Of a stretch of DNA of 64,000 nt, positions 1 through 64,000 are shown one piece after another (the first letter of the stretch is position 1; the number at the start of each line of letters is the position of its first letter). The translations under genes were made by a program, and so were the position numbers. The DNA comes from Ignavibacteriales bacterium (GTDB lineage: Bacteria > Bacteroidota > Ignavibacteria > Ignavibacteriales > Melioribacteraceae). Location: contig JAIOYW010000018.1 in NCBI GenBank assembly GCA_021740915.1, positions 1 to 64,000 on the forward strand, read 5' to 3'. Under the pieces are notes generated by a model that saw nothing but the letters and a program-made list of their open reading frames with translations, did no database searches and had not been told where the DNA came from.

Positions 1-2311
1 CCATACGGTAGTCTTTCAGTGATCCGGTTACGTTATCCGGGAATACAAAACGTGCGTCAAAGATTCCTGCCGGTGGTGCCGGTGGTAGTTCTGCTTCGCC
101 AAGTCCTGCATCCAGTCCGTCTGTTCCAAGAGGATCGATACCTGCTGCCATATTGTATGTGCCGCCTACGCCGTCAACTACATTGAATGCGATTTCATAC
201 ATTGCTGCTTCATTAACACCTTTTTCGCCGTCTTTTACCGGGGTATTCATAATGAGTTCACCGTTGCCGGAAGCTTTTACCCAATATCCATGTCCTGGCA
301 TCAGGTTCTCCGGAACTACATATCCATTATCAAAACCAAAAAATGAAGATGCTATCAATCCCGGGGGATCAGAAATTACAGCAGATACAGGAGTCTCAAC
401 ATTAAATGGTCCGACCATATTCCAGCCTTCACTAACTGAAACATTTCCAACAAAAGCCTGTCCTGTAAATGTATGTTCATCTGCTTCAGAAAACTTCAGC
501 CAGTAACCGGCACCATTAATAAGATTATCAACGACCACATAACCATTGTCAAATCCAAAAGCGCTTGTTACTGCTGCCGGGAAAAGTGTTGCAACTGACA
601 TATCAGCCATTGCAAGCGGAACTGAAATAATATTCCAGCCGTCCGCAGTATTAAATGTAGATTCCAGTGCAGAAGTAAATTCTATTTTTAATGATGTGAC
701 AGCGCTATTGGTAAGTGAAAATGTATTTGTGCTTTTCATATTAACATTGACAAAAATTCCTCCAAATGCATCTGTCAGGTAAAAAGATCCATCTGGTAAG
801 GATTCAGGGTTCCAGTTAAATGTAAAAGGATAGCCGGAAACGCCTGGCTGGAATTGAAATGTCCATTCCGCCTCAGTCAATTCGGAGTTCCTTATGTCGA
901 TTAGTGAAGAGGCAGGAGGAGTAACCGGTAAATTAAGTCTTGCATCGAATGCACCGGCAGGTGGAACAGGAGGAAGCTCAATTTCACCAAGTTCGCTGTC
1001 TATACCATCTGTGGCATTTGGATGCTGACCGATTTGCAGGTCAATATCTGATTTTGCGCCGCCCGCATCAAGTACAGAAAGAGTAAGATTCCAGACATTT
1101 GGTGGTGTCCCTGCAGGGCCTGATAGTGTTGCATATCTTCCTGAAACTCCGGCAACAACCGTCCTGATAAGCACACCTGATTCACTGTCAATTTCATGGA
1201 CACCGGCGCCATTAGTAACAATGTAATTGCCATTGCCCAGCTGAAAGCAGCCGCGTAATCCAGTTACACCTGTAAGAAATTTGATCTGAGTTCCATTCGC
1301 ATCATAGACATACAAACCGGAAGGTGGTGAAAAACCGGCTACTGCTACATTGCCGTCAGTCTGCTCCGATATTTGTTCCGGAAAAGAAATTGAGGTGACA
1401 AAATAACCCAGTAAATTCCCGTCAAAATCATAACGATGAACTGCATTGCTTGAAGAGCCTGAGGCAAGCGCATCAGATGCTCTGAAAATAATATCAAACG
1501 GGCTATCTACTCCACCGGTGGTCGGTGTGATAAAACTTCCAATAAAATTGCCCATATTATCAAATTCCTGTATCAGGTCATCAACTGGGGCAGAACCATT
1601 TGTCACCAGAAGATTTCCCGTTACCGGATGATAATTATGTCCCCTAACATTATTGAGGATATCATTATTAACTCCGCCAGCCGGTGCAAAAAAACTTGAG
1701 AACACACCTGCTGTATCATATGCCATTACCCCGTCCTTTATCTGATCGGAGATAGAGTAAAATCCCCATGGACTGGTTCTTGTCTGGATGGGTGTTGTGA
1801 GATTCGAAGCATCAGAGAGTGTTACTTCAGGGTCAACAAGATCACCTGAATAAGGATCTAATCCGAGAGTTCTTTTCCCGGTTGATTCCATTACCAGGAG
1901 CATGCCTCCTTCAGATTTCAGATTGGAGACCGAATACCCTAATCCCGGATTTGTAATTCTTCCATCGGTATAATGCATTCTTGCATCATTCAAATTTATT
2001 TCAGCAGAGATTTGATGCCAAAAGGCAGTATAACCGTTGTTTATCGGATCATGAACTTTAGTAATGACAGCATAGACCGGCATACCGTTTTCAACACCGA
2101 CAGCATCTATAAAATATCCATCTTTCGTATAAATACTGAAAGGAAGTCCAAAATTCGCTGCGGCTAGTCTTGCCTCCGTAATGAGGCCGAAATCGTTTTC
2201 CGATTTTAAAAGCAGATCATTATAAGAGATATTTGGTCTGTCCTGTGCTTTAACAATAAAAGCAAACAAAACCAAAGCAAAAAATACATACTTGTGTAAG
2301 TTTTGATACAT
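1..2311 (-). CDS. Secreted multidomain surface protein, partial (runs off left edge)
   Basis: One uninterrupted frame starts at an ATG at 2309-2311, with GGAGG at 2316-2320 as ribosome site, and is still open at base 2, giving about 770 visible residues. The N-terminus (MYQNLHKYVFFALVLFAFIV, then KAQ) is a Sec signal peptide. The first half has repeating propeller-like phrases about dates, locations and text (NHL/beta-propeller style, uncertain). Around residues 430-450 and again around 720-752 there is a repeated phrase of the type ATDGxDxxLGExELPPxPPxGxFDAR. Between them are two related units starting GWNIISVPL (about 555) and GWNMVGPF (about 630), each followed by GFDNGYVV. Such proteins in Ignavibacteria usually end in a T9SS sorting tail, which would lie outside the window; that is inference. 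It follows the porin gene by 76 bases and may have its own promoter. Function unknown; probably exported to the cell surface. Confidence 0.85.
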   Translation of the reverse strand, partial: MYQNLHKYVFFALVLFAFIVKAQDRPNISYNDLLLKSENDFGLITEARLAAANFGLPFSIYTKDGYFIDAVGVENGMPVYAVITKVHDPINNGYTAFWHQISAEINLNDARMHYTDGRITNPGLGYSVSNLKSEGGMLLVMESTGKRTLGLDPYSGDLVDPEVTLSDASNLTTPIQTRTSPWGFYSISDQIKDGVMAYDTAGVFSSFFAPAGGVNNDILNNVRGHNYHPVTGNLLVTNGSAPVDDLIQEFDNMGNFIGSFITPTTGGVDSPFDIIFRASDALASGSSSNAVHRYDFDGNLLGYFVTSISFPEQISEQTDGNVAVAGFSPPSGLYVYDANGTQIKFLTGVTGLRGCFQLGNGNYIVTNGAGVHEIDSESGVLIRTVVAGVSGRYATLSGPAGTPPNVWNLTLSVLDAGGAKSDIDLQIGQHPNATDGIDSELGEIELPPVPPAGAFDARLNLPVTPPASSLIDIRNSELTEAEWTFQFQPGVSGYPFTFNWNPESLPDGSFYLTDAFGGIFVNVNMKSTNTFSLTNSAVTSLKIEFTSALESTFNTADGWNIISVPLAMADMSVATLFPAAVTSAFGFDNGYVVVDNLINGAGYWLKFSEADEHTFTGQAFVGNVSVSEGWNMVGPFNVETPVSAVISDPPGLIASSFFGFDNGYVVPENLMPGHGYWVKASGNGELIMNTPVKDGEKGVNEAAMYEIAFNVVDGVGGTYNMAAGIDPLGTDGLDAGLGEAELPPAPPAGIFDARFVFPDNVTGSLKDYRM

Positions 2312-2387
2312 TGAACCTCCGAAGTGTTTGTTAAAAGTAAACTAAATTAGAAAATAATATAATTTCGGTTCAATTTAAAGTACTTGC

Positions 2388-3989
2388 TCAGAATTTCCAA
2401 TTGAAATTAATGAAAATACGACCTAATGTCGTGTTTTGTTCGAACGTCCCCTCATAATTGAGAGTCAGATAAAATTTTCTCAGGAAATTAACACCCAGGT
2501 CAGCTTCAAGAATATTCTGTTTAAGATCGGTAGCGCTGCGAATAAAATGATACTTTACTATTCGGTATCCAATACCGCAATCAAGTAAATTGTTTAAGAG
2601 TTCTTTCCTTATCTGAAACCCTGCAATGTTGCCGTCAATGTAATTTGTTCTAAGGAAATTTGTCGAAAAAGAGAGTGAGGCATTAATTAGCGGGACTCTG
2701 GAATATGAAGCATAGAAACCATAATTATCAGATGATCTGATATCAGATTTCTTAGCCCTCGTGCCATAACTTATGCCCAGGAAGAGATTATTGAACGGTC
2801 TGAGATTTAAACGCGCCCTGAAACCCTGTCTTGTTTCATTGTCGTAGATACTATCTGCAAGAGTTCTGAATGTTTCATAATAAATGACATTTTTTCTTGC
2901 ATCATAAGAAGCATTCATAGATAACCATCGGTTAAAACTGTAACCGGCAGAAAGATAGATACTTGTAATATTAAAGGTGGTCTCAGAAATACCACGGAAT
3001 TTTTTATAAAGATCAATTTCTGAAGAGAAGAATAAGTTTAACCTGCTTAAGGGTAAGGAAGAATGCTGAAAATACAGAAATCTCCTGTCAGTATTTAAAT
3101 TATTTGTCTGATTAATAATACTGAATGAATTATTCATTATTCCTTCAAATACCGAGTCCTGCCGGGATATGTATGCTCCTGCCTGAAATAATTTGACAAT
3201 GACTCCGTAATCCGAAAAATTCGGTCGGGAGCCGGCAATTACACCATATTCAAAATACTTTGTGTTATTTTCATATTGGAATCCATCAATAGCGCCGGCA
3301 TTGGAAAGTTTGGGATTTATTTTTCTTCCAACCGTAAGTCTGGATGATTCACTTATTTTATAAATTAGGGCAAGGTCATATATCTTGAGGGCTTCTCCAA
3401 GATTCGATTTTACTCGCTGCCAGTCACGGGTACGATAATTAAAGGTAATATATGTCTGTAAATCAATCGGCAAACCTGCAACATCTTTACTATCGAGAGA
3501 AAGCCTGTAGCGCCACCTTTGATTATCAGCCCGGCTGCTGTAATTATTAAAATTTGTATAGGATGTGACTGAAAACTTTCCTCTAAAATCAGAAGATTCT
3601 TTGATGAATTCTTTGGATTTATCTGGTAAAACTGCAATTACTGGTTCAATCATATCTTTTGAATCATCAGTGGAATCTGCAAACTCTCCCGTAAATCTTG
3701 CAAACCCGGTTAAGGAATCGCCTTTTTTAAATTCCGCTTCTGTAATCGGCTCACCCGCGAGAGAAGTACTTGACTTAAATTTGACTTTCACAACAGGAAT
3801 TAAGTCAGTTCCACGGCTATAATAAAGTGTATCGCCTATCTCGAAACCCTTAGTCTCGCTAAACTTGACATAGATGGTGGACCGGGTGACAAGAGAGATT
3901 TCACCTGTTATAGCAATGCTTTTTTCTTGAGCATTAAATGAAGCCGCAAAAAACAGGCATACAGTAAGGAAATATATTTTTTTCATCAT
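2388..3989 (-). CDS. Outer membrane beta-barrel protein (porin-like), partner of the giant cytochrome
   Basis: A 533-residue protein with signal peptide MMKKIYFLTVCLFFAASFNA. Residues about 25-95 look like a small SH3-like beta domain (ITGEISLVTRSTIYVKF, then KGFEIGDTLYY). From about residue 135 to the end there are many alternating hydrophobic/polar strands rich in Tyr, Phe and Asn, and the chain ends in INFNWKF, a terminal aromatic residue as in BAM-inserted barrels. The start ATG overlaps the stop of the 61-heme cytochrome gene (ATGA), so the two are translationally coupled. In known porin-cytochrome conduits a barrel holds multiheme cytochromes across the outer membrane. By position this protein would play that part; that role is inference. 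An ordinary porin is the alternative. Confidence 0.75.
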   Translation of the reverse strand: MMKKIYFLTVCLFFAASFNAQEKSIAITGEISLVTRSTIYVKFSETKGFEIGDTLYYSRGTDLIPVVKVKFKSSTSLAGEPITEAEFKKGDSLTGFARFTGEFADSTDDSKDMIEPVIAVLPDKSKEFIKESSDFRGKFSVTSYTNFNNYSSRADNQRWRYRLSLDSKDVAGLPIDLQTYITFNYRTRDWQRVKSNLGEALKIYDLALIYKISESSRLTVGRKINPKLSNAGAIDGFQYENNTKYFEYGVIAGSRPNFSDYGVIVKLFQAGAYISRQDSVFEGIMNNSFSIINQTNNLNTDRRFLYFQHSSLPLSRLNLFFSSEIDLYKKFRGISETTFNITSIYLSAGYSFNRWLSMNASYDARKNVIYYETFRTLADSIYDNETRQGFRARLNLRPFNNLFLGISYGTRAKKSDIRSSDNYGFYASYSRVPLINASLSFSTNFLRTNYIDGNIAGFQIRKELLNNLLDCGIGYRIVKYHFIRSATDLKQNILEADLGVNFLRKFYLTLNYEGTFEQNTTLGRIFINFNWKF

Positions 3990-6900
3990 TTGTCAATTAA
4001 TTTTAAGTGACTTGCTGATTTATCGCTTCCATCCGGGTGACAATCATAACAGGCGATGCTATTATAAATGTAGCCCTGTACCCCTTCATGCTCATTATCC
4101 ATTTCAGATTGACGATGCTCATGGCAGTCAATACAGGAGAATATTGAGAAATTTCCAGCAACAGTATGGCAATCTGAGCAGAGATTCCATTCATCATCAT
4201 GTTTGCCTGAATAAATCGGGAAATACTGCTGATCGTGATTAAACGTTGACGGAATCCATGCGCTCTGAGAATGACATTCTTCACAATCAAGCGGAAATCC
4301 TTGTGATAAATGGTTTGGATTCGAAACTGAATTGTAATCCTGCTGATGGCATCCGACACAAGTGTTCGCAGTATTATTATAATTTCCATTATGGCATGAA
4401 ACACATTGATCTGAGATAAGATTATGTGCGCCGATCAGAGCAAAATAATTATTATGAATCGGAAACGAGGCAGGTTCCCAATTTGCATTTGTAGTATGGC
4501 ACTGGTCGCAATTCTGAGGAATGTTCAGGATTTCGTGATCAGGATTCGCCGAAGCCTGAAAATCGCTGAGATGACATTCAGAACATACACTGGATGTGCC
4601 TGTGTAACCAACGGCATGACAATCGGAACACTGGGTTGTAAGATGTACTCCTGTCAATGGGAAATTTGTATTGGCATGATCAAATGTAACCTCGTTCCAT
4701 GCAGTAGCAGAATGACATAATTGACAATCTGTCGGGAAATTTTGTGTCACATGATCAGGTGCTGTATTATATACAGATAAATGGCAATCCACGCATACAG
4801 ATGAAGTACCAGAGGTCACTCCCTGGTGGCAATCTGAACATGTTGCGGAAGTATGTCCTCCTAATAGCTGAAAATTTGTACTATTGTGATCGAATGACCC
4901 CGGAACCCAGGCAATGGTATTATGACAATCCTGGCATTGATCAGATAAACCGATAGCAGTATGATTGGGATTCAAAGAATTGTTAAAGTTCGATAAATGA
5001 CAATCAACACAAACAGAAGAAGTGCCGGAAGTTATTCCCTGGTGACAATCTGAGCAATTCGCGGATGTATGACCTCCTAAAAGCTGAAAATTTGTACTAT
5101 TGTGATCGAATGTCCCCGGAACCCAGGCTATTGTATTATGACAATCCTGACACTGATCAGATATTCCGATAACTGTATGATTGGGATTTAGGGAATTGTT
5201 AAAGTCTGATAAATGACAATCAGCACACAATGTGGAAGTTCCGGATGTGGAGCCTGTGTGACAATCTGAACACTGATTGGTGATATGTGCGCCAGCGAGT
5301 TGAAAACCAGTTGCAGAATGGTTAAATGTCCCCGGGATCCAAGCGGTGGTGTTGTGACAATCCTGACAAACATTCGAGATACCTGCTGTCTGATGGTTAG
5401 GATTTACCGAATTCAGATACTTTTGCTCATGACAGGATATACAGTCAACCGGGAGAGGGTTATAACCGGAGATGTGACAGACGCTGCACTCAGTCTCAAG
5501 ATGCGCACCAGTAAGCGGGAAGGCGGAATTAGCATGATTAAATGAACTTCCTTCGCTTCCATCCGGATGACAAGCTAAACAGGCTGTGCTGCTAAATTGA
5601 TAGCCCTGGACTCCCTGATGTTCTGAAGCCATCTGAGCTTGTCCATGCTCATGGCAGTTGATACACTCAAATACTGAATAATTCGAAGAGATTGTGTGAC
5701 AATCCGAACAAATATTCCATTCCCCCTGATGTTTTCCTGAATATATTGGAAAAAAGGCTGCATCATGTTCAAAAGTCGATGGTGTCCATGCAGTCTGGTT
5801 ATGACATTCAGTACAGTCCTGAGAAAAACTTGGTAAATTATGCGGCGGGTTCGAAACTGACTGGTAGTCATCCGAATGACAGCCATAACACTGATCCGGA
5901 GTGTTCACATAATCTCCTGAATGACATTGACTACAGTCATTGCTAATCTGTGTATGTGCTCCTGTAATCAGATAGTATTGATTATGCTGCGGAAATTCTG
6001 CAGGCTCCCACCCGATTGAAGTAGTATGACATGTGGAACAATCGTCGCCCAGATTTAATGCTGTGTGATTCGGATTAATCGCCTGCTGGTAATCATCTGA
6101 ATGACAATCTGTACATGCAGTCGAGGTGCCTGCAAGTCCTCCTGTATGACAGGATTGGCAATCGGTATTCGTATGTCCGCCTGTTAAAAGGAAATTTGTC
6201 TGTCCGTGATCATAAACGATATCAGCCCATTGTTCACTTACATGACAGATATCGCAATTTGTCGGATAATTTTGGCCAAGATGATTCGGCGCATTGTTGT
6301 AATTCTGATCATGACAACTCAAACATTCCGTAGGAAGAGCGGAATAACCATTTGTATGGCATTGACTGCAGTCAAGCGGAGAATGCGCCCCTGTAAGCGG
6401 AAAAGCTGATGTCTGGTGATCAAACGCCCCCTGATCGCTTCCATCAGGATGGCAGGCAAAACATTCAGGGCTTGAATAGATATATCCTGTTATCGATCTG
6501 TGTTTCTGATCCATTTCGATTTTGTTGTGCTCATGACACTGAGTACAATCAAAAGCTGAAAAATTTGAAGCTTGTGTATGACAATCAGCGCACGAAGCCC
6601 ATTCCCCATTGTGTTTTCCTGAATATATCGGAAAATAAGGTCCATCATGGTCAAAATTGGCTTGATTCCATTGGGTCGGAGAATGACAATCTTCGCAGGT
6701 TGTAGGAAATCCGGCAGAAAGGTGTGCCGGGTTCGTTGAGTTATTATATTCAATCGTATGACAAGAATAGCAGTCTGAGTTGGTATTTGAATACCCAGTC
6801 GAGTGACAATCTGAACATGAGACCGTAATAAGCGAATGAGAATTTGTTAATGCGAACACATTATTATGATCAGGATATTGAGCTGGCTGCCATCCTGGTC

Positions 6901-8551
6901 CTGTCTGGTGGCATCTGGCACAATCTGTTCCGGTATTTATCGTAATATGGTTTGGATTCTGTGCACTATTGTAATCAGTTTGATGACAATCAGAACATTG
7001 CGCTGATGTTCCGGCAAAACCGGCTGAATGGCAGTCAGAGCAGTTTGCTGCATTATGAGAGCCTGTCAAAGGAAAATTAGTTGCCGAATGGTTAAATGTT
7101 GAAGCCTGCCAGGTTTGCGTATCATGGCAGATCACACAATCGGTAGGATATCCCTGCGGCAGATGATTCGGAGCACTCTGATAATTATTTAAATGGCAGC
7201 TGTAACAGTCAGTCGGTGTATTTTGATAGCCTGTTTGATGACAATCGGCACAACTTACTGATTGATGTTGCCCGGTGAGTGGAAAACCTGTATTTGCATG
7301 ATTCGGTCCGTCATCTCCCTCACCTGAAGGATGGCAAGTATAACAAGCCTGACTATTGTACTGGTATCCATTGACTCCCTGATGGTCGCTATCCACTTCA
7401 GACTTATTTGAATGTTCGTGACAATTAATACAGGAGAAATCCTGGTAATTTGAGCTATTTATATGACAGTCTGAACAATTATCCCATTCACCACGGTGCT
7501 TGCCCGAATAAATCGGGAAATATGGCCCATCATGGTCAAAATCTGCCGGTGACCAGGCATTCTGATTGTGACATTGTGTACAATCTGTATCGAATGCAAG
7601 GGTCTGATGCGGAGGATCAACCGTAGAATTATATTCATCCTGATGACATCCGACGCACTGATTGGGGGTATTAGTATAACCCGCAGAATGACAAGACTGA
7701 CATTGGCTGGCAATGGCAGTGTGAGCCCCGATAATCGGATAGATATTGTTATGCCCCGGGAATTGTGCAGGCTGCCAGCCTGGTGATGTCGTGTGACAGG
7801 TTTGACAATCCTGAGAAAAATTATTCTGGGAGTGTGAAGGGTTAACGGTTGCCTGGAAATCCTGTAGATGGCATGAAACACATTGGTTCGAAAGTCCTGT
7901 AAACAGGTTGCTCGTATGGCAGGAAGCACAGGTTGCAATAGAATGTCCTCCGGTCAGAGGGAAAAAATTATGATCGAAACCAGTCCCGGACCAGGAATTA
8001 GAAGTCAGGGTATGGCAACTTTCACAGTCTTTTGAAAATCCGGACAAAATATGGTTGGGATTCTGTGTGGAATTATAGTCTTCGGTATGACAGTCGAAAC
8101 ACTGGACACCTAAAGGAACAAAATTTAATTTCGATGATGAGCTGTGACAACTCTCACAATCGGCAACCGCATGTGACCCCAGTAGCGGAAATCTTCCCAA
8201 CTGATGAATTTCAGTAATGCTGCTTACGACCCAGGATTCTGGTGTGTGGCATCTTTCACAATCAAAACCAGTGGAATTCTCATGCACATCTTTGTGGCAA
8301 CTGATGCAGCGGGAATCTGAAGAACTGAAGACAAGTGTATTATGGCAGCTTTTACAGTCTGCTGCTTTATGCTGCCCCAAAAGTTCAAATCCAGTAGTAG
8401 AATGGTCATACGAAAGTTTTGAACGATCAATCTTCCAGTTATCTGTTGTATGACAAACAAGGCAATCTATGTCGAAATTACTTCCATGCGGAGATTGTCC
8501 GAATATTCCATTAGAAAGGAATAATATTATCAGGAATGACAGACGATACAT
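3986..8551 (-). CDS. Giant multiheme c-type cytochrome, about 61 CxxCH heme sites
   Basis: A 1521-residue exported protein (signal peptide MYRLSFLIILFLSNGIFGQ) in which I count 61 CxxCH motifs, about one per 25 residues. No lipobox, membrane helix or T9SS tail is visible. Many hemes follow a phrase such as FxHxxTxFxLxGxH, whose histidines are likely distal ligands. The chain is made of four super-repeats, each containing a phrase FPIYSGKHxxEW (near residues 346, 641, 937, 1445) and closing with a CxxCHP(D/S)G phrase. By my count they hold 16, 12, 12 and 21 hemes. It probably moves electrons along the periplasm or outside the cell. Its gene overlaps the 20-heme gene upstream by 22 bases and the porin gene downstream by 4. 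Multiheme cytochrome is certain; the electron acceptor is unknown. AGGAGGG lies 5' of the ATG. Confidence 0.93.
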   Translation of the reverse strand: MYRLSFLIILFLSNGIFGQSPHGSNFDIDCLVCHTTDNWKIDRSKLSYDHSTTGFELLGQHKAADCKSCHNTLVFSSSDSRCISCHKDVHENSTGFDCERCHTPESWVVSSITEIHQLGRFPLLGSHAVADCESCHSSSSKLNFVPLGVQCFDCHTEDYNSTQNPNHILSGFSKDCESCHTLTSNSWSGTGFDHNFFPLTGGHSIATCASCHTSNLFTGLSNQCVSCHLQDFQATVNPSHSQNNFSQDCQTCHTTSPGWQPAQFPGHNNIYPIIGAHTAIASQCQSCHSAGYTNTPNQCVGCHQDEYNSTVDPPHQTLAFDTDCTQCHNQNAWSPADFDHDGPYFPIYSGKHRGEWDNCSDCHINSSNYQDFSCINCHEHSNKSEVDSDHQGVNGYQYNSQACYTCHPSGEGDDGPNHANTGFPLTGQHQSVSCADCHQTGYQNTPTDCYSCHLNNYQSAPNHLPQGYPTDCVICHDTQTWQASTFNHSATNFPLTGSHNAANCSDCHSAGFAGTSAQCSDCHQTDYNSAQNPNHITINTGTDCARCHQTGPGWQPAQYPDHNNVFALTNSHSLITVSCSDCHSTGYSNTNSDCYSCHTIEYNNSTNPAHLSAGFPTTCEDCHSPTQWNQANFDHDGPYFPIYSGKHNGEWASCADCHTQASNFSAFDCTQCHEHNKIEMDQKHRSITGYIYSSPECFACHPDGSDQGAFDHQTSAFPLTGAHSPLDCSQCHTNGYSALPTECLSCHDQNYNNAPNHLGQNYPTNCDICHVSEQWADIVYDHGQTNFLLTGGHTNTDCQSCHTGGLAGTSTACTDCHSDDYQQAINPNHTALNLGDDCSTCHTTSIGWEPAEFPQHNQYYLITGAHTQISNDCSQCHSGDYVNTPDQCYGCHSDDYQSVSNPPHNLPSFSQDCTECHNQTAWTPSTFEHDAAFFPIYSGKHQGEWNICSDCHTISSNYSVFECINCHEHGQAQMASEHQGVQGYQFSSTACLACHPDGSEGSSFNHANSAFPLTGAHLETECSVCHISGYNPLPVDCISCHEQKYLNSVNPNHQTAGISNVCQDCHNTTAWIPGTFNHSATGFQLAGAHITNQCSDCHTGSTSGTSTLCADCHLSDFNNSLNPNHTVIGISDQCQDCHNTIAWVPGTFDHNSTNFQLLGGHTSANCSDCHQGITSGTSSVCVDCHLSNFNNSLNPNHTAIGLSDQCQDCHNTIAWVPGSFDHNSTNFQLLGGHTSATCSDCHQGVTSGTSSVCVDCHLSVYNTAPDHVTQNFPTDCQLCHSATAWNEVTFDHANTNFPLTGVHLTTQCSDCHAVGYTGTSSVCSECHLSDFQASANPDHEILNIPQNCDQCHTTNANWEPASFPIHNNYFALIGAHNLISDQCVSCHNGNYNNTANTCVGCHQQDYNSVSNPNHLSQGFPLDCEECHSQSAWIPSTFNHDQQYFPIYSGKHDDEWNLCSDCHTVAGNFSIFSCIDCHEHRQSEMDNEHEGVQGYIYNSIACYDCHPDGSDKSASHLKLIDK
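4861..5292 (-). repeat. Two tandem 216-bp direct repeats inside the giant cytochrome gene
   Basis: Bases 4861-5076 and 5077-5292 are similar copies in direct orientation. For example GAAAATTTGTACTATTGTGA occurs in both at a 216-base offset, and runs such as CCCCGGAACCCAGGC and TTATGACAATCCTG recur at the same offset. Each copy encodes 72 residues with three CxxCH motifs. Similarity continues more weakly on both sides. This marks a recent duplication within the coding region. Confidence 0.85.
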
Positions 8552-10113
8552 CTTATATCTTCCCTCCTAAATTGACGATATTTTTCACCAGAGACTTCAA
8601 CAATTTTATGACATTCAGAACAAGGCACTTTTTCGTGAGCCCCGGCAAGTGAAAATTTTGTTTTGGAATGATCAAATTTTTCAGGTTTCCAATCATTAAA
8701 ACCATGGCATTTTAAACAATCCGTCTTCCCATCAATTGCAAATTGTGACTTATGAATATCAGAATGGCATGATTCGCATTCAGACGAAAGGTTTTTAAAC
8801 AAATGCAATTTTTTTCCTGAAAATGTCTCCTTTATATGGCAAGATGAGCACTGTATCTGATTATGTCTGCCGAAAAGAGAAAATTTGGTCTTGTTATGAT
8901 CAAAAGTTACAGAAGACCACAGGTCTGTATCGTGACAATTCTCACAACGGTTTTTTCCAAGATAAGCTTCAGAAATCTGATCGCCATGAACGTTTTTATG
9001 GCAGCGGGCACAATTATCAGACTGAACCCTGAAATTCCATATACCTTCGAGCAAATGACAGGATTCACAGGGTGTTGCCAAATGCCCACCAGTCAATTTA
9101 AATTGTGAATTATTATGTTCAGTAATTGAAAATAGCGACGGTGTGAAATTTTCTACCACGTGACACTCGGAACAATCCCGGATCAAATTGATGGTGGAAA
9201 ACTGCCCCTTATGATAATCTTCATGACAATTAGCACATTTTTCAAATTCAGGCTTTGAAGCTATCCCTCCTGAGTGGCATTTTTTACAATCAAGATTCGT
9301 ATGCTTTCCAAGAAGTGGAAATTTGGTTTTTCCGTGGTCAAACTTATCAATGTTAAGTATTTTTTTGAAAGATTCTGTGGAATGGCAGTCAGTACAGCTT
9401 TTACCGAATGCTCCGTTATGTATATCGTTATGACATGATTCACATGAATTAAAATTAAGTCCGGTAAACCTCTGAAATTTTCCTTCTTTGGTCTCCTCGA
9501 TTCTGTGACATTTTTCACATTCGACTTTCTGGTGTGACCCGGTCAGTTTGAACTTTGTCCGGTTATGGTCAAAATTAACAGCCGGTTTGAAACTGTCATT
9601 ACCGTGGCAGGATGAGCATTCAGAACCTAATTTTCCCTTATGAAAATCTTCGTGGCACGAGAGACAGGTTTGCTCAAGTCCTAAATACGTTCCCTTCCTG
9701 CTTTTTAATTCTTTATCAGTAATAAAATCAGCTTTGTGACACTTAGCACATTCTGCCTGATTATGTTTCCCGATTAATTTGAATCCTGTTTTATTATGAT
9801 CGAAAGACTTCTCATCAAATCGGACTATCTGGAAATTTCTACCATGATGTTCACTATGACAGGAGAAGCAATCTTTTGATCTCGCTTCAGGCGAAACATG
9901 GAATCCTCTCTCCTTTGAAATAAGAGCAGCAATTTCTTTATGGCAGGTGAGGCATTTATTATTTGATACTGCTTTGCCTAATTCGTGGCATTTTGTACAA
10001 TTGCTCATGCCCTCGTATTTAGAATGTGCTTTAGTAAGATCGCCGGGTGAAATCTGTGCAGATAGATTTATGAAACAGAAAAAGGCAGCCAATATTTTAA
10101 TTAATGTTTTAAT
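8530..10113 (-). CDS. 20-heme c-type cytochrome; probable ATT start
   Basis: I count 20 CxxCH motifs in about 527 residues. Six repeats of a phrase FDHxxTxFxLxGxH, each followed by a CxxCH, show a three-heme module of about 72 residues, the same module as in the giant cytochrome next door. The start is unusual. The first conventional start, TTG at 10092, leaves only AAFFCFINLSAQ as leader. Reading from ATT at 10111-10113 gives MKTLIKILAAFFCFINLSAQ, a complete signal peptide with a basic N-region, and an in-frame stop lies 6 bases further upstream. A GGTGA sits just 5' of the ATT. The start overlaps the oxidoreductase gene by 13 bases, suggesting coupling. Likely a periplasmic electron carrier between the inner-membrane parts and the outer-membrane conduit (inference). 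Confidence 0.9.
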   Translation of the reverse strand: MKTLIKILAAFFCFINLSAQISPGDLTKAHSKYEGMSNCTKCHELGKAVSNNKCLTCHKEIAALISKERGFHVSPEARSKDCFSCHSEHHGRNFQIVRFDEKSFDHNKTGFKLIGKHNQAECAKCHKADFITDKELKSRKGTYLGLEQTCLSCHEDFHKGKLGSECSSCHGNDSFKPAVNFDHNRTKFKLTGSHQKVECEKCHRIEETKEGKFQRFTGLNFNSCESCHNDIHNGAFGKSCTDCHSTESFKKILNIDKFDHGKTKFPLLGKHTNLDCKKCHSGGIASKPEFEKCANCHEDYHKGQFSTINLIRDCSECHVVENFTPSLFSITEHNNSQFKLTGGHLATPCESCHLLEGIWNFRVQSDNCARCHKNVHGDQISEAYLGKNRCENCHDTDLWSSVTFDHNKTKFSLFGRHNQIQCSSCHIKETFSGKKLHLFKNLSSECESCHSDIHKSQFAIDGKTDCLKCHGFNDWKPEKFDHSKTKFSLAGAHEKVPCSECHKIVEVSGEKYRQFRREDIRCIVCHS

Positions 10114-11438
10114 ATCACTTCACCATATTTCTTTGTTATATTAATTCCAATTTTTTCGAGAAATTGATTAGGGAGTTCTCCTCCGGCAAAAACATAAACC
10201 AAATCATTATTGATCTCAGCAATCTCGTTGTCAATTTCAATCAGGACTGATTTTTCCTTGATCTCTTTAACATTGGATTTTAAAATGACATCAATTTTGC
10301 CTGATTTATTATATTCTTCCAACAGTTCAAGATTTTTCGATTTTATCCGGCTGAATGAATCAGCCCGATATGATAATTTAACCCTGTTGTTTTCATCGGC
10401 TAACATCATTGCTGATTCAACAGCGGAATCTCCTCCACCAACTACCAGAATATCCTGTTCTTTTATAAGTTCCGGTTCAAGCAGCCGGTAATATACTTTG
10501 GGCAAATTCTCCCCGGGCACTCCTAATTTCCGTGGCGAACCTCGTCTTCCGATTGCCAGCAGAATCGCCTCGGAAGTATAGACCCCCGCGGAAGTTTCAA
10601 CCTGAAAAATATTCTCACTTTTTTGAACACTCGTAACTTTATTATACTCTTTAATATCAATGCTATTTTTAGTAATGACATCATTCCATAATTCCAGGAT
10701 CTGCTGCTTATTAGTCTCAACAAATTTCACTTTTCCATATAGCGGCAAATCCATCGGTGAAGTCATCACTAACTTAGCTCTTGGAAAAGTAAATACTGTC
10801 CCGCCGATACTGTCCTGTTCGAGGCAAACAGAACTTATGCCCAGTTTCTTAGCAGAAAGGCTGGCGGCGATCCCGGCAGGACCAGCACCTATAATGATCA
10901 GATCATATTGTGCACCTGATTTCTTTGAGAGAGATGAAGCAATATTTTCAACTGCCTGTTTTCCCTGTTCTACCGCATTTTTAATTAACCCCATTCCTCC
11001 CAGTTCACCGGCAATATATACACCCGGAACATTAGTCATAAACTTCTCATTAACATGAGGAAGCTCGACACCTCTTTTTTCAGTACCTATAACAAGTGAT
11101 ATAGCCTGAACCGGACATGCGTGAAAACATGCACCATGACCCACACATCGTGATGCGTTTATTGTGGTTGCCTTTCCTCCTGCAATTCCGAGGATGTCCT
11201 TCTCCGGACAAGCAGCGATACATGCACCGGAACCAATACACGAATCAGGGTCAATTGATGGATGAAGTGATACTGGTTCGAAAATTCCAGTCGCTTTCGC
11301 CTTATTAATTTTCTCCCTTGTTATTGCCGAAGATTGTCTTTTAGATTTTATATATTTTATGACAATAATGATGGCCAATAGAAAAAGTACAGCGTATGTG
11401 ACCAGATTTTCAATCAGAACTTCCGACTGAGCATCCAA
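10101..11438 (-). CDS. Membrane-anchored ferredoxin/FAD/NAD(P) oxidoreductase
   Basis: 445 residues. A membrane helix at about 9-29 is followed by a ferredoxin-like part with two motifs, CIGSGACIAACP (Cys 67, 73, 77) and CVGHGACFHACP (Cys 98, 104, 108). Then comes a thioredoxin-reductase-like flavoprotein with FAD-binding GAGPAG (about 184-189) and NAD(P)-binding GGGDSA (about 334-339). The redox CxxC pair of true thioredoxin reductases is not seen. In both ferredoxin motifs the usual second Cys is replaced (Ser 70, His 101). It starts with TTG, AAAGG upstream, 2 bases after the TPR gene. Likely passes electrons between NAD(P)H and the membrane or cytochrome chain; direction and partner are inferred from the operon. 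Confidence 0.85.
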   Translation of the reverse strand: MDAQSEVLIENLVTYAVLFLLAIIIVIKYIKSKRQSSAITREKINKAKATGIFEPVSLHPSIDPDSCIGSGACIAACPEKDILGIAGGKATTINASRCVGHGACFHACPVQAISLVIGTEKRGVELPHVNEKFMTNVPGVYIAGELGGMGLIKNAVEQGKQAVENIASSLSKKSGAQYDLIIIGAGPAGIAASLSAKKLGISSVCLEQDSIGGTVFTFPRAKLVMTSPMDLPLYGKVKFVETNKQQILELWNDVITKNSIDIKEYNKVTSVQKSENIFQVETSAGVYTSEAILLAIGRRGSPRKLGVPGENLPKVYYRLLEPELIKEQDILVVGGGDSAVESAMMLADENNRVKLSYRADSFSRIKSKNLELLEEYNKSGKIDVILKSNVKEIKEKSVLIEIDNEIAEINNDLVYVFAGGELPNQFLEKIGINITKKYGEVILKH

Positions 11439-11440
11439 TT

Positions 11441-12049
11441 CTATAACCTTTTTAATGATTCAGCGGCAAGTTTCGCGGCTTCGCTTTCAGGATACCTGTC
11501 AATAATTTTCTCCCAAATAAGCTTAGCCTTTGATTTATCACCTCTTGTGGCAGCAATAGCGCCTAAATTATAATTAGCTTCACGATTGTCCTTATCGAAG
11601 GATAAAATAATATTAGTGTATTCTTCAGCTTTGTCGATCCTGCTGGCATTATAATGCATTAAGGTAAGACCAAGCAGAATATCTGTCCTTTTGGGACCCT
11701 TTAAAAGTATTTTTTCTAAAATTGGTATTGCCTGCTCCGTCATATGCGCTGAGGCCAGAACTTCTGCATAAGCTTTGGCTTTGACAGTATCTTCAGGATT
11801 TCCTTCGTATGCTTTTTTCAGCATTTCCAACTGGTGTTTGAAACTCTGGCTCACATTTGATCTCGAAGGCTCATTTCCCATCGGATTCATGTTTTTGTGT
11901 ATATCATCCTCTGGCATATTTTTGCTGGCAATATTAGCTGGATTTTGAGGCTCACTATTTCCAGGACCAATAATAATAATCCCAATGATAATTGAAAGGA
12001 GAGCAAATATATATATATATACTGGTTTAATTTTTTTTAGAATATCCAT
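11441..12049 (-). CDS. Membrane-anchored TPR protein
   Basis: About 202 residues from ATG 12047-12049 (MDILKKIKPVYIYIF). A longer reading from 12136 would lie mostly inside the upstream gene and begins with implausible sequence, so I reject it. One N-terminal membrane helix (about 8-26) is followed by a low-complexity linker rich in Asn, Pro and Met, then three to four tetratricopeptide repeats from about residue 75 (phrases such as AIPILEKILLKGP and ANYNLGAIAATRGD). It overlaps the end of the heme-b-like gene by 13 bases. Similar TPR proteins often serve as assembly factors for cytochrome complexes (c-type maturation CcmH/CycH-like); a scaffold or assembly role for this operon's cytochromes is inference. 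Confidence 0.8.
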   Translation of the reverse strand: MDILKKIKPVYIYIFALLSIIIGIIIIGPGNSEPQNPANIASKNMPEDDIHKNMNPMGNEPSRSNVSQSFKHQLEMLKKAYEGNPEDTVKAKAYAEVLASAHMTEQAIPILEKILLKGPKRTDILLGLTLMHYNASRIDKAEEYTNIILSFDKDNREANYNLGAIAATRGDKSKAKLIWEKIIDRYPESEAAKLAAESLKRL

Positions 12050-12912
12050 GTGTACCCGAATGTTATTGAAACTCCAACGTGAATTAACATAATGATTAGC
12101 ATAATTATGGCAAATGGCAGATGTGCAACATGCCAATATCTGAAAAGTTCTTTCATTGAGGATAATAAAACAATCCTCCTCTGAAGTACAAGTTTTGTCT
12201 TGATTATTTTAAGTAAAATTTTTAGATCTTTACCTTCAACACCAGTAGCTTTTAGTTCAAATCTTAATTTATTTAATAAAAGATAATTAGACCATTTATC
12301 CTCAAAAAGAAAAAATAATTTATGAAGATGTCCTTGCCTTGAAATTGATCCGAATTTACCAGCATCATCCAGTTTACTAAGTGTACTTGATTGAATTGCA
12401 TATTCAGTACGTAACTGATCATTGATTGAAGTATTCTGCCTCATCAGATCATCGATGGTAAGTTCATTTCCCTGAATTGTTCTCGGTATTTGAATGTAAA
12501 TAAACCTGCCGATTACTCCGCTAAGTACAACAGCTACCATACTCCAGAAACTGACGGATACCAAACCGCCGAACTTGAATGAGGTGTGAAATAGAACGAG
12601 AATTGGGCCGAGAGAACAAAGAAAAATATGAAATTCAAGCCAGTGTTTAAGTTTACCTAACCGAAATATTTTTTTGTATCGTTTTCGTATCATATAGATA
12701 CTTACGCCCAAAAGCATAAAAATGGAGCCAATGATACCGAAACCATGTCCTAATAATCCGGAAGGCTTCAGTAATTCATATAACGGATGGAAAAACCTTT
12801 CCTCAATGGGAAGGGAATAATATGAATAGCCGTAATACACAAGAATTACAGTGGTGAAAAGGCTGATGAGTAAAAAACCTGATATATATATTCTATGAGT
12901 TATTTTGTTCAA
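12037..12912 (-). CDS. Polytopic membrane protein, probable b-type cytochrome
   Basis: 291 residues, TTG start. Membrane segments at about 10-30, 55-76, 92-112, 116-138 and 263-287, with a long soluble loop at about 139-258. Histidines sit at or near the helices: H56 (LLGHGFGIIGS), H90, H95 and H109 (LEFHIFLCSLG, then VLFHTSF), and H261, H264 and H278 (YWHVAHLPF, then LIHVGVSITFG). This layout suits a four-helix protein binding one or two b hemes with His-His ligation, as in cytochrome b561/NapC-like quinol or ferric reductases, but I recognise no exact family. It is the first gene of the electron-transfer operon and overlaps the TPR gene. Likely the inner-membrane electron entry or exit point. 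Confidence 0.7.
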   Translation of the reverse strand: MNKITHRIYISGFLLISLFTTVILVYYGYSYYSLPIEERFFHPLYELLKPSGLLGHGFGIIGSIFMLLGVSIYMIRKRYKKIFRLGKLKHWLEFHIFLCSLGPILVLFHTSFKFGGLVSVSFWSMVAVVLSGVIGRFIYIQIPRTIQGNELTIDDLMRQNTSINDQLRTEYAIQSSTLSKLDDAGKFGSISRQGHLHKLFFLFEDKWSNYLLLNKLRFELKATGVEGKDLKILLKIIKTKLVLQRRIVLLSSMKELFRYWHVAHLPFAIIMLIIMLIHVGVSITFGYTWIF

Positions 12913-13041
12913 GGGACTGACCTGAATGAAAATTTGATCTGTATTTATTCATTGCTTAAATTACATAAAATTTCGAATAATAACAATAATTCCATTACGA
13001 TCGAATTTACTAAAGGCATTGTTATTATTAGCTTTGTTGGC

Positions 13042-13057
13042 TGTGATAAGTCTCACA
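13042..13057. promoter_or_regulatory. CRP/FNR-family operator-like palindrome upstream of the cytochrome operon
   Basis: TGTGATAAGTCTCACA is a perfect match to TGTGA-N6-TCACA, the half-sites bound by CRP-type regulators. It lies in the 235-base gap between the end of the UDP-xylose synthase gene and the start of the cytochrome operon, about 130 bases before the first start codon. The match is seen directly; binding and effect are inferred. Confidence 0.55.
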
Positions 13058-13073
13058 ATCCTTAATTCTAATG

Positions 13074-13099
13074 AAATTAGGAATTCTTTGTCCTAATTT
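13074..13099. repeat. 9-bp inverted repeat in the gap before the cytochrome operon
   Basis: AAATTAGGA (13074-13082) and TCCTAATTT (13091-13099) are perfect complements around an 8-base centre. It could be a weak terminator for the UDP-xylose synthase gene (minus strand) or a second operator next to the CRP-like site. The stem is AT-rich and no clear T-run follows, so termination is doubtful. Confidence 0.5.
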
Positions 13100-13147
13100 A
13101 GATTCAGACTTAATATGAACAAGAATAAATTTTCCGGTTATACGACC

Positions 13148-14089
13148 CTACTGTATTACTGATCTAAAATAATCAAGGGTAATTCGCAATCCCTCTTTTC
13201 GATCAATTTTAGGTTCCCAGTTAAGAATCATTCTTGCCCGCGTAATATCAGGTTGTCTGATTTTAGGATCGTCTTCAGGCAGTTCTTTATAAATTATTTT
13301 ACTTCCTGAATTTGTAAGTTTAAGTAATTCCTCGGCAAATTCTTTAATAGTGATTTCTGACGGGTTTCCAATGTTTACGGGATCAGTTTCATCCGAAAGA
13401 AGAAGTTTGAATATTCCATTAACCAGATCATCGACAAAACAGAAACTTCTTGTCTGTGATCCATCGCCAAAAACTGTTAAATCCTCACCCCGTAACGCCT
13501 GGCTTAAAAATGTCGGCAGTGCTCTGCCATCATCAACACGCATTCTCGGCCCATAAGTATTAAAGATCCTGACAATCCTCGTCTGGACTTTGTGGTAACG
13601 ATGATAAGCCATTGTTATTGCTTCTCCGAATCGTTTTGCCTCATCATAGACACCCCTCGGACCTATTGGATTTACATTCCCCCAATAATTTTCCGTTTGC
13701 GGATGTATGTTTGGATCTCCATAAACCTCAGAAGTAGAGGCTAAAAGGAATCTTGCATTTTTCTCTTTTGCAAGACCAAGAACTTTGTGAGTACCGAGAG
13801 ACCCTACTTTAAGCGTCTGAATCGGCAATTTAAGATAATCAATCGGACTTGCAGGTGAAGCGAAATGAAGGATGTAGTCAACCGGACCAGGTACATGAAT
13901 ATAATTCGTTACGTCATGTTTGATAAACTGAAAATCCTCATTCCCAAAAAGATGTGAAATGTTATTGATATTTCCGGTTAATAAATTATCAATACATACA
14001 ACACGCATTCCCTCTGCCATCATCCGATCACAAAGATGTGACCCTAAAAATCCGGCGCCTCCTGTTACTACAGCTACCTTTTTACTCAT
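13148..14089 (-). CDS. uxs: UDP-glucuronate decarboxylase (UDP-xylose synthase)
   Basis: 313 residues, an extended short-chain dehydrogenase. It shows the NAD-binding GGAGFLGS at 10-17 and the catalytic set Thr119, Glu121 (STSEVYGD), Tyr148 and Lys152 (YDEAK). The phrase [10 protein letters not shown] is characteristic of UXS and related UDP-sugar enzymes. It converts UDP-glucuronate to UDP-xylose with bound NAD, supplying a sugar nucleotide for surface polysaccharide. It lies 9 bases downstream of the Wzz-like gene, at the end of the polysaccharide export operon. A dTDP-glucose dehydratase is the alternative, but the length and [11 protein letters not shown] phrase favour UXS. Confidence 0.9.
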
Positions 14090-14098
14090 ATAAAATCT

Positions 14099-15232
14099 CT
14101 ATTGTAATAGTTTTTTATTTTCAGTGACAAGAGTAAATAAACTAATGAGGATAAAGCCAAACATTCCTCCTATTAGTGTACTTACTATTACGCGGGGCCC
14201 CTCAGTACGAATTGGTGGAATTGCCGGATCCAAGACTTCAACAGTTGAAACATCTTTATTTTCCTGAATTTTTTCCTTAAAGAGTTGTTTTTCCAGCATA
14301 AGATATACTTCATTTAGAATTTTAACATCGCGGGTCAATCGGGCAAGGTCTGTCATAACCTCAGGCATATTACCGAAACTTGGCAGGTAATCTGTTTTCC
14401 CCTCAATTCCGGAAGTAAGTTTCTCATATTCCTTTTCAAGAATGCTTATTTTCGCTTTTATGGAAGAGATAGCCTCGGAAGAAGGATTAAAATTATATTC
14501 CAGCGTTTTGAGTTGAATTTGCAAACTCGTTAGCTCACTTTTAACCTTTGCTGCATTTTCTATAGAGGCAGAAAGCTGGTCGGTTAATGATATGGCTTTA
14601 TGTTTTGTTTGAAAATTTTTCAGTGATTCTTCAGCCGATGCAAGTTGTTTTTTTGTTTCAAGAATCTGTGAATCCAGGAATTCCCTTGTTCTTCTTGCCT
14701 TTAAGTTCAGTTTATTCTTATTAATTTTATCGAGAGCTTCCACATAAGTATTAGCAACGCGGGCAGAAAAATGTCTGACTGAATCCTTCTCGTCGGAAAA
14801 TCTTGCAAAATAGGGAGTCTTAAACTCAATCGAAAATTCAATTACTCCTTCTTTCGTAACCTGAGAATTGATCAATTGTTCAATGATAAGCAGAGCTTCG
14901 ACAGAATCTCTAACGCCGAAATATTCAACAAGATTGCATTTCTTAATCACGAATTCAGAAGCAATTCTGCTTTCTAAAACAAAAGCATATAATTGAGAAT
15001 TGCTGCTGCCGGTTTTAAGCCCGAACATGGAAAGTGCTTCCTGCCCTTCAGCTAATCCGGGAAAAGCCCCGAACTGATCTTCATCAGGGGGTAAAATGGT
15101 AACTTTTGCACTGTATCTAAGCGGCAACACAAAATAAACAAGTATAAAAGTGAGAATAGTTACCGAGAGCGTAAATATTAGAATGTACTTTTTTCTTGTA
15201 GAAAGTAGTTGAAGAATCTTCTGGAAATTCAT
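14099..15232 (-). CDS. Wzz-like polysaccharide chain-length/co-polymerase protein
   Basis: About 377 residues from ATG 15230-15232, preceded by GAGGTGA; a start six codons upstream would overlap the previous gene and lacks that site. Membrane helices lie near both ends (ILIFTLSVTILTFILVYFVL after the N-terminus; VIVSTLIGGMFGFILISLFT near the C-terminus) with a long coiled coil between (about 170-290). The phrase ILPPDEDQFG and the distal Pro-rich stretch before the second helix fit the Wzz/GNVR family, which sets polysaccharide chain length in the inner membrane. No kinase domain is attached, unlike the Wzc-like protein two genes upstream. Confidence 0.85.
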   Translation of the reverse strand: MNFQKILQLLSTRKKYILIFTLSVTILTFILVYFVLPLRYSAKVTILPPDEDQFGAFPGLAEGQEALSMFGLKTGSSNSQLYAFVLESRIASEFVIKKCNLVEYFGVRDSVEALLIIEQLINSQVTKEGVIEFSIEFKTPYFARFSDEKDSVRHFSARVANTYVEALDKINKNKLNLKARRTREFLDSQILETKKQLASAEESLKNFQTKHKAISLTDQLSASIENAAKVKSELTSLQIQLKTLEYNFNPSSEAISSIKAKISILEKEYEKLTSGIEGKTDYLPSFGNMPEVMTDLARLTRDVKILNEVYLMLEKQLFKEKIQENKDVSTVEVLDPAIPPIRTEGPRVIVSTLIGGMFGFILISLFTLVTENKKLLQ

Positions 15233-15233
15233 T

Positions 15234-16820
15234 TCACCTCGAGGCAACAACCAAAGCAGTGATTGCAGTAATAATGGCAGCCATCTGCCCAGTTACAGTT
15301 AATACATCAATAAATACTTCCCAGAATTTTGGTGCGGGGGGGTCTTCCGGGACCCAAATTATATCCCCGGGTTCAATATTTTCAACCTCATCGTATTCAA
15401 TCCATTCACCAGACGCACCCTTGATAACCCTTATATCATCATCAACTGCTCTCCATGCAAATCCGCCGGCTAATCTGATATAATCATCAATTTTAAAATC
15501 GGCTTTATAAACAATGTTTCCGGGAGAAACAACCTGACCGACTAAAGTAACGAAGTCTTTCGCTTCAGGGATGAAGATTTTATCGCCCATTTTTAAAATA
15601 ATATCTTCTTTCTGATCTTTCTCGAAGAACAGTTTCTCGAAATCGATTACCATCCTCCCTTTCCGCTCACGAGACCGCGCCTTGAAATAATCATATTCAT
15701 CATCCGTCATATCTGCACGAGGAACGATTTTCAATCTCTCATACTCGTAATCAGTTTCAACAATTTTGCTTGATCTCAGAACATAGGCATCTTTTAAAGA
15801 GGCTCTTTCTAAAAAGCCACCAACTTCATTAGTTAACAGTTGGTACAAACTAGTTCCGTCCTTCCTTATCTTATATACACCAGGAAATTTAACTTCCCCA
15901 AAAACTTCCACCGTTCTGTTAATTTTAAACTCAGGAATTTCTCGAATAATAACCTTATCGCCACTTAACAATTGAAAATGATCATCGAAGATATCTTGGA
16001 GTGAATAATAATAACTCTTCAATGTTTTTTTATCACTTTCAAACCGGATTAGTTCAAGTGAATCTGCTCTGGCATTTTCAGTAATGCCGCCGGCGATAGA
16101 AATCAGATCAGCAATCCGTTCATTTTCCTTGAGTTCATAATCTCCGGGATAAAAGATACTTCCAAGAATGCTAACGATTTTATCAGTTTTTTTGAAAATA
16201 ATTTTTGAGTTGTTAAACAGGGATGGATTGCCTTGTAGATCGGACAAACGATAAAAAGATAGAAGATCACATGAAGTAGTATCAGAATTACTAAGAACAA
16301 TCTCAATGTTTCTGATGTCAGTATCCTCATAAATTCCATCGGAAAGTCTAAGTAAATCTGTCAGCCTTGCTGTAGCCGGGAGTGAATAATTACCAGGATT
16401 TTTTACATTCCCGGAAAGAAAAACATTTATCAGCCGAATTTTGCTGATCATTATATTAACTATTACATCTTTGTACCGCGATAGAATTTTTCTCTCAATT
16501 TCATCTTTCCCCTCATTAAGAGTTTTGCCCTTCAATGCAAGCAGTCCGGATTGCGGGATAAATATGAGTCCCTCCGGATTTATAACTAATTGAATTTGCT
16601 GCTCATTTACACCTGAAACAGAAACAAGAAACTCATCACCTGGTCCGAGGATATATGAATCTGCTTCAATTTCACCGGTAAGAAGGGGAGAATCGGTTTT
16701 CTCAACTTTGTCTTTGACTGACAACATTGTAATCTGTTGTCTATGAGCATAACTGGGAATATTCTGAGAAATAATAATTCCATTTATAAAAAATATTAAA
16801 AGAAATATTTTTTTTCTCAA
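15234..16820 (-). CDS. Polysaccharide export outer membrane protein (Wza-like, SLBB repeats)
   Basis: About 528 residues. I choose TTG at 16818-16820: GGGAG lies at 16827-16831 and the reading gives a proper signal peptide (MRKKIFLLIFFINGIIISQ). The longer reading to 16919 would overlap the kinase gene by 68 bases. A polysaccharide export (PES) domain (ADSYILGPGDEFLVSVSG) is followed by several SLBB domains (for example VFLSGNVKNPGNYSLPATA; VFGEVKFPGVYKIRKDG; LVGQVVSPGNIVY), and a C-terminal hydrophobic helix (TVTGQMAAIITAITALVV) replaces Wza's amphipathic helix. It forms the outer-membrane or periplasmic export path for the polysaccharide. Its stop is 1 base from the next start. Confidence 0.88.
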   Translation of the reverse strand: MRKKIFLLIFFINGIIISQNIPSYAHRQQITMLSVKDKVEKTDSPLLTGEIEADSYILGPGDEFLVSVSGVNEQQIQLVINPEGLIFIPQSGLLALKGKTLNEGKDEIERKILSRYKDVIVNIMISKIRLINVFLSGNVKNPGNYSLPATARLTDLLRLSDGIYEDTDIRNIEIVLSNSDTTSCDLLSFYRLSDLQGNPSLFNNSKIIFKKTDKIVSILGSIFYPGDYELKENERIADLISIAGGITENARADSLELIRFESDKKTLKSYYYSLQDIFDDHFQLLSGDKVIIREIPEFKINRTVEVFGEVKFPGVYKIRKDGTSLYQLLTNEVGGFLERASLKDAYVLRSSKIVETDYEYERLKIVPRADMTDDEYDYFKARSRERKGRMVIDFEKLFFEKDQKEDIILKMGDKIFIPEAKDFVTLVGQVVSPGNIVYKADFKIDDYIRLAGGFAWRAVDDDIRVIKGASGEWIEYDEVENIEPGDIIWVPEDPPAPKFWEVFIDVLTVTGQMAAIITAITALVVASR

Positions 16821-16851
16821 GTAATACTCCCGAAGTAAGTTCTGCGGTTTG

Positions 16852-19089
16852 TTATGCTTTTTTCCCCTGATTTGCTGCGGGTCGTGAATAATAATAATAA
16901 TATTTGTAATACGAACCATAACCAGCTTTATAGCTGAAATTGTTGAGTATTACGCCTACGAACGATCTTGTTTCATGACTCAGCAATTCAACAGCCTTTA
17001 ACATCAGATCATTTTCTGTAGTATTGGCAGAAACAACAAGCAATGTTGAATCAGCGATTCGCGAGAGTATTTCCGAATCAGTTACTGCAACAACAGGAGG
17101 CGAGTCCAGCATAACTATGTCGTACATCCCCTTCAATCTTTCCAAAAACTCGGACATTTGATTGGACCCTAAAATTTCCGAGGGGTTTGGAGGAATAGTT
17201 CCGGATGTGATAAAATCGAGATTTTCCAACTCAGATTTTCTGATGATATCCTCAAGTCCGGCTTTTCCAAAACAATAATCAGTAAAACCTGGCGATTTTT
17301 TCACTTTCATGATTGTATGAACTCTCGGTTTGCGAAGATCACAATCAACAACAACAACCCGTTTATTTGCCTGAGCAAAACTTCCTGCCAAGTTTATAGA
17401 GATTGTTGTTTTACCTTCACGGGGGGCTGCAGATGTAACAAGGAGTACCTTGGAATTAATGGCATCAAGTCTTGAGAACTGAATCCTTGTACGCAGAGCT
17501 CTGAAAGCTTCACTGGGTATTGAGTCCGGACGACGGGCAACAATAAATTCAAATTCTTTATTTGAGGAATCCACCACTCCTTCAATCTGTGGAATCCAGG
17601 CTAGCACATTCACGCCTTTAGCCTGGATATCTTCAGGAGTTTTAACAGTATTGTCAAAATAATTTCTAATAAACGCAACTGCGATTCCCATGCCTATGCC
17701 CATTATTAAACCGGCAATAACGATGAGAGTTCTATTCGGTTTTGTTGGTTTTTTCGGAACAAATGCTTTATCAATAATAAAAACACTTCCAGGAGTTGAC
17801 TGCTCATTAATAAGAGCCTCTTGGTACTTTTCTTCCACTAAAAGGTACAGTTTTTCAATCGCAACTCTTTCCCTTTCGAGTCTTGCAAGATCGATAGTGC
17901 TTTTTGGAAGCGAATTGAACCTCTTCTCATAATCTGCAACTATTTTTGTTAACTGTTTTTCTGAAGACTTAAGTCCCTGGGTTTTTATCTCCTCTTCAAG
18001 TATTCTTGCAGTCCATTCCCTGACATTCTCAGGCGAAGATGCAAAAATACTAGCCTTCAAAATTTTAAGCTTTGGTTCTAATTTACTCTGGAGATCTTTG
18101 ATTTTATTATCATACTCTGAAATAACAGCGTTCTTCTCAGCAGATTGCATTTTTCCGGAGAGGGCCAAATCCTTTTGAATCTCAAGTCTTGCAATCTGTT
18201 CCTGCAAATTATTTATATAAGGTTCATTTTTTATATTTTCAAGGTACGCATTGACATCAGGATCAATTTCTTTTAATCTTTCCTTGTACTTATTAAGATT
18301 ATCTACAGAAATGGTGAGTTGAAGCCGGGTAGAGTTAAGTTGAGCTTCAAAAGATGTAAGCTGCGATATTAATGCTGCAGCCTGCTCATCCAAACGAATA
18401 ATACCGCCTTTTTCCTGATATGATTTCAGATTGTTTTCAGCGCTCTGTAAATCATTTAATTTTTCAACACGCTGATTCGCGAGAAATTCCTTAACTGATG
18501 TTAACTGCAATCTGTTGTTCAGTAAATTCAGATCTCTATATGCCTGAGTATAACAATTCGCGATAAGCGCAGTCTCGTATGGCGAGGGGGTTTCAACGTC
18601 AATCTGAACAATATCCAGACCTCTTTTCTGTTCAATTTTTGGAAGGTCTGATAATACTGCTGCAATCTGAGCACGTGACATCAAAACAGGATTGAGCGGA
18701 TCCGTTTTGTCAAGTAAATAATCTAATTTTGTCACAGAACCTGACGTAGTGACAGAATCAAGAATCCGATCAGCAACTGCCAATCGTGTATTGAAACTTT
18801 TTATTATTTCAATCTCATTGGCGATAAATCTGTCCATACCATAATTCTGAAACTCGGGCAGCAACGGTGCTTCGAGGATATTTCCCTGAGGTGTAGAAAG
18901 CTTGAAAATAGTGCTCGAACGGTAAATATCAACTGCATTTGCAGCATAGATTAAAGCAACTGCAAGTCCGGCAAGACTTATAAGTAAAATCGGAATAAGA
19001 TTCAATCTTATCAGATTAATATAATCTTTAAGGGTATTTCCTTCGTTTTCTCTCAATCTGATCGATGAAAGCGTATTATTATCTGGCAC
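16852..19089 (-). CDS. Wzc-like tyrosine autokinase (BY-kinase) for exopolysaccharide export
   Basis: About 745 residues from GTG 19087-19089, with GGAG 5 bases upstream and 8 bases after the previous stop; the longer frame to 19176 overlaps the neighbour. An N-terminal Wzz domain and helix (LIPILLISLAGLAVALIYAA) are followed by coiled-coil and GNVR regions and a second helix (TLIVIAGLIMGIGMGIAVAF). The cytoplasmic kinase has Walker A APREGKTT, Walker A' VVVVDCDLRKP and Walker B DIVMLDSPPV. The C-terminal tail is a tyrosine cluster (YGSYYKYYYYYSRP), the usual site of autophosphorylation. It controls polymerisation and export of surface polysaccharide by cycling between phosphorylated and free states. 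Confidence 0.93.
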   Translation of the reverse strand: MPDNNTLSSIRLRENEGNTLKDYINLIRLNLIPILLISLAGLAVALIYAANAVDIYRSSTIFKLSTPQGNILEAPLLPEFQNYGMDRFIANEIEIIKSFNTRLAVADRILDSVTTSGSVTKLDYLLDKTDPLNPVLMSRAQIAAVLSDLPKIEQKRGLDIVQIDVETPSPYETALIANCYTQAYRDLNLLNNRLQLTSVKEFLANQRVEKLNDLQSAENNLKSYQEKGGIIRLDEQAAALISQLTSFEAQLNSTRLQLTISVDNLNKYKERLKEIDPDVNAYLENIKNEPYINNLQEQIARLEIQKDLALSGKMQSAEKNAVISEYDNKIKDLQSKLEPKLKILKASIFASSPENVREWTARILEEEIKTQGLKSSEKQLTKIVADYEKRFNSLPKSTIDLARLERERVAIEKLYLLVEEKYQEALINEQSTPGSVFIIDKAFVPKKPTKPNRTLIVIAGLIMGIGMGIAVAFIRNYFDNTVKTPEDIQAKGVNVLAWIPQIEGVVDSSNKEFEFIVARRPDSIPSEAFRALRTRIQFSRLDAINSKVLLVTSAAPREGKTTISINLAGSFAQANKRVVVVDCDLRKPRVHTIMKVKKSPGFTDYCFGKAGLEDIIRKSELENLDFITSGTIPPNPSEILGSNQMSEFLERLKGMYDIVMLDSPPVVAVTDSEILSRIADSTLLVVSANTTENDLMLKAVELLSHETRSFVGVILNNFSYKAGYGSYYKYYYYYSRPAANQGKKA

Positions 19090-19097
19090 GTAAACTC

Positions 19098-19619
19098 CTA
19101 TCCTCTGGAAATATTTAATATTAGAATTGTTAATGAAATCATAGCTGATAGAACTGAAAGAGCGATTCCCAACCAATCCTTAAAGAAAAGTCGCGGACTA
19201 CCCGGAACAACAAGGATATCATTAGTTTTTAGCTCAGGGATTTTTCTGTTGTTGAGCATAAGATTTTCTTCCCACATCAAATCGTTATAACTGAATTTAA
19301 ACAATGTCTGGGAAGAATCGGGAGCAACCCTGTACAGCCTGAGATCATCAAACTCTGCATTCACTTCAGGCCCACCAGCAAGCGAAATCAGGTCAGTGAC
19401 GGAAGTGTAAGATGGTACGAGATACTTTCCAGGAAACTTAACATAACCCCATACTGAAACCATCATATTTATAGCGTTTGGATCGGCATAATCAAAGAAT
19501 CCGCCCTGCCGATTCATAATTGGATTTGATCTGCCTATTTCAAAGTCTTTTGTTTGGGCAGAAACATTCAAGCCCATTAATAAAATTATTGTTAGGATAA
19601 ATAGCCCTGTTTTCCTCAT
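19098..19619 (-). CDS. Small SLBB-domain exopolysaccharide export protein
   Basis: About 173 residues from ATG 19617-19619, with signal peptide MRKTGLFILTIILLMGLNVSA. It has a single SLBB domain (VSVWGYVKFPGKYLVPSYTS, then LISLAGGP) and a C-terminal membrane helix (LGIALSVLSAMISLTILILN). No full polysaccharide export domain is present, so it is shorter than Wza. It opens the export operon, 8 bases before the kinase gene. A partner or adaptor for the larger SLBB protein is likely. Confidence 0.8.
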   Translation of the reverse strand: MRKTGLFILTIILLMGLNVSAQTKDFEIGRSNPIMNRQGGFFDYADPNAINMMVSVWGYVKFPGKYLVPSYTSVTDLISLAGGPEVNAEFDDLRLYRVAPDSSQTLFKFSYNDLMWEENLMLNNRKIPELKTNDILVVPGSPRLFFKDWLGIALSVLSAMISLTILILNISRG

Positions 19620-19624
19620 CAATT

Positions 19625-20503
19625 TCAGAATTCCTTGATTTTTTGTGAGATATTGCTGGAAGAAAAAAATGATCCGGCTAAGCCGAAAAATATTCCTGTA
19701 ATCAAAATATGTAAATTAAATAATTTAATAGATTTTACAAAAATAATAATTTCCCTGACAATCAAACGATCCCTCAGTAAATATAATATAATAAAGAATA
19801 GAAAATAGCTAACCAGGGCACTTATTAAGCCTAAAAGCAAGCCGCGCAAAATCACGGGAATTTTTATAGAAATAGGACGCGCCCCGACAAGTTTCATGGT
19901 TTTGTAATCCTGCATCTGGGATTCGATAATGATTTTATTCGTGGAATAGATCAGGTAGATACTAAAAACAAAAAGTATGAATGATAACCCGTAAATTATT
20001 TTCTTTGAAGAATTTACGATTTTAATAATGGATGATAATAGCGAATAATCATATTTAACATCGCTTACGATAGATTTACTTTTTAGATCATCGGTTAGAC
20101 TTTTTAATTTTTGTTCAATACCTTTTACATTACGAATTGAAATCTCAAATGATGCAGGAAGAGGATTGAAATCGAGAATTTCCGAGAAATCTTTTCCGGT
20201 TTGGCTGATAAACTTATCCCTGGCCTGGGATTTGGATATGTATTTAACTGAACTGACAATCTCATTCATTTTAACTTCATTTAAAAAGTCAATCCGCGTT
20301 GCAACTTGTAGATCTTCTTCGAGAAAAACCTCAACACGAAGCTCTTTGTATAATTTATTTTCAATTATATCGGTATATAAGAAAAGAAGAAAAGCCAGAT
20401 AAAACATGAGTATAGCAAAAACACTTGTGATAATAGTGATAATTGCTGCTAATTTTGCAGATTTAATTGATTTGATTGTTTCTGTAATATAAAATAGTAT
20501 CAT
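19625..20503 (-). CDS. ftsX: FtsX-family ABC transporter permease
   Basis: About 292 residues from ATG 20501-20503, immediately after the preceding stop. Four membrane helices: one near the N-terminus (LAAIITIITSVFAILMFYLA), then an extracytoplasmic loop, then three at the C-terminus. DYKTMKLVGARPISIKIPVI is the FtsX signature, comparable to the MKLVGAT region. With the ATPase FtsE it transmits ATP hydrolysis to peptidoglycan hydrolases at the division site. No ftsE gene is in the window, so it must be encoded elsewhere if present. Confidence 0.88.
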   Translation of the reverse strand: MILFYITETIKSIKSAKLAAIITIITSVFAILMFYLAFLLFLYTDIIENKLYKELRVEVFLEEDLQVATRIDFLNEVKMNEIVSSVKYISKSQARDKFISQTGKDFSEILDFNPLPASFEISIRNVKGIEQKLKSLTDDLKSKSIVSDVKYDYSLLSSIIKIVNSSKKIIYGLSFILFVFSIYLIYSTNKIIIESQMQDYKTMKLVGARPISIKIPVILRGLLLGLISALVSYFLFFIILYLLRDRLIVREIIIFVKSIKLFNLHILITGIFFGLAGSFFSSSNISQKIKEF

Positions 20504-20504
20504 C

Positions 20505-21023
20505 TTAATAATTTGATTCGTCAATCCAGCGAGTGATTAGCCAATCATCTTCAGAATTCTTTCGCAGTGTCAGATTAACTCTCCCGTCAACGTAGATAAT
20601 ATCTGAAGGATTGAATGTAACTGTTAAATTAAAACTCCTGACGATGTTTGTCGAATCCTCTGTAACTGAAATAATATTATTCCATACAAGGTCTAATCTT
20701 TCAGAGTTTGAAAAAAGACCATAAGAGACCCGCATCTCATCATCACGTCCCCAGGAATAATCAATTCCCCTGTCGTAATCCCGATAAGAAAAAGTGAAAT
20801 CTTCAGACAATAATTTACCATAAATTGTTGTGTCTTTAAAACTGTATGCATATTGAAAATTGTTGAAAACACCATCTATTTTCTTTTGTGAATTCAGAAA
20901 ATTTCCATCACTTATATTATCTTCATCAAGTTTGGGTGCAAATGGGTTAATACACCCTGATAAAAAAAAGATGAAATAAATCATAACAATAGAAGTTCTA
21001 ATATAAAGACGCTTTGAGTTCAC
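20505..21023 (-). CDS. Lipoprotein of unknown function, paralogue of the next gene
   Basis: 172 residues with a lipoprotein signal ending FFLSGC. The start is uncertain: GTG at 21021-21023 gives MNSKRLYIRTSIVMIYFIFFLSGC, but an ATT 18 bases before the first internal ATG would give a more typical MRTSIVMIYFIFFLSGC. The mature part has an alpha+beta pattern ending VNLTLRKNSEDDWLITRWID, which resembles the end of the neighbouring lipoprotein (RLKLDSRNFWVITEWTDY). A SnoaL/NTF2-like fold is possible but not certain. It overlaps the neighbour by 26 bases and precedes ftsX. Confidence 0.75.
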   Translation of the reverse strand: MNSKRLYIRTSIVMIYFIFFLSGCINPFAPKLDEDNISDGNFLNSQKKIDGVFNNFQYAYSFKDTTIYGKLLSEDFTFSYRDYDRGIDYSWGRDDEMRVSYGLFSNSERLDLVWNNIISVTEDSTNIVRSFNLTVTFNPSDIIYVDGRVNLTLRKNSEDDWLITRWIDESNY

Positions 21024-21573
21024 TCCACGATATACTTTCTCTGATTTTATAGTCAGTCCATTCTGTTATTACCCAAAAGTTCCGGGAATCCAGTTTCAAC
21101 CTTAACTCGGAAGATCCGGCATAATTTGATGTCTCCTCTGAGGCGGACAGCACAAATGAGATTGTATATGCTAACTGGACTAAAGCACTATCCCCGGTCT
21201 GAGTCTTTTGTGTATTCGTAAAACTAACTAAAATACTTGAATTATCTCGGACTGAAGAGATCAAATTAGCATAAAATTGTTTTTCTTTTTCAATACCCCA
21301 AAACTCAAATATCGGGTTATTCAGGCTTGTTTCACTTGAAGCAAAAAATCTGAATTCTTTTGAAATGTAAAGTGTATCTGCAAAGCAAATAAAATAATCA
21401 TCCGAAATTTTTTCACTGTGTGCATTCACTAAATTTTCAAGTAGCTGGTCAATAGTTGTCGCAGGCTCGAAACTAGTTCGGGGTTGAACAGGTTTCTCAG
21501 GCTCCCGGGTACTTAATAGTTCGCAGCCAGCCACAATCAGACTTATTGATATTATGGAGAGAATTTTTCTCAT
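20998..21573 (-). CDS. Lipoprotein of unknown function
   Basis: 191 residues with a short lipoprotein signal MRKILSIISISLIVAGC and a Pro/Glu-rich linker. The mature region contains ENLVNAHSEKISDDYFICF and ends with SELRLKLDSRNFWVITEWTD, echoing the next lipoprotein. Its ATG overlaps the stop of the methyltransferase gene (ATGA). The pair probably arose by duplication. I do not recognise the family; an NTF2-like fold is a guess from the strand pattern and size. Confidence 0.78.
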   Translation of the reverse strand: MRKILSIISISLIVAGCELLSTREPEKPVQPRTSFEPATTIDQLLENLVNAHSEKISDDYFICFADTLYISKEFRFFASSETSLNNPIFEFWGIEKEKQFYANLISSVRDNSSILVSFTNTQKTQTGDSALVQLAYTISFVLSASEETSNYAGSSELRLKLDSRNFWVITEWTDYKIRESISWSELKASLY

Positions 21574-22307
21574 ACCGGAGAAAAAAATGCGATAAATCTT
21601 TGAGAATCTATATGATTGAATTTTTCACCAAAATAGTTACCAAATGTAAATCTAACGCAATAACCGCATTTTTCAAATGCAGAAATAATTTCACTAGGCT
21701 CAAATAATCTCACCGACTCGATAAAATTATATTCATTCTCATCATGACCGATACGAATATTCTTGATCACTCTGCCATCCTCAATTCTTCTTTCCTCTAT
21801 TATTCTAAAACCCCCTGATTCTCTCTCAGTTTTTGGGTTAAGGCTATTAATCAGATAATTTCTGTTGAAAAAATCCAGAACATAGAACGATGATTCTTTT
21901 AAATTTTTTCTAATATTCCTCGGGAATGCGAAGTTCTGGTCGTCATCTTCGAAATAACCAAAACTGGTAAAAATGTTTAGCACCAAATCGAACGCTGATC
22001 GAAAAGCAACTTTTCTTATATCAGCATTAAAAAAATCAACATTACACCCTGAAGTTTGTTTCTCGAACTGAGCTTCTCTTAGTAAAGGATAACTAAGATC
22101 GAACCCCGTTACTTTGAATCCTTCCTTCGCAAAACTTATTGAATGCCTTCCTGCCCCACAGGCTGCATCCAAAATATTTGAGCCTTGATTTAATTGAGTT
22201 GTATTTAGAATGAGTTTTTTAATTTGTTCAGCTTCAGTCTGGTCACGGTGCGAGTACACCTGCGAGTAAAACCCAGATCTGAACCAATCTTCAAACCAAT
22301 TTTTCAT
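21570..22307 (-). CDS. Class I SAM-dependent methyltransferase
   Basis: 245 residues. Motif I is NILDAACGAGRHSISFAKEG (about 41-60), followed by VTGFDLS for the acidic ribose-binding position and DLVLNIFTSFGYF for the motif IV/V region. No membrane segment. The substrate cannot be told from the sequence; a small molecule is more likely than DNA or RNA. The ATG overlaps the recR stop (ATGA), so it is cotranscribed with recR and the lipoproteins. Confidence 0.85.
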   Translation of the reverse strand: MKNWFEDWFRSGFYSQVYSHRDQTEAEQIKKLILNTTQLNQGSNILDAACGAGRHSISFAKEGFKVTGFDLSYPLLREAQFEKQTSGCNVDFFNADIRKVAFRSAFDLVLNIFTSFGYFEDDDQNFAFPRNIRKNLKESSFYVLDFFNRNYLINSLNPKTERESGGFRIIEERRIEDGRVIKNIRIGHDENEYNFIESVRLFEPSEIISAFEKCGYCVRFTFGNYFGEKFNHIDSQRFIAFFSPV

Positions 22308-22903
22308 TCAAGTTCACTTCTGCCAAGTAATGCCCTGCCAATAGTCGCCTGATCAGCAAATTCAATATTTCCCCCTACAGGTAGTCCTCTGGCAATACGA
22401 CTTATTTTAATATTGGAGGAACGGAGATATTTAGCGAGATAAAGAATTGTTGCTTCTCCTTCGGTAGTTGGATTCATGGCAAGAATAATCTCCTTAACAT
22501 CTCCCATCGAGATTCTCTCTGTTAATTCGCGTATCCTGAGAGATTCAGCGCCTCTGCCACTTAAAGGAGATAAAACTCCTCCAAGCACATGATAAAGACC
22601 GTTATACTCGTTAGTCCTTTCCAAGGCGAAAATATCTGAAGGCTCCTCAACAACACAAATTTTGGTGATATCACGCTTCTGAGAGCGACAGATAGTGCAT
22701 TTGTTCTCAACGCTGAGATTAAAACAAACCTCACAGAATTTTACCTTGGTCTTTAGATCTTTCAGAGCCGAAAGTAAATTTTCCACCTGCTCCGGTTCTG
22801 ATTTTAGAATAAATATAGCTAATCTTTGGGCTGTTTTTTTTCCGATTGAAGGCAGTTTACTGATCTCTTCAATTGCTTTTTGCAGTGGTTCAAGTAATTC
22901 CAA
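22304..22903 (-). CDS. recR: Recombination mediator protein RecR
   Basis: 199 residues, the usual RecR length. An N-terminal helix-hairpin-helix region (LPSIGKKTAQRLA) is followed by a four-Cys zinc motif (C57, C60, C69, C72) and a TOPRIM domain with ICVVEEPSDIFALE and MNPTTEGEATILYLAKYL. It works with RecO and RecF to load RecA on gapped DNA. It follows the YbaB gene by 2 bases, a very common pairing. Confidence 0.97.
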   Translation of the reverse strand: MELLEPLQKAIEEISKLPSIGKKTAQRLAIFILKSEPEQVENLLSALKDLKTKVKFCEVCFNLSVENKCTICRSQKRDITKICVVEEPSDIFALERTNEYNGLYHVLGGVLSPLSGRGAESLRIRELTERISMGDVKEIILAMNPTTEGEATILYLAKYLRSSNIKISRIARGLPVGGNIEFADQATIGRALLGRSELE

Positions 22904-22905
22904 TC

Positions 22906-23235
22906 TTAAAATCCTGGAATGTTCATTCCGGGAGGAATCATACCTTTTGTCGCATTGCCTATTTCGTCTTCTGCAAGTTTCCCGGCAGAATCAAGAGCTT
23001 TATTTACTGCTGCTACAATAAGATCTTCCAGCATCTCTTTATCTCCGGAATTGATAATTTCATTCTCGATCATTATTGAGATCAGTTCTTTTTTTCCATT
23101 AACTGTTGCTTTAACGATTCCACCACCGCTTTCCTCAGTAACAGTTTTATTCGCAAGTTCCTTCTGAATTCTTTCCATCTCCGACTGCATCTTTTGAATC
23201 TGCTTCATCATCCCTTGCATACCACCTTTAAGCAT
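22906..23235 (-). CDS. ybaB: YbaB/EbfC-family nucleoid-associated protein
   Basis: About 109 residues. ATG at 23233-23235 is preceded by GGAG at a good distance; a TTG 15 bases upstream would place that site inside the gene. It has an N-terminal Gln/Met-rich helix (MMKQIQKMQSEMERIQKEL) and the central VKATVNGKKELISIMIENEI strand region typical of the family. It binds DNA as a dimer and is usually encoded next to recR, as here. Confidence 0.95.
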   Translation of the reverse strand: MLKGGMQGMMKQIQKMQSEMERIQKELANKTVTEESGGGIVKATVNGKKELISIMIENEIINSGDKEMLEDLIVAAVNKALDSAGKLAEDEIGNATKGMIPPGMNIPGF

Positions 23236-23339
23236 ATTTTCTCCGTTCAATAGATTTTCGGCTATTGTTATTTTTTAATTAGGTTTACAATGCCGGTTTG
23301 AAAATAAGTTTAATTATTTTATTTTTCTTAATTTAAGGA

Positions 23340-23361
23340 AATTTTACTTTTCAGTAAAATT
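23340..23361. repeat. 9-bp hairpin in the psd leader
   Basis: AATTTTACT (23340-23348) and AGTAAAATT (23353-23361) are perfect complements around TTTC, 38 bases before the psd ATG. It lies in the divergent gap between the YbaB and psd genes. It could be an operator or leader hairpin; no function can be assigned. Confidence 0.4.
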
Positions 23362-23398
23362 GCTTTTGATCAATACTTTATCAGGAAAAATTTATTTG

Positions 23399-24046
23399 AT
23401 GATTACTAAATATGGATATCAGACAATTACTTTAATTGTATTCGTGCTTTTTATCATTGTTGATATAGCAATTATTCAGAATAACATTTACCTGCGATGG
23501 TTGCTTATTGGTCTATCGACAATCTTTCTGATTTTTACACTTAATTTTTTCAGAGATCCCGAGAGAAAAACACCTGTCTCAGAAGAAATTATTGTTTCAC
23601 CGGCTGATGGAAGAGTTTTACTCATTAAAGATGTGTTTGAGGATAAGTACATAAATGAGGATTGTGTTCAGGTTTCTGTTTTTATGTCGCCATTAAATGT
23701 CCATGTTAACCGAATCCCCATTTCCGGCACCGTTGAATTTAATGAATATGTCACGGGAAAATTTCTGAAAGCTTTTGACGATAAGGCAGACAAAGAAAAC
23801 GAGAGGACTGAAATAGGAATAAATTCTGTCCACGGGAAAATTTTATTCACCCAGGTCGCTGGTTTTGTCGCCAGAAGAATAATTAATGATCTTAAGATGA
23901 GCCAACCTGTTAATATTGGGAAAAGATTCGGAATGATTAAGTTTGGATCGAGAGTGGATGTTATTGTGCCTAAGAAATGGATAGTTAAAGTTAAACCTGG
24001 TGACATTGTCAGAGCAGGTGAATCAATTTTATTTGGACTGAAATAA
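23399..24046 (+). CDS. psd: Phosphatidylserine decarboxylase, short type
   Basis: About 215 residues from ATG 23399; a TTG start at 23360 is possible but adds an unlikely leader. Two N-terminal membrane helices are followed by the decarboxylase domain (VSPADGRVLLI; MSPLNVHVNR). Near the C-terminus KFGSRVDVIVP holds the Gly-Ser at which the pro-enzyme cleaves itself to form the pyruvoyl group. It makes phosphatidylethanolamine from phosphatidylserine in the inner membrane. The pssA gene, providing the substrate, begins at the very next base. Confidence 0.93.
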   Translation: MITKYGYQTITLIVFVLFIIVDIAIIQNNIYLRWLLIGLSTIFLIFTLNFFRDPERKTPVSEEIIVSPADGRVLLIKDVFEDKYINEDCVQVSVFMSPLNVHVNRIPISGTVEFNEYVTGKFLKAFDDKADKENERTEIGINSVHGKILFTQVAGFVARRIINDLKMSQPVNIGKRFGMIKFGSRVDVIVPKKWIVKVKPGDIVRAGESILFGLK

Positions 24047-24778
24047 ATGCTGAAAAATATTAACAGTAGAGCATTTCTGCCAAATTCATTTACTGCATTG
24101 AATGCTTTTTTTGGCTTCTTATCAATTATTTATGCTTCCCAGCATAAATTCGATCATGCAGTTGTTATGATTGTAATTGCGGCCATTTGTGATGCGCTTG
24201 ATGGTATTTTAGCCCGGCTCGTTAATTCTTCGAGCCGCTTTGGAGTTGAACTTGATTCTCTCGCCGATGTAATTAGTTTTGGCGCTGCCCCTGCGTTTTT
24301 AATTTATTCAAGTTATCTCTCTCGTTTTGGTTGGATTGGAATTTTCCTCTCTTCCCTACCTCTAATTTTTGGCGCTTTCCGGCTGGCAAAATTTAATATT
24401 ATGCTTGAAGAACTTGAAGTAAAAAAAGATTTCAGAGGACTTCCTGTCCCGCTTTCTGCCCTTACCATTTCTTCGTATGTCTATACATTTTCTGATAATC
24501 CGGCGATTATCTGGAGACCGGATTATATGTTAATTGCTCTGATAATACTTACTGCGTACTTAAATGTGAGTTCAATTAGGTATAATTCTCTTCCGAAACC
24601 GAATAGTTTTACTCTGCATCAGAACATTGGTCTTTCACTAGGGGTCATTGTGCTTATAATTGTAACACTTTTTACTCAGGGTAATGCTCTTTTCTTCTTC
24701 TTTTTGTCGGTCGTATTATTCGGCATTTTCCGTCATTTATTCATTTTAATAAGAGATTATAATAATATTTCGGGATGA
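24047..24778 (+). CDS. pssA: CDP-diacylglycerol-serine O-phosphatidyltransferase
   Basis: 243 residues, multiple membrane helices. It has a perfect CDP-alcohol phosphatidyltransferase motif, D52-G53-x2-A56-R57-x8-G66-x3-D70-x3-D74. It joins CDP-diacylglycerol and serine to phosphatidylserine, which Psd then decarboxylates. The adjacency to psd supports PssA over PgsA. The start follows the psd stop with no gap. Confidence 0.94.
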   Translation: MLKNINSRAFLPNSFTALNAFFGFLSIIYASQHKFDHAVVMIVIAAICDALDGILARLVNSSSRFGVELDSLADVISFGAAPAFLIYSSYLSRFGWIGIFLSSLPLIFGAFRLAKFNIMLEELEVKKDFRGLPVPLSALTISSYVYTFSDNPAIIWRPDYMLIALIILTAYLNVSSIRYNSLPKPNSFTLHQNIGLSLGVIVLIIVTLFTQGNALFFFFLSVVLFGIFRHLFILIRDYNNISG

Positions 24779-24782
24779 AAGC

Positions 24783-25034
24783 GTGTATAAAGTTACTGTA
24801 ATTGTGAGAAGAAGACCCTCAATTCTTGATCCTCAGGGTAAAGCTGCGGAGCAGGGAGCAAAACATCTGGGTTTTATGAATGTCAGCGGAACACGTATTG
24901 GTAAGTATATTGAATTTAATGTTGACACAAAGAATCATGAGGAAGCAGAAAAAGAAGTAAAATTATACTGCGAAAAATTGCTTACCAATCCAATAATGGA
25001 AGATTATTCATATACAATCTCTCAGGTTATATGA
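24783..25034 (+). CDS. purS: Phosphoribosylformylglycinamidine synthase subunit PurS
   Basis: 83 residues, GTG start at 24783. MYKVTVIVRRRPSILDPQGK and the following GxRIGKYIEFNVD phrase match the small PurS subunit, which links PurQ and PurL in the fourth step of purine synthesis. Its stop overlaps the purQ start (ATGA). The large subunit gene purL is not in the window. Confidence 0.95.
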   Translation: MYKVTVIVRRRPSILDPQGKAAEQGAKHLGFMNVSGTRIGKYIEFNVDTKNHEEAEKEVKLYCEKLLTNPIMEDYSYTISQVI

Positions 25035-25729
25035 AAAGTCCAAAATTTGGAATTGTTGTGTATCCGGGGTCAAATTGTGATCATGATGCATACTATGCGG
25101 TCAAAAAACAACTTGGTTTTGATGCAGATTTCCTCTGGCACAAAGAAAAGGATCTGAAAAATTCTGATGTGATAATCCTGCCCGGCGGGTTTTCTTACGG
25201 CGATTATCTGAGGACAGGGGCAGTTGCAAGATTTTCTCCGATTATGGATAAAGTTTTTAATTTTGCAGAGACTGGTGGAATAGTGATTGGTATCTGCAAC
25301 GGTTTTCAAATTTTACTTGAATCAAATTTACTTCCCGGTTGTATGATACAGAACGAAACTCTTAAATTTATTTGCCGGGATGTATATCTTAAAGTTGAGA
25401 CAAAAAGCAGCATTTTCAGCTCTGATATTAAAAAAGATATTCTGAGGATTCCAGTGGCACACGGTGAAGGGAATTATTATGCTGACGAAAATACTTTAAG
25501 CGAGTTAAATGCAAATTCACAAATTTTATTCAGATATTCATCTGAAACTGGAGATACAGGCAAACTATTCAATCCAAATGGTTCTCTGGAGAATATTGCA
25601 GGAATATTAAATAAAAGAGGCAATATTTTAGGGATGATGCCCCATCCTGAGAGAGCCTGTGATAATTCACTCAGGAATACGGATGGTGAGTCTATTTTTT
25701 ATTCAGTTGTAAAAAGTTTTAATTATTAA
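25031..25729 (+). CDS. purQ: Phosphoribosylformylglycinamidine synthase, glutaminase subunit PurQ
   Basis: 232 residues, class I glutamine amidotransferase. The nucleophile is Cys89 (GICNGFQ) and the other triad residues are His205 and Glu207 (MMPHPERA). PVAHGEGNYYAD is typical of PurQ. It releases ammonia from glutamine for PurL. Translationally coupled to purS by a 4-base overlap. Confidence 0.96.
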   Translation: MKSPKFGIVVYPGSNCDHDAYYAVKKQLGFDADFLWHKEKDLKNSDVIILPGGFSYGDYLRTGAVARFSPIMDKVFNFAETGGIVIGICNGFQILLESNLLPGCMIQNETLKFICRDVYLKVETKSSIFSSDIKKDILRIPVAHGEGNYYADENTLSELNANSQILFRYSSETGDTGKLFNPNGSLENIAGILNKRGNILGMMPHPERACDNSLRNTDGESIFYSVVKSFNY

Positions 25730-25740
25730 AAGGGAACTAA

Positions 25741-25926
25741 ATGTTCGGTAATATGGGATTTTGGGAAATTTTCGCAATTGTTTTCGCTGTCCTGCTTTTA
25801 TTCGGTGCAAAAAAAATACCTGAACTAGCTCAGGGTATCGGCAAGGGAATGAAAGAATTTAAAAAAGCACTGAAGGATGTTGAGGAAGAAGTAAAATCAG
25901 TCGACGACGGAAAAGATAAAAAGTAA
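25741..25926 (+). CDS. tatA: Twin-arginine translocase subunit TatA
   Basis: 61 residues. A short N-terminal membrane helix ([19 protein letters not shown]), the FGxKKIPEL hinge and an amphipathic helix ([20 protein letters not shown]) are diagnostic. It forms the folded-protein channel of the Tat pathway together with TatC, which is not in the window. AAGGGA precedes the ATG. Confidence 0.95.
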
Positions 25927-27339
25927 GTGCCACTTTATTCCTCTCTTTCAGAAAAACAGGAACTGATCAGAAAAGGGAACCTGTCTTTAACCGTGAATGT
26001 CCGCGATTTTCTTTCACGAATTGAGCAGATTAAAGATGTAAACGCATTTCTTGCAGTGTTTCCGGAAAAGTCTGTTGAATCAGCCATTGAAATCGAAAAG
26101 AAAATCATCTCAGGAAAGCATGGCAAATTAGCTGGCTTGGTGGTTGGGGTTAAAGATGTTCTCGCCTTAAAAAATGAAATAATGACGTGTGGTTCTGCGA
26201 TTTTGCAGAATTTCAGTCCAGTTTACGATGCAACCTCAGTACGAAAATTAATAGAAGAGGATGCGATCATTATTGGAAAGACAAATTGTGATGAATTCGC
26301 AATGGGCTCCTCCAATGAAAACTCGGCATATGGAAATGTTAAAAATCCCTATGATCATTCAAAGGTTCCCGGAGGCTCGAGTGGTGGTTCTGCAGTAGCC
26401 GTTTCAGCAGGTTTATGTGATGCTGCATTAGGTACCGACACCGGAGGTTCTGTAAGGCAGCCTGCTTCATTCTGTGGGATTCTTGGACTAAAACCAACCT
26501 ATGGTGCTGTCTCCCGATATGGATTAACTTCATTTGCTTCTTCTTTCGATTCTGTTGGTGTATTTGCCAATTCGATTGAAGACATTTTCGCCATTCACGA
26601 CGTAATTAAAGGATTTGATGAACTGGATTCAACTTCGGTAGTTTCAGAGAATAGTTATTGTCATGATGAATCGCGCCCATTGAGGATTGGTATTCCGGTC
26701 GAATATTTTGATGAAGGATTGGCAACTGAAATCAGGCATAGTGCAGAAAGAATAATTGAGAGACTCAAAGAACTTGGGCAAACAATTATCGAAGTATCGT
26801 TACCGAATATGCGTTTTGCTATTCCAGCCTACTATATCCTTACAACTGCTGAGGCTTCATCAAATCTTTCGAGATACGATGGTGTGCGATTTGGTTTAAG
26901 GACAGAAAAAGATGGCTTACTAAGCAGTCTATATGCGGATACACGCTCAGGTGGTTTCGGGCGGGAGGTAAAAAGAAGAATTATGCTCGGAACTTATGTT
27001 TTATCAAAAGGCTATTATGATGCTTACTATCAAAAAGCGCAGAAGGTTAGAAGGATAATCAGGGAAGATTTTCTTCATGTGTTTAATGAAGTTGATCTGC
27101 TACTCACTCCAACGACACCAACAACAGCTTTTAATATTGGGGAAAAATCAGAGAATCCCTTAGAAATGTATTTGAGCGATATCTATACAACTTCCGTTAA
27201 TCTTGCCGGTTTGCCGGCTCTGAATTTTCCGGCGGGAAAAGATCAGAATGGATTACCCTTTGGTTTGCAGTTTATTGCACCTTATTTCTGTGAAGACCTA
27301 CTTATTAAGGCTGTTCAGCTTCTGAACTCTGACTCCTGA
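25927..27339 (+). CDS. gatA: Glutamyl-tRNA(Gln)/Asp-tRNA(Asn) amidotransferase subunit A
   Basis: 470 residues, GTG start directly after the tatA stop. It is an amidase-signature protein with the Ser-Ser-Lys triad: Lys76 (GVKDVLA), Ser151 (PGGSSGGSAVAVS) and Ser175 (GTDTGGSVRQPA); the 24-residue spacing between the two serines is that of known GatA. With GatB and GatC it converts mischarged Glu-tRNA(Gln). Its 3' end overlaps the convergent lipoprotein gene by 35 bases. Confidence 0.96.
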   Translation: MPLYSSLSEKQELIRKGNLSLTVNVRDFLSRIEQIKDVNAFLAVFPEKSVESAIEIEKKIISGKHGKLAGLVVGVKDVLALKNEIMTCGSAILQNFSPVYDATSVRKLIEEDAIIIGKTNCDEFAMGSSNENSAYGNVKNPYDHSKVPGGSSGGSAVAVSAGLCDAALGTDTGGSVRQPASFCGILGLKPTYGAVSRYGLTSFASSFDSVGVFANSIEDIFAIHDVIKGFDELDSTSVVSENSYCHDESRPLRIGIPVEYFDEGLATEIRHSAERIIERLKELGQTIIEVSLPNMRFAIPAYYILTTAEASSNLSRYDGVRFGLRTEKDGLLSSLYADTRSGGFGREVKRRIMLGTYVLSKGYYDAYYQKAQKVRRIIREDFLHVFNEVDLLLTPTTPTTAFNIGEKSENPLEMYLSDIYTTSVNLAGLPALNFPAGKDQNGLPFGLQFIAPYFCEDLLIKAVQLLNSDS

Positions 27340-29014
27340 ATTCCAAATCCAAATCTCCTACCGGCCAACGTGCTCTTACCTTAATAGTATCAGGAAAAAT
27401 CACAATTTTTTCGCTAGCTTCAAAAGGAAAAACTTTTCCGTAATTAAATTGTCCATTATTATCTCTGTCATAGAATGCCCACAGAAAATAATTGCCTGGC
27501 TTCAATTGCCTGAATTCGAATTGTCCAGTTTCTGTATTGGTTGAGATTTCTTTATTTTTTTCATCAAGATATTGAAGTTTCAAAATATACTTCCCTGCAA
27601 CATCTGTCCTGACAGCTCCACTTAATCCTGAATAATCAATTTCTGAATCAGTAATAAAATTATAAGTTAGCAGAGAATCTCCAAAGTTACCTGCAAGATC
27701 AGAAAGAAGTGATGGATCAAACGAAAGAGAATAATTTTTTCTTTGTTCAAGTTTATCAAGCACCTTTAGTTCCAGGGACGCATCATCTAACATATTAAAT
27801 TCGGTTTGGATTATTTTTCCTGATGCGGAAACAAACTTAAAAAAATCCTCCCGGGGAAAAACGTCTGGTGCATCATTAAAAAATAAATTGAAAACCGGTT
27901 CACGAAAAGGAATAATATTTTGTTTACTCATACCTTCGAACTTTAATATTTTTAATCCGGTCGTATCTGGTTTTTCATTATAGGTTACAGGTGTTTTCTC
28001 ATCAGCAGATAGATTGCCTGAGAGATCGCACAATCCTTTTGAGATTATGAATAAATCCCCTTCCGGTTTTGCAGTGTCTGATGAGGTTAGAAAAAACGAC
28101 TTTGCCCTGGCGTTCCCTTTGAATAATTTATCCGGGACAATTCTTTTGTTGGATAAAGAATCGTAAATAATGAACATCGATGTATTTAGTTTGCTGCTAT
28201 CAAGAAATTCGTTAGCTTCGACTAGAAAATGGTGTCGGTCTGTCATGGTGATGCTGACAACACTGGGAGCAGTAGTATCCTCCCTCTGTGGAATAAAAAT
28301 CAGATCACTGAATAAAGTGTCGGTAATAGAAAGTGCAATATCTGTGAAAGGAGCAGCATAGGAATCCTGCTCAGGATCGTAAAATTTATCTTTAAAATCA
28401 TCCAGGAAGGCAAATACCCGGTACTTCCCGGGGGATATTCCCTTTAGTAAAAATTGACCATCCTTTCCACTCTGAGATAAATAATCCGGTTTCTTGATTC
28501 TGGGATCAAGACTATCCGAGAGAATACGATAAGCACCGACAAGATAACCAGATGGTTTTGCTGTAAACACCCTCCCGCTGATCTGACCTTTATCGATCCT
28601 GCTGCCAGTTGAAAAAACTAAAGAATAACTTTCCGCCATTCTGTTTTTATTATTAAGATCAATTACATCTGTCCCGATACTGACTGTATATGTTGTACTG
28701 TCAGATAGCCTGCCAGGAAAACTAATTGTGAGTGTTGTTCCAGACCAGTCATATTCAAGTTCACCATCAATCTCAGGAGAGATAAATACAGACTCCTTGA
28801 CAGATCTTTTATCAACATATTCACTAAACTCAAGGCTGATATAATCCTCTGAAAAAAAAGTCGCTCCGTTTTCAGGGTAGGTTACAATAATTTCCGGGGG
28901 GATTTTATCCACTTCTCCGCCTCCGGGTGGCAATTGATGTGCGCAACCCTGAATAAGGAAAAATGTCAAAACAATAATTAATAATTTTATATTATTGAGT
29001 TTTTCGCCATTCAC
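27305..29014 (-). CDS. Lipoprotein with Ig-like domains (carboxypeptidase-regulatory-like)
   Basis: About 569 residues from GTG 29012-29014, with CAGGA five bases upstream; ATG at 29027-29029 is an alternative without a ribosome site. Lipobox FFLIQGC. After PPGGGEVDKIPPEI comes a bacterial Ig-like domain (YPENGATFFSEDYISLEFSE), then further beta-sandwich units, including ones like the carboxypeptidase-regulatory fold (GQFLLKGISPGKYRVFAFLD; GQFEFRQLKPGNYFLWAFYD). The family is common in Bacteroidota as an outer-membrane lipoprotein of unknown role. It overlaps the end of mltG by 23 bases and gatA on the other strand by 35. Confidence 0.82.
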   Translation of the reverse strand: MNGEKLNNIKLLIIVLTFFLIQGCAHQLPPGGGEVDKIPPEIIVTYPENGATFFSEDYISLEFSEYVDKRSVKESVFISPEIDGELEYDWSGTTLTISFPGRLSDSTTYTVSIGTDVIDLNNKNRMAESYSLVFSTGSRIDKGQISGRVFTAKPSGYLVGAYRILSDSLDPRIKKPDYLSQSGKDGQFLLKGISPGKYRVFAFLDDFKDKFYDPEQDSYAAPFTDIALSITDTLFSDLIFIPQREDTTAPSVVSITMTDRHHFLVEANEFLDSSKLNTSMFIIYDSLSNKRIVPDKLFKGNARAKSFFLTSSDTAKPEGDLFIISKGLCDLSGNLSADEKTPVTYNEKPDTTGLKILKFEGMSKQNIIPFREPVFNLFFNDAPDVFPREDFFKFVSASGKIIQTEFNMLDDASLELKVLDKLEQRKNYSLSFDPSLLSDLAGNFGDSLLTYNFITDSEIDYSGLSGAVRTDVAGKYILKLQYLDEKNKEISTNTETGQFEFRQLKPGNYFLWAFYDRDNNGQFNYGKVFPFEASEKIVIFPDTIKVRARWPVGDLDLEFRSQSSEAEQP

Positions 29015-30032
29015 GGTAATCCTGAACATTTTTTTGATGCTGGTAATAATTTTTTGAAAATTTGTGTCCCCCGCTCCCATCGGCAACAAAAAACAGATAG
29101 TCTGTCTTCTGATAATTCAAAACACCCATGATTGCTGCCTTACCGGGATTATTAATTGGGCCTGGGGGTAACCCGCTGTATAGGTAGGTATTATATGGTG
29201 AATCAATTCCAAGATCTGAAAAAAGTATCCTGTTATGCCCTTTGTTCTTTTTAAGATACTGTACTGTTGGATCAGCCTGTAGTTTCATCCCCTTATTAAG
29301 ACGATTAATATATACGCCTGCTATCAAAGGGTATTCGGAAAAAATCTGAGTTTCGGCTTCTACAATAGAAGAAAGGGTTAGCAATGAGTGAACATCAAAA
29401 TTAAGTTCTTCCAGTTTTTTTTGATTTTCAGGCAGATTCAGAATTTTCCTGCTCTCTTCAATAAGTTTTATTATTACTGACTCAGGAGAACTGTTAGCAT
29501 AGAAATAATAGGATTCTGGAAGTAGATAGCCTTCCAGATTCGCGACATCGATATTCAATTTGCGAATAAACGAATTGTCGTAGCAGAGTCTTATAAATTC
29601 TGTCGGGTCAATTCCCAATTTTGAACTCAGTAACCCCGCAAGGTCCTCAAGCCAGATTCCTTCCGGGATTGTTACGAGTATCTGCTCATCAGGAACACCT
29701 CTTATTAACAGTTCAGTAAGATCCAGGTAACTCAATCCATTGGGAATTTGATATCTGCCGTATTTTACTTTATGCTCAGCAGAATACAAAAACCCGGCAA
29801 CCCTCATATAAAGCTTTGAACTGATTACATCTGATTTAAAAAGCGAATCAATTACTTCCTCAAAAACTGCCCCTTTCGGTATAAAAACCTCAATTGGTTC
29901 CTCTTCCTGATAATAATTGGGAGTGAAAAATGTAAAGAGCATTACCCCAAGAATAAAACCGAAAAAACTGCCTATTAAAACATATTGTGAGGATGTCAGA
30001 ACAGTATCTAAATTTATTTTTTTTTCTGTCAA
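28992..30032 (-). CDS. mltG: Endolytic murein transglycosylase MltG
   Basis: 346 residues, TTG start with AGGAA upstream. One N-terminal membrane helix (YVLIGSFFGFILGVMLFTFF), then a LysM-like part, then the YceG domain: LTLSSIVEAET carries the catalytic Glu, followed by PLIAGVYINRL, LQADPTVQYL and YNTYLYSGLPPGPINNPG. It cuts nascent glycan strands near the inner membrane and may set strand length. It is divergent from the GH18 gene with only 47 bases between starts. Confidence 0.95.
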   Translation of the reverse strand: MTEKKINLDTVLTSSQYVLIGSFFGFILGVMLFTFFTPNYYQEEEPIEVFIPKGAVFEEVIDSLFKSDVISSKLYMRVAGFLYSAEHKVKYGRYQIPNGLSYLDLTELLIRGVPDEQILVTIPEGIWLEDLAGLLSSKLGIDPTEFIRLCYDNSFIRKLNIDVANLEGYLLPESYYFYANSSPESVIIKLIEESRKILNLPENQKKLEELNFDVHSLLTLSSIVEAETQIFSEYPLIAGVYINRLNKGMKLQADPTVQYLKKNKGHNRILFSDLGIDSPYNTYLYSGLPPGPINNPGKAAIMGVLNYQKTDYLFFVADGSGGHKFSKNYYQHQKNVQDYREWRKTQ

Positions 30033-30048
30033 CGAAATAATTCCTGAT

Positions 30049-30064
30049 TCCCGTTATACCGGGA
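30049..30064. repeat. Short inverted repeat between the divergent mltG and GH18 genes
   Basis: TCCCG (30049-30053) and CGGGA (30060-30064) flank TTATAC in a gap of only 47 bases between two divergent start codons. The promoters of both genes must overlap neighbouring coding sequence or each other. It might be an operator; five-base arms are weak evidence. Confidence 0.3.
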
Positions 30065-30079
30065 TATTTCTTATTTTGA

Positions 30080-32623
30080 ATGAATAGAATAATAATATTT
30101 AAGGGAAATCAAATATATAAATTAATTTCTATTTGCTTTTCAGGCAAATTTTCGTCGTTATATGGGTTTTTAATACTTCTGCTTCTCAATACTGAAATTT
30201 GCTTTTCTCAGGATTTTTCTATTCACCGCCTTCATCAGGAGGAATTTGGTTCACAATTTAAAATCGAGAGGAGTAAGTTTGATGATATTCCAATCATCCC
30301 ATTGCAGGAAAATCACAAAAGGACCGGTGAAAAAAAGGTTTTTGGTTATCTGCCAGATTGGGAATATGGATCAGGCACACACAATTTCATCAGGTACGAT
30401 TTACTAACACATATAGCATGTTTTGATTTTTCGGTTTCATCAAATGGCTCCGTTTCGAATCCATCGTACTGGCCCTGGACTGATGTTATCAACACTGCTC
30501 ATAATAACGGAGTCAAAACAATACTCTGTGTGGTGAATTTTAATAAAGATGATATCCGTGCCATTATAACAAATGAAACAGTTAAAATGACACTTTTTAA
30601 TAATCTCAAAACTAAAATTATTGCATACCAATTTGATGGTGTCAATATCGATTTTGAAGGATTATATAACGATGATAAAGGTATTAGAATAAATTCATTT
30701 ATGTCGGATCTGAAGCAATGGTTCGAAACCGAAATTCCCGGACTTGAAATCTCTTTCGCCGGTCCCGCTGTAAATTGGGGGAATTATTGGGATTTGGGCG
30801 GATTAGCAGAGGCTTGTGATTATATTTTTATTATGGGATACTCTTTCTGGGGTTCCTGGTCTTCCACATCAGGACCGTGTTCACCTCTTTCGGGTGGAAC
30901 ATATAATATTACCAACACTATCCTTTCACAATATGGAACTGTAACTTCACAATATCCCGGGAAACTGATCCTGGGTGTTCCTTATTATGGACTGCAATGG
31001 AAAACAGAAACTCAGAATCCGGGTTCACCTGTTATCAGTTACGTTGCTTCAACAAGATTGAAAAATTCTATTCCCCTGGCTCAGCAATATGGATATCTTT
31101 GGTCAACCACTTATAAAACTCCATGGTATCGTTATAATAATGGGACATGGAATCAGGTATGGTTCGACGATGATTCAAGTCTGGGATTAAAATACGATCT
31201 GGCTGCTCAAAAAAATCTTTTGGGAATTGGAATGTGGGCACTCGGATATGACGCAGGGATAAATGATTTATGGCAGACAATCTCTGATTATCTTGGAAAC
31301 AGCGTGATTTTACCTCCTGATCCCCCGGAATGGATTATTGCCGAAATAGTTGATAATGTGAATTTAAAAATAAGTTCAGAACTTTCAGACAACTCAAAAG
31401 GAATAAAAATAGTTTATGGAACCGATGCGGAAAATTTGACTGACAGTCTTGAAGTTACCGGAGAAGAGTTAGTTATTGAAAATATCACACCTAATAACTT
31501 AATTTTTGTGAAGGCTTGTTCCTGGAACGATTTTGGTTACTCAGACTACTCAGAACTATTAGCTGCCGGTATGAGCACAGGTGAACAGAATGCACTTCTG
31601 GTTTATGGTTTTGACCGGATTTCAGGCGTAGAAAACTTAAAAGACCACATTAAAAATTATGCCCCCATTCTTACTGAGCGCGGAATTCATTACTCCTCGG
31701 CATCCAATGAGGCAATTATTTCAGGTAATTTACAATCTGCTGATTACGATAATATAATTTGGATTCTCGGTGAAGAGAGTACTGCTGATATAACTTTAAA
31801 TGAAGCAGAGCAAGCTTTCCTAATTGAGTATTTAAAAAATGGCGGCAATTTATTTATTACCGGTTCAGAAATTGGCTGGGATCTCGGAAGAACGAATTCA
31901 TCTTCATTACAGGATATCTTTTTCTACAATAATTTTCTGAAGGCAGTTTACGTAACTGATGCTCCGCTTAATCAGTCATCATTTTTCTTTGAGACGGAAC
32001 CAGCAATTGGATCAGTTTTTGACTTCGATAATCTAACATTTGGAGATGGAAGCAATGGCAGTTATACCGTAGAATGGCCCGATGCAATCTCCCCATTTTC
32101 GGGAGCTTCACCCGCAATGATTTATTCCGGTGTAAATCCAATACCAAATGGATATGCAGGTGTTTCATACGAGGGAATATTCCCTGATGGCAACTCTGTT
32201 GGAAAAGTTATTTATTTGTCCTTTCCTTTTGAAACAATTGTATCTGATTCAATAAAAAAAGTAATAATGAGCCAGGTATTTGATTTCTTTGATTCCCCGT
32301 CTTATGTTTCGATCGGAGAGATTATTCCCGAAATATTTTCAGTGTCCGACAATTATCCCAATCCGTTTAATAGCAACACGAATTTTGTTCTAAATCTTAC
32401 TTCTGAATCTGAAGTTACGATGAAAATTATTAATATCACCGGAGAAGAACTTTTCCAAAGTGATTTTGGAATAAAACCTCCAGGTAAATCTATACTACAC
32501 TTGAATTTGTCCATGTATAAAAGAAATAATTTTCCTTCCGGTATCTATTTTGCTCTATTTAATATAAAAACTGCGGATAAGCAGATGATAAACGTTTCAA
32601 AAAAAATAATTTTATTGAAATAA
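30080..32623 (+). CDS. Secreted GH18 glycoside hydrolase with T9SS sorting tail
   Basis: 847 residues with an N-terminal signal (LYGFLILLLLNTEICFSQ, about 27-44). A GH18 (chitinase-like) barrel spans about 84-415, with the catalytic phrase FDGVNIDFEG: Asp186, Asp191 and proton donor Glu193, with Asn189 in place of an Asp, as in spore-wall type members. A fibronectin-like unit (about 417-500) is followed by an amidotransferase-like unit (about 505-745) with GSEIGWDLG and YLSFPFET. The end holds NYPNPFN and a beta-sandwich tail ending in Lys, the type A sorting signal of the type IX secretion system. It probably cuts GlcNAc polymers (peptidoglycan or chitin) outside the cell; the substrate is not known. 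Confidence 0.88.
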   Translation: MNRIIIFKGNQIYKLISICFSGKFSSLYGFLILLLLNTEICFSQDFSIHRLHQEEFGSQFKIERSKFDDIPIIPLQENHKRTGEKKVFGYLPDWEYGSGTHNFIRYDLLTHIACFDFSVSSNGSVSNPSYWPWTDVINTAHNNGVKTILCVVNFNKDDIRAIITNETVKMTLFNNLKTKIIAYQFDGVNIDFEGLYNDDKGIRINSFMSDLKQWFETEIPGLEISFAGPAVNWGNYWDLGGLAEACDYIFIMGYSFWGSWSSTSGPCSPLSGGTYNITNTILSQYGTVTSQYPGKLILGVPYYGLQWKTETQNPGSPVISYVASTRLKNSIPLAQQYGYLWSTTYKTPWYRYNNGTWNQVWFDDDSSLGLKYDLAAQKNLLGIGMWALGYDAGINDLWQTISDYLGNSVILPPDPPEWIIAEIVDNVNLKISSELSDNSKGIKIVYGTDAENLTDSLEVTGEELVIENITPNNLIFVKACSWNDFGYSDYSELLAAGMSTGEQNALLVYGFDRISGVENLKDHIKNYAPILTERGIHYSSASNEAIISGNLQSADYDNIIWILGEESTADITLNEAEQAFLIEYLKNGGNLFITGSEIGWDLGRTNSSSLQDIFFYNNFLKAVYVTDAPLNQSSFFFETEPAIGSVFDFDNLTFGDGSNGSYTVEWPDAISPFSGASPAMIYSGVNPIPNGYAGVSYEGIFPDGNSVGKVIYLSFPFETIVSDSIKKVIMSQVFDFFDSPSYVSIGEIIPEIFSVSDNYPNPFNSNTNFVLNLTSESEVTMKIINITGEELFQSDFGIKPPGKSILHLNLSMYKRNNFPSGIYFALFNIKTADKQMINVSKKIILLK

Positions 32624-32638
32624 TTATAAGGTAATGAA

Positions 32639-34063
32639 ATGTTGAGGACTCTATTCTTATTGCTTTTGTTTTTATCAATCAATATGCAGGGACAGGAAAT
32701 GCAGAAAATAAAATTATTGATTGAAAATGGTGAGTTTTCAGAAGCTAAACTATTAATTGATAGTCTGCTGATTCTTCCTGAAATTGCTGAAACAAATAAA
32801 TTAAATCTCAGATTTGAACTGGAAAGAATGGAGCGTATCAAATTAGATTTTAGACGATCTGATGCTGATGTCCTTGAGTACATCAGACGATTCTATCCTC
32901 AGGCAGATAATACCTTATTATCGAAATTTGAGCAGGATCTGAGTCTCGAAAATATGATTATTGACAACAAAAAATATTACTTTAACCGCTCTGCTCCAAA
33001 TCTATTCAGGATCAACCCGGAAGCGAGAAAAAGAAAAATTGAAGTCGAGGGAGAAACCACTGACCAGCTTGATATCTTCCTTGAAAAATATTTACCCGGT
33101 GTATTTGCTGACGTGAAAAACACTTCTAAAAAATATACTCATTCGATTGATTTTGTCCTTGATTATACAATAACTCTCGATAAAGATGTGGTTCCTGATG
33201 GTGAAACTGTTCGCTGCTGGTTACCATACGCAAATGAAAATCCGGAACGGCAGGAAAATGTGAAACTAATTAGTGCAAATGCAGATAATTATATTATCTC
33301 ACCGGAAAATTATGACCACAGAACAATATACATGGAAAAAACTGCAATTAAAGGGCAGCCGACTGTTTTTAACATAAAATTCAGTTATACATCCTATGGT
33401 GAGTGGAACTCGATCATGCCTGAAAAAGTACTTCCTTATAATTCTTCAACTGACGAGTATAAACATTACACTGCACAGAGGTTGCCGCACATCGAGTTTA
33501 CAAAAAGGATAAAAGAACTTGGTGGCAAACTAAAAGGCAATGAAAAAAATCCTTATCTGATCGCAAAAAATATCTTTAGTTGGATTAATGAAAATATTCC
33601 CTGGGCTGGAGCGCGTGAATATTCAACACTATATAATATACCTGAATACAGTCTTGTAAACGGACATGGCGACTGTGGAATCAAAACACTCTTATTTATT
33701 ACACTGTGTCGTTATAATGGAATTCCTGCTAGGTGGCAGTCAGGGTGGATGTTGCATCCCGGAGAGACCAATCTGCATGATTGGGGCGAATTCTATCTTG
33801 AAGGTTATGGATGGTTGCCTGTTGATCAGTCTTTCGGATTAACTAATTCTGATGTTGATGATGTCCGTTATTTCTTTTTAGGCGGTATGGACCCTTACAG
33901 ATTAATTGTAAATACGGACTATACACAGCCATTGTACCCCGTTAAAGTATTCCCCAGAAGCGAAACAGTTGATTTTCAGAGAGGAGAACTGGAATGGAGA
34001 GGAGGGAATATTTATTTTGACAAATGGGATTATACGATGAAAGTATTCAGCAAGGAAAAATGA
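32639..34063 (+). CDS. Secreted transglutaminase-like cysteine protease/peptidase
   Basis: 474 residues with signal peptide MLRTLFLLLLFLSINMQGQ; AAGG precedes the ATG. A transglutaminase-core domain has the triad Cys346 (GHGDCGIKTL), His380 (LHDWGEFY) and Asp396 (WLPVDQSFG). The N-terminal half (about 40-290) is an unrecognised beta-rich region. Such exported proteins in Bacteroidota act as peptidases rather than cross-linkers. The location between a GH18 enzyme and an M15 peptidase suggests a wall-related or secreted peptide substrate (inference). Confidence 0.82.
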   Translation: MLRTLFLLLLFLSINMQGQEMQKIKLLIENGEFSEAKLLIDSLLILPEIAETNKLNLRFELERMERIKLDFRRSDADVLEYIRRFYPQADNTLLSKFEQDLSLENMIIDNKKYYFNRSAPNLFRINPEARKRKIEVEGETTDQLDIFLEKYLPGVFADVKNTSKKYTHSIDFVLDYTITLDKDVVPDGETVRCWLPYANENPERQENVKLISANADNYIISPENYDHRTIYMEKTAIKGQPTVFNIKFSYTSYGEWNSIMPEKVLPYNSSTDEYKHYTAQRLPHIEFTKRIKELGGKLKGNEKNPYLIAKNIFSWINENIPWAGAREYSTLYNIPEYSLVNGHGDCGIKTLLFITLCRYNGIPARWQSGWMLHPGETNLHDWGEFYLEGYGWLPVDQSFGLTNSDVDDVRYFFLGGMDPYRLIVNTDYTQPLYPVKVFPRSETVDFQRGELEWRGGNIYFDKWDYTMKVFSKEK

Positions 34064-34066
34064 TCT

Positions 34067-34846
34067 GTGGAAAATCTTCTCATTCTATTTCTCTTCTTCC
34101 TTGTTATTGTTGCACTGACATATTTTCTTCCACCAGATTTAAAGAAGTTAATTTGGTTACATAGAATTATTGTCCGGTCTCTGAACAGGAAATTTGAAAG
34201 TAAATTAATTAAACTTGAAGATAAAGATCGAATAATAATTAAGCAGCAAGAATTGATGGATAGTTTAAATGCGATTGAGAAGAAAATAGCACTTTCAATC
34301 CTGGAGATCGCCAGAAGTAAAACAGGTATTAAAGGTAAATTTTATTCTTTAGATATTCCAGAAGACCTGATACCTATCCCTTCAGTTAAATTCAGAGATT
34401 CGAACCGGGAAAGTGGCATTCAATATCTGCCAGCACACGTTCATACAGACTTTAATAAAATGCAGGAATCAATTCTTTCCGAAACCAGTCTTCCTATCCA
34501 TGTCGATTCCGGATACCGTTCACCCGGCAGGCAGACTTATTTATTTTTCAAGTACCTTGCAGAGGATAATGCATTTAGTATTAAAGAAAATGTCAAATGG
34601 ATCGCTATTCCAGGGTTCAGTGAACATTCGCACCCCATAAATACCGCCGTTGATATTGCAAATGATTTTGGAATAAACGGATTTAGCGAAGGGCAGTCAG
34701 GAAAAGATTTTGAAAAACTCGATGAGTATTCATGGCTTACCAGGAACGCCTCTAAATATAATTTTTATATGTCATTTCCTGAAAACAATGACCAGGGAAT
34801 TTCCTTTGAGCCTTGGCATTGGCATTGGGAACAAAAAGGGTCCTAA
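34067..34846 (+). CDS. M15-like D-Ala-D-Ala carboxypeptidase family protein
   Basis: 259 residues, GTG start with AAGGA upstream. One N-terminal membrane helix (LLILFLFFLVIVALTYFL) anchors a periplasmic domain. GYRSPGRQTYLF, then FSEHSHPINTAVDIAND (His and Asp zinc ligands), then FEPWHWHWE (final His) follow the M15/VanY order, although two extra residues separate the first His and Asp compared with the usual form. It probably trims D-amino-acid ends of peptidoglycan stem peptides. Its last bases run 1 base from the next start. Confidence 0.8.
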   Translation: MENLLILFLFFLVIVALTYFLPPDLKKLIWLHRIIVRSLNRKFESKLIKLEDKDRIIIKQQELMDSLNAIEKKIALSILEIARSKTGIKGKFYSLDIPEDLIPIPSVKFRDSNRESGIQYLPAHVHTDFNKMQESILSETSLPIHVDSGYRSPGRQTYLFFKYLAEDNAFSIKENVKWIAIPGFSEHSHPINTAVDIANDFGINGFSEGQSGKDFEKLDEYSWLTRNASKYNFYMSFPENNDQGISFEPWHWHWEQKGS

Positions 34847-34847
34847 T

Positions 34848-36860
34848 ATGAAAAATATCTTTTTGACAGGATTTTTATTAATTTCTATTCTCAGAGCACA
34901 AGACTTTGTCGGTGTCGATTACTTCATCAGTCTCGGTATTGATCAAAAAGTGATGCCGGGCGCAGCATATGCTTTCGGTAATGCAGAAAAAAATGTTTTC
35001 GTGAATTCCTACGGAAACTTTACTTATGATAAAGATTCAAAAACTGTAGAAAACAGTGATCTTTTTGACCTTGCTTCTCTTACAAAAGTTATTGCCACTA
35101 CTTCATGTGTAATGAAATTATTTGAACAGGGAAAATTAGATATTGAGAAACCGGTTGCCCATTATCTTCCCGACTTTGCTTCCAATAATAAAGATTCTAT
35201 CCTAGTTCGAAATCTTCTTCTTCATAATGGAGGTTTGCCTCCCTATTATACACCAAAGCAGGGACAGAGCAGAGAGAGCATAATTGATTCGGTTCTGAAT
35301 ATTAAAATTGCATATTCTAAAGGGATAAAAACAGTATATTCCTGCCTTAATTTTGTGACACTTATGTTAATCGTTGAAAAAATTTCGGGGATATCCCAAC
35401 CGGAATTCTTCAGACAGAATATTGCACTGCCTCTGAATATGTTAAATACGATATATATTCCTGATGAACAGATAAAAAATCAATGTCTGCCCACAACTCC
35501 GGAATTGCAGGGTATCGTTCACGATCCGCTTGCAAGAGGTCTGCTCGGACATTCCGGCAATGCCGGATTATTCAGTAATATTACTGATTTAGCCCTTTTC
35601 GCCAGAATGATGCTGAATAAGGGCACTTTAGACGGCATCCAAATATTTAAACCTGAAACTGTAGAACAATTCACGACAGTTTATTCCACCTCTTCCTCAA
35701 GGGGTTTAGGATGGGATACAAATATTCGTCTCGATCAGTCATGTGGCCCGCTTTTCTCAACTCATGCATTCGGGCATACCGGATATACGGGGACTTCAAT
35801 ATGGATTGATCCGGATGCTGAAATATTTGCAATCTTCCTCACTAACCGGGTATATCCTAATGATGAAAGTAATATCTCCGGTATTCGCAGAACGGTTAAC
35901 AGCACCGCATGGGAGGCTTATTTCCGAATTCCGCCTCAACCCAAAATTTTATCTCTCATAAAATCTAATTCTGAAATAGTATTGAATTTCACTTCCAATC
36001 CGGAGATCGGGGTTTCTGATTCGACCGAAATATACAGGGTAAACGGGGAGGAATTTGAGCTAATAGAAACTGCTCGTTCCGGTGAAATTATTAGTTTCAG
36101 TTCAGTAACCAATTCTGAAACAACTGAATTTGCAGTCAGAAACATTCGGGACTCATCTTCAAGTAATTTTTCAGATATATTTTCGGTAAGAGGAGAAACT
36201 CCTGATGTGCTTATCATTGATGGCGCGGATATCAGGTCTGCTGATACTGAAAATTTTAACCGATGCCTGACAAATATCAGCTCAGCGCTACCTGATGATT
36301 TTTCATATAGGATGATTTATCTCTCCGAACTACCAAATTATCCTCCTATTCAAAATCAACTGATTATCTTTGTATTTAGCGATGATAATACACCTGAAGA
36401 GACATTCACAAAGGAGTATCAGGATATTTTCAGCGGGATTCTTGAGTCAGGTGGCAAGATTATTGTGACTGGTTCAGAAATAGGATGGGCGCTCGGCAAG
36501 AGACCTCAAACGCAGGAGAATCTTGATTTTTATCAGACGAAATTATTTGCAAATTTTATTGCGGATAAAGCAGGCAGTTTTAATCTTATTGGCGAAAAGG
36601 GGACAATACTTGAAGGTTTTTCCGGAACATTTTCCACAGAAAATGATATTTATATCTCTGGTTTCCCTGATGTAATTACTCCAACGAACGGAGCAGATAT
36701 TGTTCTAAGATATTCAGAAGATGAGCCAGCAGCCTTATGTTACAGAAATGAATCAGCAGGTTTAATTTATTTAGCCTTCCCATTTGAAACAGTTACCGGA
36801 AAAGAGAACAGAAAGTTTTTGATGAGCAGGTTGATAGACTTACTTGAGTTTAAAAAATAA
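34848..36860 (+). CDS. Secreted serine beta-lactamase-fold hydrolase with amidotransferase-like C-terminal unit
   Basis: About 670 residues from ATG 34848 (signal MKNIFLTGFLLISILRAQ); the longer frame from 34710 lies inside the M15 gene. The beta-lactamase/penicillin-binding domain has S77-x-x-K80 (LASLTKVI) and HTGYTG (His310), but the Tyr-x-Asn position reads Y164-S-C. After about residue 365 come a fibronectin-like unit and an amidotransferase-like unit (GSEIGWALG; YLAFPFET), the same pair as in the GH18 enzyme two genes before, but without a T9SS tail. The likely role is a wall-active carboxypeptidase or esterase, not antibiotic resistance. Confidence 0.82.
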   Translation: MKNIFLTGFLLISILRAQDFVGVDYFISLGIDQKVMPGAAYAFGNAEKNVFVNSYGNFTYDKDSKTVENSDLFDLASLTKVIATTSCVMKLFEQGKLDIEKPVAHYLPDFASNNKDSILVRNLLLHNGGLPPYYTPKQGQSRESIIDSVLNIKIAYSKGIKTVYSCLNFVTLMLIVEKISGISQPEFFRQNIALPLNMLNTIYIPDEQIKNQCLPTTPELQGIVHDPLARGLLGHSGNAGLFSNITDLALFARMMLNKGTLDGIQIFKPETVEQFTTVYSTSSSRGLGWDTNIRLDQSCGPLFSTHAFGHTGYTGTSIWIDPDAEIFAIFLTNRVYPNDESNISGIRRTVNSTAWEAYFRIPPQPKILSLIKSNSEIVLNFTSNPEIGVSDSTEIYRVNGEEFELIETARSGEIISFSSVTNSETTEFAVRNIRDSSSSNFSDIFSVRGETPDVLIIDGADIRSADTENFNRCLTNISSALPDDFSYRMIYLSELPNYPPIQNQLIIFVFSDDNTPEETFTKEYQDIFSGILESGGKIIVTGSEIGWALGKRPQTQENLDFYQTKLFANFIADKAGSFNLIGEKGTILEGFSGTFSTENDIYISGFPDVITPTNGADIVLRYSEDEPAALCYRNESAGLIYLAFPFETVTGKENRKFLMSRLIDLLEFKK

Positions 36861-36878
36861 ACTGTAGGCAGATTCTGA

Positions 36879-37496
36879 CTAAAACATATAAGCTTTGCAC
36901 TTACTATTAATATCATCAAAAATATTACAGGCAAAATTATCTGGTGCTCTTCCGGCAAGAGGGAGTATATTTGGGTTTGAGGGATATGTCAGCCCGTTAA
37001 AGATCATCTTTTTAAGATTTCCCTTGCCACGGATAAAAATGTCAAGCCAGCCATTAGTCGAATAATAACTAAGATATAATGGAGGACGGATTTCGGTGAA
37101 TCTCGTAATCACCTTGAAATCCTGACTTAATAATAGTATGGAACAACCACCATCCCGGCAAAAAAACGGGGAAATAAATCTGACAAAATATTCTTCCTTC
37201 TTGTCATGATTTAAATCTACTTTATATAATTGATATTTCCGGTCATTTTTTGTCAGGAAGGGCAACTCGTTTTTTAGATAATCCTCCCTGAGAAAAGTTG
37301 ATAATAAGGCTGCCAATGAATCATCAATGGACTCAAAAACGAATTGACTTTCAGACTCGGGATATAAATCCTTCTCAGAAAGGATTTTTTGCATCGCTTC
37401 TTCCTTTTGTTTTTCACAACCCAGTCTGGTCAGGATAAGAATTACAATTATCAAACCGGAAAGTCTTCTAATTATTGCAGTTTTATTAACCACCAA
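36879..37496 (-). CDS. Small exported protein, probable lipoprotein
   Basis: Up to 205 residues. No ATG is available; TTG at 37494-37496 or GTG at 37491-37493 are the possible starts, without a clear ribosome site. The N-terminal helix (LSGLIIVILILTRLGC) ends in a Cys that could be lipidated, though Arg within the lipobox region is atypical. The mature part contains DLNHDKKEEYFVRFISPFFC and an acidic DRDGGC-like phrase (CRDGGCSILLLS). I do not recognise the family. It is convergent with the beta-lactamase-fold gene. Confidence 0.6.
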   Translation of the reverse strand: MVVNKTAIIRRLSGLIIVILILTRLGCEKQKEEAMQKILSEKDLYPESESQFVFESIDDSLAALLSTFLREDYLKNELPFLTKNDRKYQLYKVDLNHDKKEEYFVRFISPFFCRDGGCSILLLSQDFKVITRFTEIRPPLYLSYYSTNGWLDIFIRGKGNLKKMIFNGLTYPSNPNILPLAGRAPDNFACNIFDDINSKCKAYMF

Positions 37497-37539
37497 CTTT
37501 ATTCTATTATTTCATATACTTTTTTTCGAAAACTGTAAA

Positions 37540-40500
37540 TCAGGTACTTTGTATGTATTCATCCCATGATTTAATTTCTAAATTGTCAAGCGAAACAACA
37601 CTGAGCGCCTCAGCAAGCCTCATTGCAAGTTGCCGGTTTGTAATCAATGGTATTTTATAATCAACCGCTGTCCGCCTGATAATATAATCGTTTGTTAATT
37701 CATCTTCCTGGAAGTTTTTCGGGATATTGATCACAAGATTTATTTTTCCCGATTTTAAATAATCCATCACATTACCCGAACCACCCTCAAGAGGCCATTT
37801 AAGTGTTTCCACAGGGATATCGTGTGACGCCATAAATTTCGCAGTTCCTTTAGTGGCGAAAAAATTTACACCAAGTTTAAGAAACTTACGAGTACTTTCA
37901 AGCAGTTCAACCTTTGATTCTAACGAACCGGAAGAAATGAGAATATTTTTCAACGGAAACTTAAAACCGACAGAAATCAAAGCTTTCAGAAAAGCTTCGG
38001 GAAAATCATCCCCGAAACATGCAACTTCTCCTGTGGATGCCATCTCCACCCCTGTTGTTGGGTCGGCGCCTTCAAGTCTGGTAAAAGAAAATTCCGGGGC
38101 TTTTACAGCAACATAATCTAAATCGAATAAACCAATCAAGGATGGTTCCACTTTTTGTTCAAGAATTATCTTTGTTGCTGCTTCCACAAAATTATCATTC
38201 AGCGTTTTAGATACAAAAGGAAAACTTCTCGATGCTCTCAAATTACATTCAATAACTTTTACCTGGTTATCCCTCGCTATGAACTGAATATTAAAAGGGC
38301 CGGTGATAGCCAATGAAGAAGCTATTTTGGTGGAAATATGCTTTATCTGACGGATAGTTTCCAAATATGTTCTCTGTGGGGGCAGGACAAGAACCGCATC
38401 CCCGGAATGAACACCTGCATTCTCAACGTGCTCTGAAATTGCAAATCGTTTAATAACCCCATTATCGGCTACTCCATCAAATTCAAGCTCTTTGGCATTT
38501 TCAAGAAATTTGCTGATAACTGTCGGAAAATCCGGGGAGATATTAACTGCCCGCTGAAGAAATTTCAAAAGTTCATTATCATTTGAAGCAACAGCCATTG
38601 CAGCGCCGGAGAGGACATAAGACGGTCTTATAAGAACGGGATAACCTGCATAATTTGCGAAATTCAAAGCCTCCTCAATTGTTGTTAGTTTCCTCCAAAG
38701 TGGCTGCTCAATTTCAAGCTGATCTAATAAATCTGAGAATTTACTTCTATCCTCAGCAAGATCTATCTTGTCCGGATGAGTCCCAAGCACCTTAAGATTT
38801 GCTTTATCGAGTTTCAGAGCCAGATTGTTTGCAACCTGACCAGCCATTGATATTATTACGCCCTTTGATTTTACTTTTTTATATATCTCACGAACTGTTT
38901 CAAGGCTAAGTTCATCAAAAAAAAGTACATCAAATTCATCATAATCAGTGCTGACAGTTTCCGGATTACAATTGATCATTATTGTATTGTAGCCACAATT
39001 TCTGGCGGTTTTTCCTGCGTTAACACAGCACCAGTCAAATTCAACTGAACTTCCAATTCTATAAGGACCTGAGCCGAGTATAATGACTGGCTTACGAAGT
39101 TTTAGGTCAGTATCATCCTTGTCGCAATTGTAAGTCAGATACATATAATTGGTCTTTGCGGGGTATTCTGCTGCGAGTGTATCAATGTGAGTCGCAGCTG
39201 GAAATATCTTTTTCTTCACTCTAAGTGAATATACATCTTGTTCCGTTGAATTGGTGAGAAGCGCGATCTGCTTGTCAGAAAAACCAAATTTTTTGGCTGA
39301 ACGCAATCTTTCATCAGATAATTCATAAAGTGATTTCTGCGCTAACTCTTTCGATATATGGACTACATTATTGATTTTATGCAGAAACCATTTGTCGATG
39401 AATGTGAGTTTGTGAATAAAATCAATCGAATAACTATCCTGCAATGCCTTAACGATAGCTAATATTCTATCATCTGAAGGGTTTTTCAGCATCTCAACAA
39501 CATCATACCCCGAATAGGGGCTATCATTGGCAACAAGCCCATTATAACCAATATCAAGCATCCGAAGCGCTTTCTGAAATGCTTCCTCAAACTTTCGGCC
39601 AATTGCCATCACTTCACCGACCGATTTCATCGATGAACCGATATTTCTCTTAACATGCCGGAATTTTTTCAGGTCCCATCTTGGAATTTTGACTACGCAA
39701 TAATCCATTGCCGGCTCAAAAAATGCACTTGTCGTTTTTGTAATATTATTTTTTAATTCGAATAACCCATAACCAAGTGAAAGTTTTGAGGCGATAAATG
39801 CGAGAGGATATCCAGTGGCTTTTGACGCCAGGGCAGAACTTCTCGAGAGTCGTGCATTAACTTCTATTATCCTGTAATCCTCTGCTTCCGGACTCAGGGC
39901 ATATTGAATATTACACTCACCCACGATTTTCAGATGGCGTATCACTTTGATTGCAACTTCACGGAGAAGATGATATTCTTTGTTCGAAAGTGTCTGGCTT
40001 GGAGCAACAACAATGCTTTCTCCTGTATGAATGCCCATAGGGTCAAGATTTTCCATGTTGCACACGGTGATGCAATTATCATATCGATCACGAACAACTT
40101 CATACTCAATCTCTTTCCAGCCTTCAAGATATTCTTCAACCAGAATCTGTGAAGCATAAGCCAGTGCCTTTTTTGCTTTTACTTTTACTTCTTTTTTAGA
40201 ATAGCAGATACCTGAACCCAGCCCCCCTAATGCAAAAGCAATTCTTATAATTACCGGAAACCCTATTTCCTCTGCCACCCTGACTGCATTCTCTGGAGTA
40301 CTAACAGCAATGCTGCGTGGATATTTCACCCCGATCTCTTCGAGTCTCTGGTTAAATTTTTCTCGGTCTTCAGTGTCCATCAAAGTGCTAACCTGCGTTC
40401 CAAGCACCTTAACATCAAATCTTTCAAGTACGCCTTTTTTATGAAGTTCTATTCCACAGTTAAGAGCAGTCTGCCCCCCAAAACCAAGCAAAATCCCTTC

Positions 40501-40743
40501 AGGTTTCTCCTTCTCTATCACTTTTTCAACAAATTCTAAATTGACCGGCAGAAAATAAATTTTATCGGCAAGATGATCGGACGTCTGGATTGTTGCAATA
40601 TTGGGGTTGATCAAAACTGTATATATGCCTTCTTCTTTAAGCGCCTTGATCGCCTGGCTTCCCGAATAATCGAATTCACCTGCCTCCCCAATTTTTAATG
40701 CAGAGGAACCAAGTATTAATACTTTTTTAATATTATCTTTCAT
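37540..40743 (-). CDS. carB: Carbamoyl-phosphate synthase large subunit
   Basis: 1067 residues, the usual length. Two homologous ATP-grasp halves are visible: GSSALKIGEAGEFDYSGSQA begins the first and GSGPYRIGSSVEFDWCCVNA the second. An MGS-like regulatory domain closes the protein (about 930-1067). It makes carbamoyl phosphate from bicarbonate, ATP and ammonia supplied by CarA, for pyrimidine and arginine synthesis. Its ATG directly follows the carA stop (TAGATG). Confidence 0.97.
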   Translation of the reverse strand: MKDNIKKVLILGSSALKIGEAGEFDYSGSQAIKALKEEGIYTVLINPNIATIQTSDHLADKIYFLPVNLEFVEKVIEKEKPEGILLGFGGQTALNCGIELHKKGVLERFDVKVLGTQVSTLMDTEDREKFNQRLEEIGVKYPRSIAVSTPENAVRVAEEIGFPVIIRIAFALGGLGSGICYSKKEVKVKAKKALAYASQILVEEYLEGWKEIEYEVVRDRYDNCITVCNMENLDPMGIHTGESIVVAPSQTLSNKEYHLLREVAIKVIRHLKIVGECNIQYALSPEAEDYRIIEVNARLSRSSALASKATGYPLAFIASKLSLGYGLFELKNNITKTTSAFFEPAMDYCVVKIPRWDLKKFRHVKRNIGSSMKSVGEVMAIGRKFEEAFQKALRMLDIGYNGLVANDSPYSGYDVVEMLKNPSDDRILAIVKALQDSYSIDFIHKLTFIDKWFLHKINNVVHISKELAQKSLYELSDERLRSAKKFGFSDKQIALLTNSTEQDVYSLRVKKKIFPAATHIDTLAAEYPAKTNYMYLTYNCDKDDTDLKLRKPVIILGSGPYRIGSSVEFDWCCVNAGKTARNCGYNTIMINCNPETVSTDYDEFDVLFFDELSLETVREIYKKVKSKGVIISMAGQVANNLALKLDKANLKVLGTHPDKIDLAEDRSKFSDLLDQLEIEQPLWRKLTTIEEALNFANYAGYPVLIRPSYVLSGAAMAVASNDNELLKFLQRAVNISPDFPTVISKFLENAKELEFDGVADNGVIKRFAISEHVENAGVHSGDAVLVLPPQRTYLETIRQIKHISTKIASSLAITGPFNIQFIARDNQVKVIECNLRASRSFPFVSKTLNDNFVEAATKIILEQKVEPSLIGLFDLDYVAVKAPEFSFTRLEGADPTTGVEMASTGEVACFGDDFPEAFLKALISVGFKFPLKNILISSGSLESKVELLESTRKFLKLGVNFFATKGTAKFMASHDIPVETLKWPLEGGSGNVMDYLKSGKINLVINIPKNFQEDELTNDYIIRRTAVDYKIPLITNRQLAMRLAEALSVVSLDNLEIKSWDEYIQST

Positions 40744-41805
40744 CTACAAGCTATTAATAAATTCATTAAAAATATACTTTGTATCTACTGGTCCGGGAGA
40801 GGCTTCAGGGTGAAATTGAACACTCATAATCGGTTTTGACTTATGTCTGATGCCTTCATTTGTTCCGTCGTTCAGATTTACGAACCACTCATCCCAGTCT
40901 TTATTAAGGCTGGACATATCCAATGCATATCCATGGTTCTGAGATGTCATATAACAGCGGTTCGTTAATATATCAAGAACTGGCTGATTCTGACTTCTAT
41001 GACCATATTTGAGTTTAAAAGTTCTTCCTCCTGCAGCCAGACCAAGCATTTGATGTCCCAAGCAGATGCCGAGGATTGGTAAATCTCTTTCCAGAATTTT
41101 CCTTATGTTTTTTATTACATCGGTATATACTTCAGGATTACCAGGTCCGCTTGAAACAACTATCCCGTTAACATCCATGTCTGAAAAGTCATAATCCCAG
41201 GGAACACGGATAACCCTGACTCCGTTCGCAATAAGATCATTTTGGATATTGTTCTTACAACCACAATCAATTAGTAATACTCTTTTGCTGCCCTCCCCTG
41301 ATTCAGCGGGTGCATCTACCGAAACTCCGGGTAAAAGATTAATTTGCCCGGGATCAAAAACAGGTACATCTAAGCCGGTATGGTTAATCACGCCTGTCAT
41401 CGTTCCATACTCGCGGAGTATCATAGTTAGTCTCCTGGTATCGATACCAAATATTCCCGGGATTTGCTGCGAAAATAACCAGTCTGAAAGGGAGTATTCC
41501 GCATTCCAATGACTGTAATCCAGCGCGAGGTCGGATACGATAAGACCTTTTACCTGTATTTTTGGGGATTCGAAATATGATTGATTTTTTTTTGGATTAT
41601 TAAAATCGGGTACACCATAGTTTCCAATCAATGGGAAAGTCATTACAAGAATCTGTCCGGCATAAGAGGGATCTGTCAATGCTTCGGGGTACCCCGTCAT
41701 GCCCGTATTAAAAACCACTTCGCCGGAGGTATCATTGGGAAAGCCGAAAATATTACCTTCGAATTCTGTACCATCGCGAAGGATTAATTTTGCTTTTTTA
41801 TTCAA
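40744..41805 (-). CDS. carA: Carbamoyl-phosphate synthase small (glutaminase) subunit
   Basis: 353 residues, TTG start (no ATG in reach). N-terminal CarA-specific domain, then a class I glutamine amidotransferase with nucleophile Cys248 (GICLGHQ), His332 and Glu334 (QFHPEASPGP). It supplies ammonia to CarB through the intersubunit tunnel. It is divergent from the amidohydrolase gene across 102 bases, in which I see no clear pyrimidine-responsive element. Confidence 0.97.
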   Translation of the reverse strand: MNKKAKLILRDGTEFEGNIFGFPNDTSGEVVFNTGMTGYPEALTDPSYAGQILVMTFPLIGNYGVPDFNNPKKNQSYFESPKIQVKGLIVSDLALDYSHWNAEYSLSDWLFSQQIPGIFGIDTRRLTMILREYGTMTGVINHTGLDVPVFDPGQINLLPGVSVDAPAESGEGSKRVLLIDCGCKNNIQNDLIANGVRVIRVPWDYDFSDMDVNGIVVSSGPGNPEVYTDVIKNIRKILERDLPILGICLGHQMLGLAAGGRTFKLKYGHRSQNQPVLDILTNRCYMTSQNHGYALDMSSLNKDWDEWFVNLNDGTNEGIRHKSKPIMSVQFHPEASPGPVDTKYIFNEFINSL

Positions 41806-41907
41806 TTTTTTGTTCTGGGATTATTTAATTAGTTGAGGGTTAACTATTTTGTAAAGTTAAGTTTTATTTAAATCTAAATGAAATGTTCAAAATAAATTAA
41901 TATTGAT

Positions 41908-43497
41908 ATGGCGACAAAAATTTATCTGAATGGAAATATTTATACAAGTGACCCGAAAAATCCCCATGCTGAAGCAATTGTAACGGAGGGCAGCAGAATC
42001 CTTTTCTGCGGTTCTGAAAATGAAGCTTTGGCATATAAATCTGTTAAGACGGAAGTAACTGATCTTGAACGAGCATTTGTTATGCCCGGATTTATTGACT
42101 GCCACACACATATGCTGATGGGTGGTGAATTTCTTCTTGCCATACCTCTAAATACTGCTGATTCAAAAGAAAAATTCCGCAAGATTTTTTTGGATTACAT
42201 CGCTATCAGAGGAAAAGACTGGATCACAGGGGGTAACTGGAGAAATCAGAACTGGCCCTCAGCAGAATTGCCACACAAGGCCTGGATCGATGACATTACT
42301 TCCGAGATTCCAGTTTTTATCCCCCGGATGGATTATCACATGGGACTAGCCAATTCGTATGCTCTCAGATTAGCTGGAATTGATGAGTTTACACCTGATC
42401 CGCCAGGTGGAAAGATATTAAAAGACTCTCGGGGCAGATTGACTGGTATTCTTCAGGATAAGGCAATGGATCTGGTCAACAGAGTAATCCCCGAGCCGGA
42501 TATTTTCAGACAATCCTTGTTTCTTGATACCGCAATTGAATATGCTTTGTCACTTGGAGTTACGTCGGTTCATGATATCGCTTATAAAGGACAACTTAAA
42601 ATATTTCAAAAATATGATTTCGAGGGCAGATTAGGAATCAGAGTTTTTTCGCGGCTCCCGATAGAATACACAGAAAGTATTGTTAATGCAGATATCTCTA
42701 ACATAACAGGAAGTGAGTTCCTGCGGATAGGTTCTCTTAAAGCTTTTTCTGACGGTAGTCTTGGGTCTTCCACAGCCTATTTCAGGGAGGCTTATTCCGA
42801 TGATCTCTCAAATTACGGTCTTCCGATGGAAATAATGACAAATGGGGATTTCTTAAAATGGGCAAAAATGGCAGATATGAATAAATTTCAACTGTCGGTC
42901 CACGCTATTGGAGACAGAGCAATTGGAGAAGTTCTGGATGTATTTGAAGAGGTGGTAAGAGATAATCCCAAATGGGATCGAAGGTTCAGGATTGAACATG
43001 CGCAGCATATGAGCCACACTGATTTTGACAGAATGCGAAAGTCAGGAGTGATAGCCTCCATTCAGCCGCTTCATCTTTATGATGACGGTAGCTGGATGAT
43101 AAACCGGATTGGCAAGAATCGTATGAAATATGCTTATGCTTTCCGCTCTTTGCTTGAAAATGGAATTAATCTGTGTTTTGGCACAGACTGGCCGGTTGTG
43201 AATCTAAATCCATTGGAAACTGTTTATACAGCAATTACACGGCATACATCGGATGGCATGAATCCAGATGGTCTTTTCCCTGAGGAAAAACTGACAATTG
43301 AAGAATCACTCAGAGCTTACACGGCTGCTGCTGCATACGCTTCCTTCGATGAAAAAATTAAGGGTAGTCTTGAAAAGGGCAAATTGGCTGATTTCATAAT
43401 CCTCGATCATGATCTTTTAAAAGCTGAGCCCGATCAGATTAAAAGCACAAAAATTTTAATGACAGTCGTAGGCGGCAAAATTAAATTTCAACGATAA
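41908..43497 (+). CDS. Amidohydrolase family protein (YtcJ-like)
   Basis: 529 residues, cytoplasmic. Metal-binding HTH follows the first strand (GFIDCHTHMLMGGEF); later come VHAIGDRAIGEVLDVFE, RIEHAQHMS and FGTDWPVVNLNPLETVYTA, the order seen in YtcJ-type amidohydrolases. It probably hydrolyses an amide, carbamate or lactam; substrate unknown. The last 16 coding bases overlap the end of the convergent GH13 gene. Confidence 0.88.
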   Translation: MATKIYLNGNIYTSDPKNPHAEAIVTEGSRILFCGSENEALAYKSVKTEVTDLERAFVMPGFIDCHTHMLMGGEFLLAIPLNTADSKEKFRKIFLDYIAIRGKDWITGGNWRNQNWPSAELPHKAWIDDITSEIPVFIPRMDYHMGLANSYALRLAGIDEFTPDPPGGKILKDSRGRLTGILQDKAMDLVNRVIPEPDIFRQSLFLDTAIEYALSLGVTSVHDIAYKGQLKIFQKYDFEGRLGIRVFSRLPIEYTESIVNADISNITGSEFLRIGSLKAFSDGSLGSSTAYFREAYSDDLSNYGLPMEIMTNGDFLKWAKMADMNKFQLSVHAIGDRAIGEVLDVFEEVVRDNPKWDRRFRIEHAQHMSHTDFDRMRKSGVIASIQPLHLYDDGSWMINRIGKNRMKYAYAFRSLLENGINLCFGTDWPVVNLNPLETVYTAITRHTSDGMNPDGLFPEEKLTIEESLRAYTAAAAYASFDEKIKGSLEKGKLADFIILDHDLLKAEPDQIKSTKILMTVVGGKIKFQR

Positions 43498-46400
43498 TCT
43501 CTTCTGAAAATCCGTTCCCTGTAAGTTTTTTTAATCTGTCGATTAGATTGTCAATCTTGTATCCTGACTCATCTGCCAAAGATTTAATATGAGCAGTCAC
43601 GAGGTAATATTTTTCAAGTTTTTGAATGACATTATTCTCCGCCTTTATCCGCTCGTTTTTGGTTGATGTTGTTTTCAGTTCCTGGAAAATGGCAGAGTAC
43701 TCTCTGACAGCCGCAGTTGTGAATAGCCAGTCAATGAGTATTTCAAATTTTTCTTTGGAATAATACCATATCTCTTCGTAATAATTCACACCGAGATAAT
43801 ATCTCACGTATTCATCCTTAAGCATATCAATTAGAACAGTAGTTTTCTCAAATTCGCCCTTATCTTCGTATAACCCGGTGTAATTCGAGTACAATTCTGG
43901 TAAGGAATTGAGGAATTTATCAGAATAATCGAGCATGATGTTCAGCAAAGTAACTTCACTCTGTATTTCAGATTCACCCCTTCCGGATGATCTCAGAATA
44001 TTTCGTGCAGGTTTATCCATCCGCATTATGGTGAGGAAATTGTCACTTGTGATATTCTCGGTTTTATCGAAAAGATTTTTAAGGGTATCAAAAGTAAAAT
44101 AAATCAGCGCAAAAACAATATTTTCAGAGTAGTTTCCTGCTTTTGACAATTGAAATGATTTTTCAAACTTAGAAAGACGGACATCGTGTTCTTCCTTAAT
44201 CTGATCAATCAATTGATAATTTGCAGCCTGAATGGTAAGAAGAAACTCTCTGAATTTTCCGGATACGGATTTAATATCCGCCTTTAAATGATAATGAGAA
44301 CCAACCCTATTGGCAAAAAGATTAAACCTGTTAAGGACGAATTTAATCTGATCAGTAACCGGAGGTTTTTCTTCAGTTACCGCATCAGTTATTAAGGAAA
44401 TCAGCGATTCCATACTTTCTTTTGTGAAAATATTCGTGAAGGTTTCGTGTACCGGCTGCAAATTCCTGTCCATTAGAGCATCTGATATACTTGGGACGCC
44501 TGACCCTGCAAGAAATGCGTCCAGCTCAGCATACTCTCCAGTTGAGTCATAGACTTCTCGGAAATCCAGAAAAATATTGTGTTTAAAAGCATTAAGAGTT
44601 ATCTGGTAACCCTCTGATTCAAAATATCCTGAGTGTCTTAAAAATTCAAGTTTAGAACTGTGATCGGTGTAGATGTAGAATATTTTTTCGCCATGTTTTA
44701 AGTTAAGCGCATCGAATAATGTGACTGTTTTAATACTTTTTGTGTCACCACTGCCGGCAACAAGTTTTGGAGTGGAGCGGAAAATTTTACCATAAGCAGT
44801 TTCGAATTTATTATTATAAAATACAATTGCTTTTTCAGAAGCGTGCTTATTAGTAAAAGCAAAAACATTTTCATTAATGTTTCCGTAATCGTCAATAAAA
44901 TCAAACATCCAGAAATCTTCAACCTGGCTGAATAAATACCTTTTTTTCATGAGAGGGAAGATTTCCCGTTTATGTCTTTCGACGAGATAGTCAATGGGTT
45001 CTTCGTTGTAATATGCCCTGCGGTATTCCATCCCATATTTCTCCGTGTAGCCTTCTACCTGCCCGTGACCGAACATCGGAAGCCCGGGTAAAGTTACCAT
45101 CATAAGCGCCACACCGAAGTATTTATCATCGGTCCCGAATTGTTTTATGGCGGTTTCTTCATCAGGATTGCTCATAAAGTTAACATATCTTTTCAGAATT
45201 TCAGGTTCAAATTCAAGAGTATTCGTTATAAGATCCCGGTATTTGGAATTTTCCTCCTTCATCATCATATGCATAAATGCCGAATTATATACCCGGTGCA
45301 TTCCAAGGGAGCGCACAAAATATCCTTCCATAAGCCAGAATGCTTCTGCAAGCAGTAATGTCTCGGGCATCTCATTATTAATACGATCAACAACCTCGCG
45401 CCAGAATTCATTGGGGAAAAGTCCGTCAAATTCTTCCTTAGTCAATGCATAATCAGCACGTGACGGAATGTCCCCTCCTTTCCCAGGCTCGGGAAACCAA
45501 AGTCGGGAATAATGCCGCTTCGTTAAAGTCATGGCAGCATCAAATCTGATGATTGAAAATTTGCGTGCAACCTCAAATATTTTCTGAATTACTGCTTCCC
45601 GGACTTCTGCTTTCATCATGTTAAGTTGTGAAGTATCATTCCAGGGCATATTCGTGCCGTCATTTCCGTGATAAAGGTATTTTATCTCTCCTGTTCTGTT
45701 ATCAACTCTCTGGAAAACAACAGCAGCGTCCGAATGCCGGAAATATCCATCTTCGACCCTGATCTGGACAGAATGATCTTCAGAAAGATTGGGACCGGTG
45801 AATTTGTAATTCGGGAAAGGCGGATAGTCGGATTGAACAAAATAATCCGGTTTTTCAACAACCCATTTGGAATAAATGCCAGTGTGATTCGGAACCATAT
45901 CGCTCGCAAGACGAATACCTCTCTCCTTCGCCCGCCTGTTCAGATCATTATAAGCCTCGTCTCCGCCGAGATCTGCTGCTATCTGGTAATCGTAGAGTGA
46001 ATAGGCTGAGGCAACCGCATCAATATTGCCCATAATATGTTTTATCCTCAATGAGGCGCTGCTTCTTTCCCAAATACCGATTAGCCACAAACCATTAAAA
46101 TTCCAGCTTTTTAAAAGCTCAAGTTCTTCGTCCGGAACCTGGTCTAATCTGTGGATATGGCGTTTATATTTCTTTGAAAGTTGATCGAGCCAGACATATG
46201 TATTTTTAGCTAACAGAACAACCTGCGGCATCCAGTGTGTATCCGGAGTAAACTGTTCAGGTTCTTCATAGTCAGTAACGGAAACTTTGGCATAATTAAA
46301 TGCAGATTTCCCAAGCACAAAATCGTCGTATTCGTTTCCGCTTTCGGCTTTGTATTTTGGAACAGGTACAGGAGGTGCTCCTCCAAATGACTGGTCGCCC

Positions 46401-47212
46401 TTAGAACCAAACATATTGAAATCTTCTTTAAATAAGTCGTAACTTGAAAAAATCCTTCGACTGAATTTATCGTAAATCAGGACTTTCCATTTCGTCATCA
46501 CAAAATCCAATTGGGCTTCCAGATCATCCGGGTGATTAATCAGCGGCGCCCGCAAAAACGAGAATAGATCCTGATCGTCAGGACCAAATTTTTTCTCATT
46601 TTGAAAAAAATGTTCAAGACTGTTTATAAGTTTTGCATAAGATTCTCTCTTTGCAAAATACTGATCGTCAAATAATTCCTTAAGTTTCGCTGCGCCTCTG
46701 TTAGAATTTTCAAGGTGTAGTAATATCAACTCTTCAAGAGCAATCTCTGTATTTTTTCTGCCGTCCTGTTCACTTCTGATATATTCTTCAACTGAAATAC
46801 TCCCGCGATAAACAGGCAGAGGCGGAAAGATTCGGATAAACTCACGAAGAATATCCTCTGTTTCTTCAATACCAAAGTTATTGTTCAAATGCGCCAGCGC
46901 CCTTTCGAATACTCCGGGATTTTCTGATTTTTCATATTCCCTGAGTATAAAATGAAAAATCTCATCCATAAGTCCGATGGCATTAACTTCACCGTTTGTG
47001 ATAAATAACTCAGCACTACGCTTACTATTTACCCTCTGTACAAATTTCCTGACCATAGGGAAATTTGTAACAATTACTTTACCATTAAATGAAAATAAGG
47101 ATTCATCCAGGTCGTATTTTTTACGCACATTACCGGCTATATGAAATTCATAATTCGAATTTTGATTAAACCTTTGTGAGGTAATTAACGGAATAAAACT
47201 ATAATTTTTCAT
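43481..47212 (-). CDS. Very long GH13 alpha-amylase-family enzyme, cytoplasmic
   Basis: 1243 residues without a signal peptide. The GH13 barrel is visible at about 340-760: DMVPNH (438-443), IRFDAAM with nucleophile Asp at about 558, LLAEAFW with acid Glu at about 623, and NPDEE for the fourth conserved region. About 300 residues lie before the barrel and 400 after it, neither of which I recognise; the C-terminal part is mostly helical. Length and lack of export point to intracellular alpha-glucan metabolism, perhaps glycogen or maltose conversion. Exact activity unknown. Confidence 0.85.
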   Translation of the reverse strand: MKNYSFIPLITSQRFNQNSNYEFHIAGNVRKKYDLDESLFSFNGKVIVTNFPMVRKFVQRVNSKRSAELFITNGEVNAIGLMDEIFHFILREYEKSENPGVFERALAHLNNNFGIEETEDILREFIRIFPPLPVYRGSISVEEYIRSEQDGRKNTEIALEELILLHLENSNRGAAKLKELFDDQYFAKRESYAKLINSLEHFFQNEKKFGPDDQDLFSFLRAPLINHPDDLEAQLDFVMTKWKVLIYDKFSRRIFSSYDLFKEDFNMFGSKGDQSFGGAPPVPVPKYKAESGNEYDDFVLGKSAFNYAKVSVTDYEEPEQFTPDTHWMPQVVLLAKNTYVWLDQLSKKYKRHIHRLDQVPDEELELLKSWNFNGLWLIGIWERSSASLRIKHIMGNIDAVASAYSLYDYQIAADLGGDEAYNDLNRRAKERGIRLASDMVPNHTGIYSKWVVEKPDYFVQSDYPPFPNYKFTGPNLSEDHSVQIRVEDGYFRHSDAAVVFQRVDNRTGEIKYLYHGNDGTNMPWNDTSQLNMMKAEVREAVIQKIFEVARKFSIIRFDAAMTLTKRHYSRLWFPEPGKGGDIPSRADYALTKEEFDGLFPNEFWREVVDRINNEMPETLLLAEAFWLMEGYFVRSLGMHRVYNSAFMHMMMKEENSKYRDLITNTLEFEPEILKRYVNFMSNPDEETAIKQFGTDDKYFGVALMMVTLPGLPMFGHGQVEGYTEKYGMEYRRAYYNEEPIDYLVERHKREIFPLMKKRYLFSQVEDFWMFDFIDDYGNINENVFAFTNKHASEKAIVFYNNKFETAYGKIFRSTPKLVAGSGDTKSIKTVTLFDALNLKHGEKIFYIYTDHSSKLEFLRHSGYFESEGYQITLNAFKHNIFLDFREVYDSTGEYAELDAFLAGSGVPSISDALMDRNLQPVHETFTNIFTKESMESLISLITDAVTEEKPPVTDQIKFVLNRFNLFANRVGSHYHLKADIKSVSGKFREFLLTIQAANYQLIDQIKEEHDVRLSKFEKSFQLSKAGNYSENIVFALIYFTFDTLKNLFDKTENITSDNFLTIMRMDKPARNILRSSGRGESEIQSEVTLLNIMLDYSDKFLNSLPELYSNYTGLYEDKGEFEKTTVLIDMLKDEYVRYYLGVNYYEEIWYYSKEKFEILIDWLFTTAAVREYSAIFQELKTTSTKNERIKAENNVIQKLEKYYLVTAHIKSLADESGYKIDNLIDRLKKLTGNGFSEEIIVEI

Positions 47213-47531
47213 TTACCGGACCATTTTTGGAGTTTGACAAACAAAGTGCTGAAATATAAATAATTCTTGCCAAAGATATACTAAATAACTGCAAACATTG
47301 AACAACTCTTGTTCCTAAAATAGGCAAAGATTTGCGCTTAAGCTTTAGGCTAAATTGTTTTGTGGTTTTCCTTTCAGAATGCAGAAAGGACAGATAAACA
47401 GAATCTCCAAATTCACTTGAGAAATAAATATCGGCTCAACACCCGTTTGTTTAAATCAAGCACTGCCATTAACTCTCGTTCAAAAATATTATATTTAAAG
47501 TTTATTAAAATTCAGGTAAAAATACCTAATT
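47213..47531. other. 319-base intergenic region between the GH13 gene and mutS
   Basis: AT-rich gap between divergent genes; it must hold both promoters, but no clear -35/-10 pair stands out. A small hairpin AGGTA-AAAA-TACCT (47514-47527) sits just before the mutS start and covers the only AGG near it. A short open frame crosses this gap but has no coding character. No RNA gene seen. Confidence 0.5.
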
Positions 47532-50144
47532 ATGTCAGTCACACCTTTGATGGCTCAGTACAACAAAGTAAAACAAGAATACCCGGATACTATACTTTTA
47601 TTCCGGATTGGCGATTTTTTTGAAACTTTTGACGATGATGCAAAAACTGCATCAAAAGTCCTTGGTATTACACTGACTAAAAGGTCCAATGGCGCTGCAG
47701 GCGATGTTCCTCTTGCAGGATTTCCCCATCATGCAGTGGATACATATCTGCCGAAACTCGTTCGGGCTGGTTACCGCGTTGCAATCTGTGAGCAGGTTGA
47801 GGATCCAAAATTTGCCAAAGGAATTGTAAAAAGAGAAGTAATTGAAGTTGTCACTCCCGGAGTTGCACTTTCGGATAAAATCCTGGATCACAAAAGGAAT
47901 AATTATTTACTAGCTGTTTTTGTAAAAAATGGCACCGCCGGTATTTCTTTCAGCGATATTTCTACTGGCGAATTCTATGCATATAGTATTCCGGAAAAAG
48001 AGATTGAGGCACAACTTGGACTAATAAGTCCATCTGAGATATTAGTTTCTAAAAGACAGAAGGATTATCTGAGTGAAACTATCCGGAAATTTAATCCTAA
48101 CCTGAGAATGACGCTTATAGATGATTGGCTTTTCGGATTTGAATTCTGCCGTGATCTGCTGCTCGGGCAATTTTCGACAAAAAACCTCAAAGGATTCGGG
48201 ATTGAAGGAAATGAAAATATTATTATTGCCGCAGGCGTTAATCTAAATTACCTGAAAGACACTCAGAAGGCAGCTCTCCCCCATCTTAATAAAATTTCTC
48301 TCTTCAACCCTTCCGATTTTATGTATTTGGATAATTCAACGAAGAGAAATCTTGAAATCCTTTTTACTATGCAGGACGGGTCTTACGAAGGCAGTCTATT
48401 TTCGATTCTCGATTCAACATCGACTTCAATGGGGGCAAGACTATTAAAAAAATGGATTATTGCACCTCTGAAAAATGTTGATGCAATAAACAGAAGGCTC
48501 GATAGCGTAGATGTTTTTTACCGGTCTGATGATATCCGTTCCGATCTTATGACTCAACTTAAAGGAATTGGTGATCTGGAGAGACTGACATCAAAAATTT
48601 GTACTGGCAGGGTTAATCCACGCGAATTGAATGTCCTCAAAAATTCAATAAGGATTCTTCCTGTGATAATCCTCAAATTGCGCTCAGTTTCCGATCCTGT
48701 GCTTAATTCACTTGCAGACGCACTTAAGCCCCTTGATCAAATTGCTGAAAAAATAGAATTGGCAATTGACGATGAACCAGCGCTTTCTTTTTCGGATGGC
48801 GGAGTTCTCAGGAATGGTTATAATTCGGAACTGGATGAACTGCGTTCACTTTCAATGAATGCAAAAACCTGGATTGCAAATCTTCAGAGAACCGAAAGAG
48901 AGCGGAGTAACATTTCTTCTCTTAAAGTAAGCTATAATAAAGTCTTCGGTTATTATATTGAGATAAGCAATGCACATAAAAATAAAATTCCAGAAGATTA
49001 TATAAGGAAACAGACTTTAGTTAACAGTGAAAGATATATAACACCGGAACTTAAGGAATATGAAGATAAAATTTTGCATGCCGAGGAAAGGATTTCGGGA
49101 CTCGAAGCCAGGCTTTATAATGAGCTTGTAAGCGAAATTGCGTTGGAAACAGTCGCTTTGCAGGAAAATGCTTCGATTGTGGCTATGATAGATTGTTTTC
49201 TGAGTTTTGCAGAATGCGCTGTTAAATATAATTATGTGAAACCTGTTGTCGATGATTCAGAATTGCTCGAGATTGTAAAGGGCAGGCATCCGGTAGTTGA
49301 GAGAATTCTGCCGCCGGGAGAAAAATATACTCCTAATGACTGCATGATGAATAATTCTGATACACAGATAATACTGCTGACCGGTCCAAACATGGCTGGT
49401 AAATCGGTATATCTGAGACAGACTGGTCTGGTCGTCTTACTTGCTCAGATTGGGTCCTTTGTTCCTGCTGATTCAGCCAGGATTGGAGTTACCGACAGAA
49501 TTTACACAAGGGTGGGTGCGAGTGATAACATCACATCAGGTGAAAGCACCTTTCTGGTTGAGATGCAGGAAGCAGCCAATATTCTGAACAATGCTACAGG
49601 TAAAAGCCTTATCCTTCTTGATGAGATCGGCAGGGGAACAAGCACTTTCGATGGCATTTCCATTGCCTGGGCGATTACTGAATATCTCCACGAAAATAAA
49701 GAAGTCGCTGCAAAAACACTTTTCGCAACACATTATCATGAACTGAATGAGATGTCTTCAATTTTTCCAAGGATAAAAAACTTCAAAGTGGAAGTGAGAG
49801 AATATGGAGACAAAGTTATATTTCTCCATAAAGTTACATCAGGGGGAGCAGACCATAGTTACGGCATTCAGGTTGCAAGAATGGCGGGACTTCCTCCTTT
49901 CGTAACAGATCGGGCAAAAGAAATTCTTGCAAATCTTGAAAGTAAGGAGTTGACACCTTATGAGATTAAAAAAGCAAAAGCCTCAAAATTCAGTTCGGAT
50001 AACGGAATTCAGCTTAACCTCTTCGAAATTAAGGATGATGCTATGCGTCAGGAGATTAGAGGTATAAAGATAGAAAACATGACCCCGCTTGATGCTCTCA
50101 ATAAATTAAATGAACTAAAAAAGAAACTGGATGATAACAAATGA
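47532..50144 (+). CDS. mutS: DNA mismatch repair protein MutS
   Basis: 870 residues. The N-terminal mismatch-binding domain has the Phe-x-Glu phrase (GDFFETF) that stacks on the mispair. The C-terminal ATPase has Walker A TGPNMAGKSVYLRQ, Walker B LILLDEIGRGTSTFDG and the FATHYHEL signature His. It recognises mismatches and small loops and starts repair with MutL. Its stop overlaps the next start (ATGA). Confidence 0.97.
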   Translation: MSVTPLMAQYNKVKQEYPDTILLFRIGDFFETFDDDAKTASKVLGITLTKRSNGAAGDVPLAGFPHHAVDTYLPKLVRAGYRVAICEQVEDPKFAKGIVKREVIEVVTPGVALSDKILDHKRNNYLLAVFVKNGTAGISFSDISTGEFYAYSIPEKEIEAQLGLISPSEILVSKRQKDYLSETIRKFNPNLRMTLIDDWLFGFEFCRDLLLGQFSTKNLKGFGIEGNENIIIAAGVNLNYLKDTQKAALPHLNKISLFNPSDFMYLDNSTKRNLEILFTMQDGSYEGSLFSILDSTSTSMGARLLKKWIIAPLKNVDAINRRLDSVDVFYRSDDIRSDLMTQLKGIGDLERLTSKICTGRVNPRELNVLKNSIRILPVIILKLRSVSDPVLNSLADALKPLDQIAEKIELAIDDEPALSFSDGGVLRNGYNSELDELRSLSMNAKTWIANLQRTERERSNISSLKVSYNKVFGYYIEISNAHKNKIPEDYIRKQTLVNSERYITPELKEYEDKILHAEERISGLEARLYNELVSEIALETVALQENASIVAMIDCFLSFAECAVKYNYVKPVVDDSELLEIVKGRHPVVERILPPGEKYTPNDCMMNNSDTQIILLTGPNMAGKSVYLRQTGLVVLLAQIGSFVPADSARIGVTDRIYTRVGASDNITSGESTFLVEMQEAANILNNATGKSLILLDEIGRGTSTFDGISIAWAITEYLHENKEVAAKTLFATHYHELNEMSSIFPRIKNFKVEVREYGDKVIFLHKVTSGGADHSYGIQVARMAGLPPFVTDRAKEILANLESKELTPYEIKKAKASKFSSDNGIQLNLFEIKDDAMRQEIRGIKIENMTPLDALNKLNELKKKLDDNK

Positions 50145-50743
50145 AATTTATTACCCTGGTTTTTGTCTTTCTTTTCACTTATAGCTGCGCGCATAAAAAC
50201 GCATCATCCGAATATGAATTGAAGATCAGACAACATCGTGACGCCCAAAATGATTTTATGAAAAATTCTCCCGATTCCCCGTTCAATGCGAAAACAAAAG
50301 TTGATTTTCACCCTCTTAAATTTTATGACCCGGATACAAATTTTATTTTCAGGAGCCGGCTTTTTCTTTATGATGAAGCAGATTCACTTCTCATTTATGG
50401 AACAAAGGGCGAACCAAGGAAGACCTGGAGAATCGGTTTTTTTACTCTAAATTATAATAGTGTGATCCACAGATTGAATTTATATAAAAGTATCAGCAGA
50501 AGCGGAAAGGAGTATCATGGAATATGGTTCACTGATGAAACAACTGGCGATGAGACTTACGGCGTCGGCCGTTATCTTGATTTCGAAATGTCCGAAGATG
50601 TGAATAATCTATATACAATTGATTTCAACTATGCCTATAATCCCTATTGTTCGTATAGCAGTGAATATTCCTGCGCAATTCCTACCAAAGAAGACCATCT
50701 GCGTTTTGAAGTGAAAGCAGGTGAAAAAATATTTCATGATTAG
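50141..50743 (+). CDS. DUF1684 lipoprotein
   Basis: 200 residues. Short lipoprotein signal MKFITLVFVFLFTYSC. The mature part has the DUF1684 features: an early HRDAQNDFMKNSPDSPF, YGVGRYLDFEM, DFNYAYNPYCSYSSEYSCAIP and a final VKAGEKIF. The function of the family is unknown; it is often periplasmic or outer membrane attached. Cotranslated with mutS by a 4-base overlap, which is probably only an operon of convenience. Confidence 0.88.
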   Translation: MKFITLVFVFLFTYSCAHKNASSEYELKIRQHRDAQNDFMKNSPDSPFNAKTKVDFHPLKFYDPDTNFIFRSRLFLYDEADSLLIYGTKGEPRKTWRIGFFTLNYNSVIHRLNLYKSISRSGKEYHGIWFTDETTGDETYGVGRYLDFEMSEDVNNLYTIDFNYAYNPYCSYSSEYSCAIPTKEDHLRFEVKAGEKIFHD

Positions 50744-50785
50744 AGTGATATGCGAAAATTTTTGATCGCTTCACTCAAAAAGATT

Positions 50786-50812
50786 TATGAAGGGGCAAAC
50801 AGCCCCTTCATA
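50786..50812 (-). terminator. Strong hairpin terminator, end of the dcw operon
   Basis: TATGAAGGGGC (50786-50796) pairs perfectly with GCCCCTTCATA (50802-50812) around AAACA, an 11-bp stem. Read on the minus strand it is followed by AATCTTTTT, so it ends transcription past ftsZ. It lies between convergent genes and may also stop the mutS transcript. A second AT-only palindrome (50811-50827) adjoins it. Confidence 0.85.
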
Positions 50813-50841
50813 ATAATAGTATTATTATTTCAGGTCAGTAA

Positions 50842-52107
50842 TTAGTCCAAAAGTGAAGAGAATACGTCTCTGTCCTGAGTGGTGTCATATTTCTTTTTTT
50901 CTGCATAATAATCGTGATTCATCTCACCATTGGCCACTTTTTTTGGCGCTGGATTGGTATAGCCGGCACTGATGTCAAAATCCTCTGGTTCACCCGGAGC
51001 CTGGTTTCTTCCAAATCCATAGCTAATAGAGTTTTTATTTACCAGGGATGGTTTTCTGTCTGTATTCTGATTTATTTCCTGAAAAGGATTCTTTACTTTT
51101 TCTCTGCCACCGCCGTCAGGAGCGTCAAAACCGGTTGCAATGACTGTATATGAAACTGTATCCTTCATATCACTCCGGTTCACCCACCCGAATATGACAT
51201 CAACGTCATCGCCAGCAGCATCAAAAATCACATTATTACCTGCATTGATTTCCTGAATTGTAAGATTATCAGGTCCCGACACATTAAGCAGGATATTTTT
51301 TGCACCTTTTATCTTAACTCCTTCAAGAAGCGGAGATGTTATTGCTTTTTCAGCAGCCTCGATTGCACGGTTTTCTCCGCTAGCCAATCCACATCCCATA
51401 AGCGCTTCACCAGAATTCCGCATTACTGATTTTACATCTGAAAAGTCAACATTTATAATACCCCTTACAGTAATAATATCAGCAATTCCTCTTGTTGCCT
51501 GATAAAGCACGTCATTCGGTGCGTCAAAAGCCTGAGTAGCCGGAATATTATTTTCGATGATATTTAATATCCGGTCATTAGGTATCACTATAAGGCTGTC
51601 AACATACTGCTTCAATTCATTTATGCCTTGCTCTGCGCGCAGATATCTTTTCTTTCCTTCCCATCTGAAAGGCTTTGTAACTATGGCAACAACGAGAGCG
51701 CCCAGTGTTTTTGCAACAGAGGCTACTATAGGAGCGCCGCCGGTACCCGTACCACCACCCATTCCTGCTGTGATAAATACCATATCACTTCCACGGAGCA
51801 CTTTTTCTACAGCCAGCCTGTCTTCCTCAGTGGCTTCTCTTCCAATTTTTGGATCTGCTCCGGTTCCCAATCCTTTGGTCGTTGTATTTCCAATCTGGAT
51901 TTTATGATTTGCTGTACTGTATTTCAAAGCCTGGGCATCAGTATTCATTGCAACAAATTCAACACCCTCGAGGCCTTTTTTGATCATGGATTCGATAGCG
52001 TTACAGCCTCCTCCGCCAACTCCCACAACTTTGATCACAGCATTTTTATCGTAGAATTTTGAATCTTTCTGATTTACTTCTTCAAGATCCAGTGCTATTC
52101 TAGGCAT
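50842..52107 (-). CDS. ftsZ: Cell division protein FtsZ
   Basis: 421 residues. The GTP-binding tubulin motif is GGGTGTGGAP, and the T7 catalytic loop is NVDFSDV with both acidic residues. The start has an excellent GGAGG four bases before the ATG. A variable linker (about 340-400) leads to a C-terminal DRDVFSSLLD, which does not resemble the usual IPxFLR-type peptide that binds FtsA, ZipA and others. It assembles the Z-ring at mid-cell. Last gene of the dcw operon. Confidence 0.98.
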   Translation of the reverse strand: MPRIALDLEEVNQKDSKFYDKNAVIKVVGVGGGGCNAIESMIKKGLEGVEFVAMNTDAQALKYSTANHKIQIGNTTTKGLGTGADPKIGREATEEDRLAVEKVLRGSDMVFITAGMGGGTGTGGAPIVASVAKTLGALVVAIVTKPFRWEGKKRYLRAEQGINELKQYVDSLIVIPNDRILNIIENNIPATQAFDAPNDVLYQATRGIADIITVRGIINVDFSDVKSVMRNSGEALMGCGLASGENRAIEAAEKAITSPLLEGVKIKGAKNILLNVSGPDNLTIQEINAGNNVIFDAAGDDVDVIFGWVNRSDMKDTVSYTVIATGFDAPDGGGREKVKNPFQEINQNTDRKPSLVNKNSISYGFGRNQAPGEPEDFDISAGYTNPAPKKVANGEMNHDYYAEKKKYDTTQDRDVFSSLLD

Positions 52108-52122
52108 ATTGCCTCCGTCTGT

Positions 52123-53430
52123 TTATATAAATTCATCAACAATTTTTTTAATAGAATTTTTAAGTTTATTTAGTCGTTCAGTTTTTGGTTTAACCGCTTT
52201 TGCAACCGGAACTTCTTTTTCAGCATCCTCACCAGATGCCTCTTTTTCCTCAGGAATTGCTTTTATTTCAATCTTCTCAAAATCATCAACCGGACTGCCT
52301 TCCCTCTCGAGAATAAGACCAAAAACTGCTGCATATTCAGGATGATCCATCATGATTGAGTTTTCATGGTCAATATGTTGTGGTAACCCAATCCTTGTCT
52401 GAGCTTTGAAAAACTCTTCTGAAAGCTCACAGATGCCGCGCAGTCTGGCCCCGCCGCCGGTAATAACAACCCCGGCATTAATGAGGCTTTCCATTTTATT
52501 CTGAATAACGAAGTTCTCAACTGCAGTAAAGAGCTGCACCATTTTTTCGTTTATTATTTGTGTGAGAAGATTTACTGAAACTTTATCGGTTCCTCTCCCA
52601 CCTACCCGATTGACCACGATATCATTTGGATTAAGAATCAACTTCTCCGAAGCATATCCGGCATCCTTTTTAATTCTCTCTGCTTCGGATATCGAGATTG
52701 TAAATGCCTGCCTGATATCAGCGGTTATATCTTTCCCGCCTATATTGATCGATTTTGTAGCACGAAGAGCTTTATCCTTGTAGATAGCCATATCGGTGCA
52801 CTCCCCGCCGATATCCAGTAAAACAACTCCAAGATCTGTTTCATTTGGATCGAGCACTGATTTCCCTGCTGCCATCGGTTGAAGCATCATTTCCTTTATC
52901 CGGTAACCTGCTCTCTCAACAGCCGTCTTGATGTTATCCAAAAATGTAACTGATCCTAAGACGACATGATTTAATGCTTCAAGTCTTTGTCCAATACTTC
53001 CAACCGGCTCAGTAATTCCTGCCTGTCCGTCAATAATGTAATCTTCTGAAATAACATGAAGAATACGTTTATCAGCTGGAATATTGATCACATTAATCTC
53101 AGACTTTAGTCGTTCAATATCATCTTCGCTGATCTCTCTCTGAGGATGGGTGATATTAACGTAATTCCGATGCCGGAGACTCATCACCTGATTTCCCGAT
53201 ATTCCAACAATTATTTCTTTAACTGCAACCCGGGCAATTCTTTCAGCTTCTTTAATGGCTCTATAAACTGCATCGCCAGTTCTCTGAACATTAACAACAT
53301 TTCCTGTAATCAATTTATCAGCCTGAACTACTGAAAAGCCAAGTATTTTAATTTTTTCACCTATAGGTTCTCCAATTACTGCACATACTTTGGTTGTCCC
53401 TATATCCAGTCCGCAAACGATCGATCTCAT
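52123..53430 (-). CDS. ftsA: Cell division protein FtsA
   Basis: 435 residues, actin-like ATPase. Phosphate-binding GLDIGTTKVCAVIG and second phosphate loop LLDIGGECTDMAIY are present, with GGGARLRG for the adenosine site. An acidic linker (about 375-410, Glu and Lys rich) leads to the membrane-binding amphipathic helix LNKLKNSIKKIVDEFI at the very C-terminus. It tethers FtsZ to the membrane and recruits later division proteins. Its start overlaps the ftsQ stop; ftsZ follows after 15 bases. Confidence 0.97.
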   Translation of the reverse strand: MRSIVCGLDIGTTKVCAVIGEPIGEKIKILGFSVVQADKLITGNVVNVQRTGDAVYRAIKEAERIARVAVKEIIVGISGNQVMSLRHRNYVNITHPQREISEDDIERLKSEINVINIPADKRILHVISEDYIIDGQAGITEPVGSIGQRLEALNHVVLGSVTFLDNIKTAVERAGYRIKEMMLQPMAAGKSVLDPNETDLGVVLLDIGGECTDMAIYKDKALRATKSINIGGKDITADIRQAFTISISEAERIKKDAGYASEKLILNPNDIVVNRVGGRGTDKVSVNLLTQIINEKMVQLFTAVENFVIQNKMESLINAGVVITGGGARLRGICELSEEFFKAQTRIGLPQHIDHENSIMMDHPEYAAVFGLILEREGSPVDDFEKIEIKAIPEEKEASGEDAEKEVPVAKAVKPKTERLNKLKNSIKKIVDEFI

Positions 53431-54194
53431 ATTATCTCATCCTCCGGTTTTACTTCACCCGCCAAACCTATAAGTTTATTAAATCTGAGATCTATATAAA
53501 TAAGCTGCTGATCAATTCCCTCACTGAGCAAATTTTTCCATAGTTTACTGAAGTAGTACATTTTTTTCACTTCATTTCCCTTTCCAAAATATACCGGGAA
53601 ATCAAATCCGTCGAAATAGATTGTTGTTCCATTGCCTCTGTCCAGATCAATCTCCGAAATTTCTTCCGCCAGCCTTGCATCAAGCAGCCGTGCTGCAAAA
53701 TTGATTCTATATGCAGTTTTTAAAGAAGGACTTTTTGACGATACCTTTGAGCCGGTCAGAACAATTTCCTTACCTGGGTTTGTAATAACAGGATAATTCA
53801 GATTATCTGTCATCGGAAGGATTGGTATTATGTACAAATCTTCGCTGAGTAAATACGAATTAACTTCTGAATGAATGATAAATACCATTTTCCGCTCAGT
53901 CAATTCGATCCTTACTTTGTTTTTGCCTTCATATTTAATTGTGACATCACTGATATATGGATGTTTTATAAAACGATCTTTCAACGCATGGAGCGATAAT
54001 TCCCGATACTCTGCCGGATCGGTGAGATTTGTAAATTCCAGATAAGTATCTTTAGATTGAAGATAATTACCGGTCAGTTCAATTAATTCAAACTGCTGAA
54101 CCTTCCTGCTTTTAAGATTCAATGCCAGAATCAATAACAAAGCAAGAAAAGCGAACATGCTTAAAATGGGCAATATTTTAAGTAAACGGCTCAA
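53427..54194 (-). CDS. ftsQ: Cell division protein FtsQ
   Basis: 255 residues, TTG start overlapping the murC stop (TTGA). One membrane helix (LPILSMFAFLALLLILAL) is followed by a POTRA-like region (about 35-115, HPYISDVTIKYEGKNKVRIE) and the beta domain. It joins FtsB and FtsL in the division complex. The family is poorly conserved, so position between murC and ftsA carries much of the identification. Confidence 0.93.
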   Translation of the reverse strand: MSRLLKILPILSMFAFLALLLILALNLKSRKVQQFELIELTGNYLQSKDTYLEFTNLTDPAEYRELSLHALKDRFIKHPYISDVTIKYEGKNKVRIELTERKMVFIIHSEVNSYLLSEDLYIIPILPMTDNLNYPVITNPGKEIVLTGSKVSSKSPSLKTAYRINFAARLLDARLAEEISEIDLDRGNGTTIYFDGFDFPVYFGKGNEVKKMYYFSKLWKNLLSEGIDQQLIYIDLRFNKLIGLAGEVKPEDEII

Positions 54195-55579
54195 CCGTTG
54201 TGCCTGATAAGGTCGATTAATTTTTCGCCGATTTTATATATATCACCTGCGCCCATTGTTACGAATGTATCTCCATCATGAGCAATTCTTTGAAGTTCAA
54301 AGGGCAGCATATCCTTATCCTCAATCACCGATACCTGTTTGTAACCTGAATTTTTCATTGTGTCAGCTATAAGTTCAGAGTTAATCCCGGGAATCGGTTC
54401 CTCACGCGCAGGATATACTCCAAGAAGGAAAACCAAATCGGCACTTTGCAGGGCTTCTGAAAACTCTCTGTAAAATTGAGCGGTTCGTGAATAAAGATGA
54501 GGCTGGAATACAAGAATCAATCTCCCATTTATCACACCTCGTAATGCATTCAAGGATGCCCTCACCTCTGTGGGATGATGCGCATAATCATCAATTACTG
54601 TAACATTTCCGCGATATTTAACTTCGAGTCTTCTCCCGGCAGATGCGAAATCTGAAATCGAATTGACTGCATCAGAAACCGGTATTCCCAGTTCACATGC
54701 GGTTGCAATGGCTGCCAAAGAATTTTGAATGTTATGTTCTCCGGGAACCAATAGTTTTACCAGCCCAACGTTTTCTCCCCTGATTTTAAGACTATAACTG
54801 CACCCGAATCCCTCATTTATTATGTCAGAAGCTGCAAAATCCCGGCCCTGACCAAAACCATAGGTAATCACCTTAGAATTTAATGAAGGCAATATTTCCC
54901 GCACACCCTTATCATCAGCGCAAGCTACGATAAAACCATAGAAAGGTATTTTCTTTAAAAATTCTATAAAAGTCTGTTTAACGTCTTCGTAATCCTTATA
55001 TATATCAAGATGCTCAGCCTCAATATTAGTTACAACGGCGGATGATGGAAAAAGTCTGAGAAAGGTTCGATCATACTCATCTGCCTCAACAACTGTGTAT
55101 TGGTCGGCTCCTTTCCTCGCATTCGACCCCTGAAGGAATGGAATATTTCCTCCGATCAGAGCTGTTGGATCAAGACCGCAGTCTATAAGTATTTTAGTTA
55201 TCATCGAGGAGGTTGATGTTTTGCCATGAGTACCTGATACGCAGACTGAAAATGCACAACGAGTAAATTCGCTGAGTACTTCAGAGCGTTTAACTGTTTT
55301 AATTCCCAGTTCCCTCGCTCTGATCAGCTCTGGGTTTTCATTAGAAACAGCAGGTGTATATACCAGGAGATCCTGATCAGTAATATTGGCTGAATCATGT
55401 CCGTCCCATATTGCTGCTCCCAGTTTTTTAAGTCTGTCGAGATTGGATGTTATTGTACGGTCTGAACCGGTAATCTGAATCCCCTCGAAAGCAAGAAGCT
55501 CTGCAACACCACTCATCCCGATACCATTGATTCCGGTAAAGTGTATTTTTTTGTATTTATTTCCAAAAAGGAGTTTCAT
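54191..55579 (-). CDS. murC: UDP-N-acetylmuramate-L-alanine ligase
   Basis: 462 residues. GINGIGMSGVAELL begins the N-terminal UDP-binding domain; the ATP-binding loop is SGTHGKTSTSSM, and DDYAHHPTEVRA is a MurC signature. It adds the first amino acid of the stem peptide in the cytoplasm. The start overlaps the murG stop by four bases (ATGA). Confidence 0.97.
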   Translation of the reverse strand: MKLLFGNKYKKIHFTGINGIGMSGVAELLAFEGIQITGSDRTITSNLDRLKKLGAAIWDGHDSANITDQDLLVYTPAVSNENPELIRARELGIKTVKRSEVLSEFTRCAFSVCVSGTHGKTSTSSMITKILIDCGLDPTALIGGNIPFLQGSNARKGADQYTVVEADEYDRTFLRLFPSSAVVTNIEAEHLDIYKDYEDVKQTFIEFLKKIPFYGFIVACADDKGVREILPSLNSKVITYGFGQGRDFAASDIINEGFGCSYSLKIRGENVGLVKLLVPGEHNIQNSLAAIATACELGIPVSDAVNSISDFASAGRRLEVKYRGNVTVIDDYAHHPTEVRASLNALRGVINGRLILVFQPHLYSRTAQFYREFSEALQSADLVFLLGVYPAREEPIPGINSELIADTMKNSGYKQVSVIEDKDMLPFELQRIAHDGDTFVTMGAGDIYKIGEKLIDLIRHNG

Positions 55580-56682
55580 GATTTCTTCCTCACTGCTAAC
55601 TCAATTATTTCGGAGGCAATATTGGATGCGGCTTCAGGATTAGCATTCTCTCCAATATTTTTCCTTAGTAATTCTAATTTTCCCGGATTTTTCTTTAACT
55701 CCAGTAAAATTGAAAAGATATTGGCTTTCGCATCTTTTTCATTGAGCAGCATAGCTGCATTCGTATCACTCAGCAGTTTTGCGTTTTTATATTGATGATT
55801 ATCTGTTACATAAGGAGAAGGAATAAGTATTGATGCGATTTGCAAAGCGGAAAATTCCGCAAGAGTTGTTGCCCCTGCTCTTGAAATTACAACATCAGCT
55901 GATGACAGTGCGATACCGACATCGTCGAGATAAGGTAATATTTTCACTTTAGGGCTGCCGAATTTGGAATATCTCGAAATGTGACTTTTCCCGGTCTGCC
56001 AAATCATTTGAAAACCGGCTGTGATAATTCTATCGAGATTTATAAATATTATCTCATTAATCGCTTCTGAACCAAGACTTCCGCCTAAAACAAGAATTGT
56101 GAACCTGTCTTCATTCAAACCAAAATTTTTAACTGCCTTAGCTTTAGGAATAATCTTAACACTGTGTCTGATTGGATTACCAAGATTCCTGATATTTCCG
56201 GATTTGAAATACTTTGCCGATTCATCATAGCTTATCACTATAAGATCTGCATATGGAGAGAGTTTCTTATTTGTTAATCCCGGTGTGACATTCTGCTCTA
56301 ATAGTACAAGTTTTGCTCCGTAAAACTTCGCTGCTGCGCAGAAGACACCTGCTACATACGCACCAGACCCGACAACAATCTTTGGTGAATAATACAGACA
56401 GAGGAAATAGGACTTTAAAAAGGAATAAATAAACTTAAACGGTAGCAAAAGATTTCTTAAATCAATTTTTCTGATGATCCCGCTTATCCATAAGGAATGA
56501 AATTTATATCCTGCTTCCGGGACAACAGATGCTTCAAGTCTATCGGAAGCTCCGACAAATATTGGATTAAATTCCGGATTATTTGATTTCAGAAAATCCG
56601 CAATAGCCAGCAGCGGATAAAGATGTCCGCCTGTTCCTCCCCCGGCAAAAATAATATTTATTTTTTTAGACAGGTTGTTCAT
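55576..56682 (-). CDS. murG: UDP-GlcNAc transferase MurG
   Basis: About 368 residues from ATG 56680-56682, with GGAG ten bases upstream; a TTG three codons before is too close to that site. GGGTGGHLYPLLAIA is the N-terminal lipid-linked substrate motif, and VISRAGATTLAEFSAL the nucleotide-sugar motif. It adds GlcNAc to lipid I to make lipid II at the inner face of the membrane. Overlaps the ftsW end by 17 bases. Confidence 0.97.
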   Translation of the reverse strand: MNNLSKKINIIFAGGGTGGHLYPLLAIADFLKSNNPEFNPIFVGASDRLEASVVPEAGYKFHSLWISGIIRKIDLRNLLLPFKFIYSFLKSYFLCLYYSPKIVVGSGAYVAGVFCAAAKFYGAKLVLLEQNVTPGLTNKKLSPYADLIVISYDESAKYFKSGNIRNLGNPIRHSVKIIPKAKAVKNFGLNEDRFTILVLGGSLGSEAINEIIFINLDRIITAGFQMIWQTGKSHISRYSKFGSPKVKILPYLDDVGIALSSADVVISRAGATTLAEFSALQIASILIPSPYVTDNHQYKNAKLLSDTNAAMLLNEKDAKANIFSILLELKKNPGKLELLRKNIGENANPEAASNIASEIIELAVRKKS

Positions 56683-57748
56683 AAAGAACAAGCTCCGGTT
56701 TATTTTTTTCCGAAAGAGAATACATATTATAAATTATGCCTATTGATATACTTAGAGCAAGAATCGAAGAACCGCCAAAACTGACGAAAGGAAGCGTAAT
56801 TCCGGTCGCAGGAACGGTACCGGTGACAACCGCAATATTAATAAATGCGCTTAACCCAATCGTAAAAGCGATTCCAAATCCTAATAACTTCCCAAATGTA
56901 TCCGGAAGACTTTTTATAATTCTTAAAGTGAAATAAAATATCATTGAATAGAGAACAACAAGAAGTATCGTCCCTATTAATCCCATTTCTTCACCCCATA
57001 TGGCAAAAATGAAATCTCCGGCAGGTTCCGAAAGAAATTTTTCACTCTGTTTACTATGTCCGATTCCGATTCCGCTGATTCCGCCGCTTCCGAGTGCTAT
57101 CTTCGATTGAATAACCTGGAAAGGCTCTTCAGAAAAATATTTAATGATTCTTGTCTTCACATAAGACAAAAAGAACCAGCCTATAGAAAAACCGCCCGCT
57201 AAGGCAGGAACAATTGTGAAAAAAATATGTTTGAATCGTGCACCAGCTACAAATAATAAAGTAAATCCCGTCATAAGAATTATCATAGTTGTGCTGAGAT
57301 TCGGCTGCAATATTATCAATAAGCAGGTTATTAGAATCCAGAAAAGCACCGGCAGGAAACCAAGAGGAAAAGAACGTAGTTTTTCTCCTTTTCGCTCAAT
57401 AAGCGATGCAAGATGAGCAACGAGAATTAGTTTCGCAAACTCAGAAGGCTGAATTGTGAAAAAATAAAGATCGAGCCAACGTTTTGCACCGTTTCTTTCA
57501 ACACCGATAAGCAAAGTAAGAATTAGAAGGATCAATATTCCGAGCATAGCATATTTACTATACTTAATATAAATTCTGTAATCAATCTTGCTCACGAGAT
57601 AGGCTACTCCAATAGCTAAAGCAATTTTAGCTACATGTGTAAATAAAGCAAACAGTTCTCCGGAAATGCTGAAGATAAGCAGGGAACCGATGACAAAAAG
57701 GGCCAAAACAGAAAAGAGGATTATCCTCATTGATATCGTACTGCTCAT
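56666..57748 (-). CDS. ftsW: Septal peptidoglycan polymerase FtsW (SEDS)
   Basis: 360 residues, about ten membrane helices. GVERNGAKRWLDL and the later GLIGTILLVVLYSMIFYFTL and PATGITLPFVSFGGSSIL are SEDS-family phrases. It polymerises lipid II together with the class B penicillin-binding protein FtsI encoded at the other end of this cluster. RodA is excluded by context. Starts on the murD stop (ATGA). Confidence 0.96.
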   Translation of the reverse strand: MSSTISMRIILFSVLALFVIGSLLIFSISGELFALFTHVAKIALAIGVAYLVSKIDYRIYIKYSKYAMLGILILLILTLLIGVERNGAKRWLDLYFFTIQPSEFAKLILVAHLASLIERKGEKLRSFPLGFLPVLFWILITCLLIILQPNLSTTMIILMTGFTLLFVAGARFKHIFFTIVPALAGGFSIGWFFLSYVKTRIIKYFSEEPFQVIQSKIALGSGGISGIGIGHSKQSEKFLSEPAGDFIFAIWGEEMGLIGTILLVVLYSMIFYFTLRIIKSLPDTFGKLLGFGIAFTIGLSAFINIAVVTGTVPATGITLPFVSFGGSSILALSISIGIIYNMYSLSEKNKPELVLYEQPV

Positions 57749-59094
57749 AAGGTCCCCACAATGTATTTGAATACCAGACCCCGGTGTTCAAAATTGCTGA
57801 ACATATCAAAACTTGCACAAGCAGGGGAAAGAAGCACAATTTCTCCACTGTTGGCATCTGTGAAACCTTTTTTAACGGCTTCTTCCATTGAAGAAACTTT
57901 TTCAACAGGAACGATTTCCTTAAAGAATCCATAGACTTTTTCGGCAGAAGATCCGATAGCATAGATCTTTCTTACTCTATCTTTAACTAATCCTGCTATC
58001 CGCGAATAGTCATTACCTTTATCCTTTCCACCAAGAATCAGCAGTATCGGCTCATTAAAACTATTAAGAGCATACCAGACCGAATCAACATTGGTAGCTT
58101 TAGAATCGTTTACAAAACGAATCCCTTTAATTTCCCGTACCGGCTCAAGTCTGTGTTCAACCCCATTAAAACTGAGAAATGCTTTAACAATATCCTTATT
58201 ATCGCATTGAAGTATTTTTGCTGCGATCATTACTGCCAGAGCGTTAGCTGCGTTATGGTCACCCGGAAGCCTTAAATCGGACCGCCTGCAAATAAATTCT
58301 TTGGTTCCGGCTTTCGAAAAATAAAACGCACCATCCTGATAATAGGCACCGTTTTTTAACGGTTGTTTCAAAGAAAATCCGAATTCATTTGTTCCTCTGT
58401 CACCTGTAGTTTTAGGTGTAAGTTCATCATCCGCATTAAAAATGTAATAATCGTTGCCATCCTGATTTTCGAAAATCCTGCTTTTGGAAGCAATATAATT
58501 TTCTATCCGGTTATCGTATCGATCAAGATGATCAGGTGTAATATTAAGGATCATTGAAATCCTCGGCTTAAAACTATCGATATGATCAAGTTGAAAACTT
58601 GAAGTTTCAAGTGAAACAAATTCACCTTCGCGAATGCTTTCAATCAGTCCGGAGAAAGCAATCCCTATATTTCCTCCGGCATAAGTTCTTTTGCCGCATT
58701 GGTTCAGTGTATGCTCCAGAAGCATAGTTACAGTCGATTTTCCATTTGTTCCGGAAATCGAGATAATTTCACCTTTACAAAACCAGGAAGCGAATTCCGG
58801 TTCAGAAAAAACTTTGATTCCTGTTTCAATTGCATTTTTTATTACCGGCGCTGAAGAAGGTACTCCGGGACTCGTGACAATAAAATCACAATTAAAGACT
58901 TCCTGCGAATGCCCCCCGGTTTCGAAGGGAATACCTTCGATTTTAAGAATCTCAATATTCTCCCTAAACTTCTCAGGATTACCAAAATCACTCACAAATG
59001 GCAGCGCTCCCAGGCTTTTGGCAAGCTTTGCAGCCGCTATTCCGCTTTTTTCGGCTCCAAGAATCGATATTTTTTTATTAACGATATTTTTCAT
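57745..59094 (-). CDS. murD: UDP-N-acetylmuramoylalanine-D-glutamate ligase
   Basis: 449 residues. ATP-binding loop SGTNGKSTVTML, then ETSSFQLDHI, ILNITPDHLDRY and FVNDSKATNVDSV follow the Mur-ligase order; the last phrase is MurD-specific. It adds D-glutamate to UDP-MurNAc-L-Ala. Overlaps mraY by four bases. Confidence 0.97.
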   Translation of the reverse strand: MKNIVNKKISILGAEKSGIAAAKLAKSLGALPFVSDFGNPEKFRENIEILKIEGIPFETGGHSQEVFNCDFIVTSPGVPSSAPVIKNAIETGIKVFSEPEFASWFCKGEIISISGTNGKSTVTMLLEHTLNQCGKRTYAGGNIGIAFSGLIESIREGEFVSLETSSFQLDHIDSFKPRISMILNITPDHLDRYDNRIENYIASKSRIFENQDGNDYYIFNADDELTPKTTGDRGTNEFGFSLKQPLKNGAYYQDGAFYFSKAGTKEFICRRSDLRLPGDHNAANALAVMIAAKILQCDNKDIVKAFLSFNGVEHRLEPVREIKGIRFVNDSKATNVDSVWYALNSFNEPILLILGGKDKGNDYSRIAGLVKDRVRKIYAIGSSAEKVYGFFKEIVPVEKVSSMEEAVKKGFTDANSGEIVLLSPACASFDMFSNFEHRGLVFKYIVGTL

Positions 59095-60200
59095 CTTAAT
59101 TTGAAGGATGCAAGACTTATAATTGCCAGAATAATACCTATTATGTAAAACCTGATCACAATCTTAGGTTCAGCCCAGCCTGTAAGCTCAAAATGGTGAT
59201 GGATTGGAGCCATCCTGAAAACTCTTCTCCCTTCGCCATATTTTTTCTTGGTGTACTTAAAATAAACCCTCTGTATTATCACAGAAATTGTTTCCAGAAA
59301 AAACACACCTCCCAGAATTGGAATTAATAGTTCTTTCTTTATCAGAATAGCAATAATTCCGAAAGCTCCCCCAAGAGCAAGACTTCCTGTGTCCCCCATA
59401 AAAACTTGAGCAGGATAAAAATTGTACCACAGGAAACCAAGGCCAGCGCCAATCATCGCAGCAATAAAAACTGTTAATTCGCCTGCCTGTGGGAGGTAAA
59501 GAATATTTAAATAGTCCGAATAGATCACATTTCCTGTCACATAGCTCATTATTGCCAATGCAAGCATTACAATAATAATGTTACCCATTGCAAGCCCGTC
59601 CAGACCGTCCGTCAGATTCACGGCATTGGATGTTCCAGTAATAATAAAAATGACAGCCGGTATATAAAGATATGAGAAATCAAAGTTCAGATTTTTGAAA
59701 AAGGGTAAAGTCGTCTCAGTGGCATAATTCTTAAATTCGGGTAAAAGAACAACTGCCACACCCACACCAAGCCCGACAATAACTTGTCCTAATAGTTTAT
59801 ATCGGGCGATTAATCCGTTTGGCAATTTTTTGATCACTTTCAGATAATCATCCAAAAAACCCACTCCGCAGAGAATAAGTGTGCCGCTAAGCAGTATGAT
59901 TATAAACGCACTTTTCACGTCTGCCCATAACAGAACCGGTATCAGAACAGATGAAATCACAATCAGACCACCCATCGTTGGAGTACCAGCTTTCGATTTA
60001 TGAGATTGAGGTCCGTAATCTTTTATTTTTTCACCAATCTGTTTTTTCTTCAGAATTCCAATAATCTTTGGCCCGAAATAATAACTCAGGAATAAGGCTG
60101 TAACTGCAGAAAGCATCGACCGAAAAGTGAGAAACCGAAATACATCAAATCCTGGTGGTGAAAATATTTTATTTATGTACTCAAAGAGATAATAGAACAT
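59091..60200 (-). CDS. mraY: Phospho-MurNAc-pentapeptide transferase MraY
   Basis: 369 residues, ten membrane helices. KAGTPTMGGL, NAVNLTDGLDGLAMG and the metal-binding region with VFMGDTGSLALGG are diagnostic, as is the MAPIHHHFE loop near the end. It attaches phospho-MurNAc-pentapeptide to undecaprenyl phosphate to form lipid I. Two bases separate it from murF. Confidence 0.98.
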   Translation of the reverse strand: MFYYLFEYINKIFSPPGFDVFRFLTFRSMLSAVTALFLSYYFGPKIIGILKKKQIGEKIKDYGPQSHKSKAGTPTMGGLIVISSVLIPVLLWADVKSAFIIILLSGTLILCGVGFLDDYLKVIKKLPNGLIARYKLLGQVIVGLGVGVAVVLLPEFKNYATETTLPFFKNLNFDFSYLYIPAVIFIITGTSNAVNLTDGLDGLAMGNIIIVMLALAIMSYVTGNVIYSDYLNILYLPQAGELTVFIAAMIGAGLGFLWYNFYPAQVFMGDTGSLALGGAFGIIAILIKKELLIPILGGVFFLETISVIIQRVYFKYTKKKYGEGRRVFRMAPIHHHFELTGWAEPKIVIRFYIIGIILAIISLASFKLR

Positions 60201-60202
60201 TT

Positions 60203-61591
60203 TTACTTCTCCATCTGAGATATAAACGTTGCAAATTCTTCCATTTTCATTCCCCTTGATCCTTTAACAAGAATTATCGAGTCCGATTTATCAAACTCAG
60301 AGAGATAAACCTTTAAGTCTTCTCTTTTTTCAAAATAGAGGCTTGAATAATTATTTTTAATCAATTCGTCCTGAGTAAAACGCGTATGCTCGCCAATCAA
60401 TAGAATTGTGTTGATTTTATATTTTATCAGAATTTGAGCCAGGTGCCTGTGGAAATCTTTTGTTTTATCTCCGAGCTCATACATATCACCAAGTATTGCG
60501 ACTTTATTTTTCCGGGATTTATTTCCGGAGATAAACTCAATCGCGTTTTCCATTGACGATGGATTTGCATTATACCAGTCATCGACGAGACAAAAATCAC
60601 TGAACTGAGTTTTGGTTAAGCGTCCCGGAACTGAAACTAATTTTTTCACACCTCTTCTTATTTCTTCCTCATTCATCCCGCAGACAAAAGCTGCTGCGAC
60701 TGCTGTGCAAATGTTAATTGAATTAGCCTTCCCCAAAAGGGATGCAGTCAGTTTAATACTCTGTCCATTTCCAATAATATTCAGGACCGGATTGCCTTCT
60801 GTATCCTGCTCATTAAAGCTAATTACATAATCATTTGATGGATCAGTCCCGTATCTGACAGCATTCGGAAAATCAGAAGCATGTCGGGCAATTATCGGAT
60901 CGTCCATATATAGCATTACTTTTCCGCCTCTTACTTTTGCTGTATTCAAAAGCTCAGATTTTTCCCTGTAAACACCTTCGCGGTCGATGAGATATTCAAG
61001 GTGGCTGTCCCCGATATTCGTAATAAATGCAAAGTCTGGTTCAGCAATTGAAGCCGAATACCTTATTTCATCGAAATGATTTGTGCCATGTTCAAGGATT
61101 AGATATTCTGTCGCCTGTGGGGCGCTGAGAATTGTCAGCGGAACGCCTATATGGTTATTATTGTTTTTCGATGTCGAAAAAACTTTGAATTTTTCCGCAA
61201 ATATTGTGGCAAGAATTTCTTTGACGGTTGTTTTACCTGAACTTCCAGTCAGAGATAAAACGCGCGCATTAATTTTCCTTCTTCTGATCCTTGCTAATTC
61301 GCCGTAAGCAATCTGAGTGTCAGGCACCAGTAAAACAGATGTCCTGGAAACATATTTTTCAGCTAAAATCTTATCAGATATTACAATTAATCCAGCGCCC
61401 CTTTCAAGTGCGGAATCAATAAAAGTATGACCATCAAACTTGTCACCTTTCAGTGCGCAATATATACTCCCCCGCTCCAGAGAACGCGAGTCGGTAGAAA
61501 CTTTCTCAGTCGGGATATAAAGATCTTCCGAGTAAATACTTGAAAAATTTACTTTCTTGAAGTCATCGATATGGAATGCAAATTTATTCAT
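60203..61591 (-). CDS. murF: UDP-MurNAc-tripeptide-D-Ala-D-Ala ligase
   Basis: 462 residues. TGSSGKTTVKEIL is the ATP loop, NNNNHIGVPLTIL follows, and DDWYNANPSSMENAI is typical of MurF. It adds D-Ala-D-Ala to the stem peptide, completing the cytoplasmic precursor. Overlaps the murE end by eight bases. Confidence 0.96.
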   Translation of the reverse strand: MNKFAFHIDDFKKVNFSSIYSEDLYIPTEKVSTDSRSLERGSIYCALKGDKFDGHTFIDSALERGAGLIVISDKILAEKYVSRTSVLLVPDTQIAYGELARIRRRKINARVLSLTGSSGKTTVKEILATIFAEKFKVFSTSKNNNNHIGVPLTILSAPQATEYLILEHGTNHFDEIRYSASIAEPDFAFITNIGDSHLEYLIDREGVYREKSELLNTAKVRGGKVMLYMDDPIIARHASDFPNAVRYGTDPSNDYVISFNEQDTEGNPVLNIIGNGQSIKLTASLLGKANSINICTAVAAAFVCGMNEEEIRRGVKKLVSVPGRLTKTQFSDFCLVDDWYNANPSSMENAIEFISGNKSRKNKVAILGDMYELGDKTKDFHRHLAQILIKYKINTILLIGEHTRFTQDELIKNNYSSLYFEKREDLKVYLSEFDKSDSIILVKGSRGMKMEEFATFISQMEK

Positions 61592-63056
61592 TCAGATATT
61601 TTTCCGCGGTTTCTTTGTCTGAGAAATAAGTTCTCATACCTTTGACTTCAGAATAATTTTCATGCCCCTTCCCGGCAATTAGAATCACGCTATCCTTTGG
61701 AGACTTTGTCACAGCAAATTCAATCGCTTCTTCACGATCAGTTATAGTAATAAAATTCTCCTGTTCAATACCTGAACAGATCTCATTGATAATGATCTCA
61801 GGATCCTCGAATCGGGGGTTATCCGAAGTTACGATTACCTTTGTGCTCATATCCGAAGCGATTTTTCCCATCACAGGTCTTTTTGTTTTATCTCTATCGC
61901 CGCCGCAGCCGAAAACAGTCCAGATTTCAGTCCCCGGGGAAATAATATCGTTAACGGCAATCAACGCCTGTCTAAGACTTTCTGCATTATGCGAGTAATC
62001 GACGATTACGGTGCGGGCGGCTTTTCTCAGGATTTCAAATCGTCCTGGTACCTGAGGTGCATTTTTTAATAATTCAACAACTTTTTCAGGTGTAAAACCT
62101 AAAGTAACGACAACTGCGAATGCAATCGAAGTGTTATAACAGTTAAATTCTCCAACCAGTGGAGTTTTCACAGAGTATTTAACGTTCTGATATGTAAGAT
62201 TATAGCTTGTTCCGTGAATATTATAATTCAAATCTGATATCTGGAAAATTGCATCCTCTTTTTTACCGACACTTATTTTCTTTGCGCGGCAATCCGAAAC
62301 CATATACTCACCGTATTTGTCATCGATGTTGTAAACAGCAATGGCCTCTGGTTTCAGTTCATCGAACAATCTCTTTTTTGTGTCGCGGTAATCTTCATAA
62401 GAATTGTGAAAATCAAGGTGATCGGATGATAATTGTGTAAAACACGCGACATCAAAATCCAGAGACCGTGTTCTCTCAAGTGCGATACCATGAGAGGAGA
62501 CCTCCATCACGGCATTAGTACAGCCGGAAAGGACTGCTTTATTTAAAAATTCATTTATTGTGTAAGATTCAGGAGTTGTAAGCTTAGCAGGTTCTTTCTC
62601 TTCACCAATAATATTGAATATTGTGCCTGTTAGTGCTGATTTAGCATTGAGTTTATTTAACAGAAACCATATCATATAAGCGGTTGAGGTTTTTCCTTTA
62701 GTGCCGGTAATGCCAGCAAGTTTAATTTGTTGAGATGGGAATGAAAAAAATGCTGAGGAAATCTCAGCAAGAGCTTTTCTCGAATTCCTGACATGTATTA
62801 AAACGCACGAAAAATGCTTAAAAAACTCCTGTGGAATTTTTTCTGAATTTTCAAGAATAATTGCTGAAGCGCCTGCGGCAATTACATCCATTATATATTC
62901 ATGGCTGTCAGTTTTGAATCCTTTTATTGCGACAAACAGACTTCCTTTTGTGATTTCACGGGAATCAACTGTGATCTTCTCGACAGGACATTTTTCAGCC
63001 TTCCCAATAACTTCCAGTACTTCGATACTATTAAGCAGCTCCGCCAGATTTTTCAC
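61584..63056 (-). CDS. murE: UDP-MurNAc-Ala-Glu: meso-diaminopimelate ligase
   Basis: 490 residues, GTG start overlapping the ftsI stop (GTGA). ATP loop TGTKGKTSTAYM, YDTTGT-type early region, VDYSHNAESLRQAL, and the substrate-selecting DNPR (TSDNPRFEDPE), which marks a meso-diaminopimelate rather than lysine enzyme. It adds the third stem residue, which is later used in cross-links. Confidence 0.97.
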   Translation of the reverse strand: MKNLAELLNSIEVLEVIGKAEKCPVEKITVDSREITKGSLFVAIKGFKTDSHEYIMDVIAAGASAIILENSEKIPQEFFKHFSCVLIHVRNSRKALAEISSAFFSFPSQQIKLAGITGTKGKTSTAYMIWFLLNKLNAKSALTGTIFNIIGEEKEPAKLTTPESYTINEFLNKAVLSGCTNAVMEVSSHGIALERTRSLDFDVACFTQLSSDHLDFHNSYEDYRDTKKRLFDELKPEAIAVYNIDDKYGEYMVSDCRAKKISVGKKEDAIFQISDLNYNIHGTSYNLTYQNVKYSVKTPLVGEFNCYNTSIAFAVVVTLGFTPEKVVELLKNAPQVPGRFEILRKAARTVIVDYSHNAESLRQALIAVNDIISPGTEIWTVFGCGGDRDKTKRPVMGKIASDMSTKVIVTSDNPRFEDPEIIINEICSGIEQENFITITDREEAIEFAVTKSPKDSVILIAGKGHENYSEVKGMRTYFSDKETAEKYLNE

Positions 63057-64000
63057 CGGTTCACCTCATCTCTCTTCACACGCTTGCATTCAACCTTGCA
63101 AAAAGTGTTACGCGTTAAAACTGTTCCAGGTGGGATACTCTGTGCTACTACTCTGCCATTACCTTCTATTTTGAATTTGATTCCCAGGCGGCTCAATATG
63201 CCAAATACATTTTTGACTGAAAGGTTGGTCAGGTCAGGCATAATTCCCTGCTTGATTACAAGCGGCTCTTTGAGTGGCTGGTTTACCTCTGGTTGATTTT
63301 CTTCAATATTTGAATATTCATAATCTGTTTCATCATATGAATTCTCTGTCATTTCGGCAATCTTGTTATTCCCAATAATGCTTTCTATCGCTCCTTCTTT
63401 TTTCTGAGGCGCAATAGCCGGATCGAGATCTATTATTCTTTTTGCTGTTTCTCTAAAAACAGGTGCGGCGGTCTGACTGCCATATCTGCCAACCTGAGGA
63501 GCATCAAGTACTATATAAATCATTATTTTAGGATCATTGACCGGGAAAAAACCTGCAAAGGAAGCATAATATTCTTTACTTGTATATTTTCCTTTTATAA
63601 TTTTCTGGGCAGTCCCCGTCTTACCCCCAACCTGCATATTATTCAGACGAGCATGCATCCCTGTACCTTTTTCAACGACATTCATCAATAGGTGTTTTAC
63701 TTCTTCTGATATTTCCGGATCAATCGGCTGCCTGATTTTCTCGGGAGCATTGTTTTTGATCAAATTACCACGATCATCTCTGACTTCCTTAACAATATAG
63801 GGCTTGTATAAAATACCGCCATTAATAAGTGCGCTGAAGGCAGCAGCCATCTGAATTGGTGTGACTGAAATTTCGTAACCCTGAGATATAAAAGCTTTTG
63901 AAACACCTCTGAATTCACCGGGCTTCTTTAGTAATCCTGCTGATTCTCCAGGCAGATCAACAGAAGTCGGATTCCCAAAACCAAAATCTCTTAAATAAGT
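63053..64000 (-). CDS. ftsI: Septal transpeptidase FtsI (PBP3-like) with PASTA domain, partial
   Basis: The frame is open through base 64000; only the C-terminal 315 residues or so are visible, and the start lies outside. ISQGYEISVTPIQMAAAFSA precedes VGGKTGTAQK, the third penicillin-binding motif (KTG). The SxxK and SxN motifs would lie mostly beyond the edge. After about 80 residues of acidic linker a PASTA domain (MPDLTNLSVKNVFGILSRLG, then GRVVAQSIPPGTVL) ends the protein. PASTA-bearing FtsI homologues sit at the head of dcw clusters in this lineage. Confidence 0.93.
   Translation of the reverse strand, partial: TYLRDFGFGNPTSVDLPGESAGLLKKPGEFRGVSKAFISQGYEISVTPIQMAAAFSALINGGILYKPYIVKEVRDDRGNLIKNNAPEKIRQPIDPEISEEVKHLLMNVVEKGTGMHARLNNMQVGGKTGTAQKIIKGKYTSKEYYASFAGFFPVNDPKIMIYIVLDAPQVGRYGSQTAAPVFRETAKRIIDLDPAIAPQKKEGAIESIIGNNKIAEMTENSYDETDYEYSNIEENQPEVNQPLKEPLVIKQGIMPDLTNLSVKNVFGILSRLGIKFKIEGNGRVVAQSIPPGTVLTRNTFCKVECKRVKRDEVNR

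Follow-up and report, generated by a model that had tools for sequence, protein, structure and literature searches.

A PCC3-type porin-cytochrome gene cluster with a candidate NAD(P)H dehydrogenase head in Ignavibacteria and Bacteroidota

Six genes of an Ignavibacteriales bacterium raise the question of whether electrons could be passed from cytoplasmic NAD(P)H directly to a partner outside the cell. The genes occupy positions 2388-12912 on the minus strand of the window, which is the whole stretch of 64,000 nucleotides that was analysed; its first base is the start of a contig (C32) in a 4.35-Mb genome of 35 contigs. An ORF check of the window recovered all six reading frames in this interval, and motifs, domains and a structural model bore out the protein types named by a first-pass annotation, namely a heme-b-like membrane protein, a TPR protein, an oxidoreductase, two cytochromes and a barrel. 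Reading along the minus strand, the genes encode a predicted inner-membrane di-heme cytochrome-b-type protein (IMP; 12037-12912, 291 aa), a TPR protein with one N-terminal membrane helix (11441-12049), a membrane-anchored Fe-S/FAD/NAD(P) protein (FNR; 10101-11438, 445 aa), two multiheme cytochromes with signal peptides (MHC20, 8530-10092, and MHC61, 3986-8551) and an outer-membrane beta-barrel (2388-3989, 533 aa). The same annotation had described these genes as overlapping or lying within 2 bases of each other. Strand, order and overlaps were confirmed (13 nt between IMP and TPR gene, 22 nt between MHC20 and MHC61, 4 nt between MHC61 and barrel, with a 2-nt gap between TPR gene and FNR), but FNR and MHC20 are separated by 8 nt when the latter is taken to begin at the TTG at 10092. 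A protein starting at this TTG has no charged n-region for its signal peptide, and the reading frame is open further upstream (window 10092-10122, minus strand). Starting from the in-frame ATT at 10113 yields a proper signal peptide, MKTLIKILAAFF..., and an overlap with the FNR gene; a rare ATT start or an assembly error is possible. The TPR gene was assigned the ATG start that gives 11441-12049, and a longer TTG frame begins at 12136. A consensus scan revealed no excess of terminator-like sites (4 versus 7.9 expected in shuffles). Most relatives with the barrel show the same gene order, and the cluster is therefore not a product of chance. A large secreted-protein gene (2-2311, minus strand), truncated at the contig end, lies 76 nt behind the barrel gene. 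It was rejected as a seventh member, as none of the close relatives checked carries a homologue next to the cluster; distant homologues were found there only in one locus (L135), on the opposite strand. The C-terminal half of this secreted protein is 62% identical to another protein of the same genome (L101:3-3383), which is encoded near a gene pair on contig C22 described below.

The composition of the cluster was compared with described porin-cytochrome complexes (PCCs). PCC3 is a putative complex of four genes in Proteobacteria (He et al. 2017, PMC5566968; the same four-gene composition is given in PMC8788666), with examples in Slit_0867-0870 and Slit_1446-1449 of Sideroxydans lithotrophicus (PMC5566968). 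Besides a porin, it comprises a periplasmic cytochrome with a median of 21 hemes, an extracellular cytochrome with a median of 34 and a maximum of 85 hemes at 22-39 aa per heme, and a five-helix IMP of roughly 300 aa that has an SGXXG motif in helix 4 and WX3HX13H motifs in helices 3 and 5 (PMC5566968). The window encodes a predicted 22-strand barrel, a 20-CxxCH protein presumed to be periplasmic, a giant cytochrome of 61 CxxCH motifs and 25 aa per heme that is presumably surface-located, and a 291-aa IMP with five hydrophobic segments and all three motifs on the same helices. Matched in this way to the published description of the proteobacterial complex, the four-gene core is PCC3-type. The cluster departs from the four-gene composition by an invariant FNR and, in some cases, the TPR protein; its barrel has about 22 strands versus up to 42 in PCC3 porins, and its hosts are Ignavibacteria and Bacteroidota whereas published PCC3 is proteobacterial. 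Because other redox genes are allowed in PCC clusters by He et al. (PMC5566968), it is regarded as a PCC3 variant and not as an exclusion from this class. The FNR is absent from the published composition and is new as a PCC3-cluster member. The statement of the first-pass annotation that this exact gene set was not known as one system thus applies to the FNR, but not to the four of six genes that match PCC3 (PMC5566968). A literature search found no text linking PCC3 with Ignavibacteria. The presence of PCCs in Bacteroidetes is not wholly unreported, since unnamed putative PCCs were mentioned in this group (He et al. 2019, PMC6344600). Other systems share fewer features. PCC4 (He et al. 2017) has the IMP helix motifs, a porin and additional redox proteins, one of which, in subgroup II, carries Fe-S, but unlike the window it contains three smaller periplasmic cytochromes (4, 5 and 10 hemes) without a giant extracellular one. 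The MtrCAB and OmbB-OmaB-OmcB conduits likewise combine a barrel with periplasmic and surface multiheme cytochromes, yet they carry 8-12 hemes per cytochrome and have a quinol-oxidising entry, and no recognisable homology of the window barrel to theirs emerged from the matches listed. The 20 hemes and about 22 strands found here differ from the decaheme cytochrome and 28-strand MtrB of MtrCAB/MtoAB, as do the heme counts from the 8-heme and 12-heme cytochromes of OmbB-OmaB-OmcB.

The barrel protein contains a signal peptide, a small N-terminal beta domain (residues 24-98) and a C-terminal F, and the AlphaFold (AF2) model (mean pLDDT 80) places 22 long strands between residues 135 and 533. The structural matches listed for it include ushers as well as porins and point to a generic outer-membrane barrel, the best match having Z 18.0, an rmsd of 4.7 and 338 aligned residues; MtrB was not among the matches listed, an absence that carries no weight. 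Searches against Pfam, NCBIfam and PHROGs gave no match that passed standard cut-offs, a weak one to OMP_b-brl being the sole result. The five hydrophobic segments of the IMP span residues 8-26, 57-75, 94-112, 117-135 and 265-283. Helix 3 carries H95 and H109 (WLEFH-X13-H at 91, WLEFHIFLCSLGPILVLFH), helix 5 carries H264 and H278 (WHVAH-X13-H at 260, WHVAHLPFAIIMLIIMLIH) and helix 4 carries SGVIG at 131-135. In an alignment of 16 diverse homologues, reaching from Ignavibacteria to Methylophaga, none of the four histidines varies. No Pfam or NCBIfam match was obtained for the IMP, a profile search against solved structures gave chance matches only, and its predicted structure (pLDDT 66) is a poor model. 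Enzymes of the NADPH oxidase/ferric reductase type (FRD, PF01794) likewise possess two HX13H helices, two b hemes and a cytoplasmic FAD/NAD(P)H module. The IMP shares the two HX13H pairs but shows neither PF01794 nor a fused flavin domain; the flavin module of the window is instead a separate, thioredoxin-reductase-type protein (Pyr_redox_3) with two Fe-S motifs, and the electrons are proposed to go to multiheme cytochromes.

This separate protein, the FNR, starts with a helix at about residues 12-30. As positive charges come after the anchor helix, the catalytic part is probably cytoplasmic. Two 4Fe-4S-type, ferredoxin-like motifs are combined with a thioredoxin-reductase/YpdA-like FAD and NAD(P) module that lacks the CxxC of thioredoxin reductases; the nearest solved relatives are YpdA/Bdr (7a7b, 7a76) and thioredoxin reductases. 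The module has an FAD motif and GGGDSAxE, and the latter is followed by an invariant stretch, YRxxxFxRxKxxN, which we take to resemble NADPH-binding arginine motifs, and its arginines would suggest NADPH as the coenzyme. In the second Fe-S motif, CxGHxxCxxxCP, an invariant histidine stands where the second cysteine is expected, and in Ignavibacteriales and Emticicia the first motif reads CIGSGAC, with a serine in this place. Because of these replacements both clusters may be unusually ligated, each with one non-cysteine ligand. When five of the proteins were aligned across twelve Ignavibacteriales sequences, the FNR showed the highest conservation, with a mean column identity of 73%. Fer4-less homologues of about 830 aa and YpdA-like homologues are background paralogues located outside the clusters.

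To assess co-occurrence, 296 genomes were sampled evenly from the GTDB phylum. Intact IMPs turned up in 28 of these, with one further, broken copy (G025), and a full-length FNR was present in exactly the 28 genomes with an intact IMP and in no others (Fisher p = 2e-38, a value inflated by shared ancestry). The broken copy (L042, contig C56) is a decayed locus in which a fragment of the barrel remains and internal stops interrupt the IMP; a full-length FNR was not found in this genome, and the whole system seems to have been lost as a unit. A wider scan, with one genome for each of 84,980 species, yielded 565 relatives of the IMP. Among the best 80 named loci of the 565, the FNR accompanies the IMP in 74, and contig ends truncate the remaining 6 too early for its presence to be judged; all hosts of these 80 belong to Bacteroidota/Ignavibacteria (Ignavibacteriae, Bacteroidales, Saprospiraceae, Prolixibacteraceae, Chlorobiota and others). 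In one of two deep clades the FNR gene is found between IMP/TPR and MHC20, whereas in the other it follows the barrel gene; it has therefore been kept despite rearrangement. It is an invariant, non-incidental member of the cluster. In the FNR tree the window sequence falls among Ignavibacteriota-labelled genomes. The barrel is present in almost every locus that extends far enough to contain it. The first-pass annotation had named scattered homologues as an observation that would speak against a single system; instead, homologues were found clustered across Bacteroidota and Ignavibacteria. A complete set with ccsA upstream is encoded on plasmid pEMTOL02 of Emticicia oligotrophica DSM 17448 (EMTOL_RS21090-21110), where the TPR gene is absent. 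This gene is also missing from most Bacteroidales and Saprospiraceae clusters, and the TPR protein was accordingly rejected as a core member and is viewed as an optional accessory.

The cytochromes contain exactly 20 and 61 CxxCH motifs, the numbers first annotated, and no CxxxCH. MHC20 has 26 aa per heme, and its profile gave a weak match (E 3e-4) to the MtrCAB-complex structure 6r2q. Its counterparts have 20 hemes in most relatives and 23 in Saprospiraceae, Emticicia and one further genome (G166), while the second cytochrome ranges from 10 to 82 hemes. The heme number is 3n+1 in 62 of 71 distinct, complete second cytochromes (binomial p 5e-21 versus one third, a figure that ignores shared ancestry), and length increases by 24.6 aa per heme (r 0.998). 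MHC61 itself is composed of about 20 three-heme units plus one heme, with a heme spacing of period three (autocorrelation 0.95). Within its gene, a tandem array at 4776-5368 (minus strand) consists of units of about 216 nt, corresponding to 72 aa and three hemes, that are 78-86% alike; judged by this likeness, the array is a recently duplicated triheme unit. The 3n+1 rule, the length slope, the period of three and the array together indicate that the presumed wire grows by whole triheme units. Heme-containing repeats had already been noted for PCC3 cytochromes (He et al. 2017, PMC5566968), and a statement of the three-heme rule was not found in the PCC3/EET literature consulted for comparison. 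In Saprospiraceae/Bacteroidota MAGs (L208, L201 and L197) the second or third cytochrome reaches 82, 72 and 69 CxxCH motifs, near the published single-protein record of 85.

The probable reading of this gene set is a PCC3-type conduit across the cell envelope that is headed by an NAD(P)H dehydrogenase of its own. Cytoplasmic NADPH (or NADH) would reduce the FAD of the membrane-anchored FNR, from which electrons would pass through the two Fe-S clusters to the IMP, and the di-heme b of the latter would carry them across the inner membrane. They would then enter the 20-heme cytochrome, which is thought to span the periplasm and reach into the barrel, and leave through the 61-heme cytochrome, a putative wire outside the cell, to an acceptor such as a mineral, humics or another cell. 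Such an arrangement would resemble an NADPH oxidase/ferric reductase with membrane and dehydrogenase parts as separate proteins, joined to a porin-cytochrome complex, and its electron export would probably bypass the quinone pool. Counting against this reading, PCC3 is itself a putative complex, and in Sideroxydans ES-1 expression of its genes fell on Fe(II) (PMC8788666). The proposal of the first-pass annotation that all six genes form the conduit is retained for the route from NAD(P)H to the exterior, which is best supported, and dropped for the TPR protein, which lies outside the conserved core.

The main rival is an ordinary PCC3, in which the IMP would exchange electrons with the quinone pool and the flavoprotein would be a side enzyme that maintains or primes the complex or reduces another substrate. 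This is the quinone-linked model proposed by He et al. for the PCC3 IMP (PMC5566968), and where inner-membrane entry points for bacterial EET have been characterised, all three families act as quinol oxidases/quinone reductases (PMC6295460). The genome of the window itself holds a short IMP paralogue of 190 aa (contig C22, L101:6062-7577, minus strand) with both HX13H pairs and SGLIG, whose gene overlaps that of a 10-heme cytochrome with neither a flavoprotein nor a barrel nearby. The IMP family is therefore not always dependent on an FNR, as the rival would have it. A similar short-IMP/10-heme pair adjoins the main cluster in another genome (G035, L102). Against a mere side enzyme stand the perfect co-occurrence of FNR and intact IMP, the retention of the FNR through rearrangement and the repeated association of the wider IMP family with a second kind of NAD-flavoprotein. 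Distant IMP homologues on the five proteobacterial plasmids inspected (Methylophaga, Alteromonas, Methylocystis, Qipengyuania and Acetobacter) directly follow a gene annotated as '2Fe-2S', and a cytochrome gene is usually next. The two such proteins scanned, from Methylophaga and Alteromonas, combine FAD_binding_6, NAD_binding_1 and Fer2 and thus belong to a different family from the FNR. Modules of this kind (Alteromonas, Methylophaga, Qipengyuania, Acetobacter) resemble the window in their homologous IMP and NAD-flavoprotein and differ in the flavoprotein family, the small cytochrome and the absence of a barrel. As two different NAD-flavoproteins are paired with the IMP family, it can be argued that this family accepts electrons from NAD(P)H, and we consider the quinone-linked reading unlikely.

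Electron flow in the opposite direction, from an extracellular donor through cytochromes and IMP to the flavoprotein to make NAD(P)H, appears more doubtful still. Conduits can be reversible, and PCC3, described from Fe(II) oxidisers, was given a model of electron uptake (PMC5566968). With two b hemes and neither proton nor bifurcation machinery, however, it is not obvious what would drive electrons from donors near 0 V onto NAD(P)+. Many heterotrophs are also found among the host lineages, including Emticicia, Saprospiraceae and Bacteroidales. The outward direction is thus inferred from energetics: reduction of NAD(P)+ through a simple two-heme IMP would be uphill for most extracellular donors. 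Of the two activities first suggested, respiration on an outside partner or its oxidation, export is accordingly favoured and oxidation is less likely. That the giant cytochromes are mainly an electron store or periplasmic buffer, with the barrel as an export or anchoring pore, would suit the very high heme load and the generic barrel fold but is very improbable, as a fixed 20/23-heme protein beside one of freely varying length fits an inside and an outside wire and the barrel is retained in nearly all loci long enough.

The conduit with an NAD(P)H dehydrogenase head may, tentatively and at somewhat less than even chances, represent a widespread class of EET in Bacteroidota and Ignavibacteria that would draw electrons straight from NADPH through a split NADPH-oxidase-like head, bypass the quinone pool and lengthen its outer wire in three-heme steps. 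At the inner membrane, bacterial EET starts from quinol oxidases wherever the entry point has been characterised (PMC6295460). If an entry point tied to NAD(P)H is true, fermenting or oxygen-limited Bacteroidota could dump reductant outside the cell, and the orphan PCC3 would gain a testable electron source. As a complete cluster is present in the cultured Emticicia oligotrophica, the system is open to genetics and electrochemistry, and the three-heme length step provides a concrete hypothesis for the growth of giant cytochromes.

Follow-up and report, generated by a model that had tools for sequence, protein, structure and literature searches.

How one bacterial polypeptide comes to hold 61 heme motifs, and what sets the length of such a chain, is the question raised by an open reading frame on the minus strand (3986..8551) of the window, the 64,000-nucleotide stretch of Ignavibacteriales DNA analysed here. 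A preliminary description read it as a 61-heme cytochrome grown by stacking 12-heme units and triheme modules. Counting motifs in the open reading frame gives the same number, 61 CXXCH in 1521 residues. The heme content had also been called very high for a single chain; the count is real, but He et al. 2017 (PMC5566968) already give 63 and 85 motifs for extracellular cytochromes of the PCC3 type.

Modular construction of the long cytochrome

The protein begins with a hydrophobic, signal-like N-terminal stretch, which is followed by a single leading heme motif and 20 triheme modules. All cysteines (122/122) lie inside CXXCH motifs. Histidines outside these motifs number three in 16 of the 20 modules and four or five in the C-type modules, and the modules have one spare histidine per heme. 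Heme spacing runs in the order 15-25-32. This short-medium-long order is kept at 57 of 59 transitions, whereas 20,000 shuffles gave a mean of 20 and a maximum of 34; the periodicity on which the preliminary description depended is therefore not a product of chance.

Four FPIYSGKHxxEW markers begin at residues 345, 640, 934 and 1444 (previously placed at 346, 641, 937 and 1445). Their spacings of 295, 294 and 510 residues, close to the 295, 296 and 508 given before, enclose exactly the 12, 12 and 21 motifs claimed. The last block exceeds the 12-heme unit by 216 residues rather than about 212, exactly 3 × 72, and the three extra 72-residue triheme modules are real.

At the DNA level, the C-type marker region is a 164-nt repeat (repeat family D1) with four minus-strand copies at 7413..7576, 6528..6691, 5646..5809 and 4116..4279, which are separated by 1530, 882 and 885 nt and are 67–72% identical to the reference copy. 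A DNA repeat search recovers the three extra modules as three tandem copies of a 216-nt unit (4776..5423, minus strand). This array extends from mid-module 14 to mid-module 17, with copies 85% and 62% identical to the reference copy. The first halves of modules 16 and 17 are 91% identical, and the second halves of modules 15 and 16 are 89% identical. In a test for a broken module D, the joined half-modules showed only a slight gain in identity to the D module at position 10 (50% against 47%), which suggests a possible break point where the array interrupted a module D.

Three-heme steps between fixed ends

A 3n+1 motif count is found in 22/22 complete homologues of the same family, with 12 distinct values (25, 28, 31, 34, 37, 40, 43, 46, 49, 58, 61 and 70). 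The long protein spans 664–1722 residues across relatives, and its size in the family follows length = 60 + 23.74 × hemes (r = 0.999). Growth of a single multiheme chain by repeats, the core of the earlier growth rule, thus stands, but a 12-heme quantum is ruled out by family counts that step by three; the growth unit is one three-heme module of ~72 residues. The 3n+1 rule is looser farther out, holding for 12/19 homologues in the order and 21/36 in the class. In nine of the 23 exceptions the last module is one motif short (final spacing 42–43); the rest are not all explained.

Cross-genome module matching divides the protein into three parts, all on the minus strand. The N-terminal part (7313..8464; 16 hemes) comprises the leading heme and modules 1–5, of types N1 N2 A B C, whose best matches in other genomes fall at the same position in 22, 22, 22, 18 and 16 of 22 cases. 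The C-terminal part (3989..4690; nine hemes) comprises modules 18–20, of types A B C, and a short tail; here the corresponding figures are 18, 19 and 14 of 22, module 20 finding its best match at its own position in just 14 and in the N-terminal C-type module in seven. Between them lies the middle, modules 6–17 (4691..7312; D A B C D A B C a X X X; 36 hemes). Across the family, 63 of 130 middle modules find their best match inside their own protein, and the window's four-module order is only one among several middle arrangements. Two congeners, G226 and G295, are 92% identical in the N part and 90% in the C part and have five versus three middle modules. The first five modules and the last three keep their positions, and the middle expands. 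Since relatives share the same ends and differ in block number, evolution appears to set the length in three-heme steps. The preliminary description had overlooked the fixed ends and the expandable middle, as well as the membership of a PCC3-type cluster.

It is doubtful that module number simply drifts by neutral repeat slippage, without functional meaning, any chain above a minimum length being good enough. Drift would fit the differences between congeners (one genus spans 34, 37, 40 and 46 motifs) and the frequency with which the best match of a middle module lies in the protein it belongs to. Codon alignment, from which module DNA identity and dN/dS were obtained, argues against it: dN is below dS between the window's repeats and likewise between the closest repeats of relatives. 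Modules 15 and 16, the closest pair in the window, have a DNA identity of 73.6% (dS 1.29, dN 0.19), and the repeats of the long cytochrome are diverged and under purifying selection. Moreover, the only changes seen in the 22 family homologues were of whole triheme modules. Selection on module content is compatible with drift in module number.

The gene cluster and its relation to PCC3

Neighbouring genes lie on the same minus strand. Overlapping the long gene by 22 nt is that of a 520-residue, probably periplasmic cytochrome with 20 CXXCH motifs (8530..10092). Upstream of it are genes for a 445-residue FAD/NAD(P)-binding protein that has a hydrophobic N-terminal segment and carries two 4Fe-4S motifs (10101..11438), a TPR protein likewise with a hydrophobic N-terminal segment (11441..12049; start set at an internal ATG) and a 291-residue membrane protein in which WX3HX13H occurs at 91 and 260 and SGXXG at 131 (12037..12912). 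Downstream, with an ATG overlapping the long-cytochrome stop by 4 nt, is the gene for a predicted 533-residue outer membrane barrel (2388..3989), in which a small N-terminal beta domain precedes 22 predicted strands, the number being counted on an AlphaFold2 model (pLDDT 78.6). The Foldseek matches listed for this model are outer membrane barrels.

This plan is well conserved. The membrane, FAD and 20-heme genes lie upstream and the barrel gene downstream, on one strand, in 17/17 family loci with enough flank, the FAD protein gene being upstream in every one of them, and the plan recurs in 16–17 of 17 loci at order level; only some relatives have a TPR gene. The partner cytochrome keeps exactly 20 motifs in 26/27 complete family copies, 18/18 in the order and 20/21 in the class. 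Among 71 membrane-protein homologues of at least 220 residues, the WX3HX13H pair is kept in 63 and SGXXG in all 71.

The cluster resembles PCC3 in its kinds of gene, its very low number of residues per heme and its richness in repeats. The PCC3 inner membrane protein has ~300 residues, two WX3HX13H motifs and SGXXG (PMC5566968), and the 291-residue protein carries this PCC3/PCC4 signature. PCC3 extracellular cytochromes have 22–39 residues per heme (PMC5566968), and the long cytochrome combines its 61 motifs with a density of 24.9. The ~21-heme periplasmic cytochrome that accompanies the extracellular one in PCC3 has a counterpart, at a predicted location, in the 20-motif neighbour, which differs slightly from the published median of 21 (PMC5566968); the barrel has one in the 533-residue protein. 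Two gammaproteobacterial loci, L050 and L051, have a similar membrane protein, two 21-motif proteins and a candidate porin gene (694/751 residues) in the same order, and match both the window's membrane protein and its 20-heme protein, the latter at 34–36%.

There are also differences. The window family is built on a strictly triheme module with 3n+1 counts and sits in Ignavibacteria-type genomes, and its cluster includes a FAD/ferredoxin gene absent from the available part of the PMC5566968 account. Its barrel, with 533 residues and 22 predicted strands, had no tblastn match at 1e-5 in the proteobacterial loci L048, L050 and L051; barrels diverge fast.

Comparison with other multiheme cytochromes

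In cytochromes c7 the heme spacing is 24, 14, and the 15-25-32 spacing of the window protein appears to follow another order. The NCBIfam c7 triheme model TIGR04257 scored 17.8 bits (E 0.0028) on the long cytochrome, below its curated cut-off of 40, and membership of the c7 nanowires is rejected on this score. The likeness to the Geobacter c7-type 'nanowire of hemes' GSU1996 lies in a single chain grown from triheme domains. GSU1996 has 12 hemes in four such domains, with one His-Met heme per domain (PMC10138318), whereas the window protein has one spare histidine per heme.

The score for the DmsE/MtrA decaheme family is likewise below the curated cut-off (TIGR03508, 50.4 bits; cut-off 192.2). 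Profile similarity to MtrC/MtrA and UndA is weak (Pfam MtrC-MtrF domain, 77 bits), and the window family differs from these in that module number varies between relatives. A profile search of solved structures placed UndA best (E 6e-8; 13 matches at 0.1), and a single-sequence PDB search with the long cytochrome gave 0 matches at 1e-3. The AlphaFold2 model of modules 6–9 is weak (pLDDT 69, pTM 0.45); against solved structures, Foldseek returned none at 0.001 and one match at E 9.8, and VIA-align returned no match. Hence, structure prediction yields no heme-chain geometry.

Gallionellaceae extracellular cytochromes have 10–16, 18, 26, 28, 29, 33 or 35 motifs, and those of PCC3 were modelled as long and mostly linear (PMC10734462). 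Large cytochromes of Burkholderiales and Anaerolineales differ between close relatives by whole CxxCH-containing pieces gained or lost; a fixed quantum, fixed ends and a family-wide count rule are absent from the available part of that account (PMC7399161). The PCC3 cluster plan and extracellular cytochromes of up to 85 hemes are thus already known; what is new is the strictness of the triheme quantum, together with the fixed ends and the distribution across Ignavibacteria-type genomes.

Proposed role of the expandable chain

The 61-heme protein is probably the extracellular cytochrome of a PCC3-type cluster, with ends that dock and a middle adjustable in triheme steps. Its location, heme attachment, continuous heme chain and conduction are what we infer from these data, and it is probably electron-conducting, that is, a 'wire'. 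The inner membrane protein would hold two b hemes, the FAD/ferredoxin protein would lie on its cytoplasmic side, and the fixed-length 20-heme cytochrome would carry electrons across the periplasm and the outer membrane barrel. Outside the cell, the long exported chain of bis-histidine hemes would take or give electrons, one end docking on the barrel or the 20-heme partner and the other on the outside or another molecule. Each tandem duplication or loss of a whole middle module would change reach or charge capacity by three hemes (~72 residues). Docking at the ends, with reach or capacity set in between, is the likely reason for the fixed ends and variable middle. More tentatively, the family may be an adjustable molecular wire, with constant docking ends, exact three-heme steps and 16 to 85 hemes across relatives; its partner would stay at 20 hemes because the gap that it spans has a constant width.

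The chain could instead be mainly a capacitor, periplasmic or surface-bound, for periods without an acceptor, module number setting capacity rather than reach. Capacity and reach would both scale with heme number, and a capacitor role has been proposed for GSU1996 (PMC10138318) and for large PCC3-like cytochromes (PMC7399161). The fixed ends and constant 20-heme partner suit a docked conduit, whereas storage alone requires no constant ends, and we regard this explanation as improbable.

That the repeats were created or collapsed by an assembler, a concern raised by the preliminary description, can be rejected as exceedingly improbable: such repeats are easily mis-assembled and many of the related genomes are fragmented drafts, but the window modules are under purifying selection and so diverged that they differ at at least 26% of bases with a strong synonymous excess, and the single-contig genome G113 has 43 motifs (3n+1) and carries the same types of module at either end. 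Exact module copy numbers in draft genomes could still be off.

Multiheme chains might conduct over distance or might store charge. A constant-end family with exact triheme steps offers matched proteins of different length for measuring current against length, including congeners with ends about 90% identical and two modules apart. If the adjustable-wire reading is true, the family is a single wire that occurs naturally in a series of lengths. For genetically encoded wires, the triheme scheme provides a design rule; PCC3-type clusters, which were first described in Proteobacteria, are extended to Ignavibacteria-type genomes. With regard to the direction of electron flow, a RuBisCO large subunit was looked for in the window's own genome and not found; the same genome has three COX1-family oxidases above the cut-off.

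The long cytochrome is a chain of triheme modules

The long cytochrome gene (3986–8551, minus strand) encodes 1,521 residues with 61 CXXCH motifs, within which all 122 of its 122 cysteines fall. A single motif leads, and 20 modules of three motifs each come after it. Modules span 66–76 residues (84 for the last module plus tail), and their usual motif spacings of 15, ~25 and ~32 keep their order at 57 of 59 transitions, compared with a mean of 20 and a maximum of 34 in 20,000 shuffles. Histidines outside CXXCH number exactly three in 16 of the 20 modules and four or five in the four C-type modules, and H22 is a candidate second ligand for the leading motif. Each heme thus has a candidate second ligand, and this count of spare histidines makes bis-histidine ligation likely.

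The module types, named in this analysis and modelled on the window's own modules, run N1 N2 A B C, D A B C, D A B C, a X X X, A B C. The four FPIYSGKHxxEW markers of the preliminary description are present, with 12, 12 and 21 motifs from one to the next, but start at residues 345, 640, 934 and 1444, up to three residues from the positions it gave; the excess in its last block is real, at 216 residues rather than 212. In the DNA, a 164-nt repeat occurs in four copies (spacing 1,530, 882 and 885 nt) and a 216-nt tandem array in three (4776–5423). The closest module pair is 73.6% identical in DNA (dS 1.29, dN 0.19). Closest pairs in the 22 family proteins range from 69.8 to 96.2% identity, and dN is below dS in each where both could be computed. 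This divergence, with dN below dS, argues against an assembly error as the source of the repeats, a possibility raised at the outset, and speaks for a translated protein under selection. The long cytochrome is the only copy of this length in its genome, the remaining matches being the neighbour and two smaller multiheme genes.

Length in the family changes in steps of three hemes

Homologues were sought in 79 genomes of the family (36 matching at 1e-60) and 391 of the class (97 at 1e-30) and on named genome contigs (15 loci), and the regions around matches were then examined. Motif counts cover complete, N-free long cytochromes, to the exclusion of 21 rows whose contigs were incomplete. The count is 3n+1 in all 22 of the 22 family proteins, the window's included, and takes 12 different values between 25 and 70. 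These require at least 11 length changes, every one a multiple of three. Were changes free, we infer a chance of ~(1/3)^11 = 6e-6, a rough figure that ignores species kinship. Beyond the family, 3n+1 holds in 12/19 order, 21/36 class and 8/9 named-contig proteins. Nine of the 23 exceptions have a final spacing of 42–43, as would follow from loss of the central motif of the last module, and several others stop partway through a module or contain a long gap at another point.

The 16-motif homologue (L082, genome G318) consists of just N1 N2 A B C. The highest count among complete homologues, 85, belongs to an uncultured Bacteroidetes MAG (L046, 8341–14778, plus strand; a 2,145-residue open frame, 3n+1) and equals the highest reported in PMC5566968. 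At seven class-level loci (L081, L085, L091, L094, L095, L100 and L109) a second small gene of 9–10 motifs and the same module kind directly follows the long one, as if it were a split-off C-terminal part.

Fixed ends enclose a variable middle

Across the 22 family proteins, 306 modules were grouped by position. At each of positions 1, 2 and 3, all 22 of 22 modules find their best match at the equivalent position of another genome's protein; at positions 4 and 5, 18/22 and 16/22 do so, and at the final three positions 18, 19 and 14 of 22; 63 of 130 middle modules match best inside their own protein. Between the congeners G226 (40 motifs) and G295 (34), N ends are 92% and C ends 90% identical, with middles of five and three modules; two further members of the genus, G145 and G401, have seven and four. 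The middles of G145, G226 and G295 are arrays of D-type modules. With middles so built and so different in number, the 12-heme repetition in the window represents one course that the middle has taken, and the 12-heme unit proposed as a growth rule gives way to the family's steps of three. In G277 (L078) and G337 (L077), DNA identity between the C-type modules at the two ends of the same protein is 84% and 93%, which suggests gene conversion between the fixed ends.

The long cytochrome sits in a putative PCC3-type cluster

On one strand, upstream to downstream, lie genes for a 291-aa membrane protein, a TPR protein, an FAD/NAD(P) 4Fe-4S protein, the 20-motif cytochrome, the 61-motif cytochrome and a barrel; the cytochrome genes overlap by 22 nt, and the longer overlaps the barrel gene by 4 nt. 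Directly upstream on the same strand are polysaccharide export genes (epimerase, Wzz, SLBB/Poly_export, GNVR/AAA; 13148–19176, minus). Among family loci whose flanks suffice, 17/17 have, on one strand, genes for the membrane protein, the FAD protein and the 20-motif cytochrome ahead of the long gene and the barrel gene after it, and 4 have the TPR gene upstream; each of the four conserved neighbours is present in 16–17/17 order loci. Within the family, membrane and FAD protein lengths are near-constant (CV 0.03) and the long cytochrome spans 664–1,722 aa (CV 0.25); lengths for the 20-heme protein and barrel, which contain fragments and a mis-assigned long ORF, were left out. Partner copies have exactly 20 motifs in 26/27 family, 18/18 order and 20/21 class cases. 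The L076 partner (G079; 5450–6562) has 15 in a 370-residue frame, with similarity beginning further upstream, which probably reflects a frameshift or an error in sequencing. In the barrel model (pLDDT 78.6), a small beta domain at the N terminus precedes 22 strands, counted by hand; the 50 Foldseek matches listed are outer membrane barrels or complexes holding one.

He et al. (2017, PMC5566968) describe PCC3 as combining a porin and multiheme cytochromes, extracellular and periplasmic, with a ~300-aa membrane protein that bears SGXXG and two WX3HX13H motifs; the window's membrane protein carries all of these motifs. Two gammaproteobacterial loci, L050 and L051, which we read as PCC3 clusters, share the window's gene order, with cytochromes of 21 and 21 motifs; they match the window's membrane protein at 26–28% and its 20-heme protein at 34–36%, and the window barrel has no sequence match in either. 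On these grounds we file the cluster as putatively PCC3-type with a different barrel. That source gives extracellular cytochromes of up to 63 and 85 motifs, so 61, although very high as first described, is no record. Gallionellaceae members (PMC10734462) have 10–16, 18 and 26–35 motifs, without a step of three. PMC7399161 describes whole CxxCH pieces gained or lost between close relatives in Burkholderiales and Anaerolineales, compares the Burkholderiales cases with the clusters of He et al., and also reports from Ignavibacteria large cytochromes, of 40 and 33 motifs, as well as other types of porin-cytochrome cluster. A triheme quantum combined with fixed ends was not found described in the literature searched, which covered few subscription papers.

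Possible placement and electron transfer

Given a constant partner and a variable long cytochrome, the fixed 20-heme protein would bridge a constant distance across the periplasm and outer membrane, and the variable-length protein would suit the open space outside the cell. This placement agrees with the published PCC3 assignment. The long cytochrome may act as the wire first proposed or as a capacitor. Stacked bis-histidine heme chains typically extend roughly 1 nm per heme, so a 61-heme chain would measure some 55–75 nm along its contour. Structure prediction for a 12-heme stretch gave a model too weak to reveal a heme chain. Three COX1-family oxidases over the cut-off in the host genome, and no RuBisCO large subunit found there, leave the direction of electron flow undecided. 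The FAD/4Fe-4S protein (10101–11438, minus strand) adjoins the cluster in nearly all relatives and in the two gammaproteobacterial loci; it is absent from the PCC3 components named in section 15 of PMC5566968, and may connect the cluster with NAD(P)H or ferredoxin.
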